Assembly: GCA_016213825.1 (NCBI GenBank)
Contig: JACQZP010000021.1
Span: 181,109-245,108, forward strand
Direction: 5' to 3'
Source of the DNA: Acetobacterium woodii
Lineage (GTDB): Bacteria > Bacillota > Clostridia > Eubacteriales > Eubacteriaceae
DNA: 64,000 bases
A program made the position numbers and the translations under genes. This document shows positions 1 to 64,000 of the stretch, piece by piece (the stretch's first letter is position 1; each line of letters opens with the position of its first letter). The notes below the pieces were generated by a model. That model worked only from the letters and a program-made list of their open reading frames with translations. It was not told the DNA's origin and did no database searches.

Positions 1-333
1 AGAGCGGTTCCGCTTGCTCATAGGCCTTTTTTGCACCCTCAATATCACCGAGGCGGCTGAGTAGATCGCCTTGGCTCTTTAGCAGATTAGCCAGCCCAAG
101 ATTGGCTTGTACCTTGATGTAGAGCGGTTCCGCTTCCCCATAGGCCTTTTTCGCGCCTTCGATATCACCGAGGCGGCGGAGTAGATCGCCTTCGCTCCTG
201 AGCAGGTTAGCCAGCCCAAGATTGGCTTGCTCCTTGATGTAGAGCGGTTCCGCTTCCTCATAGGCCTTTTTCGCGCCTTCAATATCACCGAGGCGGCGGA
301 GTAGATCGCCTTTGCTCCTGAGCAGGTTGGCCA
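1..333 (-). repeat. 120-bp tandem repeats encoding TPR units
   Basis: The same phrase, beginning agagcggttccgctt, recurs at 1, 121 and 241, an exact 120-bp period. Each unit encodes 40 residues of the pattern LLRSEGDLLRRLGDIEGAKK followed by AYEEAEPLYIKEQANLGLAN. Copies are almost identical at DNA level and differ at only a few bases. This indicates recent duplication or gene conversion of the sensor region, and the array continues past the window edge. It is coding repeat DNA and not a CRISPR array. Confidence 0.93.
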
Positions 334-2584
334 GAATAACCTGCTTCTCTGTTTTATTATGATAGTACGTGCATAATCGATCTAATACATCTTTTGAATC
401 TGATGAGAATTGATAGTAATTGCCCATCCTTAAACAAAATTCAAAAATAAATCTTTCAGTTACTTCACTTTGATCTCCCGTTGTCAAAACATTTAAAACA
501 TTAAACACTTCAGGCAAAACCATAATCATATCATTATGGGATGTCTCATGATCTGGATTATCGTTGTATGCATTATTAACTCGGTTTAACAGGGCTTGAC
601 TCCAAAGCATCTTGCTGCGTTCGCATCCCCCTGGCGAATTCTTATTGGTATACTGAAAACAAACGCCCTTAATTGGTATTAACATTGCAAGCTGCCCGTT
701 TCTGTAAAACGCTAAATTCGACTTGATGAGTTCCCGCCGTCCCTCATGCCATTCGTGTTCACTGTATAATTCCTCATGTTCCAATGTTTCTGCCAAAAGT
801 TCTTCAGATATATCCCCTTTTGCAATCGAGAGCAATCCCCAAATATCGCACGCCGATGGGATATTAACGATCCGATTCCATGACATTTTTAAGGCAATGG
901 CTAAACTGTCGTGTCTAGGATTTTGACTCTGGCTTTCTGCATCTCGCCAACGCTTAAGAACGGCGCCAATGGTAGGTTCATACGATGCCTGGGTGGCAAC
1001 CAGCACGATTGCCAGCGGATATCCATCGAGCTCAACCAGCAACTCATTAATTCTGTCTTTATCCGGATATTCAGATTTACATAATTGATTAAATAGTATC
1101 CTATCATCTGGTGGGCGCAAAGGCTTTAGATTTATTGCTTCATGCTCCCAATTCCCAGGATATTCACGGCTTGAAATCAGCAGATCAACACGAATTTCTT
1201 TCAACTGGTTCATCCAGTTCGATATTTTTTTTCGCTCATGGCTGTCTTTACTCACCCCCCACCATACATCTTCCCAGTTATCCATATAGATTATGGTTTG
1301 TTTCTTATGGTTATTCTCAGCTATGTGAGAAATTAAATAATCTGCGTACTTATCAGGCATCATTGATTCGGAAAATGTTATTCCCAGCCCCTTTGCTACA
1401 CAAACAAAAAATTGAGTGATGGTAGTTGCCTCTGCACAGTCTACAAAGGGCATGAAAGTTGAAGGGCTTTGAACAATTATTTTATTATAAACACCCTTGC
1501 AAAACTCCGTTTTTCCAATGCCTGGAGGTCCCGTCACCACAATGACGTTTCCGCCTTCTGAATTTAATAGGTAATTCACGGTCTGATCGACTTCATCATC
1601 ACGACCAACAAGCTTGTGAAATGGCTCAAAAAGTCCCGTTACTAATGCTTTTTTTTTATACCTTTCCGAAAGCTTCGTTAGTAAGGCCTCCATCGCTTCA
1701 GCATGCATTCCAAACGGATAGCAAATACAATTGATATTATGGTGAGCTAAATGTCTTCTTATTTTGTTATATTCAAGTTTAAATGATCCATCTGCTTCTT
1801 TTAAAATCGGCGCATACAGAACAGCTTGGTTTTTAGTATCTTCCGGTAAACCGACAAGTGCAAAATGATCGAGCGCATCGGAACAGGAGCGCACAACATT
1901 CATTGTTCGATCCGATGCCAGACCGCAACCCAGAAACAACATCACTCTTGCTGAGATTAACTGTCTGATGTTGCGTGGCAGTTCTTTGCTAAAATCAATG
2001 TTATGCTTGTCATTTCCATAGACATCATCATACTGACCCTTGGTTAAAACCATGTTATGCACATCGTTAATATCACCATGCAATTTAATCAGTAACTGAT
2101 GGTTTTGTTGAGCAGCTCCATCGATACGTGGTATTTCTTTTTTCGAATTCGGAAAGATGGAATCAATAGCAATATTTTCCTGCTGGAATGCCGTTTCAAT
2201 AACGCGGTCAAAATTCGTCGTCATGATTGTCCCATTCCAAATTTGAGGAATAGCGGATACGTACTCCGGCATACTGTCCAGTGTTATTTTTTTTTCAGAA
2301 AAAGTCTCCTGAAGTTCTTTCAAAAACGTGTGTTTGACAACTTCCTCCTCAAGACGTTCCGCGGCTTCTTCAAATTCTCCAGCAATAAGCATTTTGCTAA
2401 TTTCCGGTGCAATTCCATATGCGGTAGCAATATCGGTTAATAATTTGCTCCACGTTGGGTATGTCCATGCTGACATACCGGAACCGATAAACGGAATTAC
2501 ATTGTTTCTATCCATTTGTGTGCATAAACTGTCAAAAATCCCTTGATTCTTTTCATGACACCCCATTAACTCTTCAAAAGTCAT
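1..2584 (-). CDS. SIR2-like / STAND (NB-ARC-type) ATPase / TPR protein, partial
   Basis: An uninterrupted minus-strand frame of 861 codons runs from ATG at 2584 off the left edge, so the C-terminus is missing. RBS is AAGGGGG just upstream. Domains in order: a SIR2-like NAD-binding fold (GSGMS at residues 34-38, TTNFD at 122-126, KLHGD with His169); a P-loop ATPase (GPPGIGKT at 352-359, Walker-B-like IYMDNWEDVW, LLISSRE, and a GYPLAIVLV motif like the NB-ARC GLPL motif); then 40-residue TPR units from about residue 745 onward. Family knowledge: SIR2 domains fused to STAND ATPases with repeat sensors (for example Avs5-type proteins) deplete NAD on phage recognition. A defence role here is inference. 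Two A9 runs in the coding strand (1649-1657, 2287-2295) are read in frame. A toxin-like regulator cannot be excluded. Confidence 0.85.
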   Translation of the reverse strand, partial: MTFEELMGCHEKNQGIFDSLCTQMDRNNVIPFIGSGMSAWTYPTWSKLLTDIATAYGIAPEISKMLIAGEFEEAAERLEEEVVKHTFLKELQETFSEKKITLDSMPEYVSAIPQIWNGTIMTTNFDRVIETAFQQENIAIDSIFPNSKKEIPRIDGAAQQNHQLLIKLHGDINDVHNMVLTKGQYDDVYGNDKHNIDFSKELPRNIRQLISARVMLFLGCGLASDRTMNVVRSCSDALDHFALVGLPEDTKNQAVLYAPILKEADGSFKLEYNKIRRHLAHHNINCICYPFGMHAEAMEALLTKLSERYKKKALVTGLFEPFHKLVGRDDEVDQTVNYLLNSEGGNVIVVTGPPGIGKTEFCKGVYNKIIVQSPSTFMPFVDCAEATTITQFFVCVAKGLGITFSESMMPDKYADYLISHIAENNHKKQTIIYMDNWEDVWWGVSKDSHERKKISNWMNQLKEIRVDLLISSREYPGNWEHEAINLKPLRPPDDRILFNQLCKSEYPDKDRINELLVELDGYPLAIVLVATQASYEPTIGAVLKRWRDAESQSQNPRHDSLAIALKMSWNRIVNIPSACDIWGLLSIAKGDISEELLAETLEHEELYSEHEWHEGRRELIKSNLAFYRNGQLAMLIPIKGVCFQYTNKNSPGGCERSKMLWSQALLNRVNNAYNDNPDHETSHNDMIMVLPEVFNVLNVLTTGDQSEVTERFIFEFCLRMGNYYQFSSDSKDVLDRLCTYYHNKTEKQVILANLLRSKGDLLRRLGDIEGAKKAYEEAEPLYIKEQANLGLANLLRSEGDLLRRLGDIEGAKKAYGEAEPLYIKVQANLGLANLLKSQGDLLSRLGDIEGAKKAYEQAEPL

Positions 2585-2586
2585 AT

Positions 2587-2616
2587 TTAGCCCCCTTCTG
2601 TTTCAGGAATACTCAT
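2587..2616 (-). other. Nine-codon leader ORF before the SIR2-STAND gene
   Basis: On the minus strand, ATG at 2616 follows a good RBS (AGGAGATATAGCGAAA) and encodes MSIPETEGG before TAA, two bases before the SIR2-STAND start. The downstream RBS (AAGGGGG) lies inside this mini-ORF. Such spacing would couple translation of the two frames. It could be a chance reading frame. Confidence 0.3.
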
Positions 2617-2667
2617 TTTCGCTATATCTCCTATCATATCATTTTGTTTAATTACATGCAATAATAA

Positions 2668-2726
2668 GGCAAGATTATATCGACCATTTGGCAAAAAAAT
2701 AAACTCACAGGATTAAGTCCTGTGAG
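2668..2726 (-). repeat. Terminator-like dispersed repeat, copy 1
   Basis: A hairpin (CTCACAGGA, 5-base loop, TCCTGTGAG) is followed on the minus strand by a T-rich run. The same hairpin and about 35 flanking bases (aagattatatc..ccatttggcaaaaaa) recur near 10900 and 27650. In the 2617-2980 gap the rest is this repeat, a fragment of an Rpn-type gene, and AT-rich DNA leading to the sulfatase. Confidence 0.7.
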
Positions 2727-2764
2727 CTGTAAAAAGTGCTCTGTGTAACGGATCACCCATTTTG

Positions 2765-2848
2765 TTAACACGCTTTCGCCAATATCATTATTACTTCACT
2801 TCCTTTTGGATAATTTTCATCGATTTGATGAATCATTTTTTTCAGCAT
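2765..2848 (-). pseudogene. Fragment of an Rpn/PD-(D/E)XK transposase-like gene
   Basis: The minus strand encodes LKKMIHQIDENYPKGSEVIM and then ILAKAC before TAA. This is nearly identical to an internal segment (LKKMIHQIDVNYPKGSEITM) of the intact Rpn-type gene at 19378-20406. Only about 28 codons remain, with no start and no catalytic domain, so this is a decayed fragment left by deletion or recombination. Confidence 0.8.
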
Positions 2849-2980
2849 TATTTATTGAATATCTAAGATTTGTCCGGGTATATTTTTAACAATAGCATTA
2901 AACATAACAGACAGGCGATCTAACCACTTTTTTGTTTTGGCACATTTCATCGTTTTTATATTTAATCAGGAGGTCTTGAT

Positions 2981-4699
2981 ATGAATCTAAAAAAAGCGGC
3001 TCTGGGCATCACCCTGGCAACCTCTTTGCTGAGTGTGTCAGGCTGCACCCAAAGCTCATCCAGCCAGACCATCGATCAAAAAATGGCTGATGTCGATGCG
3101 CGACAGAATAGTGATGGCAATTATAATATTGTTTTTGTGACTGTGGATCAGGAGCATTATTTTGACAAATTCCCGGAAGGCACCAATTACAAGGCGCGCG
3201 AACTTCTGGAGAAAATGGGAACTACCTTTGAAAAACATTATACCTGTAGCAATGTGTCCACTTCCTCCCGGTCAGTTATTTACACCGGCACCCACATCAC
3301 CGACACCCTGATGATTGACAATACCGAATCCCCCTGGCAGGAACCGATCTCAGAAAACCTGACCACCGTCGGTGACCGGATGCTCTCAGCCGGTTACTAC
3401 TCCGCCTTTAAAGGCAAGTGGCACATGGGCGATACCAGCGTTTTTGATGACACCAGCCAACCCGCCATGCAGGAACAGAATGGCCTGCTCGGCTATGGAT
3501 TTTCTGACTGGAATGCTCAGGGTGATATTGTCGGTCAGCTTCAGCAGGGCTACATGCAGGATAGCAACATTGCCGGGGACACTGTTAGTTGGTTGCGATC
3601 CAAGGGAACTGCCACCAATGCCGCCGGACAGTCTTTTTTTCTGGCGGTTAATCTTGTCAATCCCCATGACATTATGTATTATGATACTGATACCAACGGC
3701 GAAGCCGTTCAGAACACCGGCCAAACGACCTTTGCCATCGCCGGAGCCCCGGCCAATTCGATTTATCAGACGACCTATCCAAAGGCCGCCATTCCGTCCA
3801 CCTGGAACGAGCCCATTGATGCCGCCGGACGCGTCCCTGCAGAGCTTGAATATTTCAACTTATGGAACCGCCGGGTTGGTGAAATCCCCTCCGAAGCATC
3901 GCGCTGGGAAAATTTCCGCAATTATTATTATAATTGTATTCAGGACAACGATGATCAACTCGAAAACATCTTAGCTGAATTGTCCAATCTTGATATGCTG
4001 GATAATACCATCATTGTCTTTACCAGCGATCATGGTGATATGCAGGGTGCCAACGGACTCCGGGGAAAAGGCGGATTTATGTATGAAAACAATATCCATG
4101 TTCCACTGATTATCGTCCATCCCGAATATAAAGGCGGCACTTCGATCGATGCCGTAACCAGTCATCTCGATTTGGCCCCCACTTTTATTGACATGACAAA
4201 TCTGCCGGATGATAAAAAAGCGCAAATCGCCGCCGGGCTACCAGGACACAGTCTGATGGATTTAATGGATGGCAGCAAAACGGAAATTAGAGAGGGCTCA
4301 TTATTTGCCTATGAAATGATCTCGATGATCGACAGCAACATGATGCAAACCACTGATCCGACTACCAATCTCACAACTTATCAGATTGATTATACAAAAC
4401 GGGGATTTGTCCGAGGCATTACCACCGAAAAATATAAGTTTGCCCGATATTTCTCGCCATTAACGTTTAATCTGCCAACAACTATGGAAGACTTATATGC
4501 GAATAATGATGTTCAGCTATTCGATCTGGAAAAAGATCCCAATGAATTAGTCAACCTGGCTGCCAATAAGGAAACCAATGCCGCCCTGATCATGGAACTT
4601 AACGGTCAGCTCAATGATCTGATCACCAAAGAAATTGGCGTCGATGACGGCAATGAAGCGACCACGGTAATTTCTCAGATCAACAAAACGCCAAATTAA
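2981..4699 (+). CDS. Lipoprotein sulfatase, serine-type
   Basis: A 572-residue sulfatase-family hydrolase that should cleave sulfate esters outside the cell. A lipoprotein signal (lipobox LSVSGC, Cys22) anchors it to the membrane. The metal-binding fold shows FVTVDQEHY near residue 52, GKWHMGD, NPHD, and FTSDHGDMQG with the usual late Asp-His pair. The formylglycine motif aligns as S93-T-S95-S-R97 before YTG. The family consensus is C/S-x-P/A-x-R, so this is a serine-type site with an unusual Ser at the third position. RBS CAGGAGG lies eight bases before ATG. The stop codon overlaps the start of the maturase gene by one base (TAATG), which fits a dedicated enzyme and maturase pair. The substrate cannot be told from sequence. 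Confidence 0.92.
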   Translation: MNLKKAALGITLATSLLSVSGCTQSSSSQTIDQKMADVDARQNSDGNYNIVFVTVDQEHYFDKFPEGTNYKARELLEKMGTTFEKHYTCSNVSTSSRSVIYTGTHITDTLMIDNTESPWQEPISENLTTVGDRMLSAGYYSAFKGKWHMGDTSVFDDTSQPAMQEQNGLLGYGFSDWNAQGDIVGQLQQGYMQDSNIAGDTVSWLRSKGTATNAAGQSFFLAVNLVNPHDIMYYDTDTNGEAVQNTGQTTFAIAGAPANSIYQTTYPKAAIPSTWNEPIDAAGRVPAELEYFNLWNRRVGEIPSEASRWENFRNYYYNCIQDNDDQLENILAELSNLDMLDNTIIVFTSDHGDMQGANGLRGKGGFMYENNIHVPLIIVHPEYKGGTSIDAVTSHLDLAPTFIDMTNLPDDKKAQIAAGLPGHSLMDLMDGSKTEIREGSLFAYEMISMIDSNMMQTTDPTTNLTTYQIDYTKRGFVRGITTEKYKFARYFSPLTFNLPTTMEDLYANNDVQLFDLEKDPNELVNLAANKETNAALIMELNGQLNDLITKEIGVDDGNEATTVISQINKTPN

Positions 4700-5889
4700 T
4701 GGGAACGAATAATAACCCCAACCCGGACGCCCGGACTTATGCGATTATGGCTAAACCCGTCGGCGCGGCCTGCAATCTTCGCTGCCACTATTGCTATTAC
4801 CTGGATAAGAAAGCTTTAGTAAAGCAGCCATATCGGCTAATGCCGGATGCAGTACTGAAGGCCTATATCCAGCAGAATCTGGCCATTCACGGACAAAATG
4901 CGGTGGTCGAGTTTGCCTGGCATGGTGGGGAACCAACCCTGGCGCCCCAGGATTTTTACCGCCGGGCTTTGGCTTATCAAAACCAGTTTGGACTTGGCCG
5001 ACAAATACAAAATACCCTTCAGACCAATGGCACACTGTTAGATGATGCCTGGTGTGCATTCTTTGCTGCCCACAATTTTCTCATTGGCGTCAGTATTGAC
5101 GGGAATGCGTCACTCCATGATACCTATCGCCAAGACCATCACGGCGGAACTTTTAGCAAAACCATCCAAGGCATCAAGCTGCTTCAAAAACACGGCGTCG
5201 CTTACAACACCCTGACTACTGTCAATGCCGTTAATTCAAAACACCCCAAGGCGGTTTATTTGTTTCTACGCGAACTGACCGATTACATGCAGTTTTTGCC
5301 CGTGGTCGAATGTGCACCTGCCACTTATGAAGCGGCCTCCGGCCAACGGTTTGCCATGCCCGCGGGCATCCATTCCCCGGCCATGAAGCATCCGCTGACC
5401 GATTTTTCGGTGACGGCCAATGACTATGGCTTGTTTCTTAGTGAGATTTTTAAGCTGTGGAAAAAATATGATCGTGGCAAAAAACATGTCCAGGTGATTG
5501 AATCGACGCTTGCGAATCTCAACAACCAGCCGGCCGGAGTCTGTGTTCACGAAGCACTATGCGGACATGCTGGCGTGCTTGAAATGAATGGCGATCTTTT
5601 CAGCTGTGATCGATATACCTTTGAACCCTATAAGTTGGGAAATATTTTAAAAACCCCGCTGGCAGAATTAATGGAGAAGAACCGTCAATTTGGACTGCAC
5701 AAAACCATGGGCTTGCCGGAAGAATGTCTGGATTGCGACGATGTCCGCCTTTGTTTTGGTGGTTGTCCCAAGGATCGGTTTCTTTTATCAAAAGACGGAC
5801 AAAATGGGAAAAACTATTTGTGTGAAGGTTATAAATTGTTTTTTGAACAGGTTATAGCCGCTACGGGACGGCGATCTCACCGCACTTGA
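4699..5889 (+). CDS. Anaerobic sulfatase-maturating enzyme (radical SAM, SPASM)
   Basis: A 396-residue radical SAM protein that converts the sulfatase active-site Ser or Cys to formylglycine in the cytoplasm before export. The radical SAM cluster motif is C25-x3-C29-x2-C32 (CNLRCHYC). The C-terminal SPASM-type region has CVHEALCG, LFSCDRY, CLDCDD, CFGGCPKDR and a last Cys in NYLCEGY, enough for two auxiliary [4Fe-4S] clusters as in the anSME/AtsB family. It starts inside the sulfatase stop codon, so translation is probably coupled and the partner substrate is the upstream protein. Confidence 0.93.
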   Translation: MGTNNNPNPDARTYAIMAKPVGAACNLRCHYCYYLDKKALVKQPYRLMPDAVLKAYIQQNLAIHGQNAVVEFAWHGGEPTLAPQDFYRRALAYQNQFGLGRQIQNTLQTNGTLLDDAWCAFFAAHNFLIGVSIDGNASLHDTYRQDHHGGTFSKTIQGIKLLQKHGVAYNTLTTVNAVNSKHPKAVYLFLRELTDYMQFLPVVECAPATYEAASGQRFAMPAGIHSPAMKHPLTDFSVTANDYGLFLSEIFKLWKKYDRGKKHVQVIESTLANLNNQPAGVCVHEALCGHAGVLEMNGDLFSCDRYTFEPYKLGNILKTPLAELMEKNRQFGLHKTMGLPEECLDCDDVRLCFGGCPKDRFLLSKDGQNGKNYLCEGYKLFFEQVIAATGRRSHRT

Positions 5890-6125
5890 GAAAGCAAATC
5901 TGAAGTGATTTTAAAACATCTATCTAGTATGCCTGTAAAATCGACTTGGTGCTTCACTTGGTGCTTGTCCTGTTCGACGATGGTATCTAAAACAGCGGAT
6001 AGCGTGAATTCGATAAACACGCCGGAATCATTAGATTTTCTTGCCGCTTCGATTGCATCATCGTATTGCGGACGCTTCTCAAACATAACGGATTCCAAAA
6101 GAATCTCTTTTAGAATATCTTCTTT
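5877..6125 (-). pseudogene. Fic-family protein C-terminal fragment
   Basis: A minus-strand frame reading LLESVMFEKRPQYDDAIEAA, then RKSNDSGVFIEFTLSAVLD and a KHQVKHQV linker, resembles the C-terminal helix and linker of Fic-domain proteins (typically IEFML.AIL..). The catalytic HPFxxGNGR loop and the winged-helix end are absent, and the upstream part overlaps the end of the serine hydrolase gene. This is a remnant of a Fic AMP-transferase or toxin-like gene and is unlikely to be functional. The family assignment rests on pattern recognition only. Confidence 0.55.
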
Positions 6126-7123
6126 AAAGCACCTAATTTTTTACCATAAATTAATGAAGCCATCTCTCTACTGATATAGGTACCACCAGCCCCGCTCATT
6201 GCCAAGAACGGGTAGTTTACTAAATCATTGCTTAATACAACAATGGTCATATCGTCATCAATGTATTTCTCAAAATGAGACGTGTAACCATTTGGCATTG
6301 ACCCACCATGGCAGATACTTTTACAATCAAAATGTTTTTTTACAAACAATCCATATCCGCATTTTACATATTTTCCGTCATGGTGAGGCTTTTGCATTTC
6401 CTTTATTGTTTGCGTTTTCAATAGTTTACCATCATGGATTGCTCGATCAAGCAAATAAAAATCACCAACCGTTGTGACCATATCACCACAAGCAAAGAAC
6501 ATTGATGGGTCCATATAGAACCCTTTTTTACCGTTAATATAATTATTGGCGACATTTTTTTGTTCGTCATCAATAAATCCTGAATGATTCATTTTAGCAG
6601 GAATAAATAGATAATTTTTAACATATTGGTGATAATTCATTCCCGAAACCATTTCAATGATCAAACCAAGAATAAGATAATTCGTATTACTGTACGACCA
6701 TTTTTCACCAGCTGGGAATTTCAATTTATATCCTTTTACAATTTGTAGTATTTCTTGGGGGGTATGATGTTCTCCCCATTTTATTTGTTTTCTTAGCATC
6801 ACGTAGTTCGGTATTCCCGACGTATGCGTTAGCAGATGATGAATTGTAATGCCCTGACCCTGGTAGACGTCTGGAAGATAATCGTCAATGTGCTGTTGTG
6901 TTGAAAGCATCACTTTTTCTGATAACTGCATAATACATAATGCCGTTATTGCCTTTGTCATCGAGCCAATCATAAATTTTGTTTGCGGTGTATTTTTTAT
7001 TCCTTTTTCCTTATTCGCATATCCATATGATTCATTAAATATAATTTCATTATTTTTTGATAACAAGACATTGCCACTAAATTTTTTTTGTTTTTTAAAG
7101 TATTCATTTAAATTAATATTCAT
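6110..7123 (-). CDS. Beta-lactamase-family serine hydrolase
   Basis: A 337-residue class C beta-lactamase/penicillin-binding-protein-fold hydrolase. All three active-site elements are visible: S54-M-T-K57, Y144-S-N146 and H272-G-G. There is no signal peptide or membrane segment, so it is probably cytoplasmic, unlike true beta-lactamases. Members of this broad family act as esterases, D-aminopeptidases or peptidase-like enzymes. The substrate is unknown. RBS AAGGACATC precedes ATG. It lies between two decayed defence-type genes in a low-GC stretch, which suggests acquired DNA. Confidence 0.85.
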   Translation of the reverse strand: MNINLNEYFKKQKKFSGNVLLSKNNEIIFNESYGYANKEKGIKNTPQTKFMIGSMTKAITALCIMQLSEKVMLSTQQHIDDYLPDVYQGQGITIHHLLTHTSGIPNYVMLRKQIKWGEHHTPQEILQIVKGYKLKFPAGEKWSYSNTNYLILGLIIEMVSGMNYHQYVKNYLFIPAKMNHSGFIDDEQKNVANNYINGKKGFYMDPSMFFACGDMVTTVGDFYLLDRAIHDGKLLKTQTIKEMQKPHHDGKYVKCGYGLFVKKHFDCKSICHGGSMPNGYTSHFEKYIDDDMTIVVLSNDLVNYPFLAMSGAGGTYISREMASLIYGKKLGALKKIF

Positions 7124-7134
7124 CGTTGATGTCC

Positions 7135-7671
7135 TTAAAATTTATTATCCAACAGCATCTTATCATTGATTGTTTCTGCACAGAAACGATAGAAATTTAT
7201 AAATCGTCCAAATGGGATTATCTCCATAAAAGCCCAAACAGGATAGTCATCTTTATATTTTGCAATAATATCACCGCAATAAGGATTATTCATATTACGA
7301 TAAAGCTCATTATTCAGGGTTTTTAATCGATCCTCACCCAGACTCTTAATATAATCCTCGACTAGATCATACGCATCAATATTGGAATTTTCAATCACCT
7401 TCAATAATTCTACTTTTGAGAAATGTTCAATATCAGGCGCCATATGCAGGAATGTATAACGTAGCCGCATGTCAATAATCGCAAGATCTTTAAGCATTTG
7501 AAAATCCAAGCCAATGTATTGCCCTTTAAATTTCCCATCAGGATGTTTTTGAAAATTCTTTCGATACGCAGTCAGTTTGAAATAATTATTGTGCTTTGTT
7601 AAATAATCGGTGGCCTCTTCTCTTGAAATTAGTACAAATTTTACACCTTTTTTCTCCAGATGTTCAATTTG
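7135..7671 (-). pseudogene. Abi_2-family (AbiD/AbiF-like) gene, truncated
   Basis: The frame opens QIEHLEKKGVKFVLISREEA, continues DYLTKHNNYFKLTAYRKNF and runs to DYPVWAFMEIIPFGRFINFY before stopping, about 178 codons. This matches the N-terminal two thirds of Abi_2 abortive-infection proteins, which are usually about 300 residues. No ATG, GTG or TTG lies between an in-frame TAA and the first conserved residue. The C-terminal part that carries the RNxxxH-like motif is absent. A shorter frame from TTG at 7509 would drop the conserved start. It is best read as a broken gene. Confidence 0.65.
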
Positions 7672-7974
7672 TGAGGTTGATTCCGTTTATCTTCTTTTGT
7701 ATATATTTTAATAATTTTTCCGAAAATAATAAAAAGAAAATGTACAATTGTTCTATTTCATCTACAATTATGTATATACCCCTCTATGAATTATATTTTT
7801 AAAAACAACTCTAGTCACCGTCAAACACTGCTAAGTGGTTGTTTGATAAAGCCCTATAAGGGCAGATTACTCGCTCATCTAAAGGTGGGTATCGCAATCA
7901 TTGTCAAAGTTAACTGTGCCTGTCATCGAAGCTTACTAACTTATTTTAACCCTTCAATCACAGCCTCATAAGTA
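7672..7974. other. Gene-free stretch, nothing recognised
   Basis: About 300 bases of mostly AT-rich DNA between the Abi_2 remnant and the ATPase gene. A 61-codon plus-strand frame (7786-7971) has no ribosome binding site and no recognisable motif. The two halves differ in base composition, with a less AT-rich part at 7815-7960, so part of it may be remnant DNA. Confidence 0.4.
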
Positions 7975-9594
7975 TCAACTGGTTATCGCTACATTACCAA
8001 TACAAAACTTGTTAAGAATTTCAGTCATTTCGTTCACATAATTTTGATTTAGAATTTTGTTATCTTGATTTACACTATAATCCAAAACTTGTATATTATC
8101 ATATTCATCATATTTCTTGGCATCATACTCTTCCTTTTTTAATGTGGCAGTCAGAATAACTTGTTTTTCAGTTTTCTTAAAAGTATCAATCATAATTTTT
8201 TCTTTTTGAGTTGAGATTTCTCCGCTTCTAAAGCAATCAACTATCAAAGGAAACTCATGCTCAAAATAACTGTTTAACGCAAGTAGTCTGCAATAGTAGT
8301 ATTCTTGCTCTTCACTACCTGAATAAGTTACATTTTTCTTAGTAAATAAATCATCGAATGTGAGTCTACCATTAGGATCAACTTCTAAAAAGAGAGTTTT
8401 CATAATATCAACAATTGCATATTTCATTTCAATTGCTTGCTTTTTTGCTTCTTCACTACTATTGTTAATTGAAGTATTTTTCTGCATAAGTGTCCGCAAT
8501 TCTTCATTTAGTGAATTTAATTTATTATCAAACTCAATCCCTGATAAAATTTCTTCAGAATATAACAGTATTTTTTGCAGCTCTTCGGGAGTATCTATCA
8601 AAAGCTCTTTTAGTTTATCTTGCTCTTTATGAATATTTCTACTAATTTCTGTTATTATTTCATCTTTTTGAGCCATTTGAAATTTAATAGAGTTCATTAC
8701 TTTTTGTCGTACATAAGGACTACTTGCATCAAAACTTAAGTCTCTGTTTGTATATACGATCCTATCACTTCCACAATCAGCACATATAATTTTCCCCTTT
8801 TCAATATTCCTATTTAGTGAATTCAATTCTTCAATCAATATTTCTAATCTAATTTTTCTATTTATTTCTGCTATTCGCTTCTTTTTAAAATAACCGATAC
8901 TTTGATGAGTTTTCTTCATTTTATCTCTTAGCTCAACAAAAGATAAGTCGTCACTATATTTATCTATATAAATTGATAAATTAGAATCTGTTTTTAATAA
9001 TTTCAACATTTTTTTAGTTGTGTTGATTTCTGTTTTGATTACTTTTATTTTTTCAACTATTTCTTTTGTATCTTCTTGAATATCTGTCAGCGGGTACCCA
9101 TTCAAAGTACACAACATATTTATAAAATCTTGCTTTTTGTTATAACCATAGTTTATAATATTGGATGGATTTCTCTTATCTTGACCAACAAAGAACAACT
9201 CGTAAAATAAAGATAAGTCAGCAATAACTTCGCGTCCATCTTTCATTATTATTGGCAAATCAATAATATTTTCACTTTTTAAAAAATACTTCATTTCTGA
9301 AATAGTATCAAATATATTCAACGCTGCCCTATAATTCAACACTACAGAATTTCTATGCCTTAAAAACTCAATATTTTCTCCATTGATTTCTATTTGAGTA
9401 TAGAAATAATAGCTTTCGGCAGGAAAACCACTTGGAAATATTGGTTCATTACCCAAAGCATACATTATTCCTTGAATCACTAATGTTTTACCTTTATTGT
9501 TGTCATCACTAAAGATAATATTAACACCATTGTTTAATTTATCTTCTATAAAAGCTTCCGTAAAATTACCAAATCCTGCTTTCTTAATTATCAT
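7975..9594 (-). CDS. Rad50/SMC-like ATPase of a two-gene defence-type module
   Basis: A 539-residue SMC/Rad50-type ATPase. The N-terminal lobe has an atypical Walker A, D30-D-N-N-K-G-K-T37, where the usual first Gly is Asp. Long charged helices surround a single C271-x2-C274 zinc-hook-like motif (CADCGSDRIV). The C-terminal lobe has a signature-like YSGSEEQEYYYCRLLAL (about 424-440) and a Walker-B-like FPLIVDCFRSGE (D453). It overlaps the upstream gene by 11 bases (ATG at 9594, RBS AAGGAGTC). The size, hook and a nuclease-like partner fit LmuB-type or ABC-three-component ATPases that sense foreign DNA. The exact family is not settled from sequence alone. Confidence 0.75.
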   Translation of the reverse strand: MIIKKAGFGNFTEAFIEDKLNNGVNIIFSDDNNKGKTLVIQGIMYALGNEPIFPSGFPAESYYFYTQIEINGENIEFLRHRNSVVLNYRAALNIFDTISEMKYFLKSENIIDLPIIMKDGREVIADLSLFYELFFVGQDKRNPSNIINYGYNKKQDFINMLCTLNGYPLTDIQEDTKEIVEKIKVIKTEINTTKKMLKLLKTDSNLSIYIDKYSDDLSFVELRDKMKKTHQSIGYFKKKRIAEINRKIRLEILIEELNSLNRNIEKGKIICADCGSDRIVYTNRDLSFDASSPYVRQKVMNSIKFQMAQKDEIITEISRNIHKEQDKLKELLIDTPEELQKILLYSEEILSGIEFDNKLNSLNEELRTLMQKNTSINNSSEEAKKQAIEMKYAIVDIMKTLFLEVDPNGRLTFDDLFTKKNVTYSGSEEQEYYYCRLLALNSYFEHEFPLIVDCFRSGEISTQKEKIMIDTFKKTEKQVILTATLKKEEYDAKKYDEYDNIQVLDYSVNQDNKILNQNYVNEMTEILNKFCIGNVAITS

Positions 9595-10609
9595 TTTCTA
9601 AAGACTCCTTTAAAATCGAAATTAGATATATCACACTTAATTCATCTAATAGAAGTGGTATTTTTACACTTTTACTTTTCATCTCTTGATAGATTTGACG
9701 AGGTGCTTCACATTTACTATTCCGTAATATGGATATAATACTTTCAAAAAAAATCCAGAAGTGTTTCTTGTTATTTTTATTAAATATTACTCTTGATAAT
9801 GCTGCATTACACTCCTGAATTATATCTTTTCTTTCTTCTTGATCATATTCTTTAATTTCTTCTAAAAACAAATTGGGGATCATTCTATTGGAAAATAAAT
9901 CTACACCAACAAATCTGTTAATTATCAAAATATCTATATCATTTCTATGAATAGTTTTCTCAAATTGTAAAGCTTCCTTTGCAAACTCTATGATCTTACC
10001 TTCAATGTCAATATTTTTTAATTGCGTTTGTTTATCTCTGATTTCATCAAATATGGAGACAAAGAACGTATCTTCAATTGACACAATATTTTTGAATTTA
10101 ATAATATTTTTTATGTACTCTACTTTATTCTCAGATGCAACAACAAAATATATTTTTTTGAGAAACTCTTCTATTTCAGTTTGATTTGCAGTATTACTAT
10201 TTCTTCGCAAATATTCTTTTTTTAAACCTTCCGTGATTTTTACCTTATGCTTCTCATGAAAATTATCAATAGTATATATAGTCATAGTTTCATCCTGAAG
10301 ATACATTTCTTTAAGCTTTGGCATAAACAAAATGAAATGTGTAAAGTCAATATTCGAAATATAGTTTTGGAACAGAGTAATAAGTGCAGTCCCAATCTTA
10401 GTCGGATTCAGTGATTTTACGTTTTTAGATTGTACATCCCATAGTTTTGTTACCTCTTGATTAGAGCCAGTAATATCATTGAAGCAGTCAACTAAAAAAG
10501 CATCTATTTCATTACTATCTTTTCTAAAACTTGAGAGATAGAGCATCGCCTTTGTTTCATATTCGTTAGCTTTAGCATTATTCCTTTCAGTAGTGCAGAA
10601 CTTATACAT
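9584..10609 (-). CDS. Candidate Cap4/DUF4297-like nuclease, partner of the SMC-like ATPase
   Basis: A 341-residue protein starting at ATG 10609, behind GAGGTAGAT; a TTG-started extension to 10660 has no better signal. The N-terminal region has D45 in CFNDITG and then D58-x-Q60-x-K62 (WDVQSKN). That pattern fits a PD-(D/E)XK fold of the Cap4/DUF4297 type, which often has a QxK variant. The rest is helical, charged and unrecognised. The gene overlaps the ATPase gene and is low in GC like it. Role by context: effector of a Lamassu-like module. An ABC-three-component middle subunit is an alternative. The nuclease call rests on a short motif. Confidence 0.5.
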   Translation of the reverse strand: MYKFCTTERNNAKANEYETKAMLYLSSFRKDSNEIDAFLVDCFNDITGSNQEVTKLWDVQSKNVKSLNPTKIGTALITLFQNYISNIDFTHFILFMPKLKEMYLQDETMTIYTIDNFHEKHKVKITEGLKKEYLRRNSNTANQTEIEEFLKKIYFVVASENKVEYIKNIIKFKNIVSIEDTFFVSIFDEIRDKQTQLKNIDIEGKIIEFAKEALQFEKTIHRNDIDILIINRFVGVDLFSNRMIPNLFLEEIKEYDQEERKDIIQECNAALSRVIFNKNNKKHFWIFFESIISILRNSKCEAPRQIYQEMKSKSVKIPLLLDELSVIYLISILKESLENDN

Positions 10610-10714
10610 ATCTACCTCTTTCACTTTCATACCTGCAATTATTTCAAAAATTACTATCAATGTTGTATTTTATTTGCAAAGTTTTTTGATTTATCCAAAT
10701 ACTTCTGATTAAAA

Positions 10715-10816
10715 TCAGTTATTGATTAATTTTTTCAACAGCTTTACTGCACTTGCTTCCCCTGCCTCATTCGTTCCCATTCCGGTGGAGATACCCCGTC
10801 CAGCGCCGGAAAGAGA
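10715..10816 (-). pseudogene. Possible C-terminal gene remnant
   Basis: A minus-strand open stretch reading SLSGAGRGISTGMGTNEAGE followed by ASAVKLLKKLINN and TGA looks protein-like but has no start codon or RBS. It differs sharply in composition from the AT-rich gene beside it. The SGAG..IS pattern faintly recalls the end of the serine hydrolase at 6110. Identity is unknown. Confidence 0.25.
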
Positions 10817-10871
10817 TCAGTTAAAAAACATCATTTGACTGCATCTTACACTTACCTCAATACCCGTATAA

Positions 10872-10974
10872 TCGGTTCGAATGGAACTATTGTATCATTT
10901 AATGGCACCGAAAGAAAGATTATATCAACCGTTTGGCAAAAAACCAAACTCACAGGCTGAAGGCCTGTGAGTTT
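10872..10974 (-). repeat. Terminator-like dispersed repeat, copy 2
   Basis: Shares with the copy at 27600 the stretch TTGTATCATTTAATGGC, then gaaagatt..atc, ttggcaaaaaa and a hairpin (AAACTCACAGGC, 5-base loop, GCCTGTGAGTTT). On the minus strand the hairpin is followed by TTGGTTTTTT, downstream of the VOC gene, so it could terminate that transcript. The rest of the 10610-11029 gap holds only a possible gene remnant. Confidence 0.75.
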
Positions 10975-11029
10975 AAAAAACGATCCGGGCGACGGATCAC
11001 TCATTGTATTGAAATGCTTTCGTTTCTAC

Positions 11030-11395
11030 CTACTCAATATGTTCCAGAAACTGAATCTTCAACCCATTGGGATCGGTAATAAATAAGAACTTAATCGATG
11101 GTGCCGGTTGAAACGGTCCACTGTGCAGAGCAACCCCTTTGGCGTTTAAAGCTGCCATCGTTTCGTCCAGCGATTCAACTTCAAACCCCAGCGAAATACT
11201 GTCCCCGATACCAAACTCCTGGATAGTCCGATTGCAAACCAGTTCCAGTTTGGTGTCACCATCCCCTAAAAAAGCCAGTTCAATATTTGGTCCGGCTGGC
11301 CGGCGACTGTCGACTGTCAAACCGACAACATCGGTATAAAACCGGATTGATTCATCCATATCCTTAACGGTGACCGTTACCCATGATAATTTCAT
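11030..11395 (-). CDS. VOC-superfamily (glyoxalase/dioxygenase-like) protein
   Basis: A 121-residue single VOC module pair. It begins with the typical LSWVTVTVKDMDESIRFYTD and closes with FITDPNGLKIQFLEH, the usual metal-ligand Glu region. Members bind a divalent metal and act as glyoxalases, fosfomycin-type thiol transferases, epimerases or dioxygenases; which one cannot be told. RBS AAAGGAG precedes ATG. It lies downstream of the Old-Yellow-Enzyme gene on the same strand, 159 bases apart, followed by a terminator-like hairpin. No signal peptide, so cytoplasmic. Confidence 0.85.
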   Translation of the reverse strand: MKLSWVTVTVKDMDESIRFYTDVVGLTVDSRRPAGPNIELAFLGDGDTKLELVCNRTIQEFGIGDSISLGFEVESLDETMAALNAKGVALHSGPFQPAPSIKFLFITDPNGLKIQFLEHIE

Positions 11396-11554
11396 AATTT
11401 TCTCCTTTGCAACTAAATGCTTAGTTTGTTCATTTTATATATGGCATTGTAGCATTAAATCCGGTTTTTCAAAAGATTTAATCTCAAATTAAATCAACGC
11501 AGATTTCTGTGGGTTCAACAGAAATCTGCGTTGTGATCATTTGATTTTATTCGG

Positions 11555-13519
11555 TTAGAAACGACCGATGTTTCGGGCGGTCATAAAGGCTTCGGTGTTG
11601 GCACTGGTAATATCCCGGGGGGCAATTACATCCCCAACCAGGTAGAATTCCGGTGCGGAGAAATTCAGCGCCAGGGCATCGTCACGGCGGGGTTTCTGGC
11701 CCACAGCGTAGATCACCGTGTCGGCGGCCACTAATTGGTCAGCCCCGTTTACTTCACATAAAACACCGTTTTCCTGAATTTCTTTAACCTTGGTATTAAA
11801 CTGAATGTCCAGACCTCGTTTGATGATTTCAAATTCCAGACCCAGCATATGGAGGAAATTGCCACCGTCATTAACCCGGTCGGACAATTCAACGATTTTA
11901 ACTTTTTTACCGTTGGCAATCAGGTGCAGTCCCAGTTCTACCCCAACCAGACCGGCCCCGATGATCACCGCTTCATCACCGATGGTGTCAATGGCGGTAT
12001 AAGCATCCTGGGCGCAGATGACATTTTTATTGTCAATGCCGGGGATGGCCGGTTTAACCGGTTCGGCACCCATGGCTGCAATGATGATATCCGGGTTGAT
12101 GGCTTCTGCCAGTTCTGGCGTCGCAGCTGTATTCAGGCGCACCTCAATGTTGGCATCCTGAATCCGTTGTTCCTGCTGGTTCAGATAAGCATCCAGATTT
12201 TTCTTGAAGGCCACCGCTTCTTCACAGCGGAGCACCCCACCCAGGCGATCACTTTTCTCAACTAAAATCACCTCATGACCGCGGTCGACACAGGTCAGCG
12301 CAGCCTGCATCCCGCCGATGCCGCCACCGGCCACCAGCACTTTCTTGGCAACGGCGGTAGGAATGGCAAATTTCATTTCCAGTTCCCGACCGGTTTCTGG
12401 ATTCAGGGCACAATAGGGTTCGCCGTTGGAAAGCTCGCTGGAAAAACAAGATAAGCAGCGCATGCACTTAATGATCTTGTCTTCCTTGCCGCTCCGTAAT
12501 TTATTGGGGAAATCGGGATCGCACAGCAGCCCCCGGGCCATTTCCACCACATCGGCTTGTCCCGAACGGATGATTTCTTCCATCAGTTCCGGATCATCCA
12601 GCGCGCCGACCGTGGCCACCGGGGTTTTAACATGCTTCTTGATTTCGGCCGCATATTTGACATTGCAGCCGTCTTCCGTAAACATGCTGGGATGGGTAAT
12701 CGCAAACACTTCAGCGACCTCGTGATTACCCGCCGAGATGTGCAGTAAATCAACGTGATTTTCCAGCTGCTTGGCAATCGCAATGCCATCTTCAATCCCG
12801 AATCCGCCGTCATAGCATTCCGAACCACTTAAACGGATTTCGATCGGGAAACCCGGTCCGACTTCTTTGCGGATGGCATCGCAGACAGCAATGACCAACC
12901 GAGCCCGGTTCTCGACATCCTTACCGCCCCATTTATCGGTACGGGTATTGGTAATCGGTGAAAGAAACTGGTGCAGCAGCCAGCCATGACCGGCATGGAC
13001 GGTGACCATCCCAAAACCACAGCGTTTTGCCAGCCCGGCGCCCTGAGCAAATTTCTCAATCGTCCGTTCGATAATTTCTTCATCCATGGCCTGAATCATT
13101 CGTCCGGCTAGCTCACATTCTACCGGGCCATAGGCAACGCCTTTAGAAGACGCACCAAAAAAAGACAGGTCCCGATTGGCAAACATCCCGGTATGCTGCA
13201 GTTCCAGCGAAGCCACTGCCCCATAGGTTTTGACCCCGTAGGCCAGTCGGGACAGGTTGTTGCTGATATTAGGGGTATCCAGACAAATATGGGTAGCCCC
13301 GCCGCGACCCAGTTCGCCATCGACAATCCCTTCAAAGGAAGTCACGCTGGCCGCGCCGCCCCGGGCTTTTCGTTCATAATAGGCGGCTGCCCCCTCATTG
13401 AGATAACCATCGCCATTCAAATTCTGATAGCCAGTCGGTGATGCAAAAATACGATTTCTAAACAGGGTGTTCCCCAACACAATCGGGGAAAACAAATGGG
13501 GATATTTGCAATTTTTCAT
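11555..13519 (-). CDS. NADH:flavin oxidoreductase, Old Yellow Enzyme / 2,4-dienoyl-CoA reductase type
   Basis: A 654-residue iron-sulfur flavoenzyme. The N-terminal FMN TIM barrel (residues 1 to about 360) begins LFSPIVLGNTLFRNRIFASP and has the VHAGHGWLLHQFLSP active-site region. A cysteine cluster CMRCLSC...YCALNPETG binds [4Fe-4S]. The C-terminal half has two Rossmann dinucleotide motifs (VAGGGIGGMQAALT and VIIGAGLVGVELGLH). The architecture matches 2,4-dienoyl-CoA reductase, trimethylamine dehydrogenase and bile-acid or enoate reductases, with NADH electrons passing FAD to FeS to FMN. The substrate is unknown. A LysR gene lies upstream on the same strand and may control it. Confidence 0.9.
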   Translation of the reverse strand: MKNCKYPHLFSPIVLGNTLFRNRIFASPTGYQNLNGDGYLNEGAAAYYERKARGGAASVTSFEGIVDGELGRGGATHICLDTPNISNNLSRLAYGVKTYGAVASLELQHTGMFANRDLSFFGASSKGVAYGPVECELAGRMIQAMDEEIIERTIEKFAQGAGLAKRCGFGMVTVHAGHGWLLHQFLSPITNTRTDKWGGKDVENRARLVIAVCDAIRKEVGPGFPIEIRLSGSECYDGGFGIEDGIAIAKQLENHVDLLHISAGNHEVAEVFAITHPSMFTEDGCNVKYAAEIKKHVKTPVATVGALDDPELMEEIIRSGQADVVEMARGLLCDPDFPNKLRSGKEDKIIKCMRCLSCFSSELSNGEPYCALNPETGRELEMKFAIPTAVAKKVLVAGGGIGGMQAALTCVDRGHEVILVEKSDRLGGVLRCEEAVAFKKNLDAYLNQQEQRIQDANIEVRLNTAATPELAEAINPDIIIAAMGAEPVKPAIPGIDNKNVICAQDAYTAIDTIGDEAVIIGAGLVGVELGLHLIANGKKVKIVELSDRVNDGGNFLHMLGLEFEIIKRGLDIQFNTKVKEIQENGVLCEVNGADQLVAADTVIYAVGQKPRRDDALALNFSAPEFYLVGDVIAPRDITSANTEAFMTARNIGRF

Positions 13520-13545
13520 ACGATCTCCTCTTCAACTTTGAATTT

Positions 13546-13712
13546 TGGCAATTGCGAAACTTCAAAAATGAACACTGATTGCTTTGCGGTCAGTTTCGCA
13601 CGAAACAATTGTTACACTGTACGTCGGACAGGCTACCGCCTGTTCGTCTACACGTTACACAATTGGTTGTGGAAACTGACCGCTAAGCTCACGGTACTTC
13701 CACAATTACCTG
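13546..13712. repeat. Palindromic repeat family A, complete copy
   Basis: Outer ends GGCAATTGCG and CAATTACCT are inverted. The centre has ACACTGTACGTCGG, hairpin ACAGGC-TACC-GCCTGT, and TTCGTCTACACGTTAC. It fills the space between the oxidoreductase and LysR genes. Compared with the copy at 49203 the outer arms run the same way but the central hairpin block is inverted, which suggests inversion inside the palindrome. Confidence 0.85.
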
Positions 13713-13781
13713 AAAAGTTTAGTTGAGATGATTATACGTCGGCATCATCGCCCTGTCTAATAGACAGATCTGATGGGGTGA

Positions 13782-14678
13782 TCAGAATAGCTTATGGAGG
13801 TTGTCCTGGATCAATTTAGCAATTTTGGGAATGTCGGCATTGCTGTTGTTTTTTAGCCAGGACAGGTCAATGCAGTCGATGTGATGGGTTCCGGCCAGTT
13901 CGACATAATGGATATTTTTAAAAATCTTTTCAACATAGCCTTTGGAAAAAAACGACACCCCACTGTTGGCATCGACCTTCAGAAACATCGCCTCGCAGGT
14001 GGCCACTTCATGAATGATGTTGGGCTCATAGCCATCAAGCTGGCAGCACTTGATCATGTTTTCATAGCTCTTCTGGCCATAGTCGGGATTAAGCATAATG
14101 ATCTTTTCGCCCGCCACCGCCGCCGCATTAATGCGTTTTTCCCCAGCCAGCGGATGTTGGGTACTGACCAGCAGACCCAGGGGCTCCCGGCGGATCGGGA
14201 TGGTCACCACGTCGCTGGATTTCTCCAGATCATAGGTGTAGGAGATCACCATATCCATGGAGCGGTTGGCCAGGGCATCGATGACTTCCCGGAAGCTGTT
14301 TTTTTCGAAGTTGAAATTCAGATCCGGATAGTGGGCCTGGATCAGGCTGACCAGCGGTTCAATAATGGTTGCTTCAATGGGGCCGGCATACCCGATGTTG
14401 ATATCCAACTGACTGCGAAAATGAATTTCCCGGGTTTTCTTTTGGATCATGTGATACTGATTGACAAACTCTCGACAGGACTGGTAAAAATAAGCCCCCG
14501 CTTCGGTAAGTTCGAATTTGTTTTTTAATCGCCTGATTAACGTTACGTCCAGGTCTTCCTCCAAACTGGCAATTTGCTGACTGATGCCCGATTGTGAAAC
14601 GTGCAACCGTTTGGCCGCCTTGGTAAAGCTGGCTTCATCGACGACACAAAGAAAATATTCAATCTTCCGGATATCCAT
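13782..14678 (-). CDS. LysR-family transcriptional regulator
   Basis: A 298-residue LysR regulator. The N-terminal winged helix-turn-helix (residues 1-60) includes FTKAAKRLHVSQSGISQQIA and LEEDLDVTLIRR. The C-terminal periplasmic-binding-like effector domain spans about 90-298. Such proteins bind upstream of neighbouring genes and respond to a small ligand. The nearest candidate target is the Old-Yellow-Enzyme gene downstream on the same strand, beyond a palindromic repeat. RBS GAGGAGG before ATG is strong. The ligand is unknown. Confidence 0.92.
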   Translation of the reverse strand: MDIRKIEYFLCVVDEASFTKAAKRLHVSQSGISQQIASLEEDLDVTLIRRLKNKFELTEAGAYFYQSCREFVNQYHMIQKKTREIHFRSQLDINIGYAGPIEATIIEPLVSLIQAHYPDLNFNFEKNSFREVIDALANRSMDMVISYTYDLEKSSDVVTIPIRREPLGLLVSTQHPLAGEKRINAAAVAGEKIIMLNPDYGQKSYENMIKCCQLDGYEPNIIHEVATCEAMFLKVDANSGVSFFSKGYVEKIFKNIHYVELAGTHHIDCIDLSWLKNNSNADIPKIAKLIQDNLHKLF

Positions 14679-14720
14679 TTTTGCCTCCTCTATTGAGAAT
14701 AAATTGCGGTGTTTTACTGG

Positions 14721-16745
14721 CTATTCGATCAATTCGCGCGTCAATTCGATACTACCACATTGATCCGCGCTTAAAAAAGCGATATACGCCGCTTCACTGA
14801 CGGGCTTGGAATAATAATACCCCTGTAAATGGGTAACCCCATGGTTGTCGAGATAGGTCGCCATCTCTTTGGTCTCGACCCCTTCGGCGACGATTTTAAC
14901 ATTTAATTGCAACAGCAGCTTGATGATATTTTCCAGAATAGCAGTGGCCTTGCTGTTTTGCTCACGGTTTTCCTGGTCGAAACAAGGCCAGATCAGACTT
15001 TTATCCAATTTCACCAGATCGTAGACCACTTCAGCCATCCGTGACAGGTTAGAATACCCGGTGCCGAAATCATCCATTGAAAAGCTGCAGCCCATCTGTC
15101 GCAGCTGGAGCATGTTCTCCTGAAGCATTTCACCCGATTCCACAAAGGCAGTTTCGGTTATTTCCAGATTGATAAAACCCGGGGTGATGTCATATTTTTT
15201 CATAATATCCTGTAACTGATTGGGAAGATCGGGATGGACGCACTGAATTCCCGAGAGATTCACTTCAATGTACTCAATCCCCCTGTCCTGAAGCGCCGTT
15301 TCTTTGGCAAAGGCACAGACTTTTTCAAAAACAATCGCCCCCAGCTCCATGATCAGGCCTTTCGTTTCGGCAATCGGAATAAACTCTTCCGGTGAGATAA
15401 AACCAACCGTGGTGGTGTCGGTTAAACGAACCAGTGCTTCGGCTGAAAGATACTGCTTCGTTTGAGCATGATAAATCGGCTGGTAGACCATTTCAAAGCC
15501 ATCCTGATCGATGGCGTCTCTTAAGACAGTTTCAATGGTGGTATAGCGGAGCTTACGATTGATGATCTCCTCATTTAAGAGATGGATGATCGTATCAGCG
15601 GTCGCTTCGTTATGAGCGGCCATATAATTCATCATCTCATAGACCTCATCGCAACTATCCAGATTTTTGTAGTTATCAGTAAAAATGACATCAATATGGG
15701 CTTTAATGGCAATGGTGTATTGGGCAAACTGAATCGGCTTTTTAAGCTGCCAGGCTAACAGCTCCAATTGATCCTGGATGTCGGCCAGGGTGGCTTCGGT
15801 TAAAAAGGTCATCACATTGCTGCGGGAATGATACAGACTAAACTGCGCAGCATGCCGGATCTTGCGATTCATTTTTCCATCGCAATGGGGGCCGAACTGG
15901 AATCGTTCCTTCATCATCATCCCGATGATTTCAAGGACGTGATTGGCATTGTCATGCCCTACCATGGTTTGGATTCGTTTTAAATCATCCACCACCACAC
16001 TCACCAGGATCAAGGGCTTTTCAGCTGCTTTTTTTTCATTCAGGATCAGATGAAAAGCGCGTTTGTTGAAGGTGCCAGTTTCCTCATCCATATATTCCTT
16101 GGGATTTTCAAAGGCCAGGTAGATAAACAGAATCATCAGGGTGACCGCCACTTCTGAAAAGAGCAGGCCAAAATTAAAGAGTTGAATACCACCACCGGCA
16201 ATCAGCATCACGATCCCCAGTCGGATCGCCAGCCGATGGTTTTTTTGGATGGTCTTTTGATAACGAAAGGTATCGACAAAAATCCAGGCGCAATAGAAAA
16301 ACAGGGTAGCGGTGAAGCCCACCACCATGGAACCATGGGCATACAGCTGCTGATCGTGGAGTTCGTAATTCAAATCTCCAAAGATGATCATCCCCATTAA
16401 AAAAGCCAGGGGCAGCATACTGCCCAGCACTTTTTTCCACCGCATCCGTTTTTGGTTATTCCCTAGAATTTCAATATACCAGAAAAGCGACACCACAATC
16501 ATGATCAGTGTTCCGTAAAAGACCTGACTAAACAACCGGCTTACCGGAGGGGTGAAAACGTCCACGTAAACAGTGGCATAAATTTTGAGGACATTAAAAC
16601 CAAGGTTCACCGCAGTAAAATAAAGCATCACAGTAAAGCACCGATTCGATAAAAGCGGCAGTTTTTTATTTCTTAAAAAATCCAAAAGAATGATCGTAAA
16701 AAAGAGTATCGTCACGATCAGTAACTCGATATCTGATTGAAGCAT
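14721..16745 (-). CDS. Membrane GGDEF-EAL protein with degenerate GGDEF; probable c-di-GMP phosphodiesterase
   Basis: A 674-residue signalling protein. The first 210 residues hold about seven hydrophobic segments forming a membrane sensor. A GGDEF-like domain follows (GTFNKRAFHL near 225) but no GGDEF/GGEEF signature is present where one is expected, so cyclase activity is unlikely. The C-terminal EAL domain keeps its catalytic motifs: SAEALVRL, NLEITET, DDFGTGYSNL, KLDKSLIW and AEGVET. It should therefore degrade c-di-GMP, with the GGDEF part possibly acting as a GTP sensor. RBS GGAGGTCAACC precedes ATG. The gene stands upstream of LysR with a 42-base gap. Confidence 0.9.
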   Translation of the reverse strand: MLQSDIELLIVTILFFTIILLDFLRNKKLPLLSNRCFTVMLYFTAVNLGFNVLKIYATVYVDVFTPPVSRLFSQVFYGTLIMIVVSLFWYIEILGNNQKRMRWKKVLGSMLPLAFLMGMIIFGDLNYELHDQQLYAHGSMVVGFTATLFFYCAWIFVDTFRYQKTIQKNHRLAIRLGIVMLIAGGGIQLFNFGLLFSEVAVTLMILFIYLAFENPKEYMDEETGTFNKRAFHLILNEKKAAEKPLILVSVVVDDLKRIQTMVGHDNANHVLEIIGMMMKERFQFGPHCDGKMNRKIRHAAQFSLYHSRSNVMTFLTEATLADIQDQLELLAWQLKKPIQFAQYTIAIKAHIDVIFTDNYKNLDSCDEVYEMMNYMAAHNEATADTIIHLLNEEIINRKLRYTTIETVLRDAIDQDGFEMVYQPIYHAQTKQYLSAEALVRLTDTTTVGFISPEEFIPIAETKGLIMELGAIVFEKVCAFAKETALQDRGIEYIEVNLSGIQCVHPDLPNQLQDIMKKYDITPGFINLEITETAFVESGEMLQENMLQLRQMGCSFSMDDFGTGYSNLSRMAEVVYDLVKLDKSLIWPCFDQENREQNSKATAILENIIKLLLQLNVKIVAEGVETKEMATYLDNHGVTHLQGYYYSKPVSEAAYIAFLSADQCGSIELTRELIE

Positions 16746-17010
16746 GGTTGACCTCCATTTTTTTGTCAGTTGCGAGCCTCATTTTACCATTTAAGGACGG
16801 TTCTTTTCAATAAGTTTTGTCGAAATCTGTAGACCCTTCGATTCACCCAGTTTGCTTAACTGTTTTAGTGATTGACAAATGCATTCGCAACGCTCAGAAT
16901 ATAAACTATCATGCGATCTCTTGCAACTATTTCCGATCATATCTTATTTAGCTTTAGTCAAGACTGTGCCCTGCCGCCGGTGTCAGATGATTAAGAATGA
17001 AGGTGCCACA

Positions 17011-17907
17011 ATGAAAAAATCAATTTCCCAAAATGAACTCGCCAAGATTCAGGAACTGGTCGGTCAGGTTTCTGCCGACGACTTAAAGTACGTCGATGCC
17101 TTTGTTTCCGATCACCTGGTGATTTGCATTCCCAGCGTTGGCTTCTGTCAATACGCTATTCGAGCCGGGCATACGCACCCCAGCTATTCTTTTGTGGTCT
17201 TCTTTTCGACGGAACAAAATTTTATGAAAACCACCATTTCCTTACCGGAGGGCTACTATCTGGGTGCTGGTTTAGCCCCAGATCTGCCCCACGAGGAAGA
17301 AGAAACCGATACCTTTACCCGTTATGCGGCGCTGTTTATCGAGCGGGATTTTTTTGAGCAGCGGTGCCCGCACTACCTCACCACCGAGCCAATCCCGCCC
17401 TATTTCTGGCAGCAATTTCCCGTTGCGCCGGATACCATGATCGACATCAAACGCTTTATCGATGCCTGCGACCATCCCGGAACAGCGGCTGAACCCTACC
17501 GTAATGCGCTGGCCGAACTGATCACCCATGGCCTGCTGCGCGGACTTTATCCCGGCGACGATCGGGGGCAGCCGAAGGCAACCAAACTGGATGTGGCGGC
17601 GATCATCGACTATATGGAAGATCATTTCAGTGACAAATTAACCGTCGCGGTGCTGGCTCGGAAGATGGGGCTGTCCCCCTCCCAGTTCAGCCGTCGCTTT
17701 AAGCAGGAAACTGGTGCCACGCCGATGGACTTTTTTCTGGCACTGCGCATTAAAAAGGCACAGAAACTACTGCGCAGCGGTTCAAAAAACATGACCGAAA
17801 TTGCCCAGGATTGCGGTTTCGGCAGCACCGCCCATTTTTCATCGGCCTTCAAAAAATACACCAAGCTCAGTCCCAGCAACTATCAGCAACTTTATCTAAA
17901 ACTATAA
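17011..17907 (+). CDS. AraC-family transcriptional regulator
   Basis: A 298-residue AraC regulator when started at ATG 17011 behind GAAGG. A 44-codon extension to 16879 lacks an RBS and is unlike AraC N-termini. The N-terminal effector part contains GHTHPSYSFVVFFS, a cupin-like histidine stretch. The C-terminal pair of helix-turn-helix motifs is clear (LTVAVLARKMGLSPSQFSRR and MTEIAQDCGFGSTAHFSSAF, then FKKYTKLSPSNY). It lies 95 bases upstream of the pyridoxamine-oxidase-like gene in the same orientation and may control it. The effector is unknown. Confidence 0.9.
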   Translation: MKKSISQNELAKIQELVGQVSADDLKYVDAFVSDHLVICIPSVGFCQYAIRAGHTHPSYSFVVFFSTEQNFMKTTISLPEGYYLGAGLAPDLPHEEEETDTFTRYAALFIERDFFEQRCPHYLTTEPIPPYFWQQFPVAPDTMIDIKRFIDACDHPGTAAEPYRNALAELITHGLLRGLYPGDDRGQPKATKLDVAAIIDYMEDHFSDKLTVAVLARKMGLSPSQFSRRFKQETGATPMDFFLALRIKKAQKLLRSGSKNMTEIAQDCGFGSTAHFSSAFKKYTKLSPSNYQQLYLKL

Positions 17908-18002
17908 TAGCAGGATCTGACAAAACCATGCGTGTTTTTTGAAAGCAATCCGCTTAATTTATCGATATAGTAGTTGTAAGAAATTAAGATGAGGTGATCA
18001 AA

Positions 18003-18437
18003 ATGAACAAACAGGAAATGTTAGCATTAATGAGTGCCAACCCGGCGTTTTATCTGGCGACCGTGGATGAGGATCAACCCCGGGTCCGGGGGATGCTGCT
18101 CTACAAAGCCGATGAAAACGGGCTAATCTTTCATTCCGGAACCATGAAAGAAGTTTATACCCAGATCCAAAAAAATCCCAAGGTGGAATGTTGTTTCAAT
18201 GATTTTAAAAACGGACGGCAGTTGCGGGTTCGGGGGCAGCTCGAAATCGTCAATGACAATGCCCTTAAAGACGAAATCGCCAGCCATCCCAGCCGGGCTT
18301 TTCTAAAACCCTGGAAAGAAAGCGGCGAACTGTCCGATTTCTATCAAACCTTTGCGGTCTTCAAAATGACCGATGGCGTCGGCGTAACCTGGACGATGGA
18401 AACGAATTTTGAACCGAATGTGGATGTCGCGTTGTAA
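18003..18437 (+). CDS. Pyridoxamine 5'-phosphate oxidase-family flavin-binding protein
   Basis: A 144-residue split-barrel protein of the PNPOx/FMN-binding family. It contains FYLATVDEDQPRVRGM, FHSGTMKEVYTQIQKNPKVE and a final VTWTMETNFEPN, typical of small clostridial members that bind FMN or F420-like cofactors and serve as reductases of unknown substrate. Start chosen at ATG 18003, where GAGGTG is the RBS; the GTG nine bases earlier overlaps that RBS. A strong terminator follows directly, so it is a single-gene unit, perhaps driven by the AraC regulator upstream. Confidence 0.85.
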   Translation: MNKQEMLALMSANPAFYLATVDEDQPRVRGMLLYKADENGLIFHSGTMKEVYTQIQKNPKVECCFNDFKNGRQLRVRGQLEIVNDNALKDEIASHPSRAFLKPWKESGELSDFYQTFAVFKMTDGVGVTWTMETNFEPNVDVAL

Positions 18438-18451
18438 TTTGCAGTATCCCA

Positions 18452-18488
18452 ATAGACCCCTTGGCCTGATAGGCCAAAGGGGTCTATT
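18452..18488 (+). terminator. Intrinsic terminator after the PNPOx-like gene
   Basis: A near-perfect hairpin with arms ATAGACCCCTTGGCC and GGCCAAAGGGGTCTAT separated by TGATA, followed by TTTATTT. Confidence 0.9.
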
Positions 18489-18615
18489 TATTTGGCAGAG
18501 TTTTCTATTACGCTTGATCAAATAATCTGGTGATGATCTAACTTTTGGCAGTTAGATCGATAAACGACTGGGTATAAACGAAATAGCGATTAACTTTTGA
18601 AACAAGGAGTACATC

Positions 18616-19272
18616 ATGGAGCGAACATTTCTCGAAATCCTGCCCTTGGCGATTGGCGCGGCCATCAGTCCGACCGGTCTTTTATTTGTAATGCTGATTT
18701 TAAGCGGCAAAGACAATTCAAAAAAAAGTGCTTTGGGCTTTGTCCTCGGCAGTACCCTGTTTTTGGCACTTCTGGGACTGATTATCTTCTTCACCGCCAA
18801 ACCCGTGGTTAATTCAACCAATCACCCCAATATCACCTCCAGTATCATTGATATTGTGCTGGGCATTCTGATTTTGGCCATTGTTGCCAAGTCCGTCTTC
18901 TTTAAGAAAAAACCCAAAACCGATGATCCCAAAAAGAAAAAGAGACCCTACCCGATTATGGGTTTTCTGTATATGTGCATTAATATTTCAACGCTAATTC
19001 CTTTTATTGCGGCAGTTAAAATTATCTCCATGAACAAGCTTGCCCCCTGGGATGGCCTCGCTATTCTCCTGGTAACCATCCTGATCACGATGTCGATGAT
19101 TGCCTTTCCAGTACTGATTACCTATGCCATGCCCCATGAATCTCAGAAAATTCTGGGTCCGGTGAATGGCTTTATGGCAAAGAACGGTGCAAAAATCGGC
19201 AATATCTATTTCGCCCTGATGGCCCTGTATCTGATTTACCATGGTGTTATGGGGATTCTCAAAATCGTCTAG
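18616..19272 (+). CDS. GAP-family (Sap/LysE-like) integral membrane protein
   Basis: A 218-residue protein with about six hydrophobic segments. It starts MERTFLEILPLAIGAAISPT, the hallmark of the GAP (Sap) family, which is related to LysE-type exporters. A charged cytoplasmic loop (FFKKKPKTDDPKKKKRP) divides two three-helix halves. Some members move glycolipids or peptidolipids across membranes. The substrate here is unknown. RBS AAGGAG lies at the usual distance. It is followed by a terminator shared with the convergent Rpn-type gene. Confidence 0.8.
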   Translation: MERTFLEILPLAIGAAISPTGLLFVMLILSGKDNSKKSALGFVLGSTLFLALLGLIIFFTAKPVVNSTNHPNITSSIIDIVLGILILAIVAKSVFFKKKPKTDDPKKKKRPYPIMGFLYMCINISTLIPFIAAVKIISMNKLAPWDGLAILLVTILITMSMIAFPVLITYAMPHESQKILGPVNGFMAKNGAKIGNIYFALMALYLIYHGVMGILKIV

Positions 19273-19338
19273 TTGATATAACCGCCAGATTGAGCTTTTT
19301 TGACGCATTTCTTTGACTTGGTCCGCCAATCGTATCCC

Positions 19339-19373
19339 AAAAACCCCTGTCAGATAATCTGCCAGGGGTTTTT
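19339..19373. terminator. Bidirectional terminator between convergent genes
   Basis: Arms AAAAACCCCTGtCAGAT and ATCTGcCAGGGGTTTTT form a hairpin with A and T runs on both sides. It serves the GAP-family gene on the plus strand and the Rpn-type gene on the minus strand. Confidence 0.9.
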
Positions 19374-19377
19374 CAAA

Positions 19378-20406
19378 TCAAATAAAATATTTTTCGATCG
19401 TCACTAGACTATCACAGTCCCAGATTTCATCAATAATCATTTCCAGAGTGATAACATCCAGTTGACCAATTTTTTCCCGATAGTCAACTGGTAGAACACC
19501 AAACTTTTTCGTTAACAGCTTCATCACCGTTTTAGCCAGGGCTTTCGTTTCGCCTTTTTCGATTCCTTTTTCGATCCCTTCTTCCCGTCCTTGCTCAATA
19601 CCGTCTTCATAGCCTTCTTTTCTTAATACTTCAGCCAATGTCATTGTTATTTCACTTCCTTTCGGATAATTTACATCGATTTGATGAATCATTTTTTTCA
19701 GCTCGTCTTTTGTCAGCTGGGGTCCAGCGTTAAAAACATAGCGCATAAACGTCTCGAAATACTCAATCCCCGTTTCCTGGTCTTCTAGTTCATCCAGAGC
19801 CTGTGTGGCATAAAAAACGACTTTTAAAAACGCATCACTGTTACTCTTGAAAATATCCCGAAACACCGATAATAAGATCCGCAATCGGGCTTCGCCCTTA
19901 ATTTCTTCATCGGAAAAGGTTGAGAGATCATAAAGCAGATACTGATAATTGGGAATGAATCGTCGAACGTCCTCGGGGAGTTCCTCATATCCTCGGATCA
20001 TCTCACCCAAGCTGGTTTTTATTTTCCATTTATCCTTACCATGATAGACCACCAAAGGAATCACCACCGGGATTTTCTGATCAAGTTCCTTTTTTATTTT
20101 CTGCTCCCAGATACGCACCATATAGTTCAAAAGCTGAAAGGCCACACCCTTGCTGGGATAACTTTTATGTTCAAAGAGAAAGTAAACATAACCTTCCTGT
20201 TTGTTGATTGCGACTTGAAAAAGCATATCTGAAAAGACTTCCTGGAGCTCTTCATTAATAAAGCTGTCTTTTTGGAGTTCCAGGGTTTCCAGATCGATGA
20301 TCTTTAGAATACTCTCCGGCAGATAATTTTCTATAAAATCTCGGGCCACTTCCACATTGGAAAAGGTCTCTTTAAAAAACTTGTCGTGAGGATTTTGTAT
20401 CTTCAT
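19378..20406 (-). CDS. Rpn-family recombination-promoting nuclease / PD-(D/E)XK transposase-like protein
   Basis: A 342-residue Rpn/YhgA-like protein with N-terminal PD-(D/E)XK nuclease fold: NPHDKFFKETF, then D60 in FSDMLF and E79-x-K81 in FLFEHKSY. The C-terminus is a run of charged repeats (EDGIEQGREEGIEKGIEKGE) common in this family. Start placed at ATG 20406 behind AGGTGATCTC; a seven-codon extension to 20427 is less likely. Rpn proteins stimulate RecA-independent recombination and spread as selfish genes. A fragment of a close relative lies at 2765-2848, so the family has been mobile in this genome. Confidence 0.88.
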   Translation of the reverse strand: MKIQNPHDKFFKETFSNVEVARDFIENYLPESILKIIDLETLELQKDSFINEELQEVFSDMLFQVAINKQEGYVYFLFEHKSYPSKGVAFQLLNYMVRIWEQKIKKELDQKIPVVIPLVVYHGKDKWKIKTSLGEMIRGYEELPEDVRRFIPNYQYLLYDLSTFSDEEIKGEARLRILLSVFRDIFKSNSDAFLKVVFYATQALDELEDQETGIEYFETFMRYVFNAGPQLTKDELKKMIHQIDVNYPKGSEITMTLAEVLRKEGYEDGIEQGREEGIEKGIEKGETKALAKTVMKLLTKKFGVLPVDYREKIGQLDVITLEMIIDEIWDCDSLVTIEKYFI

Positions 20407-20586
20407 GAGATCACCTGCCTTTGGCATTATTATACTTGATTGACCTTTAAAACGCTATTAAAAAGAATCCCATTCAGGCCGGTTTTGTTGGAACTATTGG
20501 CCCAATTTATATTAAGAATAACACTAATCACTTGCTCAAGCTAAGGAATCTGCTGAAAAGAATCATCCTCAATAAGTTAAATGTGC

Positions 20587-21849
20587 CTAGCTACCTGCTT
20601 CAAAATCAACAAGCATCGATTCTTGTTCTAGCCGAACTTTATTTTCAATAGAATAACTAATACAATCATAGCAATCGTGAAGTTCATCTTTTGCAATGAG
20701 TGACTTTAGTTTTTGAGCGTATTTTCCCGAGATTGGAGCGGTCATTTTTTTATAATTTGCTAATTCTGATGAGTTCATTCTAAAAGGTTTTATCTCAACT
20801 AAAATTTCACGTCTTAAACGTGCTAACATGCTAAATCCTCCATAATCTATATCACTCCAATGTTCCCAAATACAGGTCTTTGACATTTTTTCTTTAATAG
20901 CAAGGAAAAACTGCTTTTTTGAAGGACTATACTGTCCCGCATGGTAAAGAACAAGTTCATCATCAGACTTGCTTTTTTGTATATATTCAAAATAATTTGC
21001 TCGATTTTCAATAGTCAAAATTCGCTTTATATCAGGTGAAATAATTAATTCTCCCGTTACCAAATCAGATATACTGATGCTACTTCCAAGTCGAAGCGGA
21101 GCAAACTCAACCACTTTTGTTGCAATCATCAGACTGATATTTCCACAAAATTCAAATATTTCAGGATATTTGACAATCCCAACCTGACGAAGTAAGTCCC
21201 CATCTCGTGTGTCATCATCACACTCCAAGTACGTTCTTAGAATACTGATGATGCGCGACCTTGCTGACTTCTCAAATTTCTTTGAGTCACCAAAACACTG
21301 TATCGAGAATACTCTTTCAGTAATTTCAATTTTATTTATACTATCAATAGCACAGATAGCTTTAAATAGCAGGTGTCGTTCCTCATTATCAGCTGGAATA
21401 GCTCTGCCAATACTACGTTTTTGATAAACTGCAGTATAAACATCCTGAAAATAGGATTTAAACCATGGAGACGACACTTGTTTATGCATTGCTAAAAGCT
21501 CCAAGCAGATTTCATCTACAACATCATTTTTAGATTTACGCCCGGCACTAGCATATACAAATTCAAGATCATCCGTATTTAACCACACTTTCGAAATGAT
21601 GTGATCACGTTCGCCTTTCATCCATTCAAATGATATCAAATTCAATTCAGCCAAATCTCTTACAGCTCGATTTACGGAAATTCGCCGCTCACTTTGCTCA
21701 ATATCATAATATGAAAAATCACTTTTGCCACCGTCATAGAAATGCAAAAGAATTCTACGCATTGGTAGCTTATTTTCTCTGAAAGAACTACTTCGCTCAT
21801 ATTTGTCAAGTAATGCCCAAAGTATGTTTCTCTGAATTTTATCACTCAT
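20587..21849 (-). CDS. jetD: Wadjet JetD, Toprim-type DNA nuclease subunit
   Basis: A 420-residue DUF3322/DUF2220-type protein and last gene of the Wadjet operon. The C-terminal Toprim-like catalytic region shows E281 (TIENRANYF), the YHAGQYSPSK segment, and D333-x-D335 (WSDIDYGGF). The N-terminal half is helical with a winged-helix look. In characterised Wadjet systems JetD cleaves small circular DNA after loop extrusion by JetABC. It overlaps jetC by eight bases. All expected acidic residues are present, so it is probably active. No terminator was seen directly after the gene. Confidence 0.9.
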   Translation of the reverse strand: MSDKIQRNILWALLDKYERSSSFRENKLPMRRILLHFYDGGKSDFSYYDIEQSERRISVNRAVRDLAELNLISFEWMKGERDHIISKVWLNTDDLEFVYASAGRKSKNDVVDEICLELLAMHKQVSSPWFKSYFQDVYTAVYQKRSIGRAIPADNEERHLLFKAICAIDSINKIEITERVFSIQCFGDSKKFEKSARSRIISILRTYLECDDDTRDGDLLRQVGIVKYPEIFEFCGNISLMIATKVVEFAPLRLGSSISISDLVTGELIISPDIKRILTIENRANYFEYIQKSKSDDELVLYHAGQYSPSKKQFFLAIKEKMSKTCIWEHWSDIDYGGFSMLARLRREILVEIKPFRMNSSELANYKKMTAPISGKYAQKLKSLIAKDELHDCYDCISYSIENKVRLEQESMLVDFEAGS

Positions 21850-24800
21850 ATATTATTTCCTCAATTTGTTTTGGATCAAAACTCCGTACGCAAGTATGTT
21901 CTCCGTTTCTCAAAACACATAGGTTCCTATCTACAAGTGTTGCAATGTCACCCATCTTGTCAGGCGGAGCCGATAAGATGACTTGAAACTCAAACTTCCG
22001 TAACAGTTCAATACTCCTGACGATTCGTTCACCATCCATTTTTGAAAAGGCCTCATCAAAAATAATCAGTCGAGATGTTGTATAGCTTTTTTCTCTTCCC
22101 ACACGATACAGTTGAGCGAAGGAAGCAAGTACAGCGATATAAAAAGGCGTCTGTGTCTCACCACCAGATTTTTTACCAAGTGTTCTTGATAACCGTTGTG
22201 ATACGCCATCATTCCCTACCACTTCAAGATCAAAATCAAGGTATGTACGGTAATCTGTAAACTCATGAACACGTTTTTCGTATTCAACGCTCCCCTTTGA
22301 ACCACCAGTTCCGTCTTCGTTGGTAATTATTGCAAATAAATCTGCAATTTCATCCTTATACTTCGCATTGAATTGTCCTGAAAGCAGATTATATCCCCCC
22401 TGAAGAAGCATTTCATCTACAATCATGTCATAATAACGTTTGTATTCTGATTTAGGTATAATACGAAACCGATAAGTATCTTCGCCGAAAGAGGCTCCCC
22501 GCAGTGCACCATTCAATTCGTCAATTTGGCGTTTAGCATTGTTTATATTGTTTTGCAATCGACTCAGAAAGTCTTCCTGGAATTGCTCAAAGGCCTTTGA
22601 TCGAGCATCTGTAATTCTAGCTAAATAATCCGATAATTTATTATCGGTGAGCTCCAGCCATACATCATCATAAACATCATTGTTTTCTGACTTAATGTCA
22701 AAACCCATTTTATACTTTTCATTGTAAGTGCGTCGCAATTCTAGCGTTTGATCCCATGCATCCTCCTTTGCGTTTTTGGTTCTACTCTTCTCTCTAGGGA
22801 AAGCGTCGGCAATATTATCGGGTTTTCCCCTCGAAGATAATTCTTGCACATATCTAGGATAACTTATTTCCCTAATCCATTCGTCATTGTATCCGGTTAC
22901 AATATCCGATTCCTTCTTTTCCTGTTCTTCAATAATTTTGGGAATGGTTTCTTCTTTTAGGTGGCGCAGTGTTTCTTCAAATTTTCCTCTGTTTTTTAAG
23001 TATTGTCGTTGTAAATTATCACGCTCTGATATATTTTCGTCCAAAGTGGTAATACGATTTTTCAAGGAATCAATAGCGCTTGTATCGATTGCTTCACGAC
23101 TTTTTCGCAGTGTGGTTAAATCCGATTCAATCGTGGGGATAAACGAAAAGTTATCGGCAGCTAAAACGATATGCTCTATTTCAGGATTACTCAATAAAGT
23201 TAATGCATTGATATAATCAAGCCCAATTTTTATGCCCGTACAAACGGCGACTTGCTCCGTCAAAAAAGCAATCTCTTGTTTAACCGATTCAAGTCGTCTT
23301 TGAATAGCGCTTTGGCCAATGGCTGGTTTTTTCCAGCGATCCGGATTCATTGCCCTGACAACAAAGTTTTGATATAACATACCTTCGTCAGTCACCGAAG
23401 TCTGAAACCGTCGTAACTCGCTCACATTGTAACACTTTTGAACACGCCCTAATGTGTAATATAAGAACACTTTTACATCCAAGTCATCTGTTTCAATCTC
23501 TTCTGCCAAACTTCCCATATTTGCTGTAGGATTTAATCGTTTTAGTTTTTCAATATCGACAATACCAGTACCATAAATTGCTTGTTTACGTTTTATTGTA
23601 TCATAGACTTTTAGAGCCTCTTTAAAATATTCCTGTGGCACAATGATGTAAAATTTTTGCGTATTGAGATAACCTTCAATAACATTACGCCAGCGGTCAC
23701 TTTTAATTTCAGCGGTTTCTGCAACAATACGCACATTGACGTCCAACTTGGCAATTGTGCGCAAATGAGAAATCAACGCCTTCTTCAAATCAAGCACATT
23801 CTGTGGGAAACGATAAATTCCACCTTCAAGCGATTGCTGTTCGGCTAAAAGAACCGATCGCAGCCTTGCCAAAGTGTCCTGCTCATCCCGAAAATGCGAC
23901 GCCAATTCGATGGAATGTCTTTTTAAATTGTCAGTGTTAGTAGAAAATTGAATCAGCCCGGATTTACCCACATTCAGAACAGTATCTATATCCACATTTA
24001 AGAGGGACTCGCTACCGTTGAGAAAGTCACGCCCTTCCATACAGATATCGCTGATGCGGAATGCTGTACCTGGTTGCAATAGGCTTATTTCCATTGATCC
24101 GATTTTTTGAAGCATTGCTTTCGTGTATTTTCGCCATGTTGAAATATGTGACGCAAGGATTGCAAGCGCCTTTTCAAATTCAGTTAAGAGTGTTTGGATT
24201 TTACACTCTTTTTCAGTGATCTGACGATCAATTGTGTCTAAAGCTTGCGCAGTGCTGTCATTTGACAGTTGCGCATATAATGTGTCTCGTTGCTCACGGA
24301 GTTTTATTAGTCGAATATCCTCTTCCGTTATTTCTTTATTCAAAACAACAAGTTGCTTTGTTACACTTTTTTCGCTCGCCAGATTTAAATCCAGTTCGAT
24401 TCTTTTCATATCTGCACACGCACGATCAATTAAATAAGAATATAGCTGTTCATTGTCTCGTTGTGTGATATATCTTTGATGCATATTCTCAATTCTTTCC
24501 AACAATAAAATTCGCTCTTTGAGAACATCGGCTTCTGCTTCTAGCCGTTTATAGCTTCTGATGTTTTCTTGCATATAACTCACATCAACAGCCTGCTGCG
24601 TATCACACACAAAATCAGAAATAAATTGCTGAATATCCACATTGGGGTTAAAAGATACAGCCTTTTTAAGAATCCCTGCAAATCGATCGCGTAAACCGCC
24701 CAGTTTGCCATATAGTTTTGTTCTGAAATCTCGACCAATATCAGTTGTTTCACAATGACCTGCATAGCATTCTTTTAGGTGATTGCGCAATGCAGTAATA

Positions 24801-25243
24801 TCCATTGGTGTATTCCCACTCAAAAATCCATTATGATGCATTTCACCATCATAAAGAAAAAAACGTTTTTGTATGTCGTTTTCTGAATGTATATCAAAGC
24901 AACACCCTGCAGTAAAGGCTCGTTTCTTTTCTGTATCATAGAATTCCAATACAATATAACTTGTAAATCTACCACCACTTCTAATATAATGAAACCCTGA
25001 ATTTTCATCATCACCCAATTCGCCCATGAGATAGCCCTTTAAAGTCCGATTTCCACGTCCGCTTGCCGCTTTATTAAAAAAGTTACCGCTTGTATCTCCC
25101 AATAATATCAATTGCAAAGCATCAATAATAGTAGATTTTCCCGAGGCATTTTTTCCTGTGAGAAAATTAAGCTGCCCGAATTCAATTAATTCATAATTAA
25201 AATAATGCCAATGAATCAACAGAAGTTTGCGTAAAATTTTCAT
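21842..25243 (-). CDS. jetC: Wadjet JetC, SMC/MukB-like ATPase
   Basis: A 1133-residue SMC-like motor. Walker A is GKNASGKS at residues 30-37 (FLTGKNASGKSTIIDALQ). Two long coiled-coil regions flank a hinge-like middle. The C-terminal lobe has signature LGKKSGGETQTPF and Walker B RLIIFDEAFSKMD. The protein resembles MksB/SbcC-like JetC, which extrudes DNA loops and recognises small circular plasmids. Start ATG 25243 overlaps the jetB stop (ATGA) behind GGAGGACTTAGA. Both ATPase lobes are intact, so the system looks functional. Confidence 0.94.
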   Translation of the reverse strand: MKILRKLLLIHWHYFNYELIEFGQLNFLTGKNASGKSTIIDALQLILLGDTSGNFFNKAASGRGNRTLKGYLMGELGDDENSGFHYIRSGGRFTSYIVLEFYDTEKKRAFTAGCCFDIHSENDIQKRFFLYDGEMHHNGFLSGNTPMDITALRNHLKECYAGHCETTDIGRDFRTKLYGKLGGLRDRFAGILKKAVSFNPNVDIQQFISDFVCDTQQAVDVSYMQENIRSYKRLEAEADVLKERILLLERIENMHQRYITQRDNEQLYSYLIDRACADMKRIELDLNLASEKSVTKQLVVLNKEITEEDIRLIKLREQRDTLYAQLSNDSTAQALDTIDRQITEKECKIQTLLTEFEKALAILASHISTWRKYTKAMLQKIGSMEISLLQPGTAFRISDICMEGRDFLNGSESLLNVDIDTVLNVGKSGLIQFSTNTDNLKRHSIELASHFRDEQDTLARLRSVLLAEQQSLEGGIYRFPQNVLDLKKALISHLRTIAKLDVNVRIVAETAEIKSDRWRNVIEGYLNTQKFYIIVPQEYFKEALKVYDTIKRKQAIYGTGIVDIEKLKRLNPTANMGSLAEEIETDDLDVKVFLYYTLGRVQKCYNVSELRRFQTSVTDEGMLYQNFVVRAMNPDRWKKPAIGQSAIQRRLESVKQEIAFLTEQVAVCTGIKIGLDYINALTLLSNPEIEHIVLAADNFSFIPTIESDLTTLRKSREAIDTSAIDSLKNRITTLDENISERDNLQRQYLKNRGKFEETLRHLKEETIPKIIEEQEKKESDIVTGYNDEWIREISYPRYVQELSSRGKPDNIADAFPREKSRTKNAKEDAWDQTLELRRTYNEKYKMGFDIKSENNDVYDDVWLELTDNKLSDYLARITDARSKAFEQFQEDFLSRLQNNINNAKRQIDELNGALRGASFGEDTYRFRIIPKSEYKRYYDMIVDEMLLQGGYNLLSGQFNAKYKDEIADLFAIITNEDGTGGSKGSVEYEKRVHEFTDYRTYLDFDLEVVGNDGVSQRLSRTLGKKSGGETQTPFYIAVLASFAQLYRVGREKSYTTSRLIIFDEAFSKMDGERIVRSIELLRKFEFQVILSAPPDKMGDIATLVDRNLCVLRNGEHTCVRSFDPKQIEEIIYE

Positions 25244-25899
25244 TCTAAGTCCTCCGGCTTTTCATCTTCTATCAACATTTCCAGTTCGGCATTTTCAGTT
25301 TGGAGTTCTTCTAATTCTATCATCATGTCGTTAATTCCCTGGTTGGAAATAATGGACAGAATAGATGGAAAAATTAACACGCCATTTCCTTCAGTGCTCC
25401 AAGCTGTGTTTTCGGTTTTTTGGATGATGTTAAAATGTGAAAGGGCACGTTGCGCTTCAAGCCGCTCTTTTTGTGTTGTTTTTCCTTTATTGAGAAGCCC
25501 CAGCATCCTCATCTTCTCAACAATAGACCCTGTATCTGTTGGCACAATGTGTAGATTATCGCCCTGTTCACGACCTTCTTCATACATCAATCGACATGTG
25601 TAAAGAAACAGTGTCGTAAAACGATCCATACGCAGTCGGTTGTGATCATATTCATTTATAAGTGATATAACGCCATAGTTATCATCCTTTTCCAGCTTCC
25701 AGCCAGAAACCCAAAAATAGTCGCGCATACATTCAAATAAACGATTAACCATTCTGTAATCCCCGTTGGGTTCAGTCCATTGTTTATCAGGTTTATATAA
25801 ATCGCGGACCAGATACGTATGCGACAAAAGGTAATTGGCTAGCCTACGAAATTCACCTTTTTCGTAATTGGACAAAGATTCAAAAATCTCACTCCACAT
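25240..25899 (-). CDS. jetB: Wadjet JetB, kleisin-associated MksE-like subunit
   Basis: A 219-residue DUF4194/MksE-like protein. FRRLANYLLSHTYLVRD and a central winged-helix-like region (RMDRFTTLFLYTCRLMYEEG) are typical, and the end is a short acidic tail. JetB dimers bridge JetA to the JetC motor. It overlaps jetA by 11 bases and jetC by four, so the genes are translationally coupled. RBS AAGGAGGTG lies inside jetA. The call rests on both sequence and order in the operon. Confidence 0.88.
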   Translation of the reverse strand: MWSEIFESLSNYEKGEFRRLANYLLSHTYLVRDLYKPDKQWTEPNGDYRMVNRLFECMRDYFWVSGWKLEKDDNYGVISLINEYDHNRLRMDRFTTLFLYTCRLMYEEGREQGDNLHIVPTDTGSIVEKMRMLGLLNKGKTTQKERLEAQRALSHFNIIQKTENTAWSTEGNGVLIFPSILSIISNQGINDMMIELEELQTENAELEMLIEDEKPEDLE

Positions 25900-27295
25900 T
25901 GTTTTGCACCTCCTTTTTAATAATGGTCATATTAGGAATAACATATCCGTTCCGCTGAATTCTACCTTTCCCTATCTCAATGGTATATGGCGTACCTCTG
26001 TCATTTTCACGAATTACAGCCAAAATGAGTAGAATAAAATCGGAATCACTTGAAATTTCAATATTCTTAGCCTCAATCCGACTAGCACCCTCTCTAAAAA
26101 GATTATTAACAAAAGCACGGATCTTCGCAGTAGAATATCCTTTTTTTATTTGTTCCCAAAAGTATTCTTCCGCAAAATCAGTAAGGGAATCATCTAACTC
26201 TACAGTGAGCGGCGTTGTATTTATGCGTCGGCTTTTAACATTTTTATGATATAAGGACTGTGAATCAAAAAACTCCTGCCTGTTAACGCAAATGTTTTTC
26301 TCCATAATCTCAGCAAGTTGGTCTCGTCTATCGTCTCTAGTTCTCGCGTATGTCTTTAACAGTTCTGCAAGCTTCCCTTTTATAGTCTGATCTGCGGTCA
26401 TCAGGTATTGGATTTTCTCAATGGAGCTCTTAGTATAGATGCTGTGTTTACGATCTATCTCGCCAACAAGGTCTCCAACTGTCTGATATGCGTCCAAAAT
26501 ATAATCAATATTTCTGATAATTTCTTCATCGGCTGCTGCCTCATTTTCATACTTTTTTATACTTATAGCGCGATCACGCATCGTTTCCATCAGTTTGTCA
26601 TCGGCCAGTATTTCTGTTAGTAAACTCTGAATCGGAGCCATATACCGATGAACTGAGTCCATTGTCTTAATGGGATGATAGATGCGATCCGACATTTTTT
26701 TGTACTCACCAAAGTGATCCTTCAGAAGCAGATTGACATCTTGTTGTTCTACAATACTCCGAAGAAAACCGCGTATCCCATGATAAAGGGTTCGTAATGC
26801 ATATTGCAATTGTTCTGTATTTGCTTTTGCAGATAAAACAGCCTCATACATATGCGACTCATTCTCCGTTTTGGCTTGTTTTAATCCGGAAAAGGTTGCA
26901 AAAACCAGAGAGTTGTATTCCTGCAGTGAACTATTTCCCAAATCGCTGAGCACTTTCATGATAGCTATCGCATAACTGCGTGGGGTGATGATTTCAATAA
27001 AAGAACCATCAAGAAATTCTTTATCAACCCAACCAGATCTGACAAAACGATTTAAAATTAGACGAGCTTTTCCGCTAAGGGTTAGTCCACCGTCTTGAAT
27101 CTCATCGTCTTCCTCAAGTTCAAAAGATCTGTCCTCTAGGATTGCGATTAGAGATGAAATATAGTCGTCCACTCGAATATTCAATTCGAACTTGAACATT
27201 TCATGAAGAATCATCAGCGCATCAAAATAGATCTCCCGATTACCAGAAGATAAAACTGAGAAAAAATTACCCGGAATCACATCAAATAGTTTCAA
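25889..27295 (-). CDS. jetA: Wadjet JetA, kleisin-like subunit
   Basis: A 468-residue JetA of the DUF5716-like group, beginning KLFDVIPGNFFSVLSSGNRE. It is the first gene of the operon. It acts as the kleisin that closes the JetC ring. The start codon is TTG at 27295, supported by AAGGTGAT eight bases upstream and by the conserved N-terminus; no closer ATG is possible without losing it. This JetA type differs from the DUF3375 JetA of type I Wadjet, so the operon is probably another subtype. Subtype assignment is inference. Confidence 0.88.
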   Translation of the reverse strand: MKLFDVIPGNFFSVLSSGNREIYFDALMILHEMFKFELNIRVDDYISSLIAILEDRSFELEEDDEIQDGGLTLSGKARLILNRFVRSGWVDKEFLDGSFIEIITPRSYAIAIMKVLSDLGNSSLQEYNSLVFATFSGLKQAKTENESHMYEAVLSAKANTEQLQYALRTLYHGIRGFLRSIVEQQDVNLLLKDHFGEYKKMSDRIYHPIKTMDSVHRYMAPIQSLLTEILADDKLMETMRDRAISIKKYENEAAADEEIIRNIDYILDAYQTVGDLVGEIDRKHSIYTKSSIEKIQYLMTADQTIKGKLAELLKTYARTRDDRRDQLAEIMEKNICVNRQEFFDSQSLYHKNVKSRRINTTPLTVELDDSLTDFAEEYFWEQIKKGYSTAKIRAFVNNLFREGASRIEAKNIEISSDSDFILLILAVIRENDRGTPYTIEIGKGRIQRNGYVIPNMTIIKKEVQNNVE

Positions 27296-27599
27296 ATTAT
27301 CACCTTAAATTTTTTAAATTTCGTTAAGATTCATATAACCCTTTCTTGAGTGGCTAAATATACTGGCTTGTCTGCCAATTACTTTTTCCAAGACATTTAC
27401 CACACGCTTAGCACCTTGTATACGCATTCTAATTATGCCTCCGTCAACGTTTCTTCAACTCGTTTGACATACTTTTCTTCTTACTGTGCTGCAAGAAGGG
27501 GGTGAATAGAAAGCTTCTCCCTTTTTACTTATGGCTATACTAAGCTATCATTTAGTTTTTCGGTGGTTTCCTTAGTACCAAAGCTGCATTGTCTGTGTA
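27296..27599. other. Upstream region of the Wadjet operon
   Basis: No clear gene. A 38-codon minus-strand frame (from ATG at 27426, MRIQGAKRVVNVLEKVIG) precedes jetA, and just before it are codons for EEKYVKRVEETLTEA ending in TAA. These look like scraps of decayed genes, or a short leader, without recognisable family. The jetA promoter must lie here but no consensus boxes stood out. Confidence 0.3.
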
Positions 27600-27703
27600 A
27601 TTGATTCGAATGGATTTATTGTATCATTTAATGGCGCAGAGAGAAAGATTTTATCTGCGTTTAGGCAAAAAAATAAACTCACCGGATTGAGATCGGTGAG
27701 TTT
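27600..27703 (-). repeat. Terminator-like dispersed repeat, copy 3
   Basis: Shares TTGTATCATTTAATGGC, gagaaagatt and ggcaaaaaa with copy 2 at 10872. Its hairpin is AAACTCACCG...CGGTGAGTTT, where C-G pairs replace the A-T pair of the other copies, preserving pairing. On the minus strand it is followed by TTTATTTTTTT, downstream of the AI-2E-type gene, so it probably ends that transcript. Confidence 0.75.
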
Positions 27704-27781
27704 ATCAAATCGTTAAACAGTACAACGTCATCTTCTTGACGTTTCATCAAACACATCTTTTTCGGTCAGTTTTATTATTTC

Positions 27782-28861
27782 TTACTTAAACACTTTCACG
27801 GTTCCGACATCATTTAAATGTTTTAGCAGCGAGAGCGCAATGGGAAATCCAAATAGACCCAAAACTCCCAGCAGATTCGCTCCTAAAAACATGCTTATTA
27901 AAGTAACCACCGGATGAAGCCCCAGCTGTCCACCGACAATTTTAGGCTCGATAATATTACGGATGATCGTCACAAAAACATACACCATCAGTAATCCCAG
28001 GGCCGTCTGATAATCTCCCTGGATCAGTGTCATAATCGTCCAGGGAATCATCACGCCGCCGGTTCCCAACACCGGTAGAATATCAAAAATGGCGATAAAA
28101 AAGGCAATCAGGATGGGATTGTCAATCCCCACAATCGACAGGCCGACCGAGAGTTCCACAAATGTAATGGACATAATCAGTGCATAAGAACGAATGACAA
28201 CAAATAAGGTATTAACAATATAATTTTTGATGGTCTGGATAATCTCATTTGTCTTTTCAGAAAACTGCCGCAATACAAATGATGACAAGACCTCATAATC
28301 AACCGCCATAAAAAAGGTGGCGATCACCATCAAGAGAACCTTAATTAAAAATCCCGGCAGGGATGTCGCAAAGTCTGATAAGAATGATACAAATGTCAGG
28401 GATATGCTGGTAACATTATCACCTAAGTAATTAACTAACTGTTCTGAGGCGGTATTCAAAACATCAACAAGTGCCGGATCAATCAGAAAAACCGTCTGTT
28501 CAATCCCGTCGAAGGTGGTCAGCAGAAAGGGCCTGAGTTGGTATTCGTAGATTTCTGGCAATGCGGTGAATGTATTCGAAAGGATTGAAATCAATTTGAC
28601 TCCAACCAACGCGATTAAAATCCCGGCGCCGCCATAAAATACCAGCACCAGAATAAATGATACCAGCTTATTCGGCAATTTTGTCCATCTTGAAATCGCT
28701 TTTGCTGGCCCTTTAAGCACATAAGCAATCAGAAAAGCCAAGATAAAAGGGCTTAATAAGGATATGGCATACTTAAAAATCAAGTACACGATCGCCACAA
28801 CCAATAGAATATAAACAGCATTTATGATAAACTGTCTTTTTTTGTCATAAGGGGATTCCAT
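27782..28861 (-). CDS. AI-2E family transporter (YtvI-like membrane protein)
   Basis: A 359-residue polytopic membrane protein with about eight hydrophobic segments in the pattern of the AI-2E/PerM family. Examples are the early VVAIVYLIFKYAISLLSPF and the late glycine-rich FLGANLLGVLGLFGFPIAL. Family members export small molecules, act in Na+/H+ exchange, or have sporulation roles (YtvI). Start taken at ATG 28861 behind TTGGAGGAAAAG; a ten-codon GTG extension is less likely. It stands alone, with a terminator-like repeat after it. Confidence 0.88.
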   Translation of the reverse strand: MESPYDKKRQFIINAVYILLVVAIVYLIFKYAISLLSPFILAFLIAYVLKGPAKAISRWTKLPNKLVSFILVLVFYGGAGILIALVGVKLISILSNTFTALPEIYEYQLRPFLLTTFDGIEQTVFLIDPALVDVLNTASEQLVNYLGDNVTSISLTFVSFLSDFATSLPGFLIKVLLMVIATFFMAVDYEVLSSFVLRQFSEKTNEIIQTIKNYIVNTLFVVIRSYALIMSITFVELSVGLSIVGIDNPILIAFFIAIFDILPVLGTGGVMIPWTIMTLIQGDYQTALGLLMVYVFVTIIRNIIEPKIVGGQLGLHPVVTLISMFLGANLLGVLGLFGFPIALSLLKHLNDVGTVKVFK

Positions 28862-29313
28862 CTTTTCCTCCAATTTTATTTCATCAAACACCCGCTGTCA
28901 TTCGATTATTAACAAAACCGCTCCTCAGATAATCTGAAAAACGGTTTCCACTTGCACGATTTCTCTTCTGATATGCAGTTGCGTTGGATCTTTGAGTTTG
29001 TGTCATGATATCTTCTGCGAGCCACTCTTATTTGAACGGCCGCAAGTAATTCTACCTCATCTTACTGTAAAGATCAATTATTATATCCATTTTTGCCTGC
29101 TCTCCGGCAAATAAACTGCAGGGTATCATCGCTTATTCAATCGTTTCGTTTAGCCAACGCATCATCCATGTTTACACAAATGCCAGAGACTTTCATAATC
29201 GGAACTATTTCATTCCCTCATTTGCGATAATTTCTATATACTTTTGCCGCACTTTCCTCTATACTGAAAACGTTAAATATCATTTTATTAAAATCAAAAC
29301 AAAGGAGCTCAAA
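28862..29313. other. Divergent intergenic region
   Basis: 452 bases between divergent genes with no coding signal. It contains a hairpin at about 28915-28951 (AAACCG arm, inner TCAGATAATCTGA, CGGTTT). The promoters of the AI-2E-type gene (minus) and the DUF3089 lipoprotein gene (plus) are expected here but could not be placed with confidence. Confidence 0.4.
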
Positions 29314-30372
29314 ATGAAAAGAAAAGTAATTCTATCCATTGCCCTTGCCCTATTAATCTGCTGTCTGGCAGTTGCCGGATGCACCACCACCAAGAAAGAT
29401 GCCCCTCAGACGGAGACCTCTGATGCCATCGTGCCAACGGATTATAGCCAAAGCGCTCACTGGCTGAACCTCCCCACCGAAAATACCAAAGCGGTGGATG
29501 TTTTCTACCTGTATCCATCTGCCTGGGCCAAAACCAGCCCGAACGACCCAATTGTCTGTAACATTGACAACCCGGTTATGCTGCAGCAATCAAAACTGGC
29601 CTATGACCGACAGGCCACCGCCTTTGAAACGACAGCCAACATCTATGCGCCCTATTACCGTCAGGACGATGCCGGTTCAACCCTGCAAATGCCAGTTGAT
29701 GAGCAACAGGATATTGTTAAAGGTATTCCACTGACCGACGCCACCGCCGCCTTTGACTATTACATCCAGCATTACAACAATGGCCGTCCTTTTATTCTGG
29801 CTAGTCATTCCCAGGGTTCGAATGTCATGATCTATATCTTACAGGATTACATGAAAGAACACCCCGATGTCTACAAACGAATGATTGCCGCCTATGTCAT
29901 TGGCTATTCCATCACCGATGATTACCTGGCCCAAAACCCTAACCTGAAATTTGCCACCGGCGCTGGCGACACCGGGGTTATTATTTCCTACAACACCCAG
30001 GCCCCCACCATTGAAGGTTCTGACGGTGTGGTTCTGCCCACCGCTCATGCGATCAACCCGATCAGCTGGACCACTGATGAAACCGTGGCACCGGCCTCCG
30101 ATAACCTGGGCTCACTGCAATTGAATTCCGATGGTTCAGTGGTTAAAAATCCCGATGGTACCCCGGTAAAAGTGATGAACTTTGCCGATGCTCAGGTCGA
30201 CAAAGCCAAAGGAGTTATCATCTGCAGCACCGTGGATGTCAATACCTTTGCGCCAGGCAACGCAAATTTTGGCAAAGGTGTTTTCCACAGCTTCGACTTC
30301 CCCTTCTATTACTTTGATATTCAGGCCAACGCCGAACTGCGGGCGGCCAATTATTTAAAAGAACATAAATAA
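29314..30372 (+). CDS. DUF3089-domain lipoprotein, alpha/beta-hydrolase-like
   Basis: A 352-residue lipoprotein (lipobox LAVAGC, Cys23) on the outer face of the membrane. The mature part is a DUF3089 domain: VDVFYLYPSAW, NIYAPYYRQ, and the nucleophile elbow ASHSQGSN with Ser166. The late IICSTVDVN and HSFDF may supply the acid and base. The fold suggests an esterase or lipase-like enzyme with unknown substrate. RBS AAAGGAG is present. A strong terminator follows. No functional partner is adjacent. Confidence 0.85.
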   Translation: MKRKVILSIALALLICCLAVAGCTTTKKDAPQTETSDAIVPTDYSQSAHWLNLPTENTKAVDVFYLYPSAWAKTSPNDPIVCNIDNPVMLQQSKLAYDRQATAFETTANIYAPYYRQDDAGSTLQMPVDEQQDIVKGIPLTDATAAFDYYIQHYNNGRPFILASHSQGSNVMIYILQDYMKEHPDVYKRMIAAYVIGYSITDDYLAQNPNLKFATGAGDTGVIISYNTQAPTIEGSDGVVLPTAHAINPISWTTDETVAPASDNLGSLQLNSDGSVVKNPDGTPVKVMNFADAQVDKAKGVIICSTVDVNTFAPGNANFGKGVFHSFDFPFYYFDIQANAELRAANYLKEHK

Positions 30373-30401
30373 AAATTGACGCTCTAAAAATTACTGTCCC
30401 G

Positions 30402-30441
30402 AAGTACCGGTTGCTGGTTAATCAGCAACCGGTACTTTTTT
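30402..30441 (+). terminator. Intrinsic terminator after the DUF3089 gene
   Basis: Perfect 15-base arms AAGTACCGGTTGCTG and CAGCAACCGGTACTT around a six-base loop, then a T run. Confidence 0.93.
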
Positions 30442-30518
30442 GCGTTAATCCAAATGGCGACCAAATAATTGTACGGTTCGACCAGATTGGAATGACAAAA
30501 ATATCACTGCTAAATTTC

Positions 30519-30547
30519 TTGAAAATACCTCTTATATAAGATACAAT
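30519..30547 (+). promoter_or_regulatory. Sigma-A-type promoter of the ferritin-like gene
   Basis: TTGAAA at 30519-30524, a 17-base spacer, and TACAAT at 30542-30547, about 50 bases before the start codon. Both boxes and the spacing fit the housekeeping consensus. Confidence 0.7.
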
Positions 30548-30599
30548 CAACTTTATAACAACTGAATAAAAAACGAAGGATCACATGGAGGGAATAAAT

Positions 30600-31055
30600 A
30601 TGGAAAATGCATCAATCTACGAAGTGTTACAACTGGCCATCAACCTGGAAGAAGAGGGCACAAAGTTCTATGAAAAATGGGCTGCCAAAGCACAAGGATC
30701 TGTTAAAGATACCCTAAACAGATTAGCAGCTGACGAAATAAAACATGCCATTTATTTTAAAGGCTTATTTGACGGTTTAAAAGATAAACCTCAAGTTGAT
30801 TATCTGTTTGATGAAGAAGTTACTGCTTATTTTAAAGGTTATGCCGCTTCTGCAGCGTTTAATAGAGAGCAGGTAAAACTGGACACCATTAAAGATGCTG
30901 TCGAAGAAGGTATCCTGACCGAAAAAAATTCAATTGAGTATTATGAATTTTTATCTAAATATTCTAAAGAGCCCACTCAAAAAATGCTGGCAACCATTAT
31001 TAAAGAAGAACAAGGCCATCTGGTCATTCTGGAAAAACTGTTAGCTGAAGTTTAA
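30600..31055 (+). CDS. Ferritin-like / rubrerythrin-family diiron protein
   Basis: A 151-residue four-helix diiron protein. Metal ligands are visible in LEEEGTKFYEKW, DEIKH, EYYEF and EEQGH, the ExxH pairs of the rubrerythrin fold. The C-terminal rubredoxin domain of classical rubrerythrin is absent. Family members reduce peroxide or store iron in anaerobes. Start set at ATG 30600 because GGAGGG, which would be read as codons of a five-residue extension, is the RBS. It has its own promoter and terminator, so it is a single-gene unit. Confidence 0.88.
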   Translation: MENASIYEVLQLAINLEEEGTKFYEKWAAKAQGSVKDTLNRLAADEIKHAIYFKGLFDGLKDKPQVDYLFDEEVTAYFKGYAASAAFNREQVKLDTIKDAVEEGILTEKNSIEYYEFLSKYSKEPTQKMLATIIKEEQGHLVILEKLLAEV

Positions 31056-31078
31056 AAACCATTAACCATGCAACATCC

Positions 31079-31117
31079 AAGGATTGCGTCCTGTTTATCA
31101 GGATGCAATCCTTTTTT
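31079..31117 (+). terminator. Intrinsic terminator after the ferritin-like gene
   Basis: Arms AAGGATTGCGTCCTG and CAGGATGCAATCCTT (one mismatch) around TTTAT, then TTTT. Confidence 0.92.
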
Positions 31118-31132
31118 ATTTATAACTTGTTA

Positions 31133-31388
31133 GCTAATTGCGAAAGTACCGTGAGCTTTGTACCCAGTTTCACACGAAACAACCAGAAGAAATCGCAATG
31201 CGAATTTCTTCTTTGTCGCGGGCAGTCGCCAACTACAAGCAAGCTTGTGATTGGCTCGTTGCCTTCGCGAATTTCTACACTGTACGTCGTACAGGCTACC
31301 GCCTGTTCGCCTACACGTTACGAAATCGTTTGTGGAAACTGCGCCCAAAGCAACCATTGTTCGATGATATTAATCTCACAAATACCTA
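31133..31388. repeat. Palindromic repeat family A, long copy with insert
   Basis: Starts CTAATTGCGAAAGTACCGTG and ends AATACCTATT. The core has ACACTGTACGTCGT, hairpin ACAGGC-TACC-GCCTGT, then TTCGCCTACACGTTACG. About 80 extra bases (ccagaagaaatcgc..gttgccttcg) sit in the left arm and contain their own short inverted repeats. It fills the space between the ferritin-like and MerR genes. Confidence 0.85.
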
Positions 31389-31400
31389 TTATCACCTGTA

Positions 31401-32231
31401 TCAAACATCTTTTTCCACCAACACCGAAATCTTGGTGATATAGGCATCCACTGATTTCTCGGCGATTTCGTCAATAATGCCTTCTTTGTAGGAGAATCCG
31501 CAGATCGCATAACCTTCCTGCAGAATGGCTGTTAGTAGCTTATCATAGGTCGTTTCGGTCTCGTAGTAATCGCCTTTTAAATAGATGGTGGCATAGATCC
31601 CGGCTGGTTTTCGGAACAATTTTTCAGACTGAAGGGGTTTCGAGATTTTGGTAAAAAAATAAGCGTAACGGTCAAATTCTCCGTTTAACAGGCTGTCCCC
31701 GGAAATGATGGCCCCAAAGGGATGCCCCACATTGAGTTGTTCCCGATGACAAGTGGACAGATGGTTGTAGAGAATCGGCATCACGACCTCATGATCACTG
31801 CTATCGGCCAGATCACTTAAAATCAGGTATTCTTCCGGGATAGTTTCAAAGACAACGACATTACTGACAACTTCACCGCCAATTTTCAACAGTTTCTTTT
31901 TAGTCTGGATCATCTCCTGAATCCGCAGCAGCTCGATAATCTCCGCATTGATTTTTTCTTCCTGGGCAATCAGCAGCTTGTTTAATAGCTCCGAATTACG
32001 GTGATCCAGATAATTTTTGATTTGTTCCAGGGGCATCCCAATTTCTTTTAACGCCGAGATCACCAGAAACACATCATACTGAGCTTCGCTGTAATACCGA
32101 TACCCATTTTCATCTCGTTCCGTGGGTGAAAACAGGTCGATCTCATCATAATAAATCAAGGTTCGTTTATTGGTCCCGCACATCCGGGCAAAATCGGCCG
32201 TTTTGATCCGCGAGTTAACCGCTTTTTCCAT
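31401..32231 (-). CDS. MerR-family regulator with C-terminal effector-binding domain
   Basis: A 276-residue BmrR/TipA-type regulator. The N-terminal MerR helix-turn-helix has IKTADFARMCGTNKRTLIYY followed by the wing GYRYYSEAQYD. A coiled-coil linker spans about 85-115. The C-terminal GyrI-like ligand pocket includes YATIYLKGDYYET and ITKISVLVEKD. Such proteins twist promoter DNA when bound to a drug or metabolite. RBS AGGAGG precedes ATG. It is divergent from the aminotransferase gene at 32471. The 239-base gap between them carries a repeat remnant. Target and ligand unknown. Confidence 0.9.
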   Translation of the reverse strand: MEKAVNSRIKTADFARMCGTNKRTLIYYDEIDLFSPTERDENGYRYYSEAQYDVFLVISALKEIGMPLEQIKNYLDHRNSELLNKLLIAQEEKINAEIIELLRIQEMIQTKKKLLKIGGEVVSNVVVFETIPEEYLILSDLADSSDHEVVMPILYNHLSTCHREQLNVGHPFGAIISGDSLLNGEFDRYAYFFTKISKPLQSEKLFRKPAGIYATIYLKGDYYETETTYDKLLTAILQEGYAICGFSYKEGIIDEIAEKSVDAYITKISVLVEKDV

Positions 32232-32267
32232 GGTTCCTCCTAGAATTTGTACTTCGCAAATAGAAAA

Positions 32268-32368
32268 TTACTTAATTGTCGAACGATTGCCTGCTTTCCG
32301 TATAGTTTCCACCAACAATTGCGTAACTGTGAAACAAAACGGAAAGCTCATGGCACTACCTGAATTGT
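32268..32368. repeat. Palindromic repeat family A, degenerate copy
   Basis: Retains TTTCCACCAACAATT, a central GTAACTGTGAAAC and the right end GGAAAGCTCATGGCACTACC, matching the arms of complete copies. The central hairpin has been lost. Confidence 0.6.
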
Positions 32369-32470
32369 GTAAAATTCCGCTTGACTATACCGTTACTGTA
32401 TGGTTTATCCTATCATTAATAAACATAAAGTACAATCGCAATCTTAAAAATATAAATAATGGAGAAACTT

Positions 32471-33655
32471 ATGCCAGAACTCAGCCAACGCATTACCCAA
32501 TTCACCGATTCAGTTATCCGACGGATGACCCGGATCGCCGATGCCCATCATGCCATCAATTTATCTCAGGGCTTTCCCGATTTTGATCCGCCTAAACCGC
32601 TATTGGACGCCCTGGCTAAAATTGCCTATGATGGCCCGCATCAATATTCGGTTACCTATGGTGCCAAAAATCTCCGGGATGCGCTGGCCGCCAAGCATGG
32701 CCGAGCCATCAAACGGGATATTGATCCGGAAACCGAGGTGCTGGTCACTTGCGGCGGTACCGAAGCGATGATGGCGGTGATGTTGACCATCTGCAATCCC
32801 GGTGATAAGGTGATCGTCTTCAGCCCCTTCTATGAAAATTATGGTGCCGACGCTATCTTGTCCGGTGCCGAACCGATATATATACCATTGCATCCCCCCA
32901 CTTATAATTTTGACCCCAACCAGCTGGAAGCGGCCTTTCGTCAGGGAGTGAAGGCCATTATTGTCTGTAATCCCTCCAACCCCTGCGGGAAGGTCTTCAC
33001 CCGGGCGGAACTGGAATTAATTGGCACCCTGGCCACCGCCTACGATGCCTTTGTCATCACCGACGAGGTTTATGAGCACATGGTTTACAAGCCCCATGTG
33101 CATATCCACCTTGCCGGTCTGCCGGGTATGTATGCCCGCACCATCACCTGCAGTTCGCTTTCTAAAACCTACTCCATCACCGGATGGCGGCTGGGCTACT
33201 TAATCGGACCGGAAATGATTGTGGAGGGTGCCAAAAAAGTCCATGATTTTTTAACGGTAGGAGCGCCGGCGCCGCTTCAGGAGGCCGCCTGCGTCGGAGT
33301 CAATCTGGGGGATGACTACTACCATGAGCTGATTGAACGATACACTAAAAAACGGGATTATTTCTGCCAGGGACTGGATCGCATCGGTTTGGACCACACA
33401 ATCCCTCAAGGCTCCTATTTTGTACTGGTCGATATTTCGCAATTTCTGTCGATGAAGCGCTTTGCCGGATGGACTGATCTTGCTTTTTGTGAGTGGATGG
33501 CTAAAAAAATCGGTGTTGCTGCCGTACCGGGTTCCAGCTTTTTCAAAGAAAATATCAACCACCTGATCCGGCTCCACTTTGCCCGCAGCCAGGCCACCCT
33601 GGACGAAGCCCTCAACCGCCTGGCAAACCTGACCCAACTTAATGACGTTTATTAA
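32471..33655 (+). CDS. PLP-dependent aminotransferase, class I/II
   Basis: A 394-residue fold-type I aminotransferase. It shows INLSQGFPDFDPP (substrate entry), VTCGGTEAMMA, NPSNPCGKV, the PLP Asp in ITDEVYEHM, and the PLP lysine in SSLSKTYSITGWRLGY. The pattern resembles kynurenine, methionine or glutamine transaminases. Start chosen at ATG 32471 behind GGAG; the four-codon longer form covers that RBS. A second, distinct aminotransferase follows 88 bases downstream in the same direction. The amino-acid substrate cannot be fixed from sequence. Confidence 0.9.
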   Translation: MPELSQRITQFTDSVIRRMTRIADAHHAINLSQGFPDFDPPKPLLDALAKIAYDGPHQYSVTYGAKNLRDALAAKHGRAIKRDIDPETEVLVTCGGTEAMMAVMLTICNPGDKVIVFSPFYENYGADAILSGAEPIYIPLHPPTYNFDPNQLEAAFRQGVKAIIVCNPSNPCGKVFTRAELELIGTLATAYDAFVITDEVYEHMVYKPHVHIHLAGLPGMYARTITCSSLSKTYSITGWRLGYLIGPEMIVEGAKKVHDFLTVGAPAPLQEAACVGVNLGDDYYHELIERYTKKRDYFCQGLDRIGLDHTIPQGSYFVLVDISQFLSMKRFAGWTDLAFCEWMAKKIGVAAVPGSSFFKENINHLIRLHFARSQATLDEALNRLANLTQLNDVY

Positions 33656-33677
33656 TTTAATAATTATCTGAAAAAAA

Positions 33678-33714
33678 CCAGTTCCATCAAAGCTCACGGT
33701 ACTTACGCAAATGC
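33678..33714. repeat. Palindromic repeat family A, end fragment
   Basis: CAGTTCCATCAAAGCTCACGG and TACTTACGCAAATGC match the right-hand arm of complete copies. It lies between the tandem aminotransferase genes. Confidence 0.6.
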
Positions 33715-33742
33715 ATAAAACCAGATTAAGGAGAACCATACC

Positions 33743-34870
33743 ATGAACATAAAACCTTTTAAAGTCGAAGAATGGATGAATGAATATGAGGACGGCGCGG
33801 TCTATAATCTTGCCGAAACCTGCGTCGACTCGATTTCGCTGGATCAGTTATTTGAATTAACCGGAACTGATAAAGAAACCTCCCTGTCCGAAATTTGTCG
33901 ACGCCGTTTAACCTATGGCGATATCTGGGGAGCCCCAGCCTTTAAAAAAGGCATCTGCCAGCTTTATAAAACCATAGGACCTGAAAACATCATCACCACC
34001 CATGGCGCTGCCGGTGCCAACCATCATATTTTCTACTCGATCATTCAGCCCGGAGACCGCATCATCAGCGTTATCCCCACCTATCAGCAATTGTATGCCA
34101 TTCCTGAATCATTTGAAGCCGATGTACAGCTGTTAAAACTCCAGATGAAAGATAATTTCCTGCCGGATCTGGCCGAACTCCGACGGCTTGCTACCCCGGA
34201 AACCAAGCTGATCTGCATCAATAATCCCAATAATCCAACTGGAGCCCTGATGTCTAAAGAAATGCTCACTGAAATAGTCGAAATCGCCCGCAGTATCGAT
34301 GCCTACCTCTTATGCGACGAGGTTTATCGGGGCTTAACCCAGGATGAGGATTACAGCGAATCGGTTGCTGATCTCTATGACAAAGGGATCAGTGTCAGCA
34401 GTATGTCCAAGGTCTTTTCACTGGCCGGGCTGCGTCTGGGTTGGATTGCCACCAAAGATCAGACTGTGATGGAGACCTTCCTTTCTCATCGGGACTATAC
34501 CCTGATCAGCTGCGGCATGCTGGACGAAACCATTGGCGCCATTGCCCTTAACCACGCCGAGACACTGCTGGCCAGAAGTAAAGCCATCGTTCGGGAAAAC
34601 CTGAGCATTCTGGATGACTGGATTAAGACCCAGCCCCATATTACCTATCTAAAACCCCAGGCTGGCACCACGGCGTTGCTGTGCTATGATTTTGAGATGG
34701 ATTCCTATGAATTCTGCAAAGATTTATATCATCAAACCGGGGTATTCTTAACCCCAGGCGAATGTTTTGAAGAAGAACAGTGTGTCCGGATTGGCTACGC
34801 CTCCGACAAGCAGACCCTGATTGATGGATTAAACGCCTTGGGCAACTATTTGACGAAAATTACAATTTAA
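33743..34870 (+). CDS. PLP-dependent aminotransferase, class I/II (second)
   Basis: A 375-residue fold-type I enzyme. It has HGAAGANHHIFYS, NNPNNPTGALMSKEM, LLCDEVYRGL with the PLP Asp, and SSMSKVFSLAGLRLGW with the PLP lysine. It is only loosely similar to the preceding aminotransferase, so the pair did not arise by recent duplication. This group includes enzymes annotated as aspartate/tyrosine or biosynthetic transaminases. RBS AAGGAG. Function of the pair is unknown; co-transcription is plausible but a repeat fragment lies between. Confidence 0.9.
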   Translation: MNIKPFKVEEWMNEYEDGAVYNLAETCVDSISLDQLFELTGTDKETSLSEICRRRLTYGDIWGAPAFKKGICQLYKTIGPENIITTHGAAGANHHIFYSIIQPGDRIISVIPTYQQLYAIPESFEADVQLLKLQMKDNFLPDLAELRRLATPETKLICINNPNNPTGALMSKEMLTEIVEIARSIDAYLLCDEVYRGLTQDEDYSESVADLYDKGISVSSMSKVFSLAGLRLGWIATKDQTVMETFLSHRDYTLISCGMLDETIGAIALNHAETLLARSKAIVRENLSILDDWIKTQPHITYLKPQAGTTALLCYDFEMDSYEFCKDLYHQTGVFLTPGECFEEEQCVRIGYASDKQTLIDGLNALGNYLTKITI

Positions 34871-35221
34871 ATAAAACCATCCATGCCCGGCTTAGTTTTT
34901 TTACTTCATCGCCACCTTCGCAAGCTCGTTTCCGTCTAATCACAAGGCCTTAGCCAAAGCTGAGCCATATAAATTAAACTTTTGCACTTTGTCCATAAAA
35001 AAAATAACTGGATGTGATTAATTAAAAGCTAATTGGTTATATAAGTACCAGAGTAAGATTTTTAATAACTTTTATGGAAACTATGCTGTTATAAGTAATT
35101 GCTTAATTTAAACGAATCGAATACGGTTTGCTTTGCTGTCGATTTCCACAAACTGGCAACGAGGCTCACGGTACTTTCGCAATTGCCTGTAATGAAAGTT
35201 AATTTGTGAGGAGAACGAGTT
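34871..35221. other. Intergenic region with repeat remnants
   Basis: 350 bases without a gene. At 34905-34965 there is a partly repeat-like stretch, followed by AT-rich DNA at 34980-35095. The last part is a family A repeat copy. No promoter boxes were convincing. Confidence 0.4.
35097..35190. repeat. Palindromic repeat family A, internally deleted copy
   Basis: Left end GTAATTGC, GGTTTGCTTTGC, GATTTCCACAAAC and right end GAGGCTCACGGTACTTTCGC then AATTGCC. The central hairpin block is missing, as if deleted between the arms. Confidence 0.75.
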
Positions 35222-35896
35222 ATGTATACAAAGTTAAGAGAACATAAAGGCACGAGTCTTTTGATATTTCCTGATAATTACGTCGTCGTTGATATTGAAA
35301 CGACCGGTTTTAATCCCAAAGTCGATGAAATCATCGAGATTGGCGCTGTAAAAGTATCTGGTAATAAAATCACCTCCATCTATCAGTCCTTAGTCCGTCC
35401 AAAGAACCCTATCAATCCCTATATTTCAAATCTCACCGGTATCACCAATGAGATGGTTGTCGAAGCGAATCCCATTGAGGTGGTGCTGGAGTCCTTCCTC
35501 GCCTTTATTGGCAGTACGATTCTAGTCGGTCATAATGTTAATTTCGATATCAATTTTTTATATGATCATTGCGAAGCGCATCTGCATCATTATTTAAAAA
35601 ATGACTTCATCGATCTGAAAGAGTTGTTCAGAGAAAAGCAACGTTCCGGCGACACCTTTAAGACCACCTGTGAAAAATGTGCCATTCAAAACACCAATGC
35701 TCATCGGGCTCTTTCTGACTGTCTGGCAACTAATAACCTGTATCAGTCTTTGAAATTGCATAATGGTTCAATTGCCTGTGTGGAAGAATTGGACACCCTC
35801 ACTTTGGCATCGGAATTTAAAACCAAACATTCCCCCTACAAAAAACAATGCCAGCTCAAAAAAGAAAACCTCGGTGCGATTGCTCAGGTTTCTTGA
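35222..35896 (+). CDS. DnaQ/PolC-type 3'-5' exonuclease (DEDDh)
   Basis: A 224-residue DEDDh exonuclease. The motifs are Exo I VVVDIETTGFNP (Asp and Glu), Exo II GHNVNFDINFLYDH, and Exo III AHRALSDCLAT (His and Asp). It resembles the free-standing PolC epsilon-like exonuclease family acting on DNA ends in repair or as a BRCT-less proofreading enzyme. The C-terminus is a short lysine-rich tail. RBS GAGGAGAACG precedes ATG. It is followed by a perfect terminator palindrome and is a single-gene unit. Confidence 0.92.
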   Translation: MYTKLREHKGTSLLIFPDNYVVVDIETTGFNPKVDEIIEIGAVKVSGNKITSIYQSLVRPKNPINPYISNLTGITNEMVVEANPIEVVLESFLAFIGSTILVGHNVNFDINFLYDHCEAHLHHYLKNDFIDLKELFREKQRSGDTFKTTCEKCAIQNTNAHRALSDCLATNNLYQSLKLHNGSIACVEELDTLTLASEFKTKHSPYKKQCQLKKENLGAIAQVS

Positions 35897-35964
35897 GCTG
35901 CTTCACCAAATCCAAAACGATGCTCAATTGATGACAGAAAAATAAATAGCCATCCCCCTAACTG

Positions 35965-35998
35965 ACGTCTATCTGTAAATTTACAGATAGACGTTTTT
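35965..35998 (+). terminator. Intrinsic terminator after the exonuclease gene
   Basis: A 30-base perfect palindrome (arm ACGTCTATCTGTAAA) followed by a T run. Confidence 0.92.
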
Positions 35999-36030
35999 CA
36001 GGATGATGGCTTTTTTTAATATCAGATAAT

Positions 36031-36070
36031 CGATAATTGCGAAAGTGCCGTGAGCTTTGAGCTCAGTTAT
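36031..36070. repeat. Palindromic repeat family A, end fragment overlapping a gene end
   Basis: CGATAATTGCGAAAGTGCCG and TGAGCTTTGAGCTCAGTT match the left arm of complete copies. The last bases coincide with the stop codon of the glycosyltransferase gene, so the repeat has supplied or abuts that gene end. Confidence 0.7.
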
Positions 36071-37245
36071 GCTCTTTGAGCCTTTGCTTCAATAAACGCA
36101 GCGGCTGCCTTTGGACCGCCGGCTTGTTTGAAACTCTCCGATAGTTTCTTGGTATTATTAACAAACGACAGATCGTTTAAAACCGTGTTTACCGCGGCAC
36201 GCAGCTGCTCGGGCTGACTGCTTTTTAGTTTAACCCCGGCACCCAGTTCGGCGACCCGATTGGCCACCATCCCTTCTTCACTATGAAGCGGAAATAACAC
36301 CATCGGGACGCCAAAATAAATACTCTCATTAACGCTGTTCATGCCACAATGGGTAACAAACACTTCGGACTGCTTAAGCACCGCGAGCTGATCGACCCGG
36401 GATGTGACTACAAAATGATCGGGAATTTCGCCCAATTCTGAAAGATCGGTTTTGTCGCCCACCGACATCACCACCTCCAGGTCTTCGTCTTTAAAAGCCA
36501 GGAGACAGTTTTTGTAGAATTCTGCATTCTGATTCAAAACCGTTCCCAGGGAAATGTAGATCCTGTTCCGATCGTCTTTAGGCTCTGGTGCAGTTTCTGT
36601 TGCTATAATCGAGGGACCCACAAAAGCATAACAGTTTGAGAAGGTTTCAGCCATCGGTTGAAAGGCCTTTGAGGTGTAGACAATGGTGTCGGTGAAATTA
36701 TCATTCTGGATCAACGCAATAAAGCTTTTAACATCATACCCGTAGTTTTTGAGTTGTCTAATTTTTTTATTGATTCGGGGCAGCCCAGTGAACATCGCGA
36801 TCATTTCTTTAAAGCCCCGCTTCATCAACCGGGCGGTGTGTTGATTAAAGGCAAAAGTGGTGGTTGAACAGATAAAGGGGATCGCTAATTTCCGGGCAAA
36901 CAACTTTCCCCAGAAGCAGACCGAATCGGAGACGATACAATCCGGCCTGAAATCCCTGAGCTCTCGGCAGACCTGCTGATCCATGGCTATGGTAGTATCC
37001 ACCACCATTTCAATCAGCGCGGCAAAATCCTTGCCGGCTTTTTTCTCCAGTTCCTCGGCCGAGATGATCGGCAGATAGGCGTCGCAACTGACAAACTGAG
37101 CCCCGGCCGCTTCAATTTTTTCCTGAAATTCGTTAAACGAATAATACCAGACCTGATGGCCGTGGTTGACCAATTCCTTAATCACCGGAATAGTTGGATT
37201 GGTATGACCATAAGCAGGAATCGAAAAAAAGACAATTCTACTCAT
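36067..37245 (-). CDS. MGT-family glycosyltransferase (macrolide/UDP-glucuronosyl type, GT1)
   Basis: A 392-residue GT-B glycosyltransferase. The acceptor half opens RIVFFSIPAYGHTNPTIPVI. The donor half has the GT1 signature region VDQLAVLKQSEVFVTHCGMN, then SVNESIYFGVPMVLFPLHSE. Members transfer sugars from UDP- or dTDP-sugars to macrolides, lipids or terpenoids. RBS GGAGGTAATGA. An alpha-barrel protein gene lies just upstream on the same strand (45-base gap) and may act with it. No exporter or resistance gene is next to it. The acceptor is unknown. Confidence 0.9.
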   Translation of the reverse strand: MSRIVFFSIPAYGHTNPTIPVIKELVNHGHQVWYYSFNEFQEKIEAAGAQFVSCDAYLPIISAEELEKKAGKDFAALIEMVVDTTIAMDQQVCRELRDFRPDCIVSDSVCFWGKLFARKLAIPFICSTTTFAFNQHTARLMKRGFKEMIAMFTGLPRINKKIRQLKNYGYDVKSFIALIQNDNFTDTIVYTSKAFQPMAETFSNCYAFVGPSIIATETAPEPKDDRNRIYISLGTVLNQNAEFYKNCLLAFKDEDLEVVMSVGDKTDLSELGEIPDHFVVTSRVDQLAVLKQSEVFVTHCGMNSVNESIYFGVPMVLFPLHSEEGMVANRVAELGAGVKLKSSQPEQLRAAVNTVLNDLSFVNNTKKLSESFKQAGGPKAAAAFIEAKAQRA

Positions 37246-37290
37246 TATTTCATTACCTCCTGAAATTTGGTATTATGTATCCGTATTCGA

Positions 37291-38259
37291 CTAGTAACCA
37301 TACCGACCACATCTCTTGAGAATATTCAGACACAAATAGGTAAGCCAAGGGGATGGGGTTTTTTTCTGGCCAAAATCCCAGGGTTTGCATTTAAGATAGA
37401 TGGATTCTGGGGTAAACTGGCACTGATTATTAGCTTTTGCTTCCAACATACCAATCATCTCCTGAAACCGACGGTCCCTAAGAGCGAAGCTAAAGTGACT
37501 TAAACAGTCGGTAACAGTAAGCAGATCAAACCAGAGTGCCGGTGCTTTAAGTTTTCTGAAATCCGTTCCCATATAAAACATATAGGGATGAGATTCCCAA
37601 CTGTTTTCCCATTGAAGAAGGAGTGATTGTACTGATATCCGAGCCGCTTCCGATTCGGTGTAGTCCGGGATCATCAAGAACAGTCTGAGCATGGCTAAGT
37701 TAGCATAGGGGCAAGGGTCGCTCTTTTTTCCTGGCCCTCTAAACTTGCCCAGTTCCTTTGAAACCGCACAGGGAAAGCCATTGTCACGCTGGAGCCCAAC
37801 CAGATAGTCAACCCCCTGTTTCACCTGTTCTTGATAAGATATCCCACTCCGTATCAAGGCTAGCAGCATTAGTGGAGCATCACAAAAAGACCAGCCCAAT
37901 GAGTCTTCCCCTGTACCACCGTAATGTTTAGGCACATTGGTCAAGCTTTTGTAAACACCGTTCTCATCTTTATTGGCAAGAATCTGAGCGATAGCCCGGT
38001 CAATTTCGGCAACTTCCCGATTCAGACCAATGTCCATTAAAAACAATAGCTTGTGGATTGGCAAATCCGGGTTTTTATGATTGGTAACCAAAGTTCCGTT
38101 AAAGTCTGCCACATCACTCAATAGCTTTTTAATTCGGTTGTCGTCTAAAACCTGTTTTTTTAAATCTGCAAGCTCATCCTCGTCCTGATTCATCAGATTT
38201 TTACGGGTAGCATATTCTACATAGGGTTCACTTGTTAAAAGCCAATTGATCGCTTTCAT
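37291..38259 (-). CDS. Alpha/alpha-barrel protein, prenyltransferase/terpene-cyclase-like repeats, function unknown
   Basis: A 322-residue protein I do not recognise by name. It shows helical repeats of the kind DYLVGLQRDNGFPCAVS and LGWSFCDAPLMLLALIRSG, with SDPCPYANLAMLRLFLM, resembling the alpha/alpha toroids of squalene-cyclase and prenyltransferase families. The QxxDG-type motif is present in weak form but no DxDD cyclase acid motif is seen, so catalysis is doubtful. RBS CAGGAGGTCTCA. It is likely co-transcribed with the glycosyltransferase downstream. Confidence 0.7.
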   Translation of the reverse strand: MKAINWLLTSEPYVEYATRKNLMNQDEDELADLKKQVLDDNRIKKLLSDVADFNGTLVTNHKNPDLPIHKLLFLMDIGLNREVAEIDRAIAQILANKDENGVYKSLTNVPKHYGGTGEDSLGWSFCDAPLMLLALIRSGISYQEQVKQGVDYLVGLQRDNGFPCAVSKELGKFRGPGKKSDPCPYANLAMLRLFLMIPDYTESEAARISVQSLLLQWENSWESHPYMFYMGTDFRKLKAPALWFDLLTVTDCLSHFSFALRDRRFQEMIGMLEAKANNQCQFTPESIYLKCKPWDFGQKKTPSPWLTYLCLNILKRCGRYGY

Positions 38260-38569
38260 TGAGACCTCCTGTTTTTTTAATCCTAACTACCCATATTGTA
38301 TCACTAAACTAACCGTGACAAAAGATGACAACATAACTATCTTATTTTCAAGCTTTCTAACGTTTTAGTTCTGTTGTTTATCAAGCAGTCATTGTCCTTA
38401 CGATTTCAGAAATGTGTTAAACTTTTTCTATCTTCACTCGTAACGAGTCCTCCTTTTGTCTTGTATAGTTGGAAAACCCATTATTTATTTTAACAAAAGG
38501 AGGATTTCTTGCATCTAAAGATTTATTCTCACCGAGAATACCGGTGGCGCAATAGAAATCTGGAGTTGC
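38260..38569. other. Intergenic region with inverted repeat flanking a ribosome-binding-like motif
   Basis: Contains palindrome ACTCGTAACGAGT at 38436-38448, and a 12-base perfect inverted repeat TCCTCCTTTTGT (38448-38459) with ACAAAAGGAGGA (38493-38504), 33 bases apart. The right arm is an ideal Shine-Dalgarno sequence four bases before TTG at 38509, opening a 30-codon plus-strand frame that ends at 38601 inside the aldolase gene end. Pairing would hide the RBS. Function is unknown, and the frame may be accidental. Confidence 0.45.
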
Positions 38570-39430
38570 TTATCCCCGGAACACCTTCAGCGCCCGTTTA
38601 ACATCTCTCTCCATGGCCATCCGACCAATTTCGACCATTTCATCAAAACGCAGGTCTTGGCCGGGGTTTTGATCAAGGTGCACCTTAACGGCCTGACCAC
38701 CGGCCAGGGACATATAGGTAAAATAATTGATTTTTGAAATCCCGGACTTGATCGCTTTGTGGAAGTCACCCGCACTCACTCCAGAACCGCCGTGCATTAC
38801 CAGCGGCACATCCACCAGTTTGTGAATAGCCGCAATGCGGTCAAAATCCAGACAGGGTTCGGCTTCATAGACCCCATGAGCGGTGCCAAAAGCGATGGCC
38901 AGAGCATCCACCCCGGTCGCCGCGACAAACCCTTTGGCGCTTTGGGGGTCCGTATAGCACCCTTCTGGGGTCAGCACTTCTTCATCCGTATCCGCTTTGC
39001 CGCCACCTTCAGGACGAAGCACCCGACCCAGCTCCGCTTCTACCGATACGCCCAGATAATGAGCCACCCGGACAATTTCCCGGGTATTTATCAGATTTTC
39101 ATCGTAAGACAGCTTGGAGCCATCATACATCACCGAGGAAAAACCCAGTTTCATGGCGTGCAGCAAATAGCCCAGGTCTTCCCCATGATCGAGATGGACG
39201 CAAACATCCACGCTTGCCTGATCAGCCAGTCGGATCATCACCGGTCCGATAACTTCCAGTGGGATCATCTGCTCATGAATCTGGGCGTGCATGATAATTA
39301 CCGGTTGTTTCAAGGCTTCTGCCGCTGCGATCACCGCCTGTATGCTCTCCAGATTCGGCGTGTTAAACGCCCCAATGCCATAACCATGCTGATGGGCAGC
39401 TTTTAAAATCGAAGTCAGATTAACACGCAT
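38570..39430 (-). CDS. Class II (zinc) ketose-bisphosphate aldolase, Fba/GatY/KbaY family
   Basis: A 286-residue class II aldolase for reversible cleavage of a ketose phosphate to dihydroxyacetone phosphate and an aldehyde. It has GIGAFNTPNLESIQAVI, catalytic Asp and Zn-ligand His in VHLDHGED (81-82), VEAELGRV, GTAHGVYEAEP and the phosphate-binding VMHGGSGVS. It is the last gene of the polyol cluster and overlaps the DUF1667 gene by 11 bases. Context suggests it cleaves the oxidised phospho-sugar made by the GlpA/B-like enzymes. The exact ketose (fructose, tagatose or a shorter sugar) is not determined. Confidence 0.9.
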   Translation of the reverse strand: MRVNLTSILKAAHQHGYGIGAFNTPNLESIQAVIAAAEALKQPVIIMHAQIHEQMIPLEVIGPVMIRLADQASVDVCVHLDHGEDLGYLLHAMKLGFSSVMYDGSKLSYDENLINTREIVRVAHYLGVSVEAELGRVLRPEGGGKADTDEEVLTPEGCYTDPQSAKGFVAATGVDALAIAFGTAHGVYEAEPCLDFDRIAAIHKLVDVPLVMHGGSGVSAGDFHKAIKSGISKINYFTYMSLAGGQAVKVHLDQNPGQDLRFDEMVEIGRMAMERDVKRALKVFRG

Positions 39431-39884
39431 GGTCGTTCTCCTTGATACTCCGGCAGGCCACTACATCCACACCAGTGCCGCAGACATTCGGGATAACCAC
39501 GTCCCCCATCCGGCAGGGCCCGGTGAGTTTCGTCTGGCGAATGGTGTTCATGGCCAATGCCATCTCTTTTTTGGGGATAGGGGCCGCGGTCTTTACCGGT
39601 AGCAAAAGCAGTTTTCCACCACATTCCACCATAACCGTGCTAGTTAAGGTTCTTTCTGGTGTGATGATCTCCTTTTGCGCGAATTTTTCACCGCGTTTAC
39701 AGCCTTGTCCCTCCACATTAACTAAAAGGCCATCCTCCAGAAAAACCGTGACCACGCATTCTTTGGGGCAGGTCGTGCAGCAGACTTTTATTGCATTTTT
39801 GTTTATTTCACTCATTTTTAATTCACTCTTTTTTATTTCATTATTAAATTTTACTGTTTTTATTGCTTTCTGATCGCGACTCAT
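39420..39884 (-). CDS. DUF1667 protein, GlpABC-associated cysteine-rich subunit
   Basis: A 154-residue (or 131 if started at ATG 39815) DUF1667 protein with CCTTCPKEC, GQGCKRG, and the late GVDVVACRSI. DUF1667 proteins are encoded beside GlpA and GlpB-like flavoproteins in Bacillota and are thought to be an electron-transfer or assembly subunit in place of GlpC. The long form starts with ATGA overlapping the upstream stop. The short form, after AAAGAGTGAATTAAAA, aligns better with typical N-termini. The start is uncertain. Confidence 0.85.
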   Translation of the reverse strand: MSRDQKAIKTVKFNNEIKKSELKMSEINKNAIKVCCTTCPKECVVTVFLEDGLLVNVEGQGCKRGEKFAQKEIITPERTLTSTVMVECGGKLLLLPVKTAAPIPKKEMALAMNTIRQTKLTGPCRMGDVVIPNVCGTGVDVVACRSIKENDHAC

Positions 39885-41179
39885 CCGTTTACCGCCTGAA
39901 CCGCTACCGTTATCGGTTGTTTTGTATAACTGAGATGAATCATTTCTTCCGGATTAAGCGCCACCATTTCCATGACGCTTGGCTTAAAGGCGTGGGGTTT
40001 GCCCTGATAAAGGATCTTGGTTCCGGCCTGGATTACCACTTCAGCCTGATCCAACGGTTTGTTCACCCGAAATAAAATCCGGGCGGCGTGTTGTAACGGC
40101 ACGGTCAGTTTTGCTGGCACGGTATAGCTGACATTTTCTCCCGGACTCAGCGACAGCGTCGTTCTGGCTTCGACTGGTCTGGCTTCATTGGTAGACTGAC
40201 GATTTGTTTGCTTGAGGACATAAGCCGCGGCCGCCGCTCCGGCCTGTTCGGCTTCCAGCGTGACGTTATCCACCAGATCGTGAACATGGAGGACGTTTCC
40301 ACAGGCAAAGATCCCCGGCTGATCGGTTTCCAGATCTTCATTCACCAGCGGGCCGTTGGTGCGAGGATTCAAACTCACCCCGGATTTTTGAGACAGCTCA
40401 TTTTCCGGAATCAGCCCAATGGACAACAGCAGGGTATCACAGGGTATCACTTCCCGGGTTGCTTCAATCACGTTGAAATTTTCATCAACCTTGGCCACTT
40501 CAATGGCTTTCAGATGGGGATGGCCGATGATCTTTGTAACCGTGGTCGACAAATGCAGAGGGATCTCAAAATCATCCAGACAGTTTTTGATATTCCGGTA
40601 GAGTCCATTGGCATAGGGCATCAATTCATAAACCCCCAGCACCTGCATGCCTTCCAGAGTCAGCCGTCGGGCCATGATCAGGCCGATGTCGCCGGAGCCC
40701 AGAATGACGATTCGTTCCCCGGGTTTACGATTTTCGATATTGACATAGCGTTGAGCCAGCCCAGCAGTGAGGACCCCGGCCGGGCGTGAGCCGGGAATTT
40801 TTATGGCCCCCCGGGTCCGTTCGCGACAGCCCATGGCCAGCACAATGGCCCCGGCGTTAAACAGCAGCATCCCCTCATCATTCATGGCTTTCACCTGGCG
40901 TGCCGGGGATAAATCGATGACCATGGTTTTTAAAAAAACGTCGATATCGGCCGCCGCCACCTGATTGATAAATAGCTCGGCGTATTCCGGCCCGGTGAGC
41001 TCCTGTTTGAAATAGCTGAGACCAAAACCGCTGTGGATACACTGGTTAAGAATGCCCCCCAGTTCGTCGTTGCGTTCGATGATGGCCACGGTGGCCCCTT
41101 TGTCTTTGGCTTTCAGGGCTGCCGCCATACCAGCCGGGCCACCGCCAATAACCACCACATCATAATTTAACTGTTTCAT
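39881..41179 (-). CDS. NAD(P)/FAD-dependent oxidoreductase, GlpB-like partner
   Basis: A 432-residue pyridine-nucleotide-disulfide-type flavoprotein. FAD-binding VVVIGGGPAGMAAALKAKDK is at the N-terminus and a second Rossmann motif IVILGSGDIGLIMARRL near residue 165 binds NAD(P). DQPGIFACGNVLHVHDLVDN gives the typical FAD-ribityl contact. It pairs with the upstream GlpA-like protein (ATGA overlap) and DUF1667 downstream. By family knowledge it relays electrons from the polyol-phosphate-oxidising subunit to NAD or another acceptor. The direct acceptor is inference. Confidence 0.88.
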   Translation of the reverse strand: MKQLNYDVVVIGGGPAGMAAALKAKDKGATVAIIERNDELGGILNQCIHSGFGLSYFKQELTGPEYAELFINQVAAADIDVFLKTMVIDLSPARQVKAMNDEGMLLFNAGAIVLAMGCRERTRGAIKIPGSRPAGVLTAGLAQRYVNIENRKPGERIVILGSGDIGLIMARRLTLEGMQVLGVYELMPYANGLYRNIKNCLDDFEIPLHLSTTVTKIIGHPHLKAIEVAKVDENFNVIEATREVIPCDTLLLSIGLIPENELSQKSGVSLNPRTNGPLVNEDLETDQPGIFACGNVLHVHDLVDNVTLEAEQAGAAAAAYVLKQTNRQSTNEARPVEARTTLSLSPGENVSYTVPAKLTVPLQHAARILFRVNKPLDQAEVVIQAGTKILYQGKPHAFKPSVMEMVALNPEEMIHLSYTKQPITVAVQAVNG

Positions 41180-42633
41180 TTCGCACCTCCCTTAACCGGT
41201 CCGCAAAGTAGTCGCGAGCCCTGATCTTCCAGGCAGATCTCATCCACAGCCAAACCCAACTCCCGGCTCAAAATGGCAATGATCTTGTACTGGCAGAACC
41301 CGCTCTGACAGCGTCCCATCCCCGCTCGGGTGCGGCGCTTAACTGCGTCCAGGGTGTGCGCCGGAATCAGCCCGTGGATGGCATCGATGATCTCACCCGC
41401 GGTGACGGTTTCGCAGCGACAGATAATCTGTCCGTAAGCTGGGTTCTGCTGGATCAGGGCATCCTGTTTGGCAACGTCCAGCTCACTAAAGACAATCTGC
41501 TTCTCCCGGTAAGGATTATAATCCGATTTTGGTTTCATTTCCAACCCAGCATTATCCAGCAGATCCCGAACCTGTTCGGCAATCGCCGGAGCCGAAGCCA
41601 CCCCTGGGGACTGAATCCCGGCGGCGTGAATAAAACCTTTAACCGTCTGGGATTCGGCAATGAAAAAATCATTGTTGTTATCCAGTACCACCGGCCGTAG
41701 CCCGGCGAAGGTACGGATAATCTTACCGGCGTCGAGTTCCGGCAGGATCTTATGCACCCCATCAATCAGGGCCTGAATCCCTGGGGCATAATTGTCAACC
41801 GCTTCTTTATCATCCATCATCGTAGCGGTGGAACCGACAATGGTGTTGCCATGAACTGTGGGAATGCAGGCAATCCCCTTGGTGTCCGGTCCGGGACAGG
41901 GAAACATCACTGTTTGGGGCTTAATCTTCATGTCCTTGTCAAACACCAGCAGATCCCCGTGTCGGGGTTTCATCTGATATTCTTCAATTCCCAGCAGCTT
42001 GGCAACCGCGTCAGCATGGTTGCCAGCGGCGTTGACGATATAGGAACAGGCAAATTGCTGATTGGCTGTGCTAATCCGAAAACTGCCGTCGGTTCTTTTT
42101 TCAATGGCCGTTACCGGCTGATTGGTCAGAATATCCACGCCATTGGCCTTGGCATTTTCAGCAAAAGCGATGGCCACCTCAAAGGGATCAACCACCGTGG
42201 CAGTCGGAGCATATAAGGCCTGTTTGGCATCCGTGGCCAGATGGGGCTCCCGGTTGTGCATCTGTTCGGCAGTGATCATCGCCAGATCCCGGACGCCGTT
42301 TTTAATGCCAAACTCCAGCTTGTGCCTTAACACCGCTTCATCGGCAGCACTAAACCCAATCACAAAGATTCCCGGGTTGATGATCCCGAAGTTCAGTTCT
42401 TTGGCAAGTCTTGGGTAGCTGTTAGCGCCTCGGACATTGATCTTGGCTTTCAAGCTGCCGGGGGTGGGATCGTAACCCGGGTGAACTACGCCGCCATTTC
42501 CTTTGGTGGCCCCGATCCCGATATCGGTACCCCGTTCCAGCAGGGCAGCGGTTAATTTATATTTTGAACATTCATGGGCAATGGCCGTCCCGGTAATACC
42601 GCCCCCAATGATGATGATGTCATAATGATTCAT
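41176..42633 (-). CDS. GlpA-like FAD-dependent glycerol-3-phosphate/polyol-phosphate dehydrogenase with BFD domain
   Basis: A 485-residue DAO-type flavoprotein. FAD motif DIIIIGGGITGTAIAHECSK opens it; RHGDLLVFDKD and PGVASAPAIAEQVRD are typical of anaerobic GlpA-like enzymes. A C-terminal [2Fe-2S] BFD domain has ICRCETVTAGEI and GRCQSGFCQ. It should oxidise glycerol 3-phosphate or a related polyol phosphate to the keto form. It lacks a quinone anchor and operates with the GlpB-like and DUF1667 proteins in a coupled operon. The FGGY kinase encoded upstream is not a typical GlpK, so the substrate may not be glycerol. Confidence 0.88.
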   Translation of the reverse strand: MNHYDIIIIGGGITGTAIAHECSKYKLTAALLERGTDIGIGATKGNGGVVHPGYDPTPGSLKAKINVRGANSYPRLAKELNFGIINPGIFVIGFSAADEAVLRHKLEFGIKNGVRDLAMITAEQMHNREPHLATDAKQALYAPTATVVDPFEVAIAFAENAKANGVDILTNQPVTAIEKRTDGSFRISTANQQFACSYIVNAAGNHADAVAKLLGIEEYQMKPRHGDLLVFDKDMKIKPQTVMFPCPGPDTKGIACIPTVHGNTIVGSTATMMDDKEAVDNYAPGIQALIDGVHKILPELDAGKIIRTFAGLRPVVLDNNNDFFIAESQTVKGFIHAAGIQSPGVASAPAIAEQVRDLLDNAGLEMKPKSDYNPYREKQIVFSELDVAKQDALIQQNPAYGQIICRCETVTAGEIIDAIHGLIPAHTLDAVKRRTRAGMGRCQSGFCQYKIIAILSRELGLAVDEICLEDQGSRLLCGPVKGGAK

Positions 42634-42665
42634 TTTCTTTTCCTCTCATTTATGGTGTTAATGGA

Positions 42666-42795
42666 GTAATAAAGTGCTATGAGCTTCGCTACTGGTTTAC
42701 GCGAAACAATTTCTACACTGTACGGCGTACAGTCTATCGACTGTTCGCCTACACGTTACGAAATTGTTTGCGAAAACCAGCATCAAAGCAATCTA
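42666..42795. repeat. Palindromic repeat family A, nearly complete copy
   Basis: GTGCTATGAGCTTCGCTAC, then ACACTGTACGGCGT, hairpin ACAGTC-TATC-GACTGT, TTCGCCTACACGTTACG, AAATTGTTTGCG. It lies between the SDR and GlpA-like genes, inside an otherwise continuous polyol cluster. Confidence 0.85.
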
Positions 42796-42866
42796 AAATC
42801 GTATCTTAAAATTATGTGAAAACGTTCTGTAGAAGCAAACCCTGTCTCCTACTAGCAGTCAATGGC

Positions 42867-43625
42867 TTACCGCATCAGCATCCCGCCGGTGGCATCGATG
42901 GTGGTGCCGGTCAGGTAAGACGCCGGTTCCGAGGCCATAAACACGACGATGTTGGCCACATCCTCCGGCTGAGCGACCCGGCCAATCGGAATCCGGCTTT
43001 CGTAATAACCGGGATTGGCTTCAATATTGCCTCGAATCATGTCGGTATTGACCACCCCCAGGGCGATACCGTTGACGGTAATCCCTTTGGATGACAGCTC
43101 CCGGGCCATGGAAATAGTCAGTGCCACCATCCCCGCTTTGCTGGCGGCATAGTGGGCGTGTCCGGTGGTGGAACCATTAAAGGCCGCCTGAGAATTGATA
43201 TTGATAATCCGTCCCGGCCGCTTCTTGGCCAGATTGATTTTAGCAAAATACTGGGAGGTCAAAAACGGTGCAGTCAAATTGACATCCATGGTCTGCTCCC
43301 AATCCTCCAAGGAAATATCCTCAATCCAGCCAGTCAGCCAGATCCCGGCGTTGTTGATCAGAATATCCAAATCCCCCAGCAGCGCGTCGGCTTCTTTCAT
43401 CATCACCAGCACATCATCCGCGTTTTCCATGCTGGCATCCAGCGGAAAGGCTTTGACCCCCAGCGCCCGAGCTTCCTCAACCACCGCCATCAGCTCAGCC
43501 GACTGGCTCCGGGCGGTGACGACCACATTGACCCCTTCCGCCGCCAGCCCCAAAGCAATGGCCCGTCCCACACCCCGGGAACCCCCGGTGATGATGGCGT
43601 TTTTTCCTGTTAGTTTCAAATCCAT
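42867..43625 (-). CDS. Short-chain dehydrogenase/reductase (SDR, FabG-like)
   Basis: A 252-residue classical SDR. The cofactor motif GGSRGVGRAIA (T-G-x3-G-x-G type), structural NNAG (ILINNAGIW), catalytic Ser (NSQAAFNG), Tyr and Lys (YAASKAG) and the end ATGGMLMR are all present. In the polyol cluster it most likely acts as a sugar-alcohol dehydrogenase or sugar reductase and not in fatty acid synthesis; this comes from context only. RBS AGGAGAT. It is separated from its neighbours by palindromic repeats on both sides. Confidence 0.9.
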   Translation of the reverse strand: MDLKLTGKNAIITGGSRGVGRAIALGLAAEGVNVVVTARSQSAELMAVVEEARALGVKAFPLDASMENADDVLVMMKEADALLGDLDILINNAGIWLTGWIEDISLEDWEQTMDVNLTAPFLTSQYFAKINLAKKRPGRIININSQAAFNGSTTGHAHYAASKAGMVALTISMARELSSKGITVNGIALGVVNTDMIRGNIEANPGYYESRIPIGRVAQPEDVANIVVFMASEPASYLTGTTIDATGGMLMR

Positions 43626-43651
43626 TTTAATCTCCTATTTTCATTATGACA

Positions 43652-43752
43652 TAGGCAATTGCGAAAGTGCCGTGAGCTTGGATGCATCAGGGTGAACACG
43701 GCGTCGCCTGTCCAATCCTGCAGCATCCAACAGATTAACAACTAATCGGTAC
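43652..43752. repeat. Chimeric palindromic repeat (family A left end, family B right end)
   Basis: The left end TAGGCAATTGCGAAAGTGCC is family A. The core TGCATCAGGGTGAACACGG to GGACAG (reverse) matches the core of the family B copy at 53478, and the right end CAGATTAACAACTAATCGGTAC is family B. It suggests modular exchange between families. Confidence 0.7.
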
Positions 43753-43812
43753 CCACTTTCATCGCTGTTAATTTAAGTCATGCACTCGCATCAAAGCCTC
43801 CATGAATTAATC

Positions 43813-45312
43813 CTAATACTCGTCCCAGATCCCGTCCAGGGCATTGATCACTTTCAGATAGCGGTTGTATTTCTTTTCGTACAGATCTTTCTTTTCCAGA
43901 TTGGGAACTGCAGTAAAAGCGATTTCGACCATCACGTCCGAGGCCGCTTTGAAACTTTCATAGGCACCCGTAGCAACCCCGGCACAGATGGCGGCACCCA
44001 GAGCCCCCAGCTCGGTACATTCGGTCACTTCGATGGGTAGCTGCAGAATGTCAGCAAACATCTGCACCCAAACCCGGGATTTGGCGACCCCACCGGCAAT
44101 CCGAATACTCTTGGGTGCTTCCCGATAGTTTAGCAATTTTTCAATATGATACTTATGACTGAAAACAATCCCTTCATAAACGGCACGCAGCATGTTGTCG
44201 CGGTTATGATAGCTGGACAGTCCCACAAAACAGGCCTTGGCATTGATGTTGACATTGCTGGCATAGAGAAACGGCAAGAACACCACCCCGCAATCTTCAT
44301 CGGATACACAATTAACACAGTTGTTGGAATACTCATAGACGTCCTGATTTTTAAGGTCAATATCCCGAAGAATTTCGGTTAGAAACCATTCCAGATTGCT
44401 GGCGGAGGTCGGACTGCCTTCCAGGATCATCCAATAGCCGGGGATGGTATAAATGGAGGTCATAAACAGATCCTTATCAACCACCGGTTTCTTGCTGATG
44501 TATTCGTTGATGCTCCAGGTACCGGCTACGACACACATTTTATCCTCATCAGTGATCCCCACCGCCATCGCCGAGGCATGAATATCCATACAACCACCGG
44601 CCACCGGAGTCCCTTCGGCCAAACCAGTCAGGGCAGCCACTTCTTTGGTGATGGTGCCACAGACTTCTCCGGAATAACGCAGTGGCGGCAATTTATCATA
44701 GATGCTTTCCAAGCCCATGTCTGCGAGCAACTCCCGATCGTATTTTACATCCCGGACATTCATCAGACTTGACCCGGACATATCGGCGATTTCCCCATAA
44801 GCTTCGCCGGTTAAGCGAAAGCGGATATAATCCTTGCACATAAAAATCCACTTGGTTTCTGCCAATACGTCCGGCCGATATTCCATAAACCATTTCAGCA
44901 GCGTGGTCGGCTGTCCCGCCCAGACACTTTGCATGGTTTTCGGCAGGATTTTTTCAAATGTCCCGTCACTCAGCCATTTGATGACAAATTCTTTCCCTCT
45001 TACATCGGTTGAGATCATCCCATTATAGGTTTGACTGCCGTCGGCTTTGACCAGATACATCCCATTACCGTGACCAGTGGCTGACAGCCCGATGATCTCA
45101 CTCCCCTGGATACCCGCTTTTTCGATGACCCCTTTGATGGCTTTGATGTTGGCCTGCCACATTTCTTCGATATTGCGCTCTGTAAACCCAGGGGCTGGCT
45201 GATACATGGCTGTTTTGGAACTGGAAATGGCGATCTCATTTCCCTTCAAATCATACAACGCCGCCTTAATCATGGTACCGCCATTGTCCAGACCCAGTAA
45301 ATATTTTCCCAT
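43813..45312 (-). CDS. FGGY-family carbohydrate kinase (L-xylulose/erythritol kinase type)
   Basis: A 499-residue FGGY kinase that phosphorylates a sugar or polyol with ATP. The ATP-site and fold motifs are YLLGLDNGGTMIKAALYD, GLSATGHGNGMYL, and the late IRIAGGVAKSRVWVQMFADI with ECTELGALGAAICAG. The pattern is nearer to LyxK/EryA-type kinases than to GlpK or XylB. It is the first gene of the polyol cluster, 290 bases after glpP and downstream of a strong terminator hairpin. RBS CTGGAGGTTGCAAA. The substrate is unresolved. Confidence 0.9.
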   Translation of the reverse strand: MGKYLLGLDNGGTMIKAALYDLKGNEIAISSSKTAMYQPAPGFTERNIEEMWQANIKAIKGVIEKAGIQGSEIIGLSATGHGNGMYLVKADGSQTYNGMISTDVRGKEFVIKWLSDGTFEKILPKTMQSVWAGQPTTLLKWFMEYRPDVLAETKWIFMCKDYIRFRLTGEAYGEIADMSGSSLMNVRDVKYDRELLADMGLESIYDKLPPLRYSGEVCGTITKEVAALTGLAEGTPVAGGCMDIHASAMAVGITDEDKMCVVAGTWSINEYISKKPVVDKDLFMTSIYTIPGYWMILEGSPTSASNLEWFLTEILRDIDLKNQDVYEYSNNCVNCVSDEDCGVVFLPFLYASNVNINAKACFVGLSSYHNRDNMLRAVYEGIVFSHKYHIEKLLNYREAPKSIRIAGGVAKSRVWVQMFADILQLPIEVTECTELGALGAAICAGVATGAYESFKAASDVMVEIAFTAVPNLEKKDLYEKKYNRYLKVINALDGIWDEY

Positions 45313-45448
45313 TTTGCAACCTCCAGTTTATCTTTTTGAATTTTAAACGATTTGATAGCGTTTTGTTTCCGGGTTAATGCGATTCGCCCCTACAAATTTT
45401 TTACATTACGGTGTGTTTAGTAACTTCCTGAATTACCCACGGTTCACT

Positions 45449-45505
45449 AAAAAAAGTCCTGCTTAATAAATGCGATACAATGCATCGCATTTATTAAGCA
45501 GGACT
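45449..45505 (-). terminator. Perfect 22-bp hairpin terminator between glpP and the kinase operon; candidate GlpP target
   Basis: A perfect 22-base inverted repeat (arms 45455-45476 and 45484-45505, starting AGTCCTGC, 7-base loop) is followed on the minus strand by a T run. It stands after glpP and about 140 bases before the kinase start. In Bacillus, GlpP prevents termination in glpD leader RNA when bound to glycerol 3-phosphate. The same role here is inference. Confidence 0.85.
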
Positions 45506-45602
45506 CACACAATTACCATCCGGCACATTTTATTTTGTTTTATTTTAAATCAATGATACCAATCAATAATACCAATCAAAAACCAATCGATTAAATATTA
45601 CC

Positions 45603-46157
45603 CTACCACAGCGACTTGTCGCTAACCGTCAAGCCTTTAAAACCGCATGCCTTGATCTTTTCCATCATTTCCCGGTCCCGAATAAAGCCACCCGCCAATA
45701 ACGGGATTTTTGCCACCGCTGTTAGTTTTTGATAACAATCCAGCGCCATAATTGCCGGCAAAAGCTCAACGCCGTCAACTCGGGAACACTCAATAATTTT
45801 CAAGGCTGTCTCAAACGATCGCGAATCATGCAGAAAAAATCGTTGAAAGGTTACCAGACCACATTGTTTAGCCATCCCCAGCTTGCCGCTGTCGGTTGAC
45901 ATTACCCCATCCACGTGGTAATAATTTTTTAGCAGTTTCATTCCCACATGGTCTTTTCCAAAACCACCCAGCAACTCCATATTGATCAGTGCCTTTTTAT
46001 CTTTAGCATGAACCAGCTTGACCAGATCCTGCAGATTGGCAATGTGGGCTTCGGTAAGCAAAATCACCTGAGCCTCACTGTTAAGGGCGATTTCCAAGTC
46101 ACCCAGCCTGCGGATGGAAGGAATAATTTGAAATTCTGAAAAATCAGTCCAACTCAT
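45603..46157 (-). CDS. glpP: Glycerol-3-phosphate responsive antiterminator GlpP
   Basis: A 184-residue GlpP-family TIM-barrel RNA-binding protein: QIIPSIRRLGDLEIALNSEA, VILLTEAHIANLQDLVKLVH, INMELLGGFGKDHVGMKLL, VDGVMSTDSGKLGMAKQCGL, VELLPAIMAL and LLAGGFIRDREMM. The family binds glycerol 3-phosphate and allows RNA polymerase to read through leader terminators. RBS GAGGAGATAAA. It is immediately upstream of a long terminator and the polyol catabolic operon, so it is the likely operon regulator and may also control its own read-through. Confidence 0.93.
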   Translation of the reverse strand: MSWTDFSEFQIIPSIRRLGDLEIALNSEAQVILLTEAHIANLQDLVKLVHAKDKKALINMELLGGFGKDHVGMKLLKNYYHVDGVMSTDSGKLGMAKQCGLVTFQRFFLHDSRSFETALKIIECSRVDGVELLPAIMALDCYQKLTAVAKIPLLAGGFIRDREMMEKIKACGFKGLTVSDKSLW

Positions 46158-46248
46158 TTTATCTCCTCATTGACTAGATCATAGCATAATGGAAATGAAA
46201 TCGTCAACATTTTTTTAAACAGCAATTTATCATGTAAAAGCGTGATAG

Positions 46249-47106
46249 CTACTTATCTTTTAAAAACTCACCGACAATGGTTTTATAAATAAGGGGCTGT
46301 TCAATATGATGCAAATGTGCTGAGCTGGGAATCACCGCCATTGATCCCTGGGGAAATTCCATTTGAAAATCTTTCACCATTTTAACACCGGCTTCATCAT
46401 TGTCCCCACAGGTCAGCAGCACCGGCACGGGGATTTCATGAAGCCGGGGCATCAGGTCAAACCGCTTTAGTTTGCCGTTGACGCTGAACTCGCTGGGTCC
46501 CCACATGGTTAAATAAACATCCATATTCAATTTACCGAAAGAATCCATCACGCTATCCGGCCAGGGATCCAGACGACAGAGGTAATTTCCATAATAGACC
46601 TCGGCTGCCTTCTCATAGGCTTCGCCAAATTCCTGATTTTTTTCGGCTTCAACGATGATCTTTTGAATGACTTCCGGGAGATTTGAGATATTCTCCATGG
46701 CACATTCCTCCCACAATGGGGTGCTCAAATAGGGAGCCGAAAGAATCAACGCTTTGACAAACTGCGGCCGCTTGTCCAACATATAGGCAGCAATCAGACC
46801 ACACCCCCAGGAAAGTCCCAGCAAAATCACTTCACTGAGCTGCAAACCCTGAATGACGGCATCCAGCTCAGAAACAAAGTATGCCAGGGAATAATCGTCA
46901 TGATCATTCGCTTTTTCAGATTTTCCGCTGCCCAGTTGATCATAAAAATAAACCGGTCGCCCTTCGCTGAAGTCGGCAATCGTATCCGGGATGCTCAAAA
47001 AACCCGGTCCGCCGTGAACCACTAGCAGGGGTGTTTGCTGCGACGCTTCTCCATAAACCGAATACCAGATTTTCTTTCCTTGATAGTTAATATAATCTTC
47101 TCTCAT
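46249..47106 (-). CDS. Proline-iminopeptidase-family alpha/beta hydrolase
   Basis: A 285-residue S33-family hydrolase. The oxyanion region HGGPG (31-35), YDQLGSGKS, the nucleophile elbow GLSWGCG with Ser99, and a late GDNDEAG and SAHLHHIEQP supply the triad Asp and His. The family includes proline iminopeptidase and related amidases or esterases. No signal peptide; cytoplasmic. RBS TAAGGAGAATT. It is 92 bases upstream of glpP in the same direction and is probably unrelated to the polyol genes. Confidence 0.88.
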   Translation of the reverse strand: MREDYINYQGKKIWYSVYGEASQQTPLLVVHGGPGFLSIPDTIADFSEGRPVYFYDQLGSGKSEKANDHDDYSLAYFVSELDAVIQGLQLSEVILLGLSWGCGLIAAYMLDKRPQFVKALILSAPYLSTPLWEECAMENISNLPEVIQKIIVEAEKNQEFGEAYEKAAEVYYGNYLCRLDPWPDSVMDSFGKLNMDVYLTMWGPSEFSVNGKLKRFDLMPRLHEIPVPVLLTCGDNDEAGVKMVKDFQMEFPQGSMAVIPSSAHLHHIEQPLIYKTIVGEFLKDK

Positions 47107-47171
47107 ATTGAATTCTCCTTATTTATCTAAATTGAAGGTTATTTAAAACCTAATAAAAATTGAACATTATT

Positions 47172-47220
47172 TGCTTTTCGTGCGAATCTGAACGGAAAGC
47201 TCACGGCACTTTCGTATTAG
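47172..47220. repeat. Palindromic repeat family A, arm fragment
   Basis: CTTTTCGTGCGAATC and GGAAAGCTCACGGCACTTTCG match the right-hand arm of complete copies. The remainder of the 47107-47399 gap is AT-rich, without a gene. Confidence 0.65.
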
Positions 47221-47399
47221 ACTTCACATTACCCCATTTTATATTAAATTAACAAACGTGATAATAAAATTAAGCTACTAAATGGCGTATTTTTAACCAT
47301 TTTCATTCTACGCCTTTACAAGATCCTAAAAAAGTTATAGATTATCATTAATGTTTAATCCAAACGATCATTTTATAATTAATTTAAGAGGTGTAAATT

Positions 47400-47705
47400 A
47401 TGAGCCGTTCCTACGACGATAACGATTCTCGCCGCCACGATCATCACCATGGTCTGGTTGGCAGCATATTGGATTTTGTAGAAGACGAAGATGCCCTGAA
47501 AATGAGCAAAAATCAGCCCCAGGCTGCCATACAAACGGACACCATGGTTTGCAGTCACTGTAAAACAGTGATTCCCGCCCATTCTAAGTTCTGCCCGGAA
47601 TGCGGTTTCAAACAGACGGATGCCCTGCACTGTACCAACTGCGGTTCAACCCTGGCCGCTGATTCAAAATTCTGCTTAAACTGTGGGCAGAAAGTCAGCC
47701 AGTAA
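47400..47705 (+). CDS. Small protein with two zinc ribbons
   Basis: A 101-residue protein. The N-terminal 45 residues are polar, with DSRRHDHHHG. Two C-terminal zinc ribbons follow (CSHCKTVIPAHSKFCPECG and CTNCGSTLAADSKFCLNCG). Double zinc ribbons of this kind occur in many Bacillota proteins as structural or RNA/protein-binding modules. RBS AGAGGTG. It stands alone and its role is unknown. Confidence 0.8.
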   Translation: MSRSYDDNDSRRHDHHHGLVGSILDFVEDEDALKMSKNQPQAAIQTDTMVCSHCKTVIPAHSKFCPECGFKQTDALHCTNCGSTLAADSKFCLNCGQKVSQ

Positions 47706-47843
47706 ATTCCCAAACTCCAAAAGGCTTCTATCAAAAGCGTTAAACAAAAAGTTGTAATTCGAGCAGATCTGGGAATGCCATTGCGCACTTCTCAGGTCTT
47801 ATTTCTGTTTCCCAGAATTGCCAGCTGATCGGTCCGTGCTGTT

Positions 47844-48317
47844 TCAGGTTCGCAGCGTCGCCACGATCCGATCGGTATTCAGCAACAGATCCAACGCATC
47901 CAGCGGGCTGTTTACCACAATATCCGCCGCCAGCAAAGACTTCACACAGCAGCCCTCTTTTCCCATCACCACAATCGATAAGCGACTTTCGGCAAACATT
48001 TCCCAATCATTATTGCCATTGCCAATCGCCAGATTGGTCGTTCCACCGAGCTTCTCAACAAAAGCCTTTTTCTTTTGGGAAATATTATCTTTTGAAAAAA
48101 TTTCGATGGTTAGCGGCAGTTCCCCGCATTGCTCCTGTACCAGACCAAAGGTATCCGCGGTGAGAATATGCACAGCCACTCCCCGCTCCGCTAACGCCAC
48201 CAGTCTTTTTTTAAGCCCATCAACCAGATAGCCGTCTACTGCCAGGGTACCATTGTAATCAAAGGTCACATGCTCCACGATGATGGGCTCGTGCCCGGGA
48301 ATTTCCAGATTTATCAT
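47844..48317 (-). CDS. HAD-superfamily phosphatase, soluble P-type-ATPase-like
   Basis: A 157-residue HAD protein. Motif I is VTFDYNGTLAVDG, with Asn where Asp or Thr is usual (DxNGT). Motif II is HILTADT, and motif IV region IGNGNNDWEMF has the acidic and Asn residues. This compact form resembles the free phosphorylation domain of P-type ATPases found in many anaerobes. Start set at ATG 48317 behind GAGGTAACT. A longer frame to 48401 only reads through a palindromic repeat. Substrate unknown. Confidence 0.85.
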   Translation of the reverse strand: MINLEIPGHEPIIVEHVTFDYNGTLAVDGYLVDGLKKRLVALAERGVAVHILTADTFGLVQEQCGELPLTIEIFSKDNISQKKKAFVEKLGGTTNLAIGNGNNDWEMFAESRLSIVVMGKEGCCVKSLLAADIVVNSPLDALDLLLNTDRIVATLRT

Positions 48318-48356
48318 AGTTACCTCACTGTTTATTTTTTTATTATTATTTCTAAA

Positions 48357-48528
48357 TAGGTAATTGCGAAAGTGCCGTGAGCTTTGTGCCCAGTTTCGCA
48401 CAAAACAATTTCTACACTGTACGGCGGACAGTTCGCTGAACTGTTCGCCTACACGTTACAAAATTGTTTGTGGAAACTGCACCCAAAGCAACCATTGTTC
48501 GATTTTTTTTAATTTCGTAATTACCTAT
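48357..48528. repeat. Palindromic repeat family A, complete copy (forward)
   Basis: Ends TAGGTAATTGCGAAAGTGCC and GTAATTACCTA. Core ACACTGTACGGCGG, hairpin ACAGTTC-GCT-GAACTGT, TTCGCCTACACGTTAC. It flanks the Yip1 gene opposite an inverted copy at 49203. Confidence 0.9.
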
Positions 48529-48580
48529 ATTTCTAAATAAAAGTCAACTAAGCCAATACCTCATTCGGTGATTTTATATC

Positions 48581-49177
48581 CTATGAAACGATCAGGTAAA
48601 TAATAAACAATGGGATCATTTTGATTAAAAACTGCAAATACAAAACCGACGCCTTTTTATAGGAGACATCATAAACCTTGGCAAAGCCCACAATCAGCAG
48701 GTAGATCCCCCAAATATTGAAAATATTCAAAAAATTATAGATGAGCAACGAGACAAAATGAAAGTTCTCAAACTGGAACAGCCCAATGGTTTGAGGAAAG
48801 ATCAGAAAAATCACCCCTTCCACCAGCGCCGGAAAACTGGCCAATGCCAGGATATAAAAAGCCTGCTTTCTCGTGCCGGTGCCGCCCATTTTTTTCATAA
48901 TCAGATTAAAAACAACGGTTTGGATGAGTATCAGTAAATAGACACTAAAGCTGCCCATCAGCATCGAAAACAGCATGATGGTGCTCGAGATGACCGGGGC
49001 TTCTGGATTGAACATTTCATAGATGGTGGTATGATAAAACAAATTGGCCACTACGATACCATCAACAATCCCGATCAAAATCAGAATGATCATTGGGCCG
49101 ACAATTGAGATTTCCCGATTTCTCACGCTTTCAAAAAACTGCTTTGGATGGATGATTAAATCGATTATATTTCTCAT
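48581..49177 (-). CDS. Yip1-family membrane protein
   Basis: A 198-residue membrane protein with about five hydrophobic segments. The short N-terminal IIHPKQFFESVRNREIS before the first helix is typical of bacterial Yip1-domain proteins. A loop KKMGGTGTRKQAFYILALAS also matches the family. Function in bacteria is unknown. Start at ATG 49177 behind GGGAGAAGAA; a four-codon extension is less likely. It is bracketed by inverted copies of a palindromic repeat. Confidence 0.8.
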   Translation of the reverse strand: MRNIIDLIIHPKQFFESVRNREISIVGPMIILILIGIVDGIVVANLFYHTTIYEMFNPEAPVISSTIMLFSMLMGSFSVYLLILIQTVVFNLIMKKMGGTGTRKQAFYILALASFPALVEGVIFLIFPQTIGLFQFENFHFVSLLIYNFLNIFNIWGIYLLIVGFAKVYDVSYKKASVLYLQFLIKMIPLFIIYLIVS

Positions 49178-49202
49178 TTCTTCTCCCATTCACTTCAATT
49201 CA

Positions 49203-49373
49203 TAGGCAATTGCGAAATGCATAAACGACGAACACTGGTTGCTTTGCGTTTAGTTTCCACAAACAATTTTGTAACGTGTAGGCGAACAGTTCATCGAACT
49301 GTCCACCGTACAGTGTAGAAATTGCTTCGTGCGAAACTGGACACAAAGCTCACGGTACTTTCGCAATTACCTA
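49203..49373. repeat. Palindromic repeat family A, complete copy (reverse)
   Basis: Ends TAGGCAATTGCGAAATGC and CTTTCGCAATTACCT. Core GTAACGTGTAGGCG, hairpin ACAGTTC-ATC-GAACTGT, CACCGTACAGTGTAG. In the opposite orientation to the copy at 48357. Confidence 0.9.
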
Positions 49374-49405
49374 ACTTCAATTCAAATTTCTTTTCAGATC
49401 TCTTT

Positions 49406-51397
49406 TTAGTCTGATTCTAAAACAATCACTGTCGCTGTTTTTTTTCGGCAATCCTTTTTCAGTCGGTTACACAAAACCTTACAAGCGGCCGGACTGAGTC
49501 CCTTGGGTGGGGTGTTGACAATCATCAGTTTGGGTTGACGGATTCGGGCCATGCCATATTCCAGCCGAATGTACTCGGCATCGGTGAGGTCTGTGATCCG
49601 GGTTTTAAGTTTATCCTGTAACCCCATCATTTTAGCCACCTCATTCAGGTTAACCCGGTTCTCCCGGAAATGGAGCAACAAAGCGATTAGGACCGTGTTT
49701 ACCCGGGTTTTCGAATAACGCAGATGCGGTTTCTCAAAAATAATGGCATATTCCTGTTTGCGCAATCGCTTTAACTGTTCCTGTTTACTACTGGTAAAGG
49801 TTTTTCGGTTAAAGATCAACCGTTCATTGGGCTCCAAATTCAGGCCAGTGATTTTTTTAAGAAATGCATTTTTTTCATTTTGAGTACCAAAAGACTTTTC
49901 TTTATAGCCGTTCTTTTCGATCGCAAAGACCCGCTTACCGCTCTTTCTGATCTGTAACAGTGAGAAATCCCGGTAGCTGTCCAACGATTCGCCAGATTTT
50001 TTAAAGACATCCAACATCGCCAGCGTCATCTCATTGACCAGGGCAAAATCTTCCAGCGTGAACAATCCGCTTTTTTTATTGACCAGTTCTAACGCTCCAA
50101 ACACTTCCGTTTCATCAATACCCAGCGGAACCGCTATTTCCGAGGTGATCGTGATGCCCATCGCCCGATCAACGCCATTAAAATGAAGCTGATACTGTTT
50201 GGAATCCCTGATAAAAAGGGGCAAACCATCGAAAACACACTGCGCCGCAATACCATATCCAGCTCTCAGTTTCAGTTGGTACAAATCCTCTGCTCCCGGG
50301 CTTTTGATAATCAGCGGATAGATATATTCGCCTTTATCATCCTTATCTTTTAACCAGATAATCGCCGCCTGGGCTTCGGTTACCATTAGCATCTCATCCA
50401 GGGTGGTGCTGAAAAGCCGGGGTAATGAAGTAATTTCTTTGAGTTTTTCCTGAAAATTTGCCATACACTCATCATGGGTCAATCGTTTTTCAGCGGTATA
50501 GTCCTTAAAAATCCGGGATCTCAGTTGGCTGGTGGTTTCCCGAATCACCCGGGTACCTTCCAGATTTCCAAATTCGTCAAAATTCACTTCTTCAAAACCG
50601 TGGATGTTTAGAATCCGTTGCGCTGCATAGCGGTTCAATGGTGCAGTCCGGCTGATGTAAGAAACATAACTGGCTTTTCGGGTAGGATCATTGGCGTGGA
50701 CAATATATTCAAACCGATCCGTTTTGAGGGCTTCTTTTTGAGTTTCAGTCATGGTGTACCAGCAATAGGGCTGGGCGTTGACGCAATAGGCATTGGTATT
50801 TTCTTCCAAACGGTTGATATACACATAGGTGGCCAGATTTCCGCCTTTGGAATGGCCCAGAATGTTGCGCTCGCCTAAAATTCCTTCCATCTGACGGTCA
50901 TAAAAGGCCATCGCCTTGTGATGATGCGTGGTGACAACGCCTAATGAAGCGATCAAACAACCAGCCCAATCCAATATGATGCTGGACGGATACATCTGCT
51001 CGCACCCGCTGAAAGACACGGCCGCGTTATTTTCGCTATCTTCAAAGGCAAGTGCCACAAAACTGGTTTTATTTTTATCGGCAGTATTACCGAATTGACC
51101 ATAATTATCATTCATATATCCGGTGATGACAACATCAGCCAGGTTTTCACTGGAGGCATAAATCCGTCGGAAATGAGCCTGCCTGAGCCGGGCCACTTTC
51201 CGGCCATTTTGAGACCGGCTGATAAACCCCGGAAAAACCGAATAACCACATTGATCCATGAGATCGATGTACTCGTCCAGCTTCATCGGTGTTTTTCTGG
51301 TAATCCGGTTTTTGTATTCAGGTGGCAGATGAAAATAGACCATTTCAAGCAATAAATATTTTTCCACGTCTAGCAAGTTGCTCATTTTCAGACTCAT
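49406..51397 (-). CDS. Mbeg1-like hydrolase / GAF / degenerate ABC-ATPase fusion
   Basis: A 664-residue three-part protein. Residues 1-300 are a Mbeg1/DUF2974-like lipase fold with nucleophile elbow GHSKGGN (Ser183). Residues about 325-475 are a GAF-type sensor (SEIAVPLGIDETEVFGALEL). The rest aligns with a FtsE-like ABC ATPase, but the catalytic motifs are lost: no Walker A, signature LTDAE for LSGGE, LMIVNTPP for Walker B and LESD for the H-loop. Start at ATG 51397 behind AAGGGGACATTCG. Cytoplasmic. The function is unknown; the fusion suggests a hydrolase controlled by a small ligand. The pseudo-ATPase reading is by eye. Confidence 0.75.
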   Translation of the reverse strand: MSLKMSNLLDVEKYLLLEMVYFHLPPEYKNRITRKTPMKLDEYIDLMDQCGYSVFPGFISRSQNGRKVARLRQAHFRRIYASSENLADVVITGYMNDNYGQFGNTADKNKTSFVALAFEDSENNAAVSFSGCEQMYPSSIILDWAGCLIASLGVVTTHHHKAMAFYDRQMEGILGERNILGHSKGGNLATYVYINRLEENTNAYCVNAQPYCWYTMTETQKEALKTDRFEYIVHANDPTRKASYVSYISRTAPLNRYAAQRILNIHGFEEVNFDEFGNLEGTRVIRETTSQLRSRIFKDYTAEKRLTHDECMANFQEKLKEITSLPRLFSTTLDEMLMVTEAQAAIIWLKDKDDKGEYIYPLIIKSPGAEDLYQLKLRAGYGIAAQCVFDGLPLFIRDSKQYQLHFNGVDRAMGITITSEIAVPLGIDETEVFGALELVNKKSGLFTLEDFALVNEMTLAMLDVFKKSGESLDSYRDFSLLQIRKSGKRVFAIEKNGYKEKSFGTQNEKNAFLKKITGLNLEPNERLIFNRKTFTSSKQEQLKRLRKQEYAIIFEKPHLRYSKTRVNTVLIALLLHFRENRVNLNEVAKMMGLQDKLKTRITDLTDAEYIRLEYGMARIRQPKLMIVNTPPKGLSPAACKVLCNRLKKDCRKKTATVIVLESD

Positions 51398-51590
51398 CGA
51401 ATGTCCCCTTTTCTTTTTGTATAATAATGAGGTAATCACAAAAGCTTCGTGCACATTCCGATCCATTTCGCAAATACCTGTCTATAATGAGAAATCATAT
51501 CATAATAATTTGTAAAATAAAAGAATCGGAAACATTTATGGCAACTTTACTGGTAATTTTTTTTAAAAATTTGATATTTTTGTATTTCTC

Positions 51591-51632
51591 GTTGCATTTG
51601 CAACAGTCATTTAGAAAATAGTGTAGTATGAT
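51591..51632 (+). promoter_or_regulatory. Candidate CRP/FNR-type operator and promoter of hcp
   Basis: Perfect inverted repeat GTTGCA-TT-TGCAAC at 51591-51604. A -10-like TATGAT lies at 51627-51632, without a good -35. The repeat centre would be near -41, the class II activator position. HcpR, a CRP/FNR-family regulator, controls hcp in related anaerobes. The rest of the 51398-51877 gap is a long AT-rich leader with no gene. Confidence 0.4.
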
Positions 51633-51877
51633 TACGTCATCGTTAAGTTAGAACGACAAAACGTCGCAGCAAACAATAATTCCCGATAAATGAAATTTTT
51701 ATCAGATGAATACGATTAACACGAAAAGAATTGATTTAAAAAAAGAGGTAAAATGGTTTAACCCGCTTTTAAAAGGGTAATTCAATAGTAGTTATGTTTA
51801 TTTACACTGGTTATTTCCTGTCAAGGACAGGTTATACATAAATCTATAAAAAAATATTTTACGAGAGAGGTAAAAAG

Positions 51878-53434
51878 ATGAAAGATATGTTTTGTTTTCA
51901 ATGTGAACAAACGGCCAAAGGAACTGGATGTGAGGTCAGCGGAGTCTGTGGTAAAACACCTGTTGTTGCCGGAGATCAGGATAAATTAATCGGTGCCTGT
52001 ATTGGTTTAGCCAAAGCCGTTCAAAAAACGGCTGCTACTGAAGCCACCGATGCCTGTATTAAAAAAGCCTTGTTCACCACCGTTACCAATGTCAACTTTG
52101 ATGATGAAAGCATCAAAGCGATGGTCGCTTGTGTCGATAAAATGAAAGCGGATCTGGATCCTGCTGCCGAAGATTATGATATGGCAAAATTGTGGGACGA
52201 CAATGAAGATATCCGTTCTTTAAAAACTTTAATCCTGTTAGGTGTTAAAGGGGTTGCTGCCTATGCTCACCATGCCGCAATTTTAGGCTACAAAGATTCT
52301 GAAGTTGATGCCTTCTTCTATGAAGCATTAGTCGCCGTTGGATCCGATTTGGGCATGGATGCATTGCTGCCACTGGTTCTTAAAACGGGTGATATCAATT
52401 TAAAATGTATGGCACTCCTTGACAAAGCCAACACCGAAACCTATGGCACCCCAGTTCCGACTGAAGTCCCATTAACCATTGAAAAAGGACCATTCATCAT
52501 CATCACCGGCCATGATTTGCATGATTTAAAATTATTGCTGGAACAAACTGAAGGCAAGGGCGTTAACATTTACACCCATGGCGAAATGCTACCCGCTCAT
52601 GCTTATCCAGAACTTAAAAAATATTCTCACTTAAAAGGAAACTTCGGTACCGCATGGCAGAATCAACAAAAAGAATTCGCAGCTGTACCAGCTCCGGTTC
52701 TGTTCACCACCAACTGTATTATGCCAGTAAAAGATTCCTATTCTGACCGTATTTTCACCACTGACATGGTTCAATACCCGGGGATGATTCATGTTGGCAA
52801 AGAAAAAGACTTTGCCCCAGTGATTGCCAAAGCACTGGAACTGGGCGGATATCCTGAAGACAAAGAAATGACCGGCATCAATGGCGGCAAAACGCTGTTA
52901 ACCGGATTTGGTCATGGCACTGTTTTAGGCGTTGCTGACAAGGTCATCGCCGCTGTTAAAGCTGGCGATATCAAACACTTCTTCCTGGTTGGCGGCTGTG
53001 ACGGCGCTAAAACCGGACGTAACTACTACACTGAATTTGTTGAAAAAACACCAGCTGATACCGTTGTCTTAACACTTGCCTGTGGCAAATATCGCTTCAA
53101 CGATCTGGATCTGGGAACCATCGGCGGCTTGCCACGACTGATGGATATGGGCCAATGTAATGATGCTTACTCAGCCATTCAGGTTGCGGTTGCCCTAGCT
53201 GGCGCCTTTGAATGTGACGTGAATGAATTACCACTGAGCATGGTATTGTCCTGGTACGAACAAAAAGCGGTTTGTATCTTACTGACATTATTATCACTTG
53301 GCATCAAAAACATCTTATTAGGACCATCATTGCCAGCCTTTATTTCACCAAACGTATTAAACGTCTTGGTTGAAAACTACAACATCGCTCCTATCTCTAC
53401 TCCAGAAGCTGACATGGCAAAATTACTGGGCTAA
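51878..53434 (+). CDS. hcp: Hybrid cluster protein (hydroxylamine / NO reductase)
   Basis: A 518-residue Hcp. The N-terminal cubane motif is C6-x2-C9-x8-C18-x5-C24. Hybrid-cluster ligands are seen in THGEMLPAHAYPEL, FTTNCIMPV, GGCDGAKTGRNYY, LTLACGKYRFN and the late LSWYEQKAV. The enzyme reduces hydroxylamine or NO in the cytoplasm and protects against nitrosative stress. RBS AGAGAGGTAAAAAG. A palindromic operator candidate lies about 280 bases upstream. Its neighbours asrABC and fprA form a stress-reduction block. Confidence 0.96.
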   Translation: MKDMFCFQCEQTAKGTGCEVSGVCGKTPVVAGDQDKLIGACIGLAKAVQKTAATEATDACIKKALFTTVTNVNFDDESIKAMVACVDKMKADLDPAAEDYDMAKLWDDNEDIRSLKTLILLGVKGVAAYAHHAAILGYKDSEVDAFFYEALVAVGSDLGMDALLPLVLKTGDINLKCMALLDKANTETYGTPVPTEVPLTIEKGPFIIITGHDLHDLKLLLEQTEGKGVNIYTHGEMLPAHAYPELKKYSHLKGNFGTAWQNQQKEFAAVPAPVLFTTNCIMPVKDSYSDRIFTTDMVQYPGMIHVGKEKDFAPVIAKALELGGYPEDKEMTGINGGKTLLTGFGHGTVLGVADKVIAAVKAGDIKHFFLVGGCDGAKTGRNYYTEFVEKTPADTVVLTLACGKYRFNDLDLGTIGGLPRLMDMGQCNDAYSAIQVAVALAGAFECDVNELPLSMVLSWYEQKAVCILLTLLSLGIKNILLGPSLPAFISPNVLNVLVENYNIAPISTPEADMAKLLG

Positions 53435-53477
53435 TCCCAACGTGTATTCGGTACCATCGAGTTATTCTGAGGCTATC

Positions 53478-53592
53478 GTACCGACCAATTTTTAATCATT
53501 TGTACCCAAAGGGCAGGCCCTCTGCTGCGGGATCGGACAGTCTATCGACTGTTCGCCCTGATGCAAACAACTCGATTAATAATTGTCGGCAC
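53478..53592. repeat. Palindromic repeat family B, copy 1
   Basis: Inverted ends GTACCGACCAATTTTTAAT and TTAATAATTGTCGGCAC. Central GGACAGTC-TATC-GACTGTTC hairpin, as in family A cores. It lies directly after hcp and fills part of the 511-base gap to asrA. Confidence 0.75.
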
Positions 53593-53690
53593 TAGTATAG
53601 CACGATGCTTATTCAGTTTGGCACACTGATGGTACCTATTTAATGATAGTTTAGATACTAATAAATTTTTAACATCATCTAGCAAATTGA

Positions 53691-53732
53691 AAGTCTGTCA
53701 AAGATCCCCTGAAAAGGACTTTTGACAGACTT
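53691..53732 (+). terminator. Hairpin downstream of hcp
   Basis: Arms AAGTCTGTCAAAG(A)TCC and GGA(C)TTTTGACAGACTT around a short loop. No T run follows, so it is a weak terminator or a processed hairpin. Confidence 0.45.
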
Positions 53733-53769
53733 CAATCTTTATAAACTGATTAATTCGAAATCCACCCCA

Positions 53770-53901
53770 GTACCGACAATTGTTATATCATGTTGTGTGC
53801 CTCAAGGCGAACAGTTGCAACTAAGAACTTATTTTCAGTATTCTCTAATTTTGCAACTGTACGAATTGCGCGCATACAACAGATTAACAATTGGTCGGTA
53901 C
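53770..53901. repeat. Palindromic repeat family B, copy 2
   Basis: Inverted ends GTACCGACAATTGTTA and TAACAATTGGTCGGTAC, enclosing TTGCAACTAAGAAC and TTTTGCAACTGTACG. It is 45 bases before asrA, so it is inside the asr leader and may affect its expression. Confidence 0.75.
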
Positions 53902-53945
53902 GGTATTTTAACACAAAACCAAAAAACTTGAAGGAGGACTTGTTT

Positions 53946-54959
53946 ATGGGTTACCAAACTACAGCGGAAAAAATGAATGCTATTTTTTCTGACTTATCAA
54001 AAGACTACCTTATCTATGCTCCCAAACGGTTTGTGGGCGATGGCACCTTTACTGACATCGACACGATCCGTTATGGTGAAATTACTGATCTTTCAGAAAT
54101 CGAATTTGCCGAAAAATCGGACTATTCGTTTAAAGAGGTCTTACTCCCTATCTCTGAAACGCTGTTTTATTTTACCGAAAATGAAATGAAAGAAGCGGAT
54201 GCTCCTAAAAAAGGAGCGATTGTGTTCTTACGCAGCTGTGATCTGCACGGTCTGAAACGGATGGATACTATTTATCTGGAAAACGGCGCGGTCGATACTT
54301 ATTATAAACGGTTGCGGGACAATACCAAATTTATTCTAATGGGCTGCGAAAACTCCTTTGAAAACTGCTTCTGCGTTTCCATGGGCACCCAGAAAAGCGA
54401 CGATTACGACGCTTATTTAAAGGTTGACGGCGACACCGTACTGGTTGACAGCCACTGGGATTACCTGGATACTGCCCTGACTGGTGCAACTCAAACGCAG
54501 GTGATTGCAGATTCAGTTACTGCCAACGATACTGTCGTAACGATTCCGGAAACGGTTCCTCAGTCCCTGTTTGACGCCCCGTTCTGGGAAGAATACGGCA
54601 ACCGCTGTATTGCCTGCGGACGCTGCAACTTTGTCTGTCCCACCTGTACCTGTTTCACAATGCAGGATATTTTCTACACCGACAACGGTAAAGCCGGCGA
54701 ACGGCGGCGAGTTTGGGCTTCCTGTCATGTGGATGGCTACACCGATATGGCTGGCGGTCATGCGTTTCGAAACGATAAGGGTCAGCGGATGCGCTTTAAG
54801 GTGATGCACAAAGTCAACGATTATAAACGACGCTTCGGCACCCATATGTGTATCGGCTGCGGTCGCTGCGACGATGTCTGTCCCGAATATATTTCTTTTG
54901 CCAATTGCATCAATAAGCTAAATGCTTTAGTGAACGATTCTGCAAAGGAGGAAAACTAA
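53946..54959 (+). CDS. asrA: Anaerobic sulfite reductase subunit A (ferredoxin-type)
   Basis: A 337-residue AsrA. The C-terminal half has two [4Fe-4S] motifs (CIACGRCNFVCPTCTC and CIGCGRCDDVCPEY). The N-terminal half carries FLRSCDLHGLKRMD and GCENSFENCFC. It passes electrons from AsrB to AsrC in the three-subunit NADH-dependent sulfite reductase. Start at ATG 53946 behind GGAGGACTTG; a 52-codon extension to 53790 reads through a palindromic repeat. asrB begins at the next base after the stop codon. Confidence 0.96.
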   Translation: MGYQTTAEKMNAIFSDLSKDYLIYAPKRFVGDGTFTDIDTIRYGEITDLSEIEFAEKSDYSFKEVLLPISETLFYFTENEMKEADAPKKGAIVFLRSCDLHGLKRMDTIYLENGAVDTYYKRLRDNTKFILMGCENSFENCFCVSMGTQKSDDYDAYLKVDGDTVLVDSHWDYLDTALTGATQTQVIADSVTANDTVVTIPETVPQSLFDAPFWEEYGNRCIACGRCNFVCPTCTCFTMQDIFYTDNGKAGERRRVWASCHVDGYTDMAGGHAFRNDKGQRMRFKVMHKVNDYKRRFGTHMCIGCGRCDDVCPEYISFANCINKLNALVNDSAKEEN

Positions 54960-55772
54960 ATGACTGTGCATGAATTAAAATCAGAAAATCCATATATTCC
55001 TTTTCTTTCGGAAATCACCGAAGTGATTAAACATACCGAAATTGAGTTTACCTTCCGGATGACCTACACTGGCGATGTGAAACCGGGACAGTTTTTTGAA
55101 GTATCGCTGCCCAAGTTTGGGGAAGCTCCCATTTCGGTCAGCGGTATCGGCGACGGCACGGTCGATCTGACGATCCGTAAAGTCGGCAAGGTTACGGATG
55201 AAATCTTTGAAAATTATGTGGGTGATACCCTGTTCCTACGGGGACCCTACGGCAACGGCTTTGACATTGCCAACTACAAGGGCAAAGAAATTCTGCTGGT
55301 AGCTGGTGGCACCGGTCTTTCGCCGGTCAAAGGGATTGTCGATTATTTTTCGGCCCACCCGGAAGACTGCAAAGGCTTTACCCTACTGGTTGGTTTTAAA
55401 TCCCCCAAAGATGTCCTCTTTAAAAAGGATTTCGAAGCATGGGAAAAAAACATCAACGTCATCATGACCGTGGATACCCCGGAAGACGGCTACTGCGGCA
55501 AATGCGGACTGGTTACCCAGTATATTCCCGAGATCCCGATCAATAATTCGGACGAAGCCGTCGGCATTGTGGTCGGCCCACCGATGATGATGAAATGCAC
55601 CATCACCGAGCTTTTCAATGTGGGTTTCAAGGAAGAAAACATCTGGATCTCCCAGGAGCGAAAAATGTGCTGTGGCATCGGTAAATGCGGACATTGCAAG
55701 ATCGATGATACCTATATTTGTCTGGACGGTCCGGTTTTTAATTACACCAAGGGAAAATTTTTAAAGGATTAG
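54960..55772 (+). CDS. asrB: Anaerobic sulfite reductase subunit B (NAD/FAD)
   Basis: A 270-residue ferredoxin reductase-type subunit. The FAD region RGPYGNGFD, NAD-binding LLVAGGTGLSPVKGIVDYF, and C-terminal [2Fe-2S] binding CCGIGKCGHCKI with a last Cys in YICLDGPVF are clear. It oxidises NAD(P)H and feeds electrons to AsrA. RBS AAAGGAGG within the asrA end. It is part of a tight operon asrA-asrB-asrC with 0- and 10-base gaps. Confidence 0.96.
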   Translation: MTVHELKSENPYIPFLSEITEVIKHTEIEFTFRMTYTGDVKPGQFFEVSLPKFGEAPISVSGIGDGTVDLTIRKVGKVTDEIFENYVGDTLFLRGPYGNGFDIANYKGKEILLVAGGTGLSPVKGIVDYFSAHPEDCKGFTLLVGFKSPKDVLFKKDFEAWEKNINVIMTVDTPEDGYCGKCGLVTQYIPEIPINNSDEAVGIVVGPPMMMKCTITELFNVGFKEENIWISQERKMCCGIGKCGHCKIDDTYICLDGPVFNYTKGKFLKD

Positions 55773-55782
55773 GAGGAGCGCC

Positions 55783-56751
55783 ATGTTAGATCTGAATACG
55801 AAGAAGATAAAGAAAAATGCCTATCGCGTCACCAAGGTTCGTGGGGAAACCGCCTCCCGAGTCCGAGTTCCCGGAGGATTATTAACCGCCGAGCTGCTGC
55901 CGCTGATTCAAAATATTGCCGAAACCTATGGCAATGGCCGGATCCATTTAACCACCCGTCAGGGTTTTGAAATCCCGGGCATTAAATATACCGATATGGA
56001 CGCCGTTAATGCGCTGCTCCAGCCGATTATTGAAAAACTTAACATCAATCAGGAAATCCCCGGCAAGGGTTATACTTCCGCCGGCACCCGGAATGTTTCG
56101 GCCTGTATCGGCAGCAATACCTGTCCTTTTGCCACTTATAATACCACCAATTTTGCCAAGAAGATGGAGCAGGAAATCTTCCCCAATGACCTTCATTTTA
56201 AGGTAGCTTTTACCGGCTGCGCCAATGACTGCATCAAAACCCGAATGCATGATTTTGGCATCATCGGCATGACCGAACCGCAGTATGAAAAAGAACGCTG
56301 TATGGGCTGTCAGGCCTGTGTCAAAGCCTGCAAGAAAAAATCGGTTGATGCTTTATCAGTGGAAAATTATCGGATTGTCCGCAACACTGAAAAATGTGTC
56401 GGCTGTGGCGAATGTGTCATCAACTGCCCCACCCGAGCCTGGACCCGCAGCCCGGAAACCTACTACCGGCTAGTAATCATGGGCCGCACCGGCAAACGGA
56501 ATCCCCGACTGGCTGAAGACTTCCTGGTCTGGGCCACTGAAGACGCGATTATCAAAATCGTCAAAAACACCTATGGTTTTGTTAATAACTACATCGACCG
56601 GGAAGCTCCCGGCGGCAAAGAACACATCGGCTACATCATTGACCGTACCGGCTTTGCCGAATATAAAAAATGGGCGATGGAAGGCGTCGAGCTCGATCCC
56701 CGCACCATCGTCAAAGGCCCAGTTTACTGGAGCGGCATTCACTACGATTGA
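55783..56751 (+). CDS. asrC: Anaerobic sulfite reductase subunit C (siroheme)
   Basis: A 322-residue siroheme sulfite reductase that reduces sulfite to sulfide. Siroheme-[4Fe-4S] ligands are in ACIGSNTCPFATYN and FTGCANDCIKTRMHDFG. Two ferredoxin motifs lie between (CMGCQACVKACKKK and CVGCGECVINCPTRAW). TTRQGFEIPGI is the substrate-side arginine region. RBS AGGAGGAG, ten bases after asrB. It is followed by a terminator. The operon suggests sulfite detoxification or assimilation. Confidence 0.96.
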   Translation: MLDLNTKKIKKNAYRVTKVRGETASRVRVPGGLLTAELLPLIQNIAETYGNGRIHLTTRQGFEIPGIKYTDMDAVNALLQPIIEKLNINQEIPGKGYTSAGTRNVSACIGSNTCPFATYNTTNFAKKMEQEIFPNDLHFKVAFTGCANDCIKTRMHDFGIIGMTEPQYEKERCMGCQACVKACKKKSVDALSVENYRIVRNTEKCVGCGECVINCPTRAWTRSPETYYRLVIMGRTGKRNPRLAEDFLVWATEDAIIKIVKNTYGFVNNYIDREAPGGKEHIGYIIDRTGFAEYKKWAMEGVELDPRTIVKGPVYWSGIHYD

Positions 56752-56770
56752 TCTTAATAATTTTTCAACT

Positions 56771-56808
56771 AAAAACGACCTAATCTTTCGAGATTAAGTC
56801 GTTTTTTT
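56771..56808 (+). terminator. Intrinsic terminator after asrC
   Basis: Arms AAAACGACcTAATCT and AGATTAaGTCGTTTT with one mismatch, loop TTCG, then a T run. It also faces the convergent fprA gene and could work both ways. Confidence 0.9.
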
Positions 56809-56835
56809 CTGTTCTTATTGTTTATAAATCAGAGA

Positions 56836-58023
56836 CTAAGCTTTAGCAATTTCTTTGCCAAAATCGATGGCCAATGCCTGTTGGGCATCATCGGGGTTCC
56901 ACTGATTGCGAAGGCCCTCGTTGATGATTTCAAAGCCGGCGCCGGTCAGCCATTCAGTTAACACCTTGGTGGACTCACCGCTCCAACCATAGCAGCCGAA
57001 GGCGGCGGCTTTTTTGTTTTTAAACTTCAGCTCTTTCATCAGATGAATAAAACCAGCAATGGAATGGAGAATGCTGCCGCCAATGGTCGGCGAACCGATC
57101 AGCACGGTCTTTGATTTAAAGACCTCGGTAATCAGATCATTTTCATCACTCTTTGATAGATTGAAAACTTTGACCACCACATCCGGATCGGTCAGGCCAA
57201 TCCCGTCAGCAATTTTTTCGGCCAGGTTTTTGGTGCCGTTCCACATCGTGTCATAGATAATGGTAATCTGATTTTCCTGATAATCCCCGGCCCACTGGGC
57301 ATATTTCTCAACAATTTGCATCGGATTGTCATTCCAGATAACACCATGGCTGGTGGCGATAATATCAATGGTCAGATTAAAGGCAATGATTTCGTCCAGT
57401 TTCTTTCGCAAGATGGCGCTAAAGGGAGTGAGAATATTGGCATAGTATTTCATGGCTTCTTTATACAAATCACACTGATCGACCAGATTATTAAATAATT
57501 TTTCAGTAGCATAATGCTGGCCGAAGGCATCATTGCTGAATAAAATATTGTCTCCGGTCAGATAGGTGGCCATACTGTCTGGCCAATGAAGCATCCGCAT
57601 TTCCACAAATATCAGTTCTTTGCCATTCCCCACATCCAGCTTATCACCAGTTTTAACCACATTGAAGTTCCAGTCCTGATGATACTGACCCTTTAAAGAC
57701 TTAACGGCATTCTCAGTACAGTAAATCGGCACATCCGGGATTCGCTCCATCAGTTCCAGCAAGGCACCACTATGATCCACTTCGCCATGATTGGCGACAA
57801 TATAGTCGATCTCATTTAAGTCGATTACCTGGGCTAAATTTTCTACAAATTCTTTGGCATAGGGCATCCAGACCGTGTCGATTAAAACCGTCTTTTCTTC
57901 CTGAATTAAATAAGAATTGTAGGTGGAGCCATGCTTGGTTGAAAATTCATTGCCATGAAACTGCTGTAGCTCCCAATCCACTTTGCCAACCCAGCTCACA
58001 TTGTTTTTAATTAGTTTTTTCAT
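56836..58023 (-). CDS. fprA: FprA-type flavodiiron protein (oxygen/NO reductase)
   Basis: A 395-residue A-type flavoprotein. The N-terminal metallo-beta-lactamase domain with the diiron ligands has VANHGEVDHSG and LHWPDSM, SNDAFGQHYA and IATSHGVIW. The C-terminal flavodoxin domain has TIIYDTMWNGTKNLAEKIA and IGSPTIGG. It reduces O2 to water or NO to N2O, protecting the anaerobe. Start at ATG 58023 behind AAAGGAACG. It converges on asrC. Together with hcp and the ferritin-like gene it fits a stress-defence role. Confidence 0.95.
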   Translation of the reverse strand: MKKLIKNNVSWVGKVDWELQQFHGNEFSTKHGSTYNSYLIQEEKTVLIDTVWMPYAKEFVENLAQVIDLNEIDYIVANHGEVDHSGALLELMERIPDVPIYCTENAVKSLKGQYHQDWNFNVVKTGDKLDVGNGKELIFVEMRMLHWPDSMATYLTGDNILFSNDAFGQHYATEKLFNNLVDQCDLYKEAMKYYANILTPFSAILRKKLDEIIAFNLTIDIIATSHGVIWNDNPMQIVEKYAQWAGDYQENQITIIYDTMWNGTKNLAEKIADGIGLTDPDVVVKVFNLSKSDENDLITEVFKSKTVLIGSPTIGGSILHSIAGFIHLMKELKFKNKKAAAFGCYGWSGESTKVLTEWLTGAGFEIINEGLRNQWNPDDAQQALAIDFGKEIAKA

Positions 58024-58132
58024 TATCGTTCCTTTCATATCAACATCAACTTAGCGTCTCCATTCAACGTCTATTAAATGATATACCCTAAATTGCTGTT
58101 AATAACCGTTTCTCTCAAACCCCTATTAACAA

Positions 58133-58185
58133 ACAAAAAGACTTCTATATCACAGCCTATAGCTATAATACAGAAGTCTTTTTGT
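58133..58185. terminator. Bidirectional hairpin upstream of fprA / after the permease
   Basis: Arms ACAAAAAGACTTCT and AGAAGTCTTTTTGT, 25 bases apart. It lies 26 bases after the APC permease stop on the minus strand, so it probably ends that transcript before fprA. Confidence 0.8.
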
Positions 58186-58210
58186 GTGCATTTCATCTTA
58201 ATGCGGTTGA

Positions 58211-59599
58211 TCAGCTCAAATTGCTTTCGTTTTCCGATGTCGTTGGGGCTGAGACAATTGCGTCTGCCTGATTCCGGCTTAAAATAATTCCGATTCCCAG
58301 CCAGATAATCACCCCATAAGTAAACAGGTTCTGGGGAAACACCGGCACCGGGTAAATATTTACAAAAATGATCAAGGCCAAAGCAATGATCGCCCCGGCT
58401 GGCATAATCAGCCGGACGCCCCGCCAGCTGCGATTTTTGTAAAAGTAGACCATTGCGCCAATTGAGGTAAAGATATAGGCAAGCAGTAACGCCAGCGTCC
58501 CTGTAATGGCGGCATATCCGGCCAGTTTAATGGCCTCCAGACTAAAGCTGACTACAATCATCATGGTGATAGCGGCGACAAAAACGTTTAGTCCCACATA
58601 AGGGGTATTGTTTTTAGCATGGATCCTGCCAAGAGCAGGGGATAACATTCCATCCCGGCTCATGGTAAACAGCACTCTGGCCCCGGCATTGACACAGCCC
58701 AGGGTACTGGTGAAAAAGGATACCGACATACACAGCAACATCACAATTGAAAATTCGGTTCCCAAATATTTGGCAATCAGGTCACTCAGCGGAGAATTAC
58801 TGCCAGTAAATGCGGCCATTCCCTCGGTTGTCAGGCCAAATCCGATAACCTGGACATAGGAAACCAGCACATAAAAAATTCCAGTGATGATGATCCCGCT
58901 GGTAATTGCCAGCGGAATGGTCGCCTTCGGATTTTTGCTTTCGTCGCCAAGCGCCGATGCGCCCTCAAACCCGGCAAAGGCCAGAAAGCCGAAAACCGAT
59001 GCATAACCCAATGATGACAGATTGTTGTCCCCCAGAGTAAAGGGTACCATGCTCAAACCAGCGGTCTTTTGAGAATTGACCAGAATAATCCCGGCAACTA
59101 ATAAGATCAGCCCCATGGATACTATTTCAATCAGTAGCATCACCCAGGTGCTTGTTTCGGCATCTTTATGGGCCAAGGCAAAGATTAGTCCCATTAAAAA
59201 TAACCCGATGAACAGCCAGTGTATGGCTACCCCAAAGATACTCAGCAAGATTTGCAGATAGGTGCAGGATACCATAATACAGCTGACACCGAGGACTAAA
59301 TAAGCTAACACAATTAGCCAACCCGAAATAAAACCAGCCCGTCGCCCCAATGTTTTTTCGACAAAATAGTAGACTGAGCCAGCCGAAGGAAAGGTCTGGT
59401 TCAGCTTCACAATCGAAACCGCCACACACCCGACAATCAACAAGGAGACCAGAAAAACCAGCGGCACCGACGATCCGACCTGAGATCCGATCATCCCCGC
59501 CGTGATTGCAATGGAGGCTGATGGACCCATAATGGCCACTGATAATGCAATTGTTTGAAAAACATTCAAGCTGTCTTTTTTTAGCTGATCTCCAGACAT
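58211..59599 (-). CDS. APC-family amino acid/polyamine permease
   Basis: A 462-residue permease with about twelve hydrophobic segments. The early VAIMGPSASIAITAGMIGSQ, FPSAGSVYYFVEKTLGRRAG and FGFLAFAGFEGASALGDESK match the APC superfamily. It imports an amino acid or related compound. It starts five bases after the MalT-like regulator, in one operon, and is the probable target of that regulator. RBS AAAGGT. The substrate is not recognisable. Confidence 0.9.
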   Translation of the reverse strand: MSGDQLKKDSLNVFQTIALSVAIMGPSASIAITAGMIGSQVGSSVPLVFLVSLLIVGCVAVSIVKLNQTFPSAGSVYYFVEKTLGRRAGFISGWLIVLAYLVLGVSCIMVSCTYLQILLSIFGVAIHWLFIGLFLMGLIFALAHKDAETSTWVMLLIEIVSMGLILLVAGIILVNSQKTAGLSMVPFTLGDNNLSSLGYASVFGFLAFAGFEGASALGDESKNPKATIPLAITSGIIITGIFYVLVSYVQVIGFGLTTEGMAAFTGSNSPLSDLIAKYLGTEFSIVMLLCMSVSFFTSTLGCVNAGARVLFTMSRDGMLSPALGRIHAKNNTPYVGLNVFVAAITMMIVVSFSLEAIKLAGYAAITGTLALLLAYIFTSIGAMVYFYKNRSWRGVRLIMPAGAIIALALIIFVNIYPVPVFPQNLFTYGVIIWLGIGIILSRNQADAIVSAPTTSENESNLS

Positions 59600-59604
59600 C
59601 GATT

Positions 59605-62088
59605 TTACCTTTCTGATATTAATAATCCATTTTTGACAGCTGTTTTAATCGCGGCACTTTTACCATTGACTTCCAATTTTCGGTAGACATTCTGGAGATG
59701 GGTTTTGACCGTGCCGGGCGCAATATACAATCGATTGGCAATTTCTTCCCGTTTTAATCCCTTGGAGGTCAGTAATAACACCTCATGTTCTCGTTGAGTC
59801 AAACAAACCCTGAACAATTCACCATTTTCCAGGCTCTGCACATAAATTTCACTAAATGACAACAGTTTTTGGACAAAACCATCCTCCGGCTGACGGACGA
59901 GAATATTCTTGAGCATCTCAATGAGATGTACTGCGTTTTCAACAAAAGGCATGACAATATTGTCCGGTCTGGCTTCTGCCAATGCCAGCTCAAGTGCGTT
60001 CACCCCGGCTGCCATGCCATAGAGGTGGTATTTAGCAATGGCATCAAAGATCCCATTATGGATAAACCCCAATTGGTTATGATAGAGTGAAAAATATTCG
60101 ACAAAACTTTCCGCCAGAACTTCGAGTTTCACGAAATTCCGGGAGGCAGTCACCGCCTTACCATAAACCAGGTAATTAAAGGCGACGCCCTGATAAAAAA
60201 GATCTGCCGTGGTCATATCACCAACTTGCAGCCAAAATGGGATTTTTTCAACCTGATCCAGATTTGCATAGAGATAGCCCTTACATATATCAATCGTCGT
60301 ATTATAAACAGGATTACTGACTTCGGTGATTTCTTTTTCCAGTTCCCGGAATCGGTTGAGCGCATCATTGATATGTCCCTGTAAAATCATCAGCCGGATT
60401 AAATTAAAGTTGGCGCAAATGATAATGCTATACTGATCTTTGGTCCGGGCTTTATAAATCGCCTTTTCACTGTTTAATTCAGCTTCCGCCCATTTGCCGG
60501 TTTCCAACGCAAATTCCGCCCTGGCCAGGTATTCCGATCCGGTCCCATTGCCGTTGGCGTATCTGGGGTAAACCGGAAATTTTTTAATAACCAATTTTGT
60601 TGTTGTTTCAAATTCGCCCCGATCTCTGAAATAATTGTATAGGAGGTGCGGCGAGCCAAAAGTAAACTCGTTTTCGCGCTGCATGATATAAGATTGTTCT
60701 CCATTTAGCAGCTCGATGATCAAATCATTTCTGGCGGTGGACTCTTCAAGATGATTAAAGAAGCTGAACTTTCTGACAATATTAAGCTCTGCCAGCATCC
60801 GTTTTTTATCTGGTCGGACACGCTCCTCCTGATTCAGGAAAAACTGTTCGAGTTCTTCTAACTGTCGACAGCAGATGATCATTGTTTCATCGTCTCCCCT
60901 GAGCAGCGAAATCAGAATGTGCTGCAAATAAGCGAGCGGGTATTGGTGCAGCACGTCCACCGGTGTTTTGGCAAACAGCTCGGCAGAACCATCAAATTCG
61001 GCGAGCTCATTGCGGATGTTTTCAGGATTGTTCAGATGCTCAAGCACCCTTTCGTAGTCACCAGCCTGTTTAAAATATGCATAGGCTTTCGGGAATTCTA
61101 TCTTAGCAAGATACCACTCCCCCAGCCGACTGTACAAAGCGCTTCGTTCTGACAGCGAAAACTGCTGTTTTGTTCTTAGAAAATCAAGCAGCACATAATG
61201 GATTTGATAGGTTTTGTTGAGTTCATCAAAATAGATAAAGGAGTTTTCCTTTTTGATCTGGCTTAGAATCAGGCTGGCCTTTTCTTCTCCGGTAATAAAC
61301 TGCGCCTGATCATCTGTAAATGTGTCCATAATCGACAGCTCAATCAGAAAATTTTGAATCGCATCATCATAAACACTAAAAAGCGTCTGGTTGATCAGCT
61401 CGTCAATGGTCATATTCATCCCCACTGGAATCCCTTTTTCGAGACCAAGCAGCAGCATATACGTCAGGGTGATCCATCCTCCGGCATAGTCACTAATTTT
61501 CTTCAGATCTTTATCAGATATCGTTTCGATCATCAGGAGGCAATAGTCCCGGACTTCAACTTTTGTGAATTTCAGCAAATCCTGGGTGATCAATTGGCAG
61601 AATCCCTTTGCCACCAATTCGGCACTGTTTAAGTGAATCGTATTTCTGGTGATCAGGATAAGATGAAAATTTTCGATTCGTTCTGAGACAATTAATTCCA
61701 CCAGACGATTCAGCGGTTCGCTATTGGTCAAGTGGTAATCATCCAACACCAGCACTATTTTATCATCATTAACCATGTCACTTAAAACCGAAACCACCTG
61801 ATCCATTTGGGGGACATCCACGGGAAAGCCAAGATGCTTTAATGTTTCGCCACTAACTTGATTATACTTGCTGACTTCGTCCGAAAACTTATTCCAGTAA
61901 TAATCGATAAAACCACTCTCATGTTGAAAAGTTATCCAAATGGGCTTAATCGCTGCTATTTCAAGAAAATTCCTGACGGCGGTTGTTTTTCCATATCCCA
62001 TGGGCGCTTCAACGATAGTCAGCGGATAATCGTATAAATTGGCTAATATGTCATTAATACGTTCTCTATTTAAAAATTGTATTTTCAC
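59605..62088 (-). CDS. MalT-type LuxR-family ATPase transcriptional activator
   Basis: An 827-residue STAND activator. N-terminal P-loop APMGYGKTT (Gly31-Lys34), Walker B VLVLDDYH and a winged helix QIHYVLLDFLR. A helical TPR-like middle spans about 330-740. The C-terminal LuxR helix-turn-helix has LTQREHEVLLLTSKGLKREE then IANRLYIAPGTVKTHLQNVY. The start is GTG 62088 with a weak RBS. It is the first gene of an operon with the APC permease and is likely its ligand-responsive activator. Inducer unknown. Confidence 0.9.
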   Translation of the reverse strand: MKIQFLNRERINDILANLYDYPLTIVEAPMGYGKTTAVRNFLEIAAIKPIWITFQHESGFIDYYWNKFSDEVSKYNQVSGETLKHLGFPVDVPQMDQVVSVLSDMVNDDKIVLVLDDYHLTNSEPLNRLVELIVSERIENFHLILITRNTIHLNSAELVAKGFCQLITQDLLKFTKVEVRDYCLLMIETISDKDLKKISDYAGGWITLTYMLLLGLEKGIPVGMNMTIDELINQTLFSVYDDAIQNFLIELSIMDTFTDDQAQFITGEEKASLILSQIKKENSFIYFDELNKTYQIHYVLLDFLRTKQQFSLSERSALYSRLGEWYLAKIEFPKAYAYFKQAGDYERVLEHLNNPENIRNELAEFDGSAELFAKTPVDVLHQYPLAYLQHILISLLRGDDETMIICCRQLEELEQFFLNQEERVRPDKKRMLAELNIVRKFSFFNHLEESTARNDLIIELLNGEQSYIMQRENEFTFGSPHLLYNYFRDRGEFETTTKLVIKKFPVYPRYANGNGTGSEYLARAEFALETGKWAEAELNSEKAIYKARTKDQYSIIICANFNLIRLMILQGHINDALNRFRELEKEITEVSNPVYNTTIDICKGYLYANLDQVEKIPFWLQVGDMTTADLFYQGVAFNYLVYGKAVTASRNFVKLEVLAESFVEYFSLYHNQLGFIHNGIFDAIAKYHLYGMAAGVNALELALAEARPDNIVMPFVENAVHLIEMLKNILVRQPEDGFVQKLLSFSEIYVQSLENGELFRVCLTQREHEVLLLTSKGLKREEIANRLYIAPGTVKTHLQNVYRKLEVNGKSAAIKTAVKNGLLISER

Positions 62089-62338
62089 GCATGTCTCATT
62101 TCATTATTTGATTTCAATATTTAAATTAAATTAAAAAATAAAACTGTATGACTCTATTATAGCCGGGTTTTTTACATATGTTAAGTTTTTTTTAAAGACA
62201 TCGTCTTATTTATTTTGATGATATTATTATGCTACTTGTATGATTTATTGCTGATCCTTCAATAAATTCTGAATCTGGAAAGCGGCCCATTTTAAACAAA
62301 ACGGGCCGCCTCAGGCTTAATTTTATATTATAACGCTG

Positions 62339-63871
62339 TTAACCCTCAATATTAATAATAGCATCGGCCCAATCTTCATAAAACAGGGCCTCATGAGATA
62401 CCAAAATTAGGCTGCCTTCCCATTTGATCAGCTCCTTTTTTAATACCTCTTTAGCATCGGCATCGAGATGATTTGTCGGTTCATCGAGGATTAAAAAGTT
62501 TGCTTGGGTCAGCATCAAAATACAGATTTTAACCTTCGCCTGTTCCCCACCGCTCAAGGTGGATACCCCCTGGAGCATACTCTTTGCCTTTAAACCGCAC
62601 TGCGCCAGATACCGTCGCAACTGGCTCTGAGACAGCTTGGGATAGACGTCCGAGACTACCTGGATGGGAGTCTGCAATGGATATTCCCAGTTAAGATCCT
62701 GTTCGAAATAACCCACCTTGATGTTATCGGCAAATTTAAATTTCCCGGAAATCGCCGGAATCTGTTTCACCAGAGTTTTAAGCAACGTCGATTTGCCGAT
62801 CCCGTTAAACCCGGTGATAACAATTTTCTGACCTGATTCAATTTTAAAATTAAGTTTTCCTAACAGCGGATAATCATAACCAATTTCCAGATCTTTGGCA
62901 CTCAAAGATCGCTGAGCTGAAATATGCAGCGAGGTAAAGCGGAAATTGGGTTTTGGCACCAGTTCCGGTGGTGGAATCCGATCGATTTTATCCAATTGTT
63001 TTTGCCGACTTTTGGCCATACTGGCGGTAGAAGCTCGAGCCTTGTTTTTGGAAATATAATCTTCGAATTTCTTGATTTCTTTTTTCTGTGCTTCAAACTC
63101 CCGGATGTAGCCTTCCCGTCTCAGGCCTTTTAACTCAATGAACTTGGAAATGTTGCCGCTGTATTTTTTGATGGTGCAGAACTCAATATCGCAAACACAG
63201 GTGGTAATCTTGTCCAGAAAATCAAAATCATGGGAAATCACCAGAAAAGTTCCCTCATAAGCTTTTAAATAATCGGTCAGCCATTCCACATGTTCCTTAT
63301 CCAAAAAGTTGGTCGGCTCATCCAGAAGCAGCACGTTTGGTTCTTCCAGCAGCAGCTTAGCCAGGATAACCTTGGCCCGCTGTCCCCCACTTAGTTTTTC
63401 CAGGATGCTGTCCATCCCCAGCGCGGTAATCCCCAAACCATCGGCAATTTTTAAAATGCGGCTCTCCAGCTCATAAAAACCGGAGTTTTCCAATAAACTC
63501 TGGAGATCGGCGGCTCTATTCATGGCTTTTTCGCTGCAATCAGTAGCCATGTTTTCATAAATTTTTGTCAGCTGGGCTTCTGTCTCATAAAGCTCGTGAA
63601 ACGATGTTTTCAGATAGTCAAAAATTGTTACGTCCTGATCAATTTTGGCATGCTGATCCAAATAACCAACCTTAATGCCTTTTTGCCAGCGAATATCCCC
63701 GCCGTCAGGAATAATTTCGCCAATCAAGGTATTTAGCAAGGTGGTCTTCCCCGTCCCATTTCGCCCGACAATCCCCATGTGCTCACCTTTAAATAATTCA
63801 AAGGAAGCCTCCTGGTATAAAATTTTATCGCCAAACGAATGTGTTATATTTACTACGTCCAATAATCCCAT
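62339..63871 (-). CDS. ABC-F family ATPase
   Basis: A 510-residue soluble protein with two ABC domains and no membrane part. Domain 1: GIVGRNGTGKTT, LSGGQRAKVILAKLL and LLLDEPTNFLD. Domain 2: ITGFNGIGKSTLLK, LSGGEQAKVKICILM and LILDEPTNHLD. A charged linker (about 230-320) joins them. ABC-F proteins bind the ribosome and help translation or protect it from antibiotics. Start at ATG 63871 behind AGGAGAAATATTA; a 20-codon extension is unlikely. Whether it is a resistance or housekeeping type is not clear. Confidence 0.92.
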   Translation of the reverse strand: MGLLDVVNITHSFGDKILYQEASFELFKGEHMGIVGRNGTGKTTLLNTLIGEIIPDGGDIRWQKGIKVGYLDQHAKIDQDVTIFDYLKTSFHELYETEAQLTKIYENMATDCSEKAMNRAADLQSLLENSGFYELESRILKIADGLGITALGMDSILEKLSGGQRAKVILAKLLLEEPNVLLLDEPTNFLDKEHVEWLTDYLKAYEGTFLVISHDFDFLDKITTCVCDIEFCTIKKYSGNISKFIELKGLRREGYIREFEAQKKEIKKFEDYISKNKARASTASMAKSRQKQLDKIDRIPPPELVPKPNFRFTSLHISAQRSLSAKDLEIGYDYPLLGKLNFKIESGQKIVITGFNGIGKSTLLKTLVKQIPAISGKFKFADNIKVGYFEQDLNWEYPLQTPIQVVSDVYPKLSQSQLRRYLAQCGLKAKSMLQGVSTLSGGEQAKVKICILMLTQANFLILDEPTNHLDADAKEVLKKELIKWEGSLILVSHEALFYEDWADAIINIEG

Positions 63872-63956
63872 TAATATTTCTCCTATATAAATTCTACTAA
63901 ATAAATTCACAAAATAAAAACAGAGAGTCACTTTTATATTGACTCCCTGTCATTAT

Positions 63957-63991
63957 AAAAGGCCATAACGAACATTGCGTCATGGCCTTAA
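63957..63991. terminator. Hairpin upstream of the ABC-F gene
   Basis: Arms AAGGCCAT and ATGGCCTT around a partly paired loop, with A and T runs outside. It probably ends a transcript arriving from the right edge. A second small hairpin (GAGTCA..TGACTC) sits at 63925-63945 in the ABC-F leader. Confidence 0.6.
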
Positions 63992-64000
63992 AACTTTTCA

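Follow-up and report, generated by a model that had tools for sequence, protein, structure and literature searches.

The gene at the left edge of the stretch analysed here (64,000 nucleotides of Acetobacterium woodii DNA, G000:C10:181109-245108 in the assembly, hereafter the window) probably encodes an NLR-like anti-phage receptor, its build resembling that of plant and fungal immune receptors, with a predicted NAD-destroying end, a predicted ATP switch and a stack of near-identical repeats. From its sequence, its predicted structure and analogy with known systems, we propose that the groove of its C-terminal TPR array binds the trigger, and that the array evolves through gain and loss of repeats together with change of groove residues, so that related receptors would answer to differing triggers. 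The relatives that we collected mostly differ in the number and sequence of their repeats while their other parts are almost alike, with assembly error possible in the counts. How a single-protein bacterial receptor keeps pace with fast-evolving phages is an open question, and in the accessible text of their study the authors of the Avs5 work ask why closely related SIR2-STAND systems differ so widely in specificity (PMC12931631). By supplying near-identical cores with differing arrays, this family bears on repeat number and groove residues as determinants of specificity; if our reading is right, sensor diversification in the style of fungal NLRs would also be placed in bacteria.

Within the window the gene is an open frame of 861 codons on the minus strand (2-2584; the feature spans 1..2584) that runs past the left edge. 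The first-pass annotation had seen in this frame SIR2 motifs, a GPPGIGKT ATPase motif and a GLPL-like motif, and all were found, the GLPL position being occupied by GYPLA (residues 521-525). Followed leftward, as had been proposed, the frame continues without a break to C10:180249 and completes as an uninterrupted, intact gene (G000:C10:180249-183692, minus strand) with a product of 1,147 aa (P0003), of which the window holds the N-terminal 861 codons. All its parts read on the minus strand. The SIR2 NADase-like domain (residues ~10-310; 1655..2557) carries GSGMS at residues 34-38, TTNFD at 122-126 (with N124) and KLHGD at 167-171 (with H169). It is followed by a STAND ATPase of the NB-ARC/AAA type (residues ~324-600; 785..1615) with Walker A GPPGIGKT at 352-359, Walker B D435, an SSR motif and the GYPLA motif; by a helical/winged linker (residues ~601-747; 344..784) whose boundaries we drew from the AlphaFold model; and by the start of a tandem TPR array (1..343), built of a 120-bp unit in 7.3 copies, 2.8 of them inside the window and the rest to its left.

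Domain searches of the first 861 residues matched all three parts that had been predicted. Pfam gave SIR2_2 (PF13289; E 2.3e-22, residues 119-248), AAA_22 (E 8.3e-8, 344-456), NB-ARC (E 2.8e-5, 329-442), TPR_12 (E 2.4e-9, in the C-terminal part) and, at the scan threshold of E 0.001, a weak nSTAND6 match. At the same threshold there was no match to nSTAND3 (PF20720) in these 861 residues; PF20720 is present in the precomputed annotation of the homologs P0008 and P0036. The family alignment, like the AlphaFold run, comprised 47 sequences (P0003 and 46 of 120 listed relatives), and in it the catalytic residues are conserved, the Asn N124 in 47 of 47 and the His H169 in 46 of 47; H169 aligns with KomC H146.

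The AlphaFold model of the protein (mean pLDDT 87.4) recovers the SIR2 and STAND folds, so that sequence and fold both support the SIR2 and STAND similarity. By Foldseek E-value the three best PDB matches were the EfAvs5 SIR2-STAND structure 9jap (2.1e-12), the STAND-TPR structure 6mfv (2.8e-12) and the AVAST5 filament 9nc9 (4.6e-11); next came TPR proteins and DSR2. EfAvs5 holds the first rank by E-value, yet with TM-scores of 0.18/0.24. A second structural aligner placed no Avs5 chain among its best 50 rows, which counts neither way, and found a SIR2 fold of the ThsA/KomC/DSR2 kind. We infer NADase activity from the conserved Asn and His and from the ThsA, KomC and DSR2 folds. The likeness to ThsA, KomC and DSR1/DSR2 lies in the SIR2 fold, in sequence matches to ThsA, Dsr1 and KomC, and in the His shared with KomC; to our knowledge, neither ThsA nor KomC has a STAND-TPR part of this kind.

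The array of the complete gene consists of 7.3 copies of the 120-bp unit (87% match), laid out as seven 40-residue TPR units, an eighth divergent, cap-like unit and then 80 C-terminal residues. Units 1-7 share 82-94% DNA identity with one another, units 5 and 7 being the closest pair. Between the window gene and its near-twin P0005, 7 of 58 residues differ in the array and 5 of 747 in the core (Fisher p 4e-6), although the P0005 contig stops within the array, so that unit number cannot be compared between the two and the array differences could be assembly error.

The relatives gave a broader comparison. We found 41 pairs with a core identity of at least 90%, of which two were dropped for unequal C-caps; the 39 that remained represent 31 genes in 10 clusters, and pairs within one cluster are not independent. 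Unit number and length both differ, and in agreement with each other, in 27 of the 39 pairs; in 25 of these the length difference is a multiple of 40 give or take 3 residues, and six of the 10 clusters vary in unit number. In these near-identical-core clusters array length changes by whole units, with constant flanks on either side. The other 12 pairs (four clusters) show no real difference: nine have equal counts, and three (P0061/P0066/P0067) have equal length, their apparent count differences being due to degenerate units missed by our motif rule. With L012 left out, unit number ranges from 2 to 9 over 26 differing pairs. Two pairs mark the extremes: P0072/P0081 are identical over 675 aligned core columns and have 3 versus 2 units, and P0015/L012, with cores 98.4% identical, have 5 versus 11 units, the count of 11 being unsafe because L012 contains a 775-bp exact repeat.

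The units differ in sequence as well as in number. Identity of the anchored first unit averages 0.792, that of the core 0.945, and the core is the better conserved of the two in 36 of 37 pairs. In the cluster of long arrays formed by P0012, P0017, P0019 and P0022, all 24 internal units are distinct; a partner matching at 38 or more of 40 residues was found there in 2 of 72 internal-unit comparisons versus 35 of 54 core blocks. The cores of P0012 and P0017 are 95% identical. Such partner counts are biased low if the partner allele has few units, and for that reason we relied only on this long-array cluster and on the anchored first unit. Shuffling of units between sister alleles was seen in 2 of 135 comparisons, both from one cluster. 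Concerted evolution is half supported, since repeats are closer to one another within a protein than to those of any other protein in 20 of 40 cases. Mean repeat identity across the family is 0.60 (40 proteins), reaching 0.86 in L012 and 0.85 in P0012, and a subclade of ~949-aa proteins has short arrays of dissimilar units. The suggestion of the first-pass annotation that a sensor of near-identical repeats would be a distinctive variant is thus borne out and extended: in many members no part of the protein varies more than the array.

To locate the variation within the unit, we called units by the motif rule in 99 genes, 19 of which gave no unit and 39 of which had five or more; clustering those 39 at 70% core identity retained 25 non-redundant genes. 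We took the TPR consensus residues G8, A20, F24 and A27 to lie at unit positions 12, 24, 28 and 31. The concave TPR positions 5, 9, 12 and 13 (PMC1261162, as given in its accessible text) fall on unit positions 9, 13, 16 and 17, the face being assigned from canonical numbering. Across the 25 genes, diversity among the 40 positions is greatest at 9, 16 and 17, with loop position 40 level with 17; groove position 13 ranks just 13th. Within-array diversity averages 0.609 over the four groove positions and 0.423 over the helix-B surface, and is higher in the groove in 18 of 25 genes (p 0.003). When four of 31 surface positions were drawn at random 20000 times, 15 draws came up to the groove mean. 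Neither of these tests is blind, because a codon profile had been viewed before the groove set was fixed. By codon counts, pN rises from 0.061 at structural positions through 0.148 on the helix-B surface to 0.325 in the groove.

A possible objection to our interpretation is that this is an ordinary Avs5-like SIR2-STAND defence protein whose recently duplicated repeats are drifting neutrally, so that the array differences would carry no meaning for recognition. We consider this unlikely, although it is the rival that survives best. Ten genes pooled gave a pN/pS of 0.86 for the groove, 0.51 for the helix-B surface, 0.18 for structural positions and 0.58 for the whole array, so that across genes replacement change is not in excess of silent change; the array of the window gene itself has pN/pS of 0.23/0.16 in the groove and 0.10/0.33 in helix B. 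In addition, recent repeat duplication is known in highly repetitive prokaryotic WD40 proteins (PMC5587647, accessible text), and some members of the present family keep stable arrays. What speaks against drift without meaning is that the variation is ordered, increasing from structural positions to helix-B surface to groove, and that so few of the random draws reach the groove mean, with the reservation just given on when the groove set was fixed. Pooled values of 0.58 and 0.86 fall short of proof of positive selection at the groove, and, judged by these sequences, groove evolution is relaxed or diversifying. TPRs are described as generally varying most on their concave face (PMC1261162, accessible text), and concave-face variation alone is therefore no proof of selection for new specificities.

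A second objection is that the differences in repeat number are largely errors of assembly, near-identical tandem repeats having been collapsed or mis-joined in short-read data. Short-read assemblies of fungal NLR genes with such repeats are reported to be unreliable (PMC12222747, accessible text), many of our relatives are on short contigs, and L012 carries the long exact repeat mentioned above. We nonetheless judge this explanation improbable. The longest exact repeat inside the array of the window gene is 89 bp. Past residue 700, exact repeats in the protein do not exceed 32 residues (~100 bp) in 30 of 31 genes measured, L012 being the exception; these lengths cover 24 of the 31 paired genes, namely all those of the six varying clusters and of one near-varying cluster, and the other seven all come from clusters without a difference. 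The C-caps are intact and 25 of the 27 length differences fall close to whole units, as described above, and collapse would leave the sequence differences between units unexplained.

We return to the reading of the array as a receptor surface, for which there is a fungal parallel. According to the accessible text of PMC4986451, NLRs of Podospora have internally conserved WD, TPR and ANK arrays, repeat-number polymorphism and concave-face TPR variation. The bacterial family shares the STAND core, near-identical repeats, repeat-number polymorphism between near-identical genes and concave-face variation; it differs in its bacterial host and SIR2 effector, and positive selection has been demonstrated in the fungi only. 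By the fungal cut-off for internal conservation (>85% identity over at least 100 residues) the window gene, with a mean unit identity of 0.80 over seven units, falls short, whereas L012 and P0012 are at the cut-off. In bacteria, the STAND sensors of multicellular species that are diversified by DGRs likewise have a diversified C-terminal sensor, but there the target is a lectin fold mutated by a reverse transcriptase (PMC10907252, accessible text) rather than a TPR array, and we found no reverse transcriptase among the part of the window genes that was scanned. Highly repetitive prokaryotic WD40 proteins resemble the family in their recently duplicated, near-identical repeats; they have another repeat fold, and the main text of PMC5587647, as accessible, does not mention NLRs or an immune role. 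In the literature searched, which covered few subscription papers, we found no description of variable-number TPR arrays in bacterial SIR2-STAND proteins, so that within that searchable literature the new point seems to be an array pattern of the fungal NLR type in a bacterial SIR2-STAND family. More tentatively, and short of what we would call probable, these genes could form a modular receptor repertoire, in which a fixed SIR2-STAND core is joined in each allele to its own TPR array and recombination and mutation rewrite unit number and groove, giving the population a library of phage specificities; such a repertoire would be a bacterial counterpart of the fungal NLR arrays.

For the mode of action the closest precedent is Avs5, to which the first-pass annotation had likened the gene. 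As regards architecture the likeness stands: EfAvs5 and PaAvs5 share with this protein an N-terminal SIR2 domain, a central STAND NTPase and a C-terminal helical-repeat sensor, and EfAvs5 is the best fold match by E-value. Assigning it to Avs5 proper would go beyond these data. A PADLOC search with P0003 at E 0.001 returned ThsA, LmuA, Dsr1, PDC-S and other SIR2 models, none of them named Avs5, a model that the library may not hold. The NTPase is NB-ARC/AAA_22-like whereas nSTAND3 is reported for PaAvs5, and the sensor is a long regular array of 40-residue TPRs whereas the accessible text gives one TPR and one Sel1 motif for PaAvs5-1 (PMC12931631). Overall, the protein resembles Avs5 in its build and probably in its mode of action as well. 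The same source reports that Avs5 proteins hydrolyse NAD+ once infection is recognised, that an early phage protein activates the SIR2-STAND protein PaAvs5-1, and that removal of its C-terminal helices abolishes PaAvs5-1 immunity (PMC12931631).

By this precedent, and that of STAND proteins at large, a phage molecule would bind the groove of the TPR array and free the ATPase to assemble; the assembled ATPase would activate SIR2, NAD+ would be destroyed and the infected cell arrested. Replacement of groove residues, along with gain and loss of repeats, would lead relatives to recognise different triggers. The 120-bp direct repeats are a substrate for unequal recombination or slippage, by which copy number could change through in-frame gain or loss of whole units. 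That the trigger comes from a phage we infer from the Avs precedent and from the defence neighbourhood described below. The protein might instead guard against plasmids, non-self strains or other bacteria, as some fungal NLRs with such arrays serve non-self recognition (PMC4986451, PMC12222747, accessible texts), but PaAvs5-1 responds to a phage protein and the other Avs5 proteins tested are phage-protective (PMC12931631, accessible text), and we hold this alternative to be highly improbable.

The gene is bordered by a sulfatase gene and a YjbR gene, which in genome G010, a close relative from the same genus, are 324 bp apart with no gene between them and are 97% identical. Homology of the flanks to G010 ends at C10:180030 and C10:183950, so that 3,919 bp here substitute for 167 bp there, a single-gene replacement. 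The right end of the inserted stretch lies at approximately 2843 in the window, the DNA rightward from 2842 being 95% identical to the gene-less locus. At this right junction is an 87-bp scar (2760..2846, minus strand) that matches a segment of the Transposase_31 (YhgA-like) gene at 19378-20427 with 87% identity. A dispersed repeat of ~100 bp with a terminator-like hairpin (2671..2778, minus strand) lies 87 bp 5' of the gene, and other copies lie 5' of PDC-M22A (10866-11022) and 5' of JetA (27595-27704). Neither the window nor L084 matched any known RNA element in Rfam at gathering scores, and counts of promoter-like and terminator-like sites were inside the range of shuffles.

Three other defence-type loci had been placed with the gene in a 27-kb stretch, and we can name them. 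To the right of the gene and inside 27.3 kb, all on the minus strand, are an AbiD/Abi_2-like fragment consisting of a 124-codon frame only (7135..7509), the candidate defence pair PDC-M22B and PDC-M22A (7975..10660; E 2.1e-195 and 2.5e-124), and a complete Wadjet type I operon of JetD, JetC, JetB and JetA (20587..27295). On the left is a phage-like remnant with a D5-type primase, a transcription regulator, a holin and an endolysin. We considered whether the SIR2 gene was cargo of this remnant and judged it unlikely, since G010 has the remnant (94-95% identity) without the gene.

Rather than being confined to housekeeping contexts, the outcome that the first-pass annotation had set against a defence role, the gene is sporadic. 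With its own genome included, it occurs in one of 19 genomes of the genus (E 1e-3), in one of 40 of the taxonomic family (E 1e-30) and in four of 391 in a sample of the class (E 1e-20); two of these four match over one part only, while its own genome and G053 match across most of the protein. Given this sporadic occurrence among defence genes, a SIR2 output domain of the ThsA/KomC/DSR2 kind with Asn and His kept, and no DNA-binding domain by Pfam in the first 861 residues, a signalling or regulatory STAND protein of the AfsR type with no defence role is the least probable alternative, even though some STAND-TPR proteins are regulators, the TPR portion of the family profile is matched by AfsR, and 6mfv, a STAND-TPR structure, is among the top fold matches.

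A protein search found 128 relatives among 7,993 scored candidates, of which 120 were listed; the best full-length relative among the matches listed is P0004 (1,303 aa, 77% identical), from a digester metagenome. Searched with the single protein, the genome and viral collections yielded no relatives; with the family alignment as query they yielded 54 and five loci. Of the genome loci, 22 match from the SIR2 start (L012-L031, L034, L035) and the other 32 only from residue 262 on, that is, in the ATPase or ATPase-TPR part; four of the viral loci match the SIR2 part only and one the ATPase part only. Among named genomes, the hosts of loci matched from the SIR2 start include Lachnospiraceae, Oscillospiraceae, Christensenellaceae, Ruminococcus, Olsenella/Atopobiaceae and a Methanophagales archaeon, a spread over taxa that points to horizontal spread of the family. 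One Olsenella bin has three copies of the family locus.

The 40-residue type of array is also found behind other effectors: related ATPase-TPR proteins have SEFIR/TIR (L036, L037) or alpha/beta-hydrolase (L033, L047) N-termini. The best repeat period was 40 in all seven related proteins examined, in L036 over just 1.9 copies.

The defence loci within these 27 kb seem to occupy a series of separate swap sites, because in G010, a close relative of the same genus without the SIR2-STAND gene, other genes stand in place of both the PDC-M22 stretch (window 7150-10800) and the Wadjet stretch (window 18440-27590), with the collinear flanks kept at each. A repeat of about 100 bp, containing a terminator-like hairpin, occurs in four copies in the source genome (own-genome search, E <= 1e-5). 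Three of these lie about 90-300 bp upstream of a defence gene: the SIR2-STAND gene (window 2671-2778), PDC-M22A (window 10866-11022) and JetA (window 27595-27704); the fourth is outside the window (G000:C10:171725-171831). The repeat is also found at the G010 sites matching those of PDC-M22A and JetA, there ahead of different cargo, namely a DEAD/ResIII helicase gene and a MatE-HATPase gene. It is present in 10 of the 19 genus genomes (our source genome included), and may be a marker of a cassette-exchange hotspot.

Adjoining Wadjet is a Transposase_31 (YhgA-like) gene (window 19378-20427), and a fragment resembling it makes up the right-hand junction of the inserted SIR2 stretch. The YjbR-like gene beside the insertion (L005:15134-15514) has several copies, full and fragmentary, in some genus genomes (e.g. 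G005 and G015), which suggests that its region is plastic.

Within the SIR2-STAND-TPR family, locus L022 has a tandem arrangement, with one SIR2-STAND gene (373-3288) followed by the start of a second (3970-4647), whose frame within the locus is only 226 codons. At L030:9968-12654 a family member is broken across two frames; this split may reflect a pseudogene, sequencing error or phase variation. The family's 40-residue TPR period recurs in the related ATPase-TPR proteins L033, L036 (measured there over 1.9 copies only), L037 and L047, whose N-termini are alpha/beta-hydrolase (L033, L047) or SEFIR/TIR (L036, L037).
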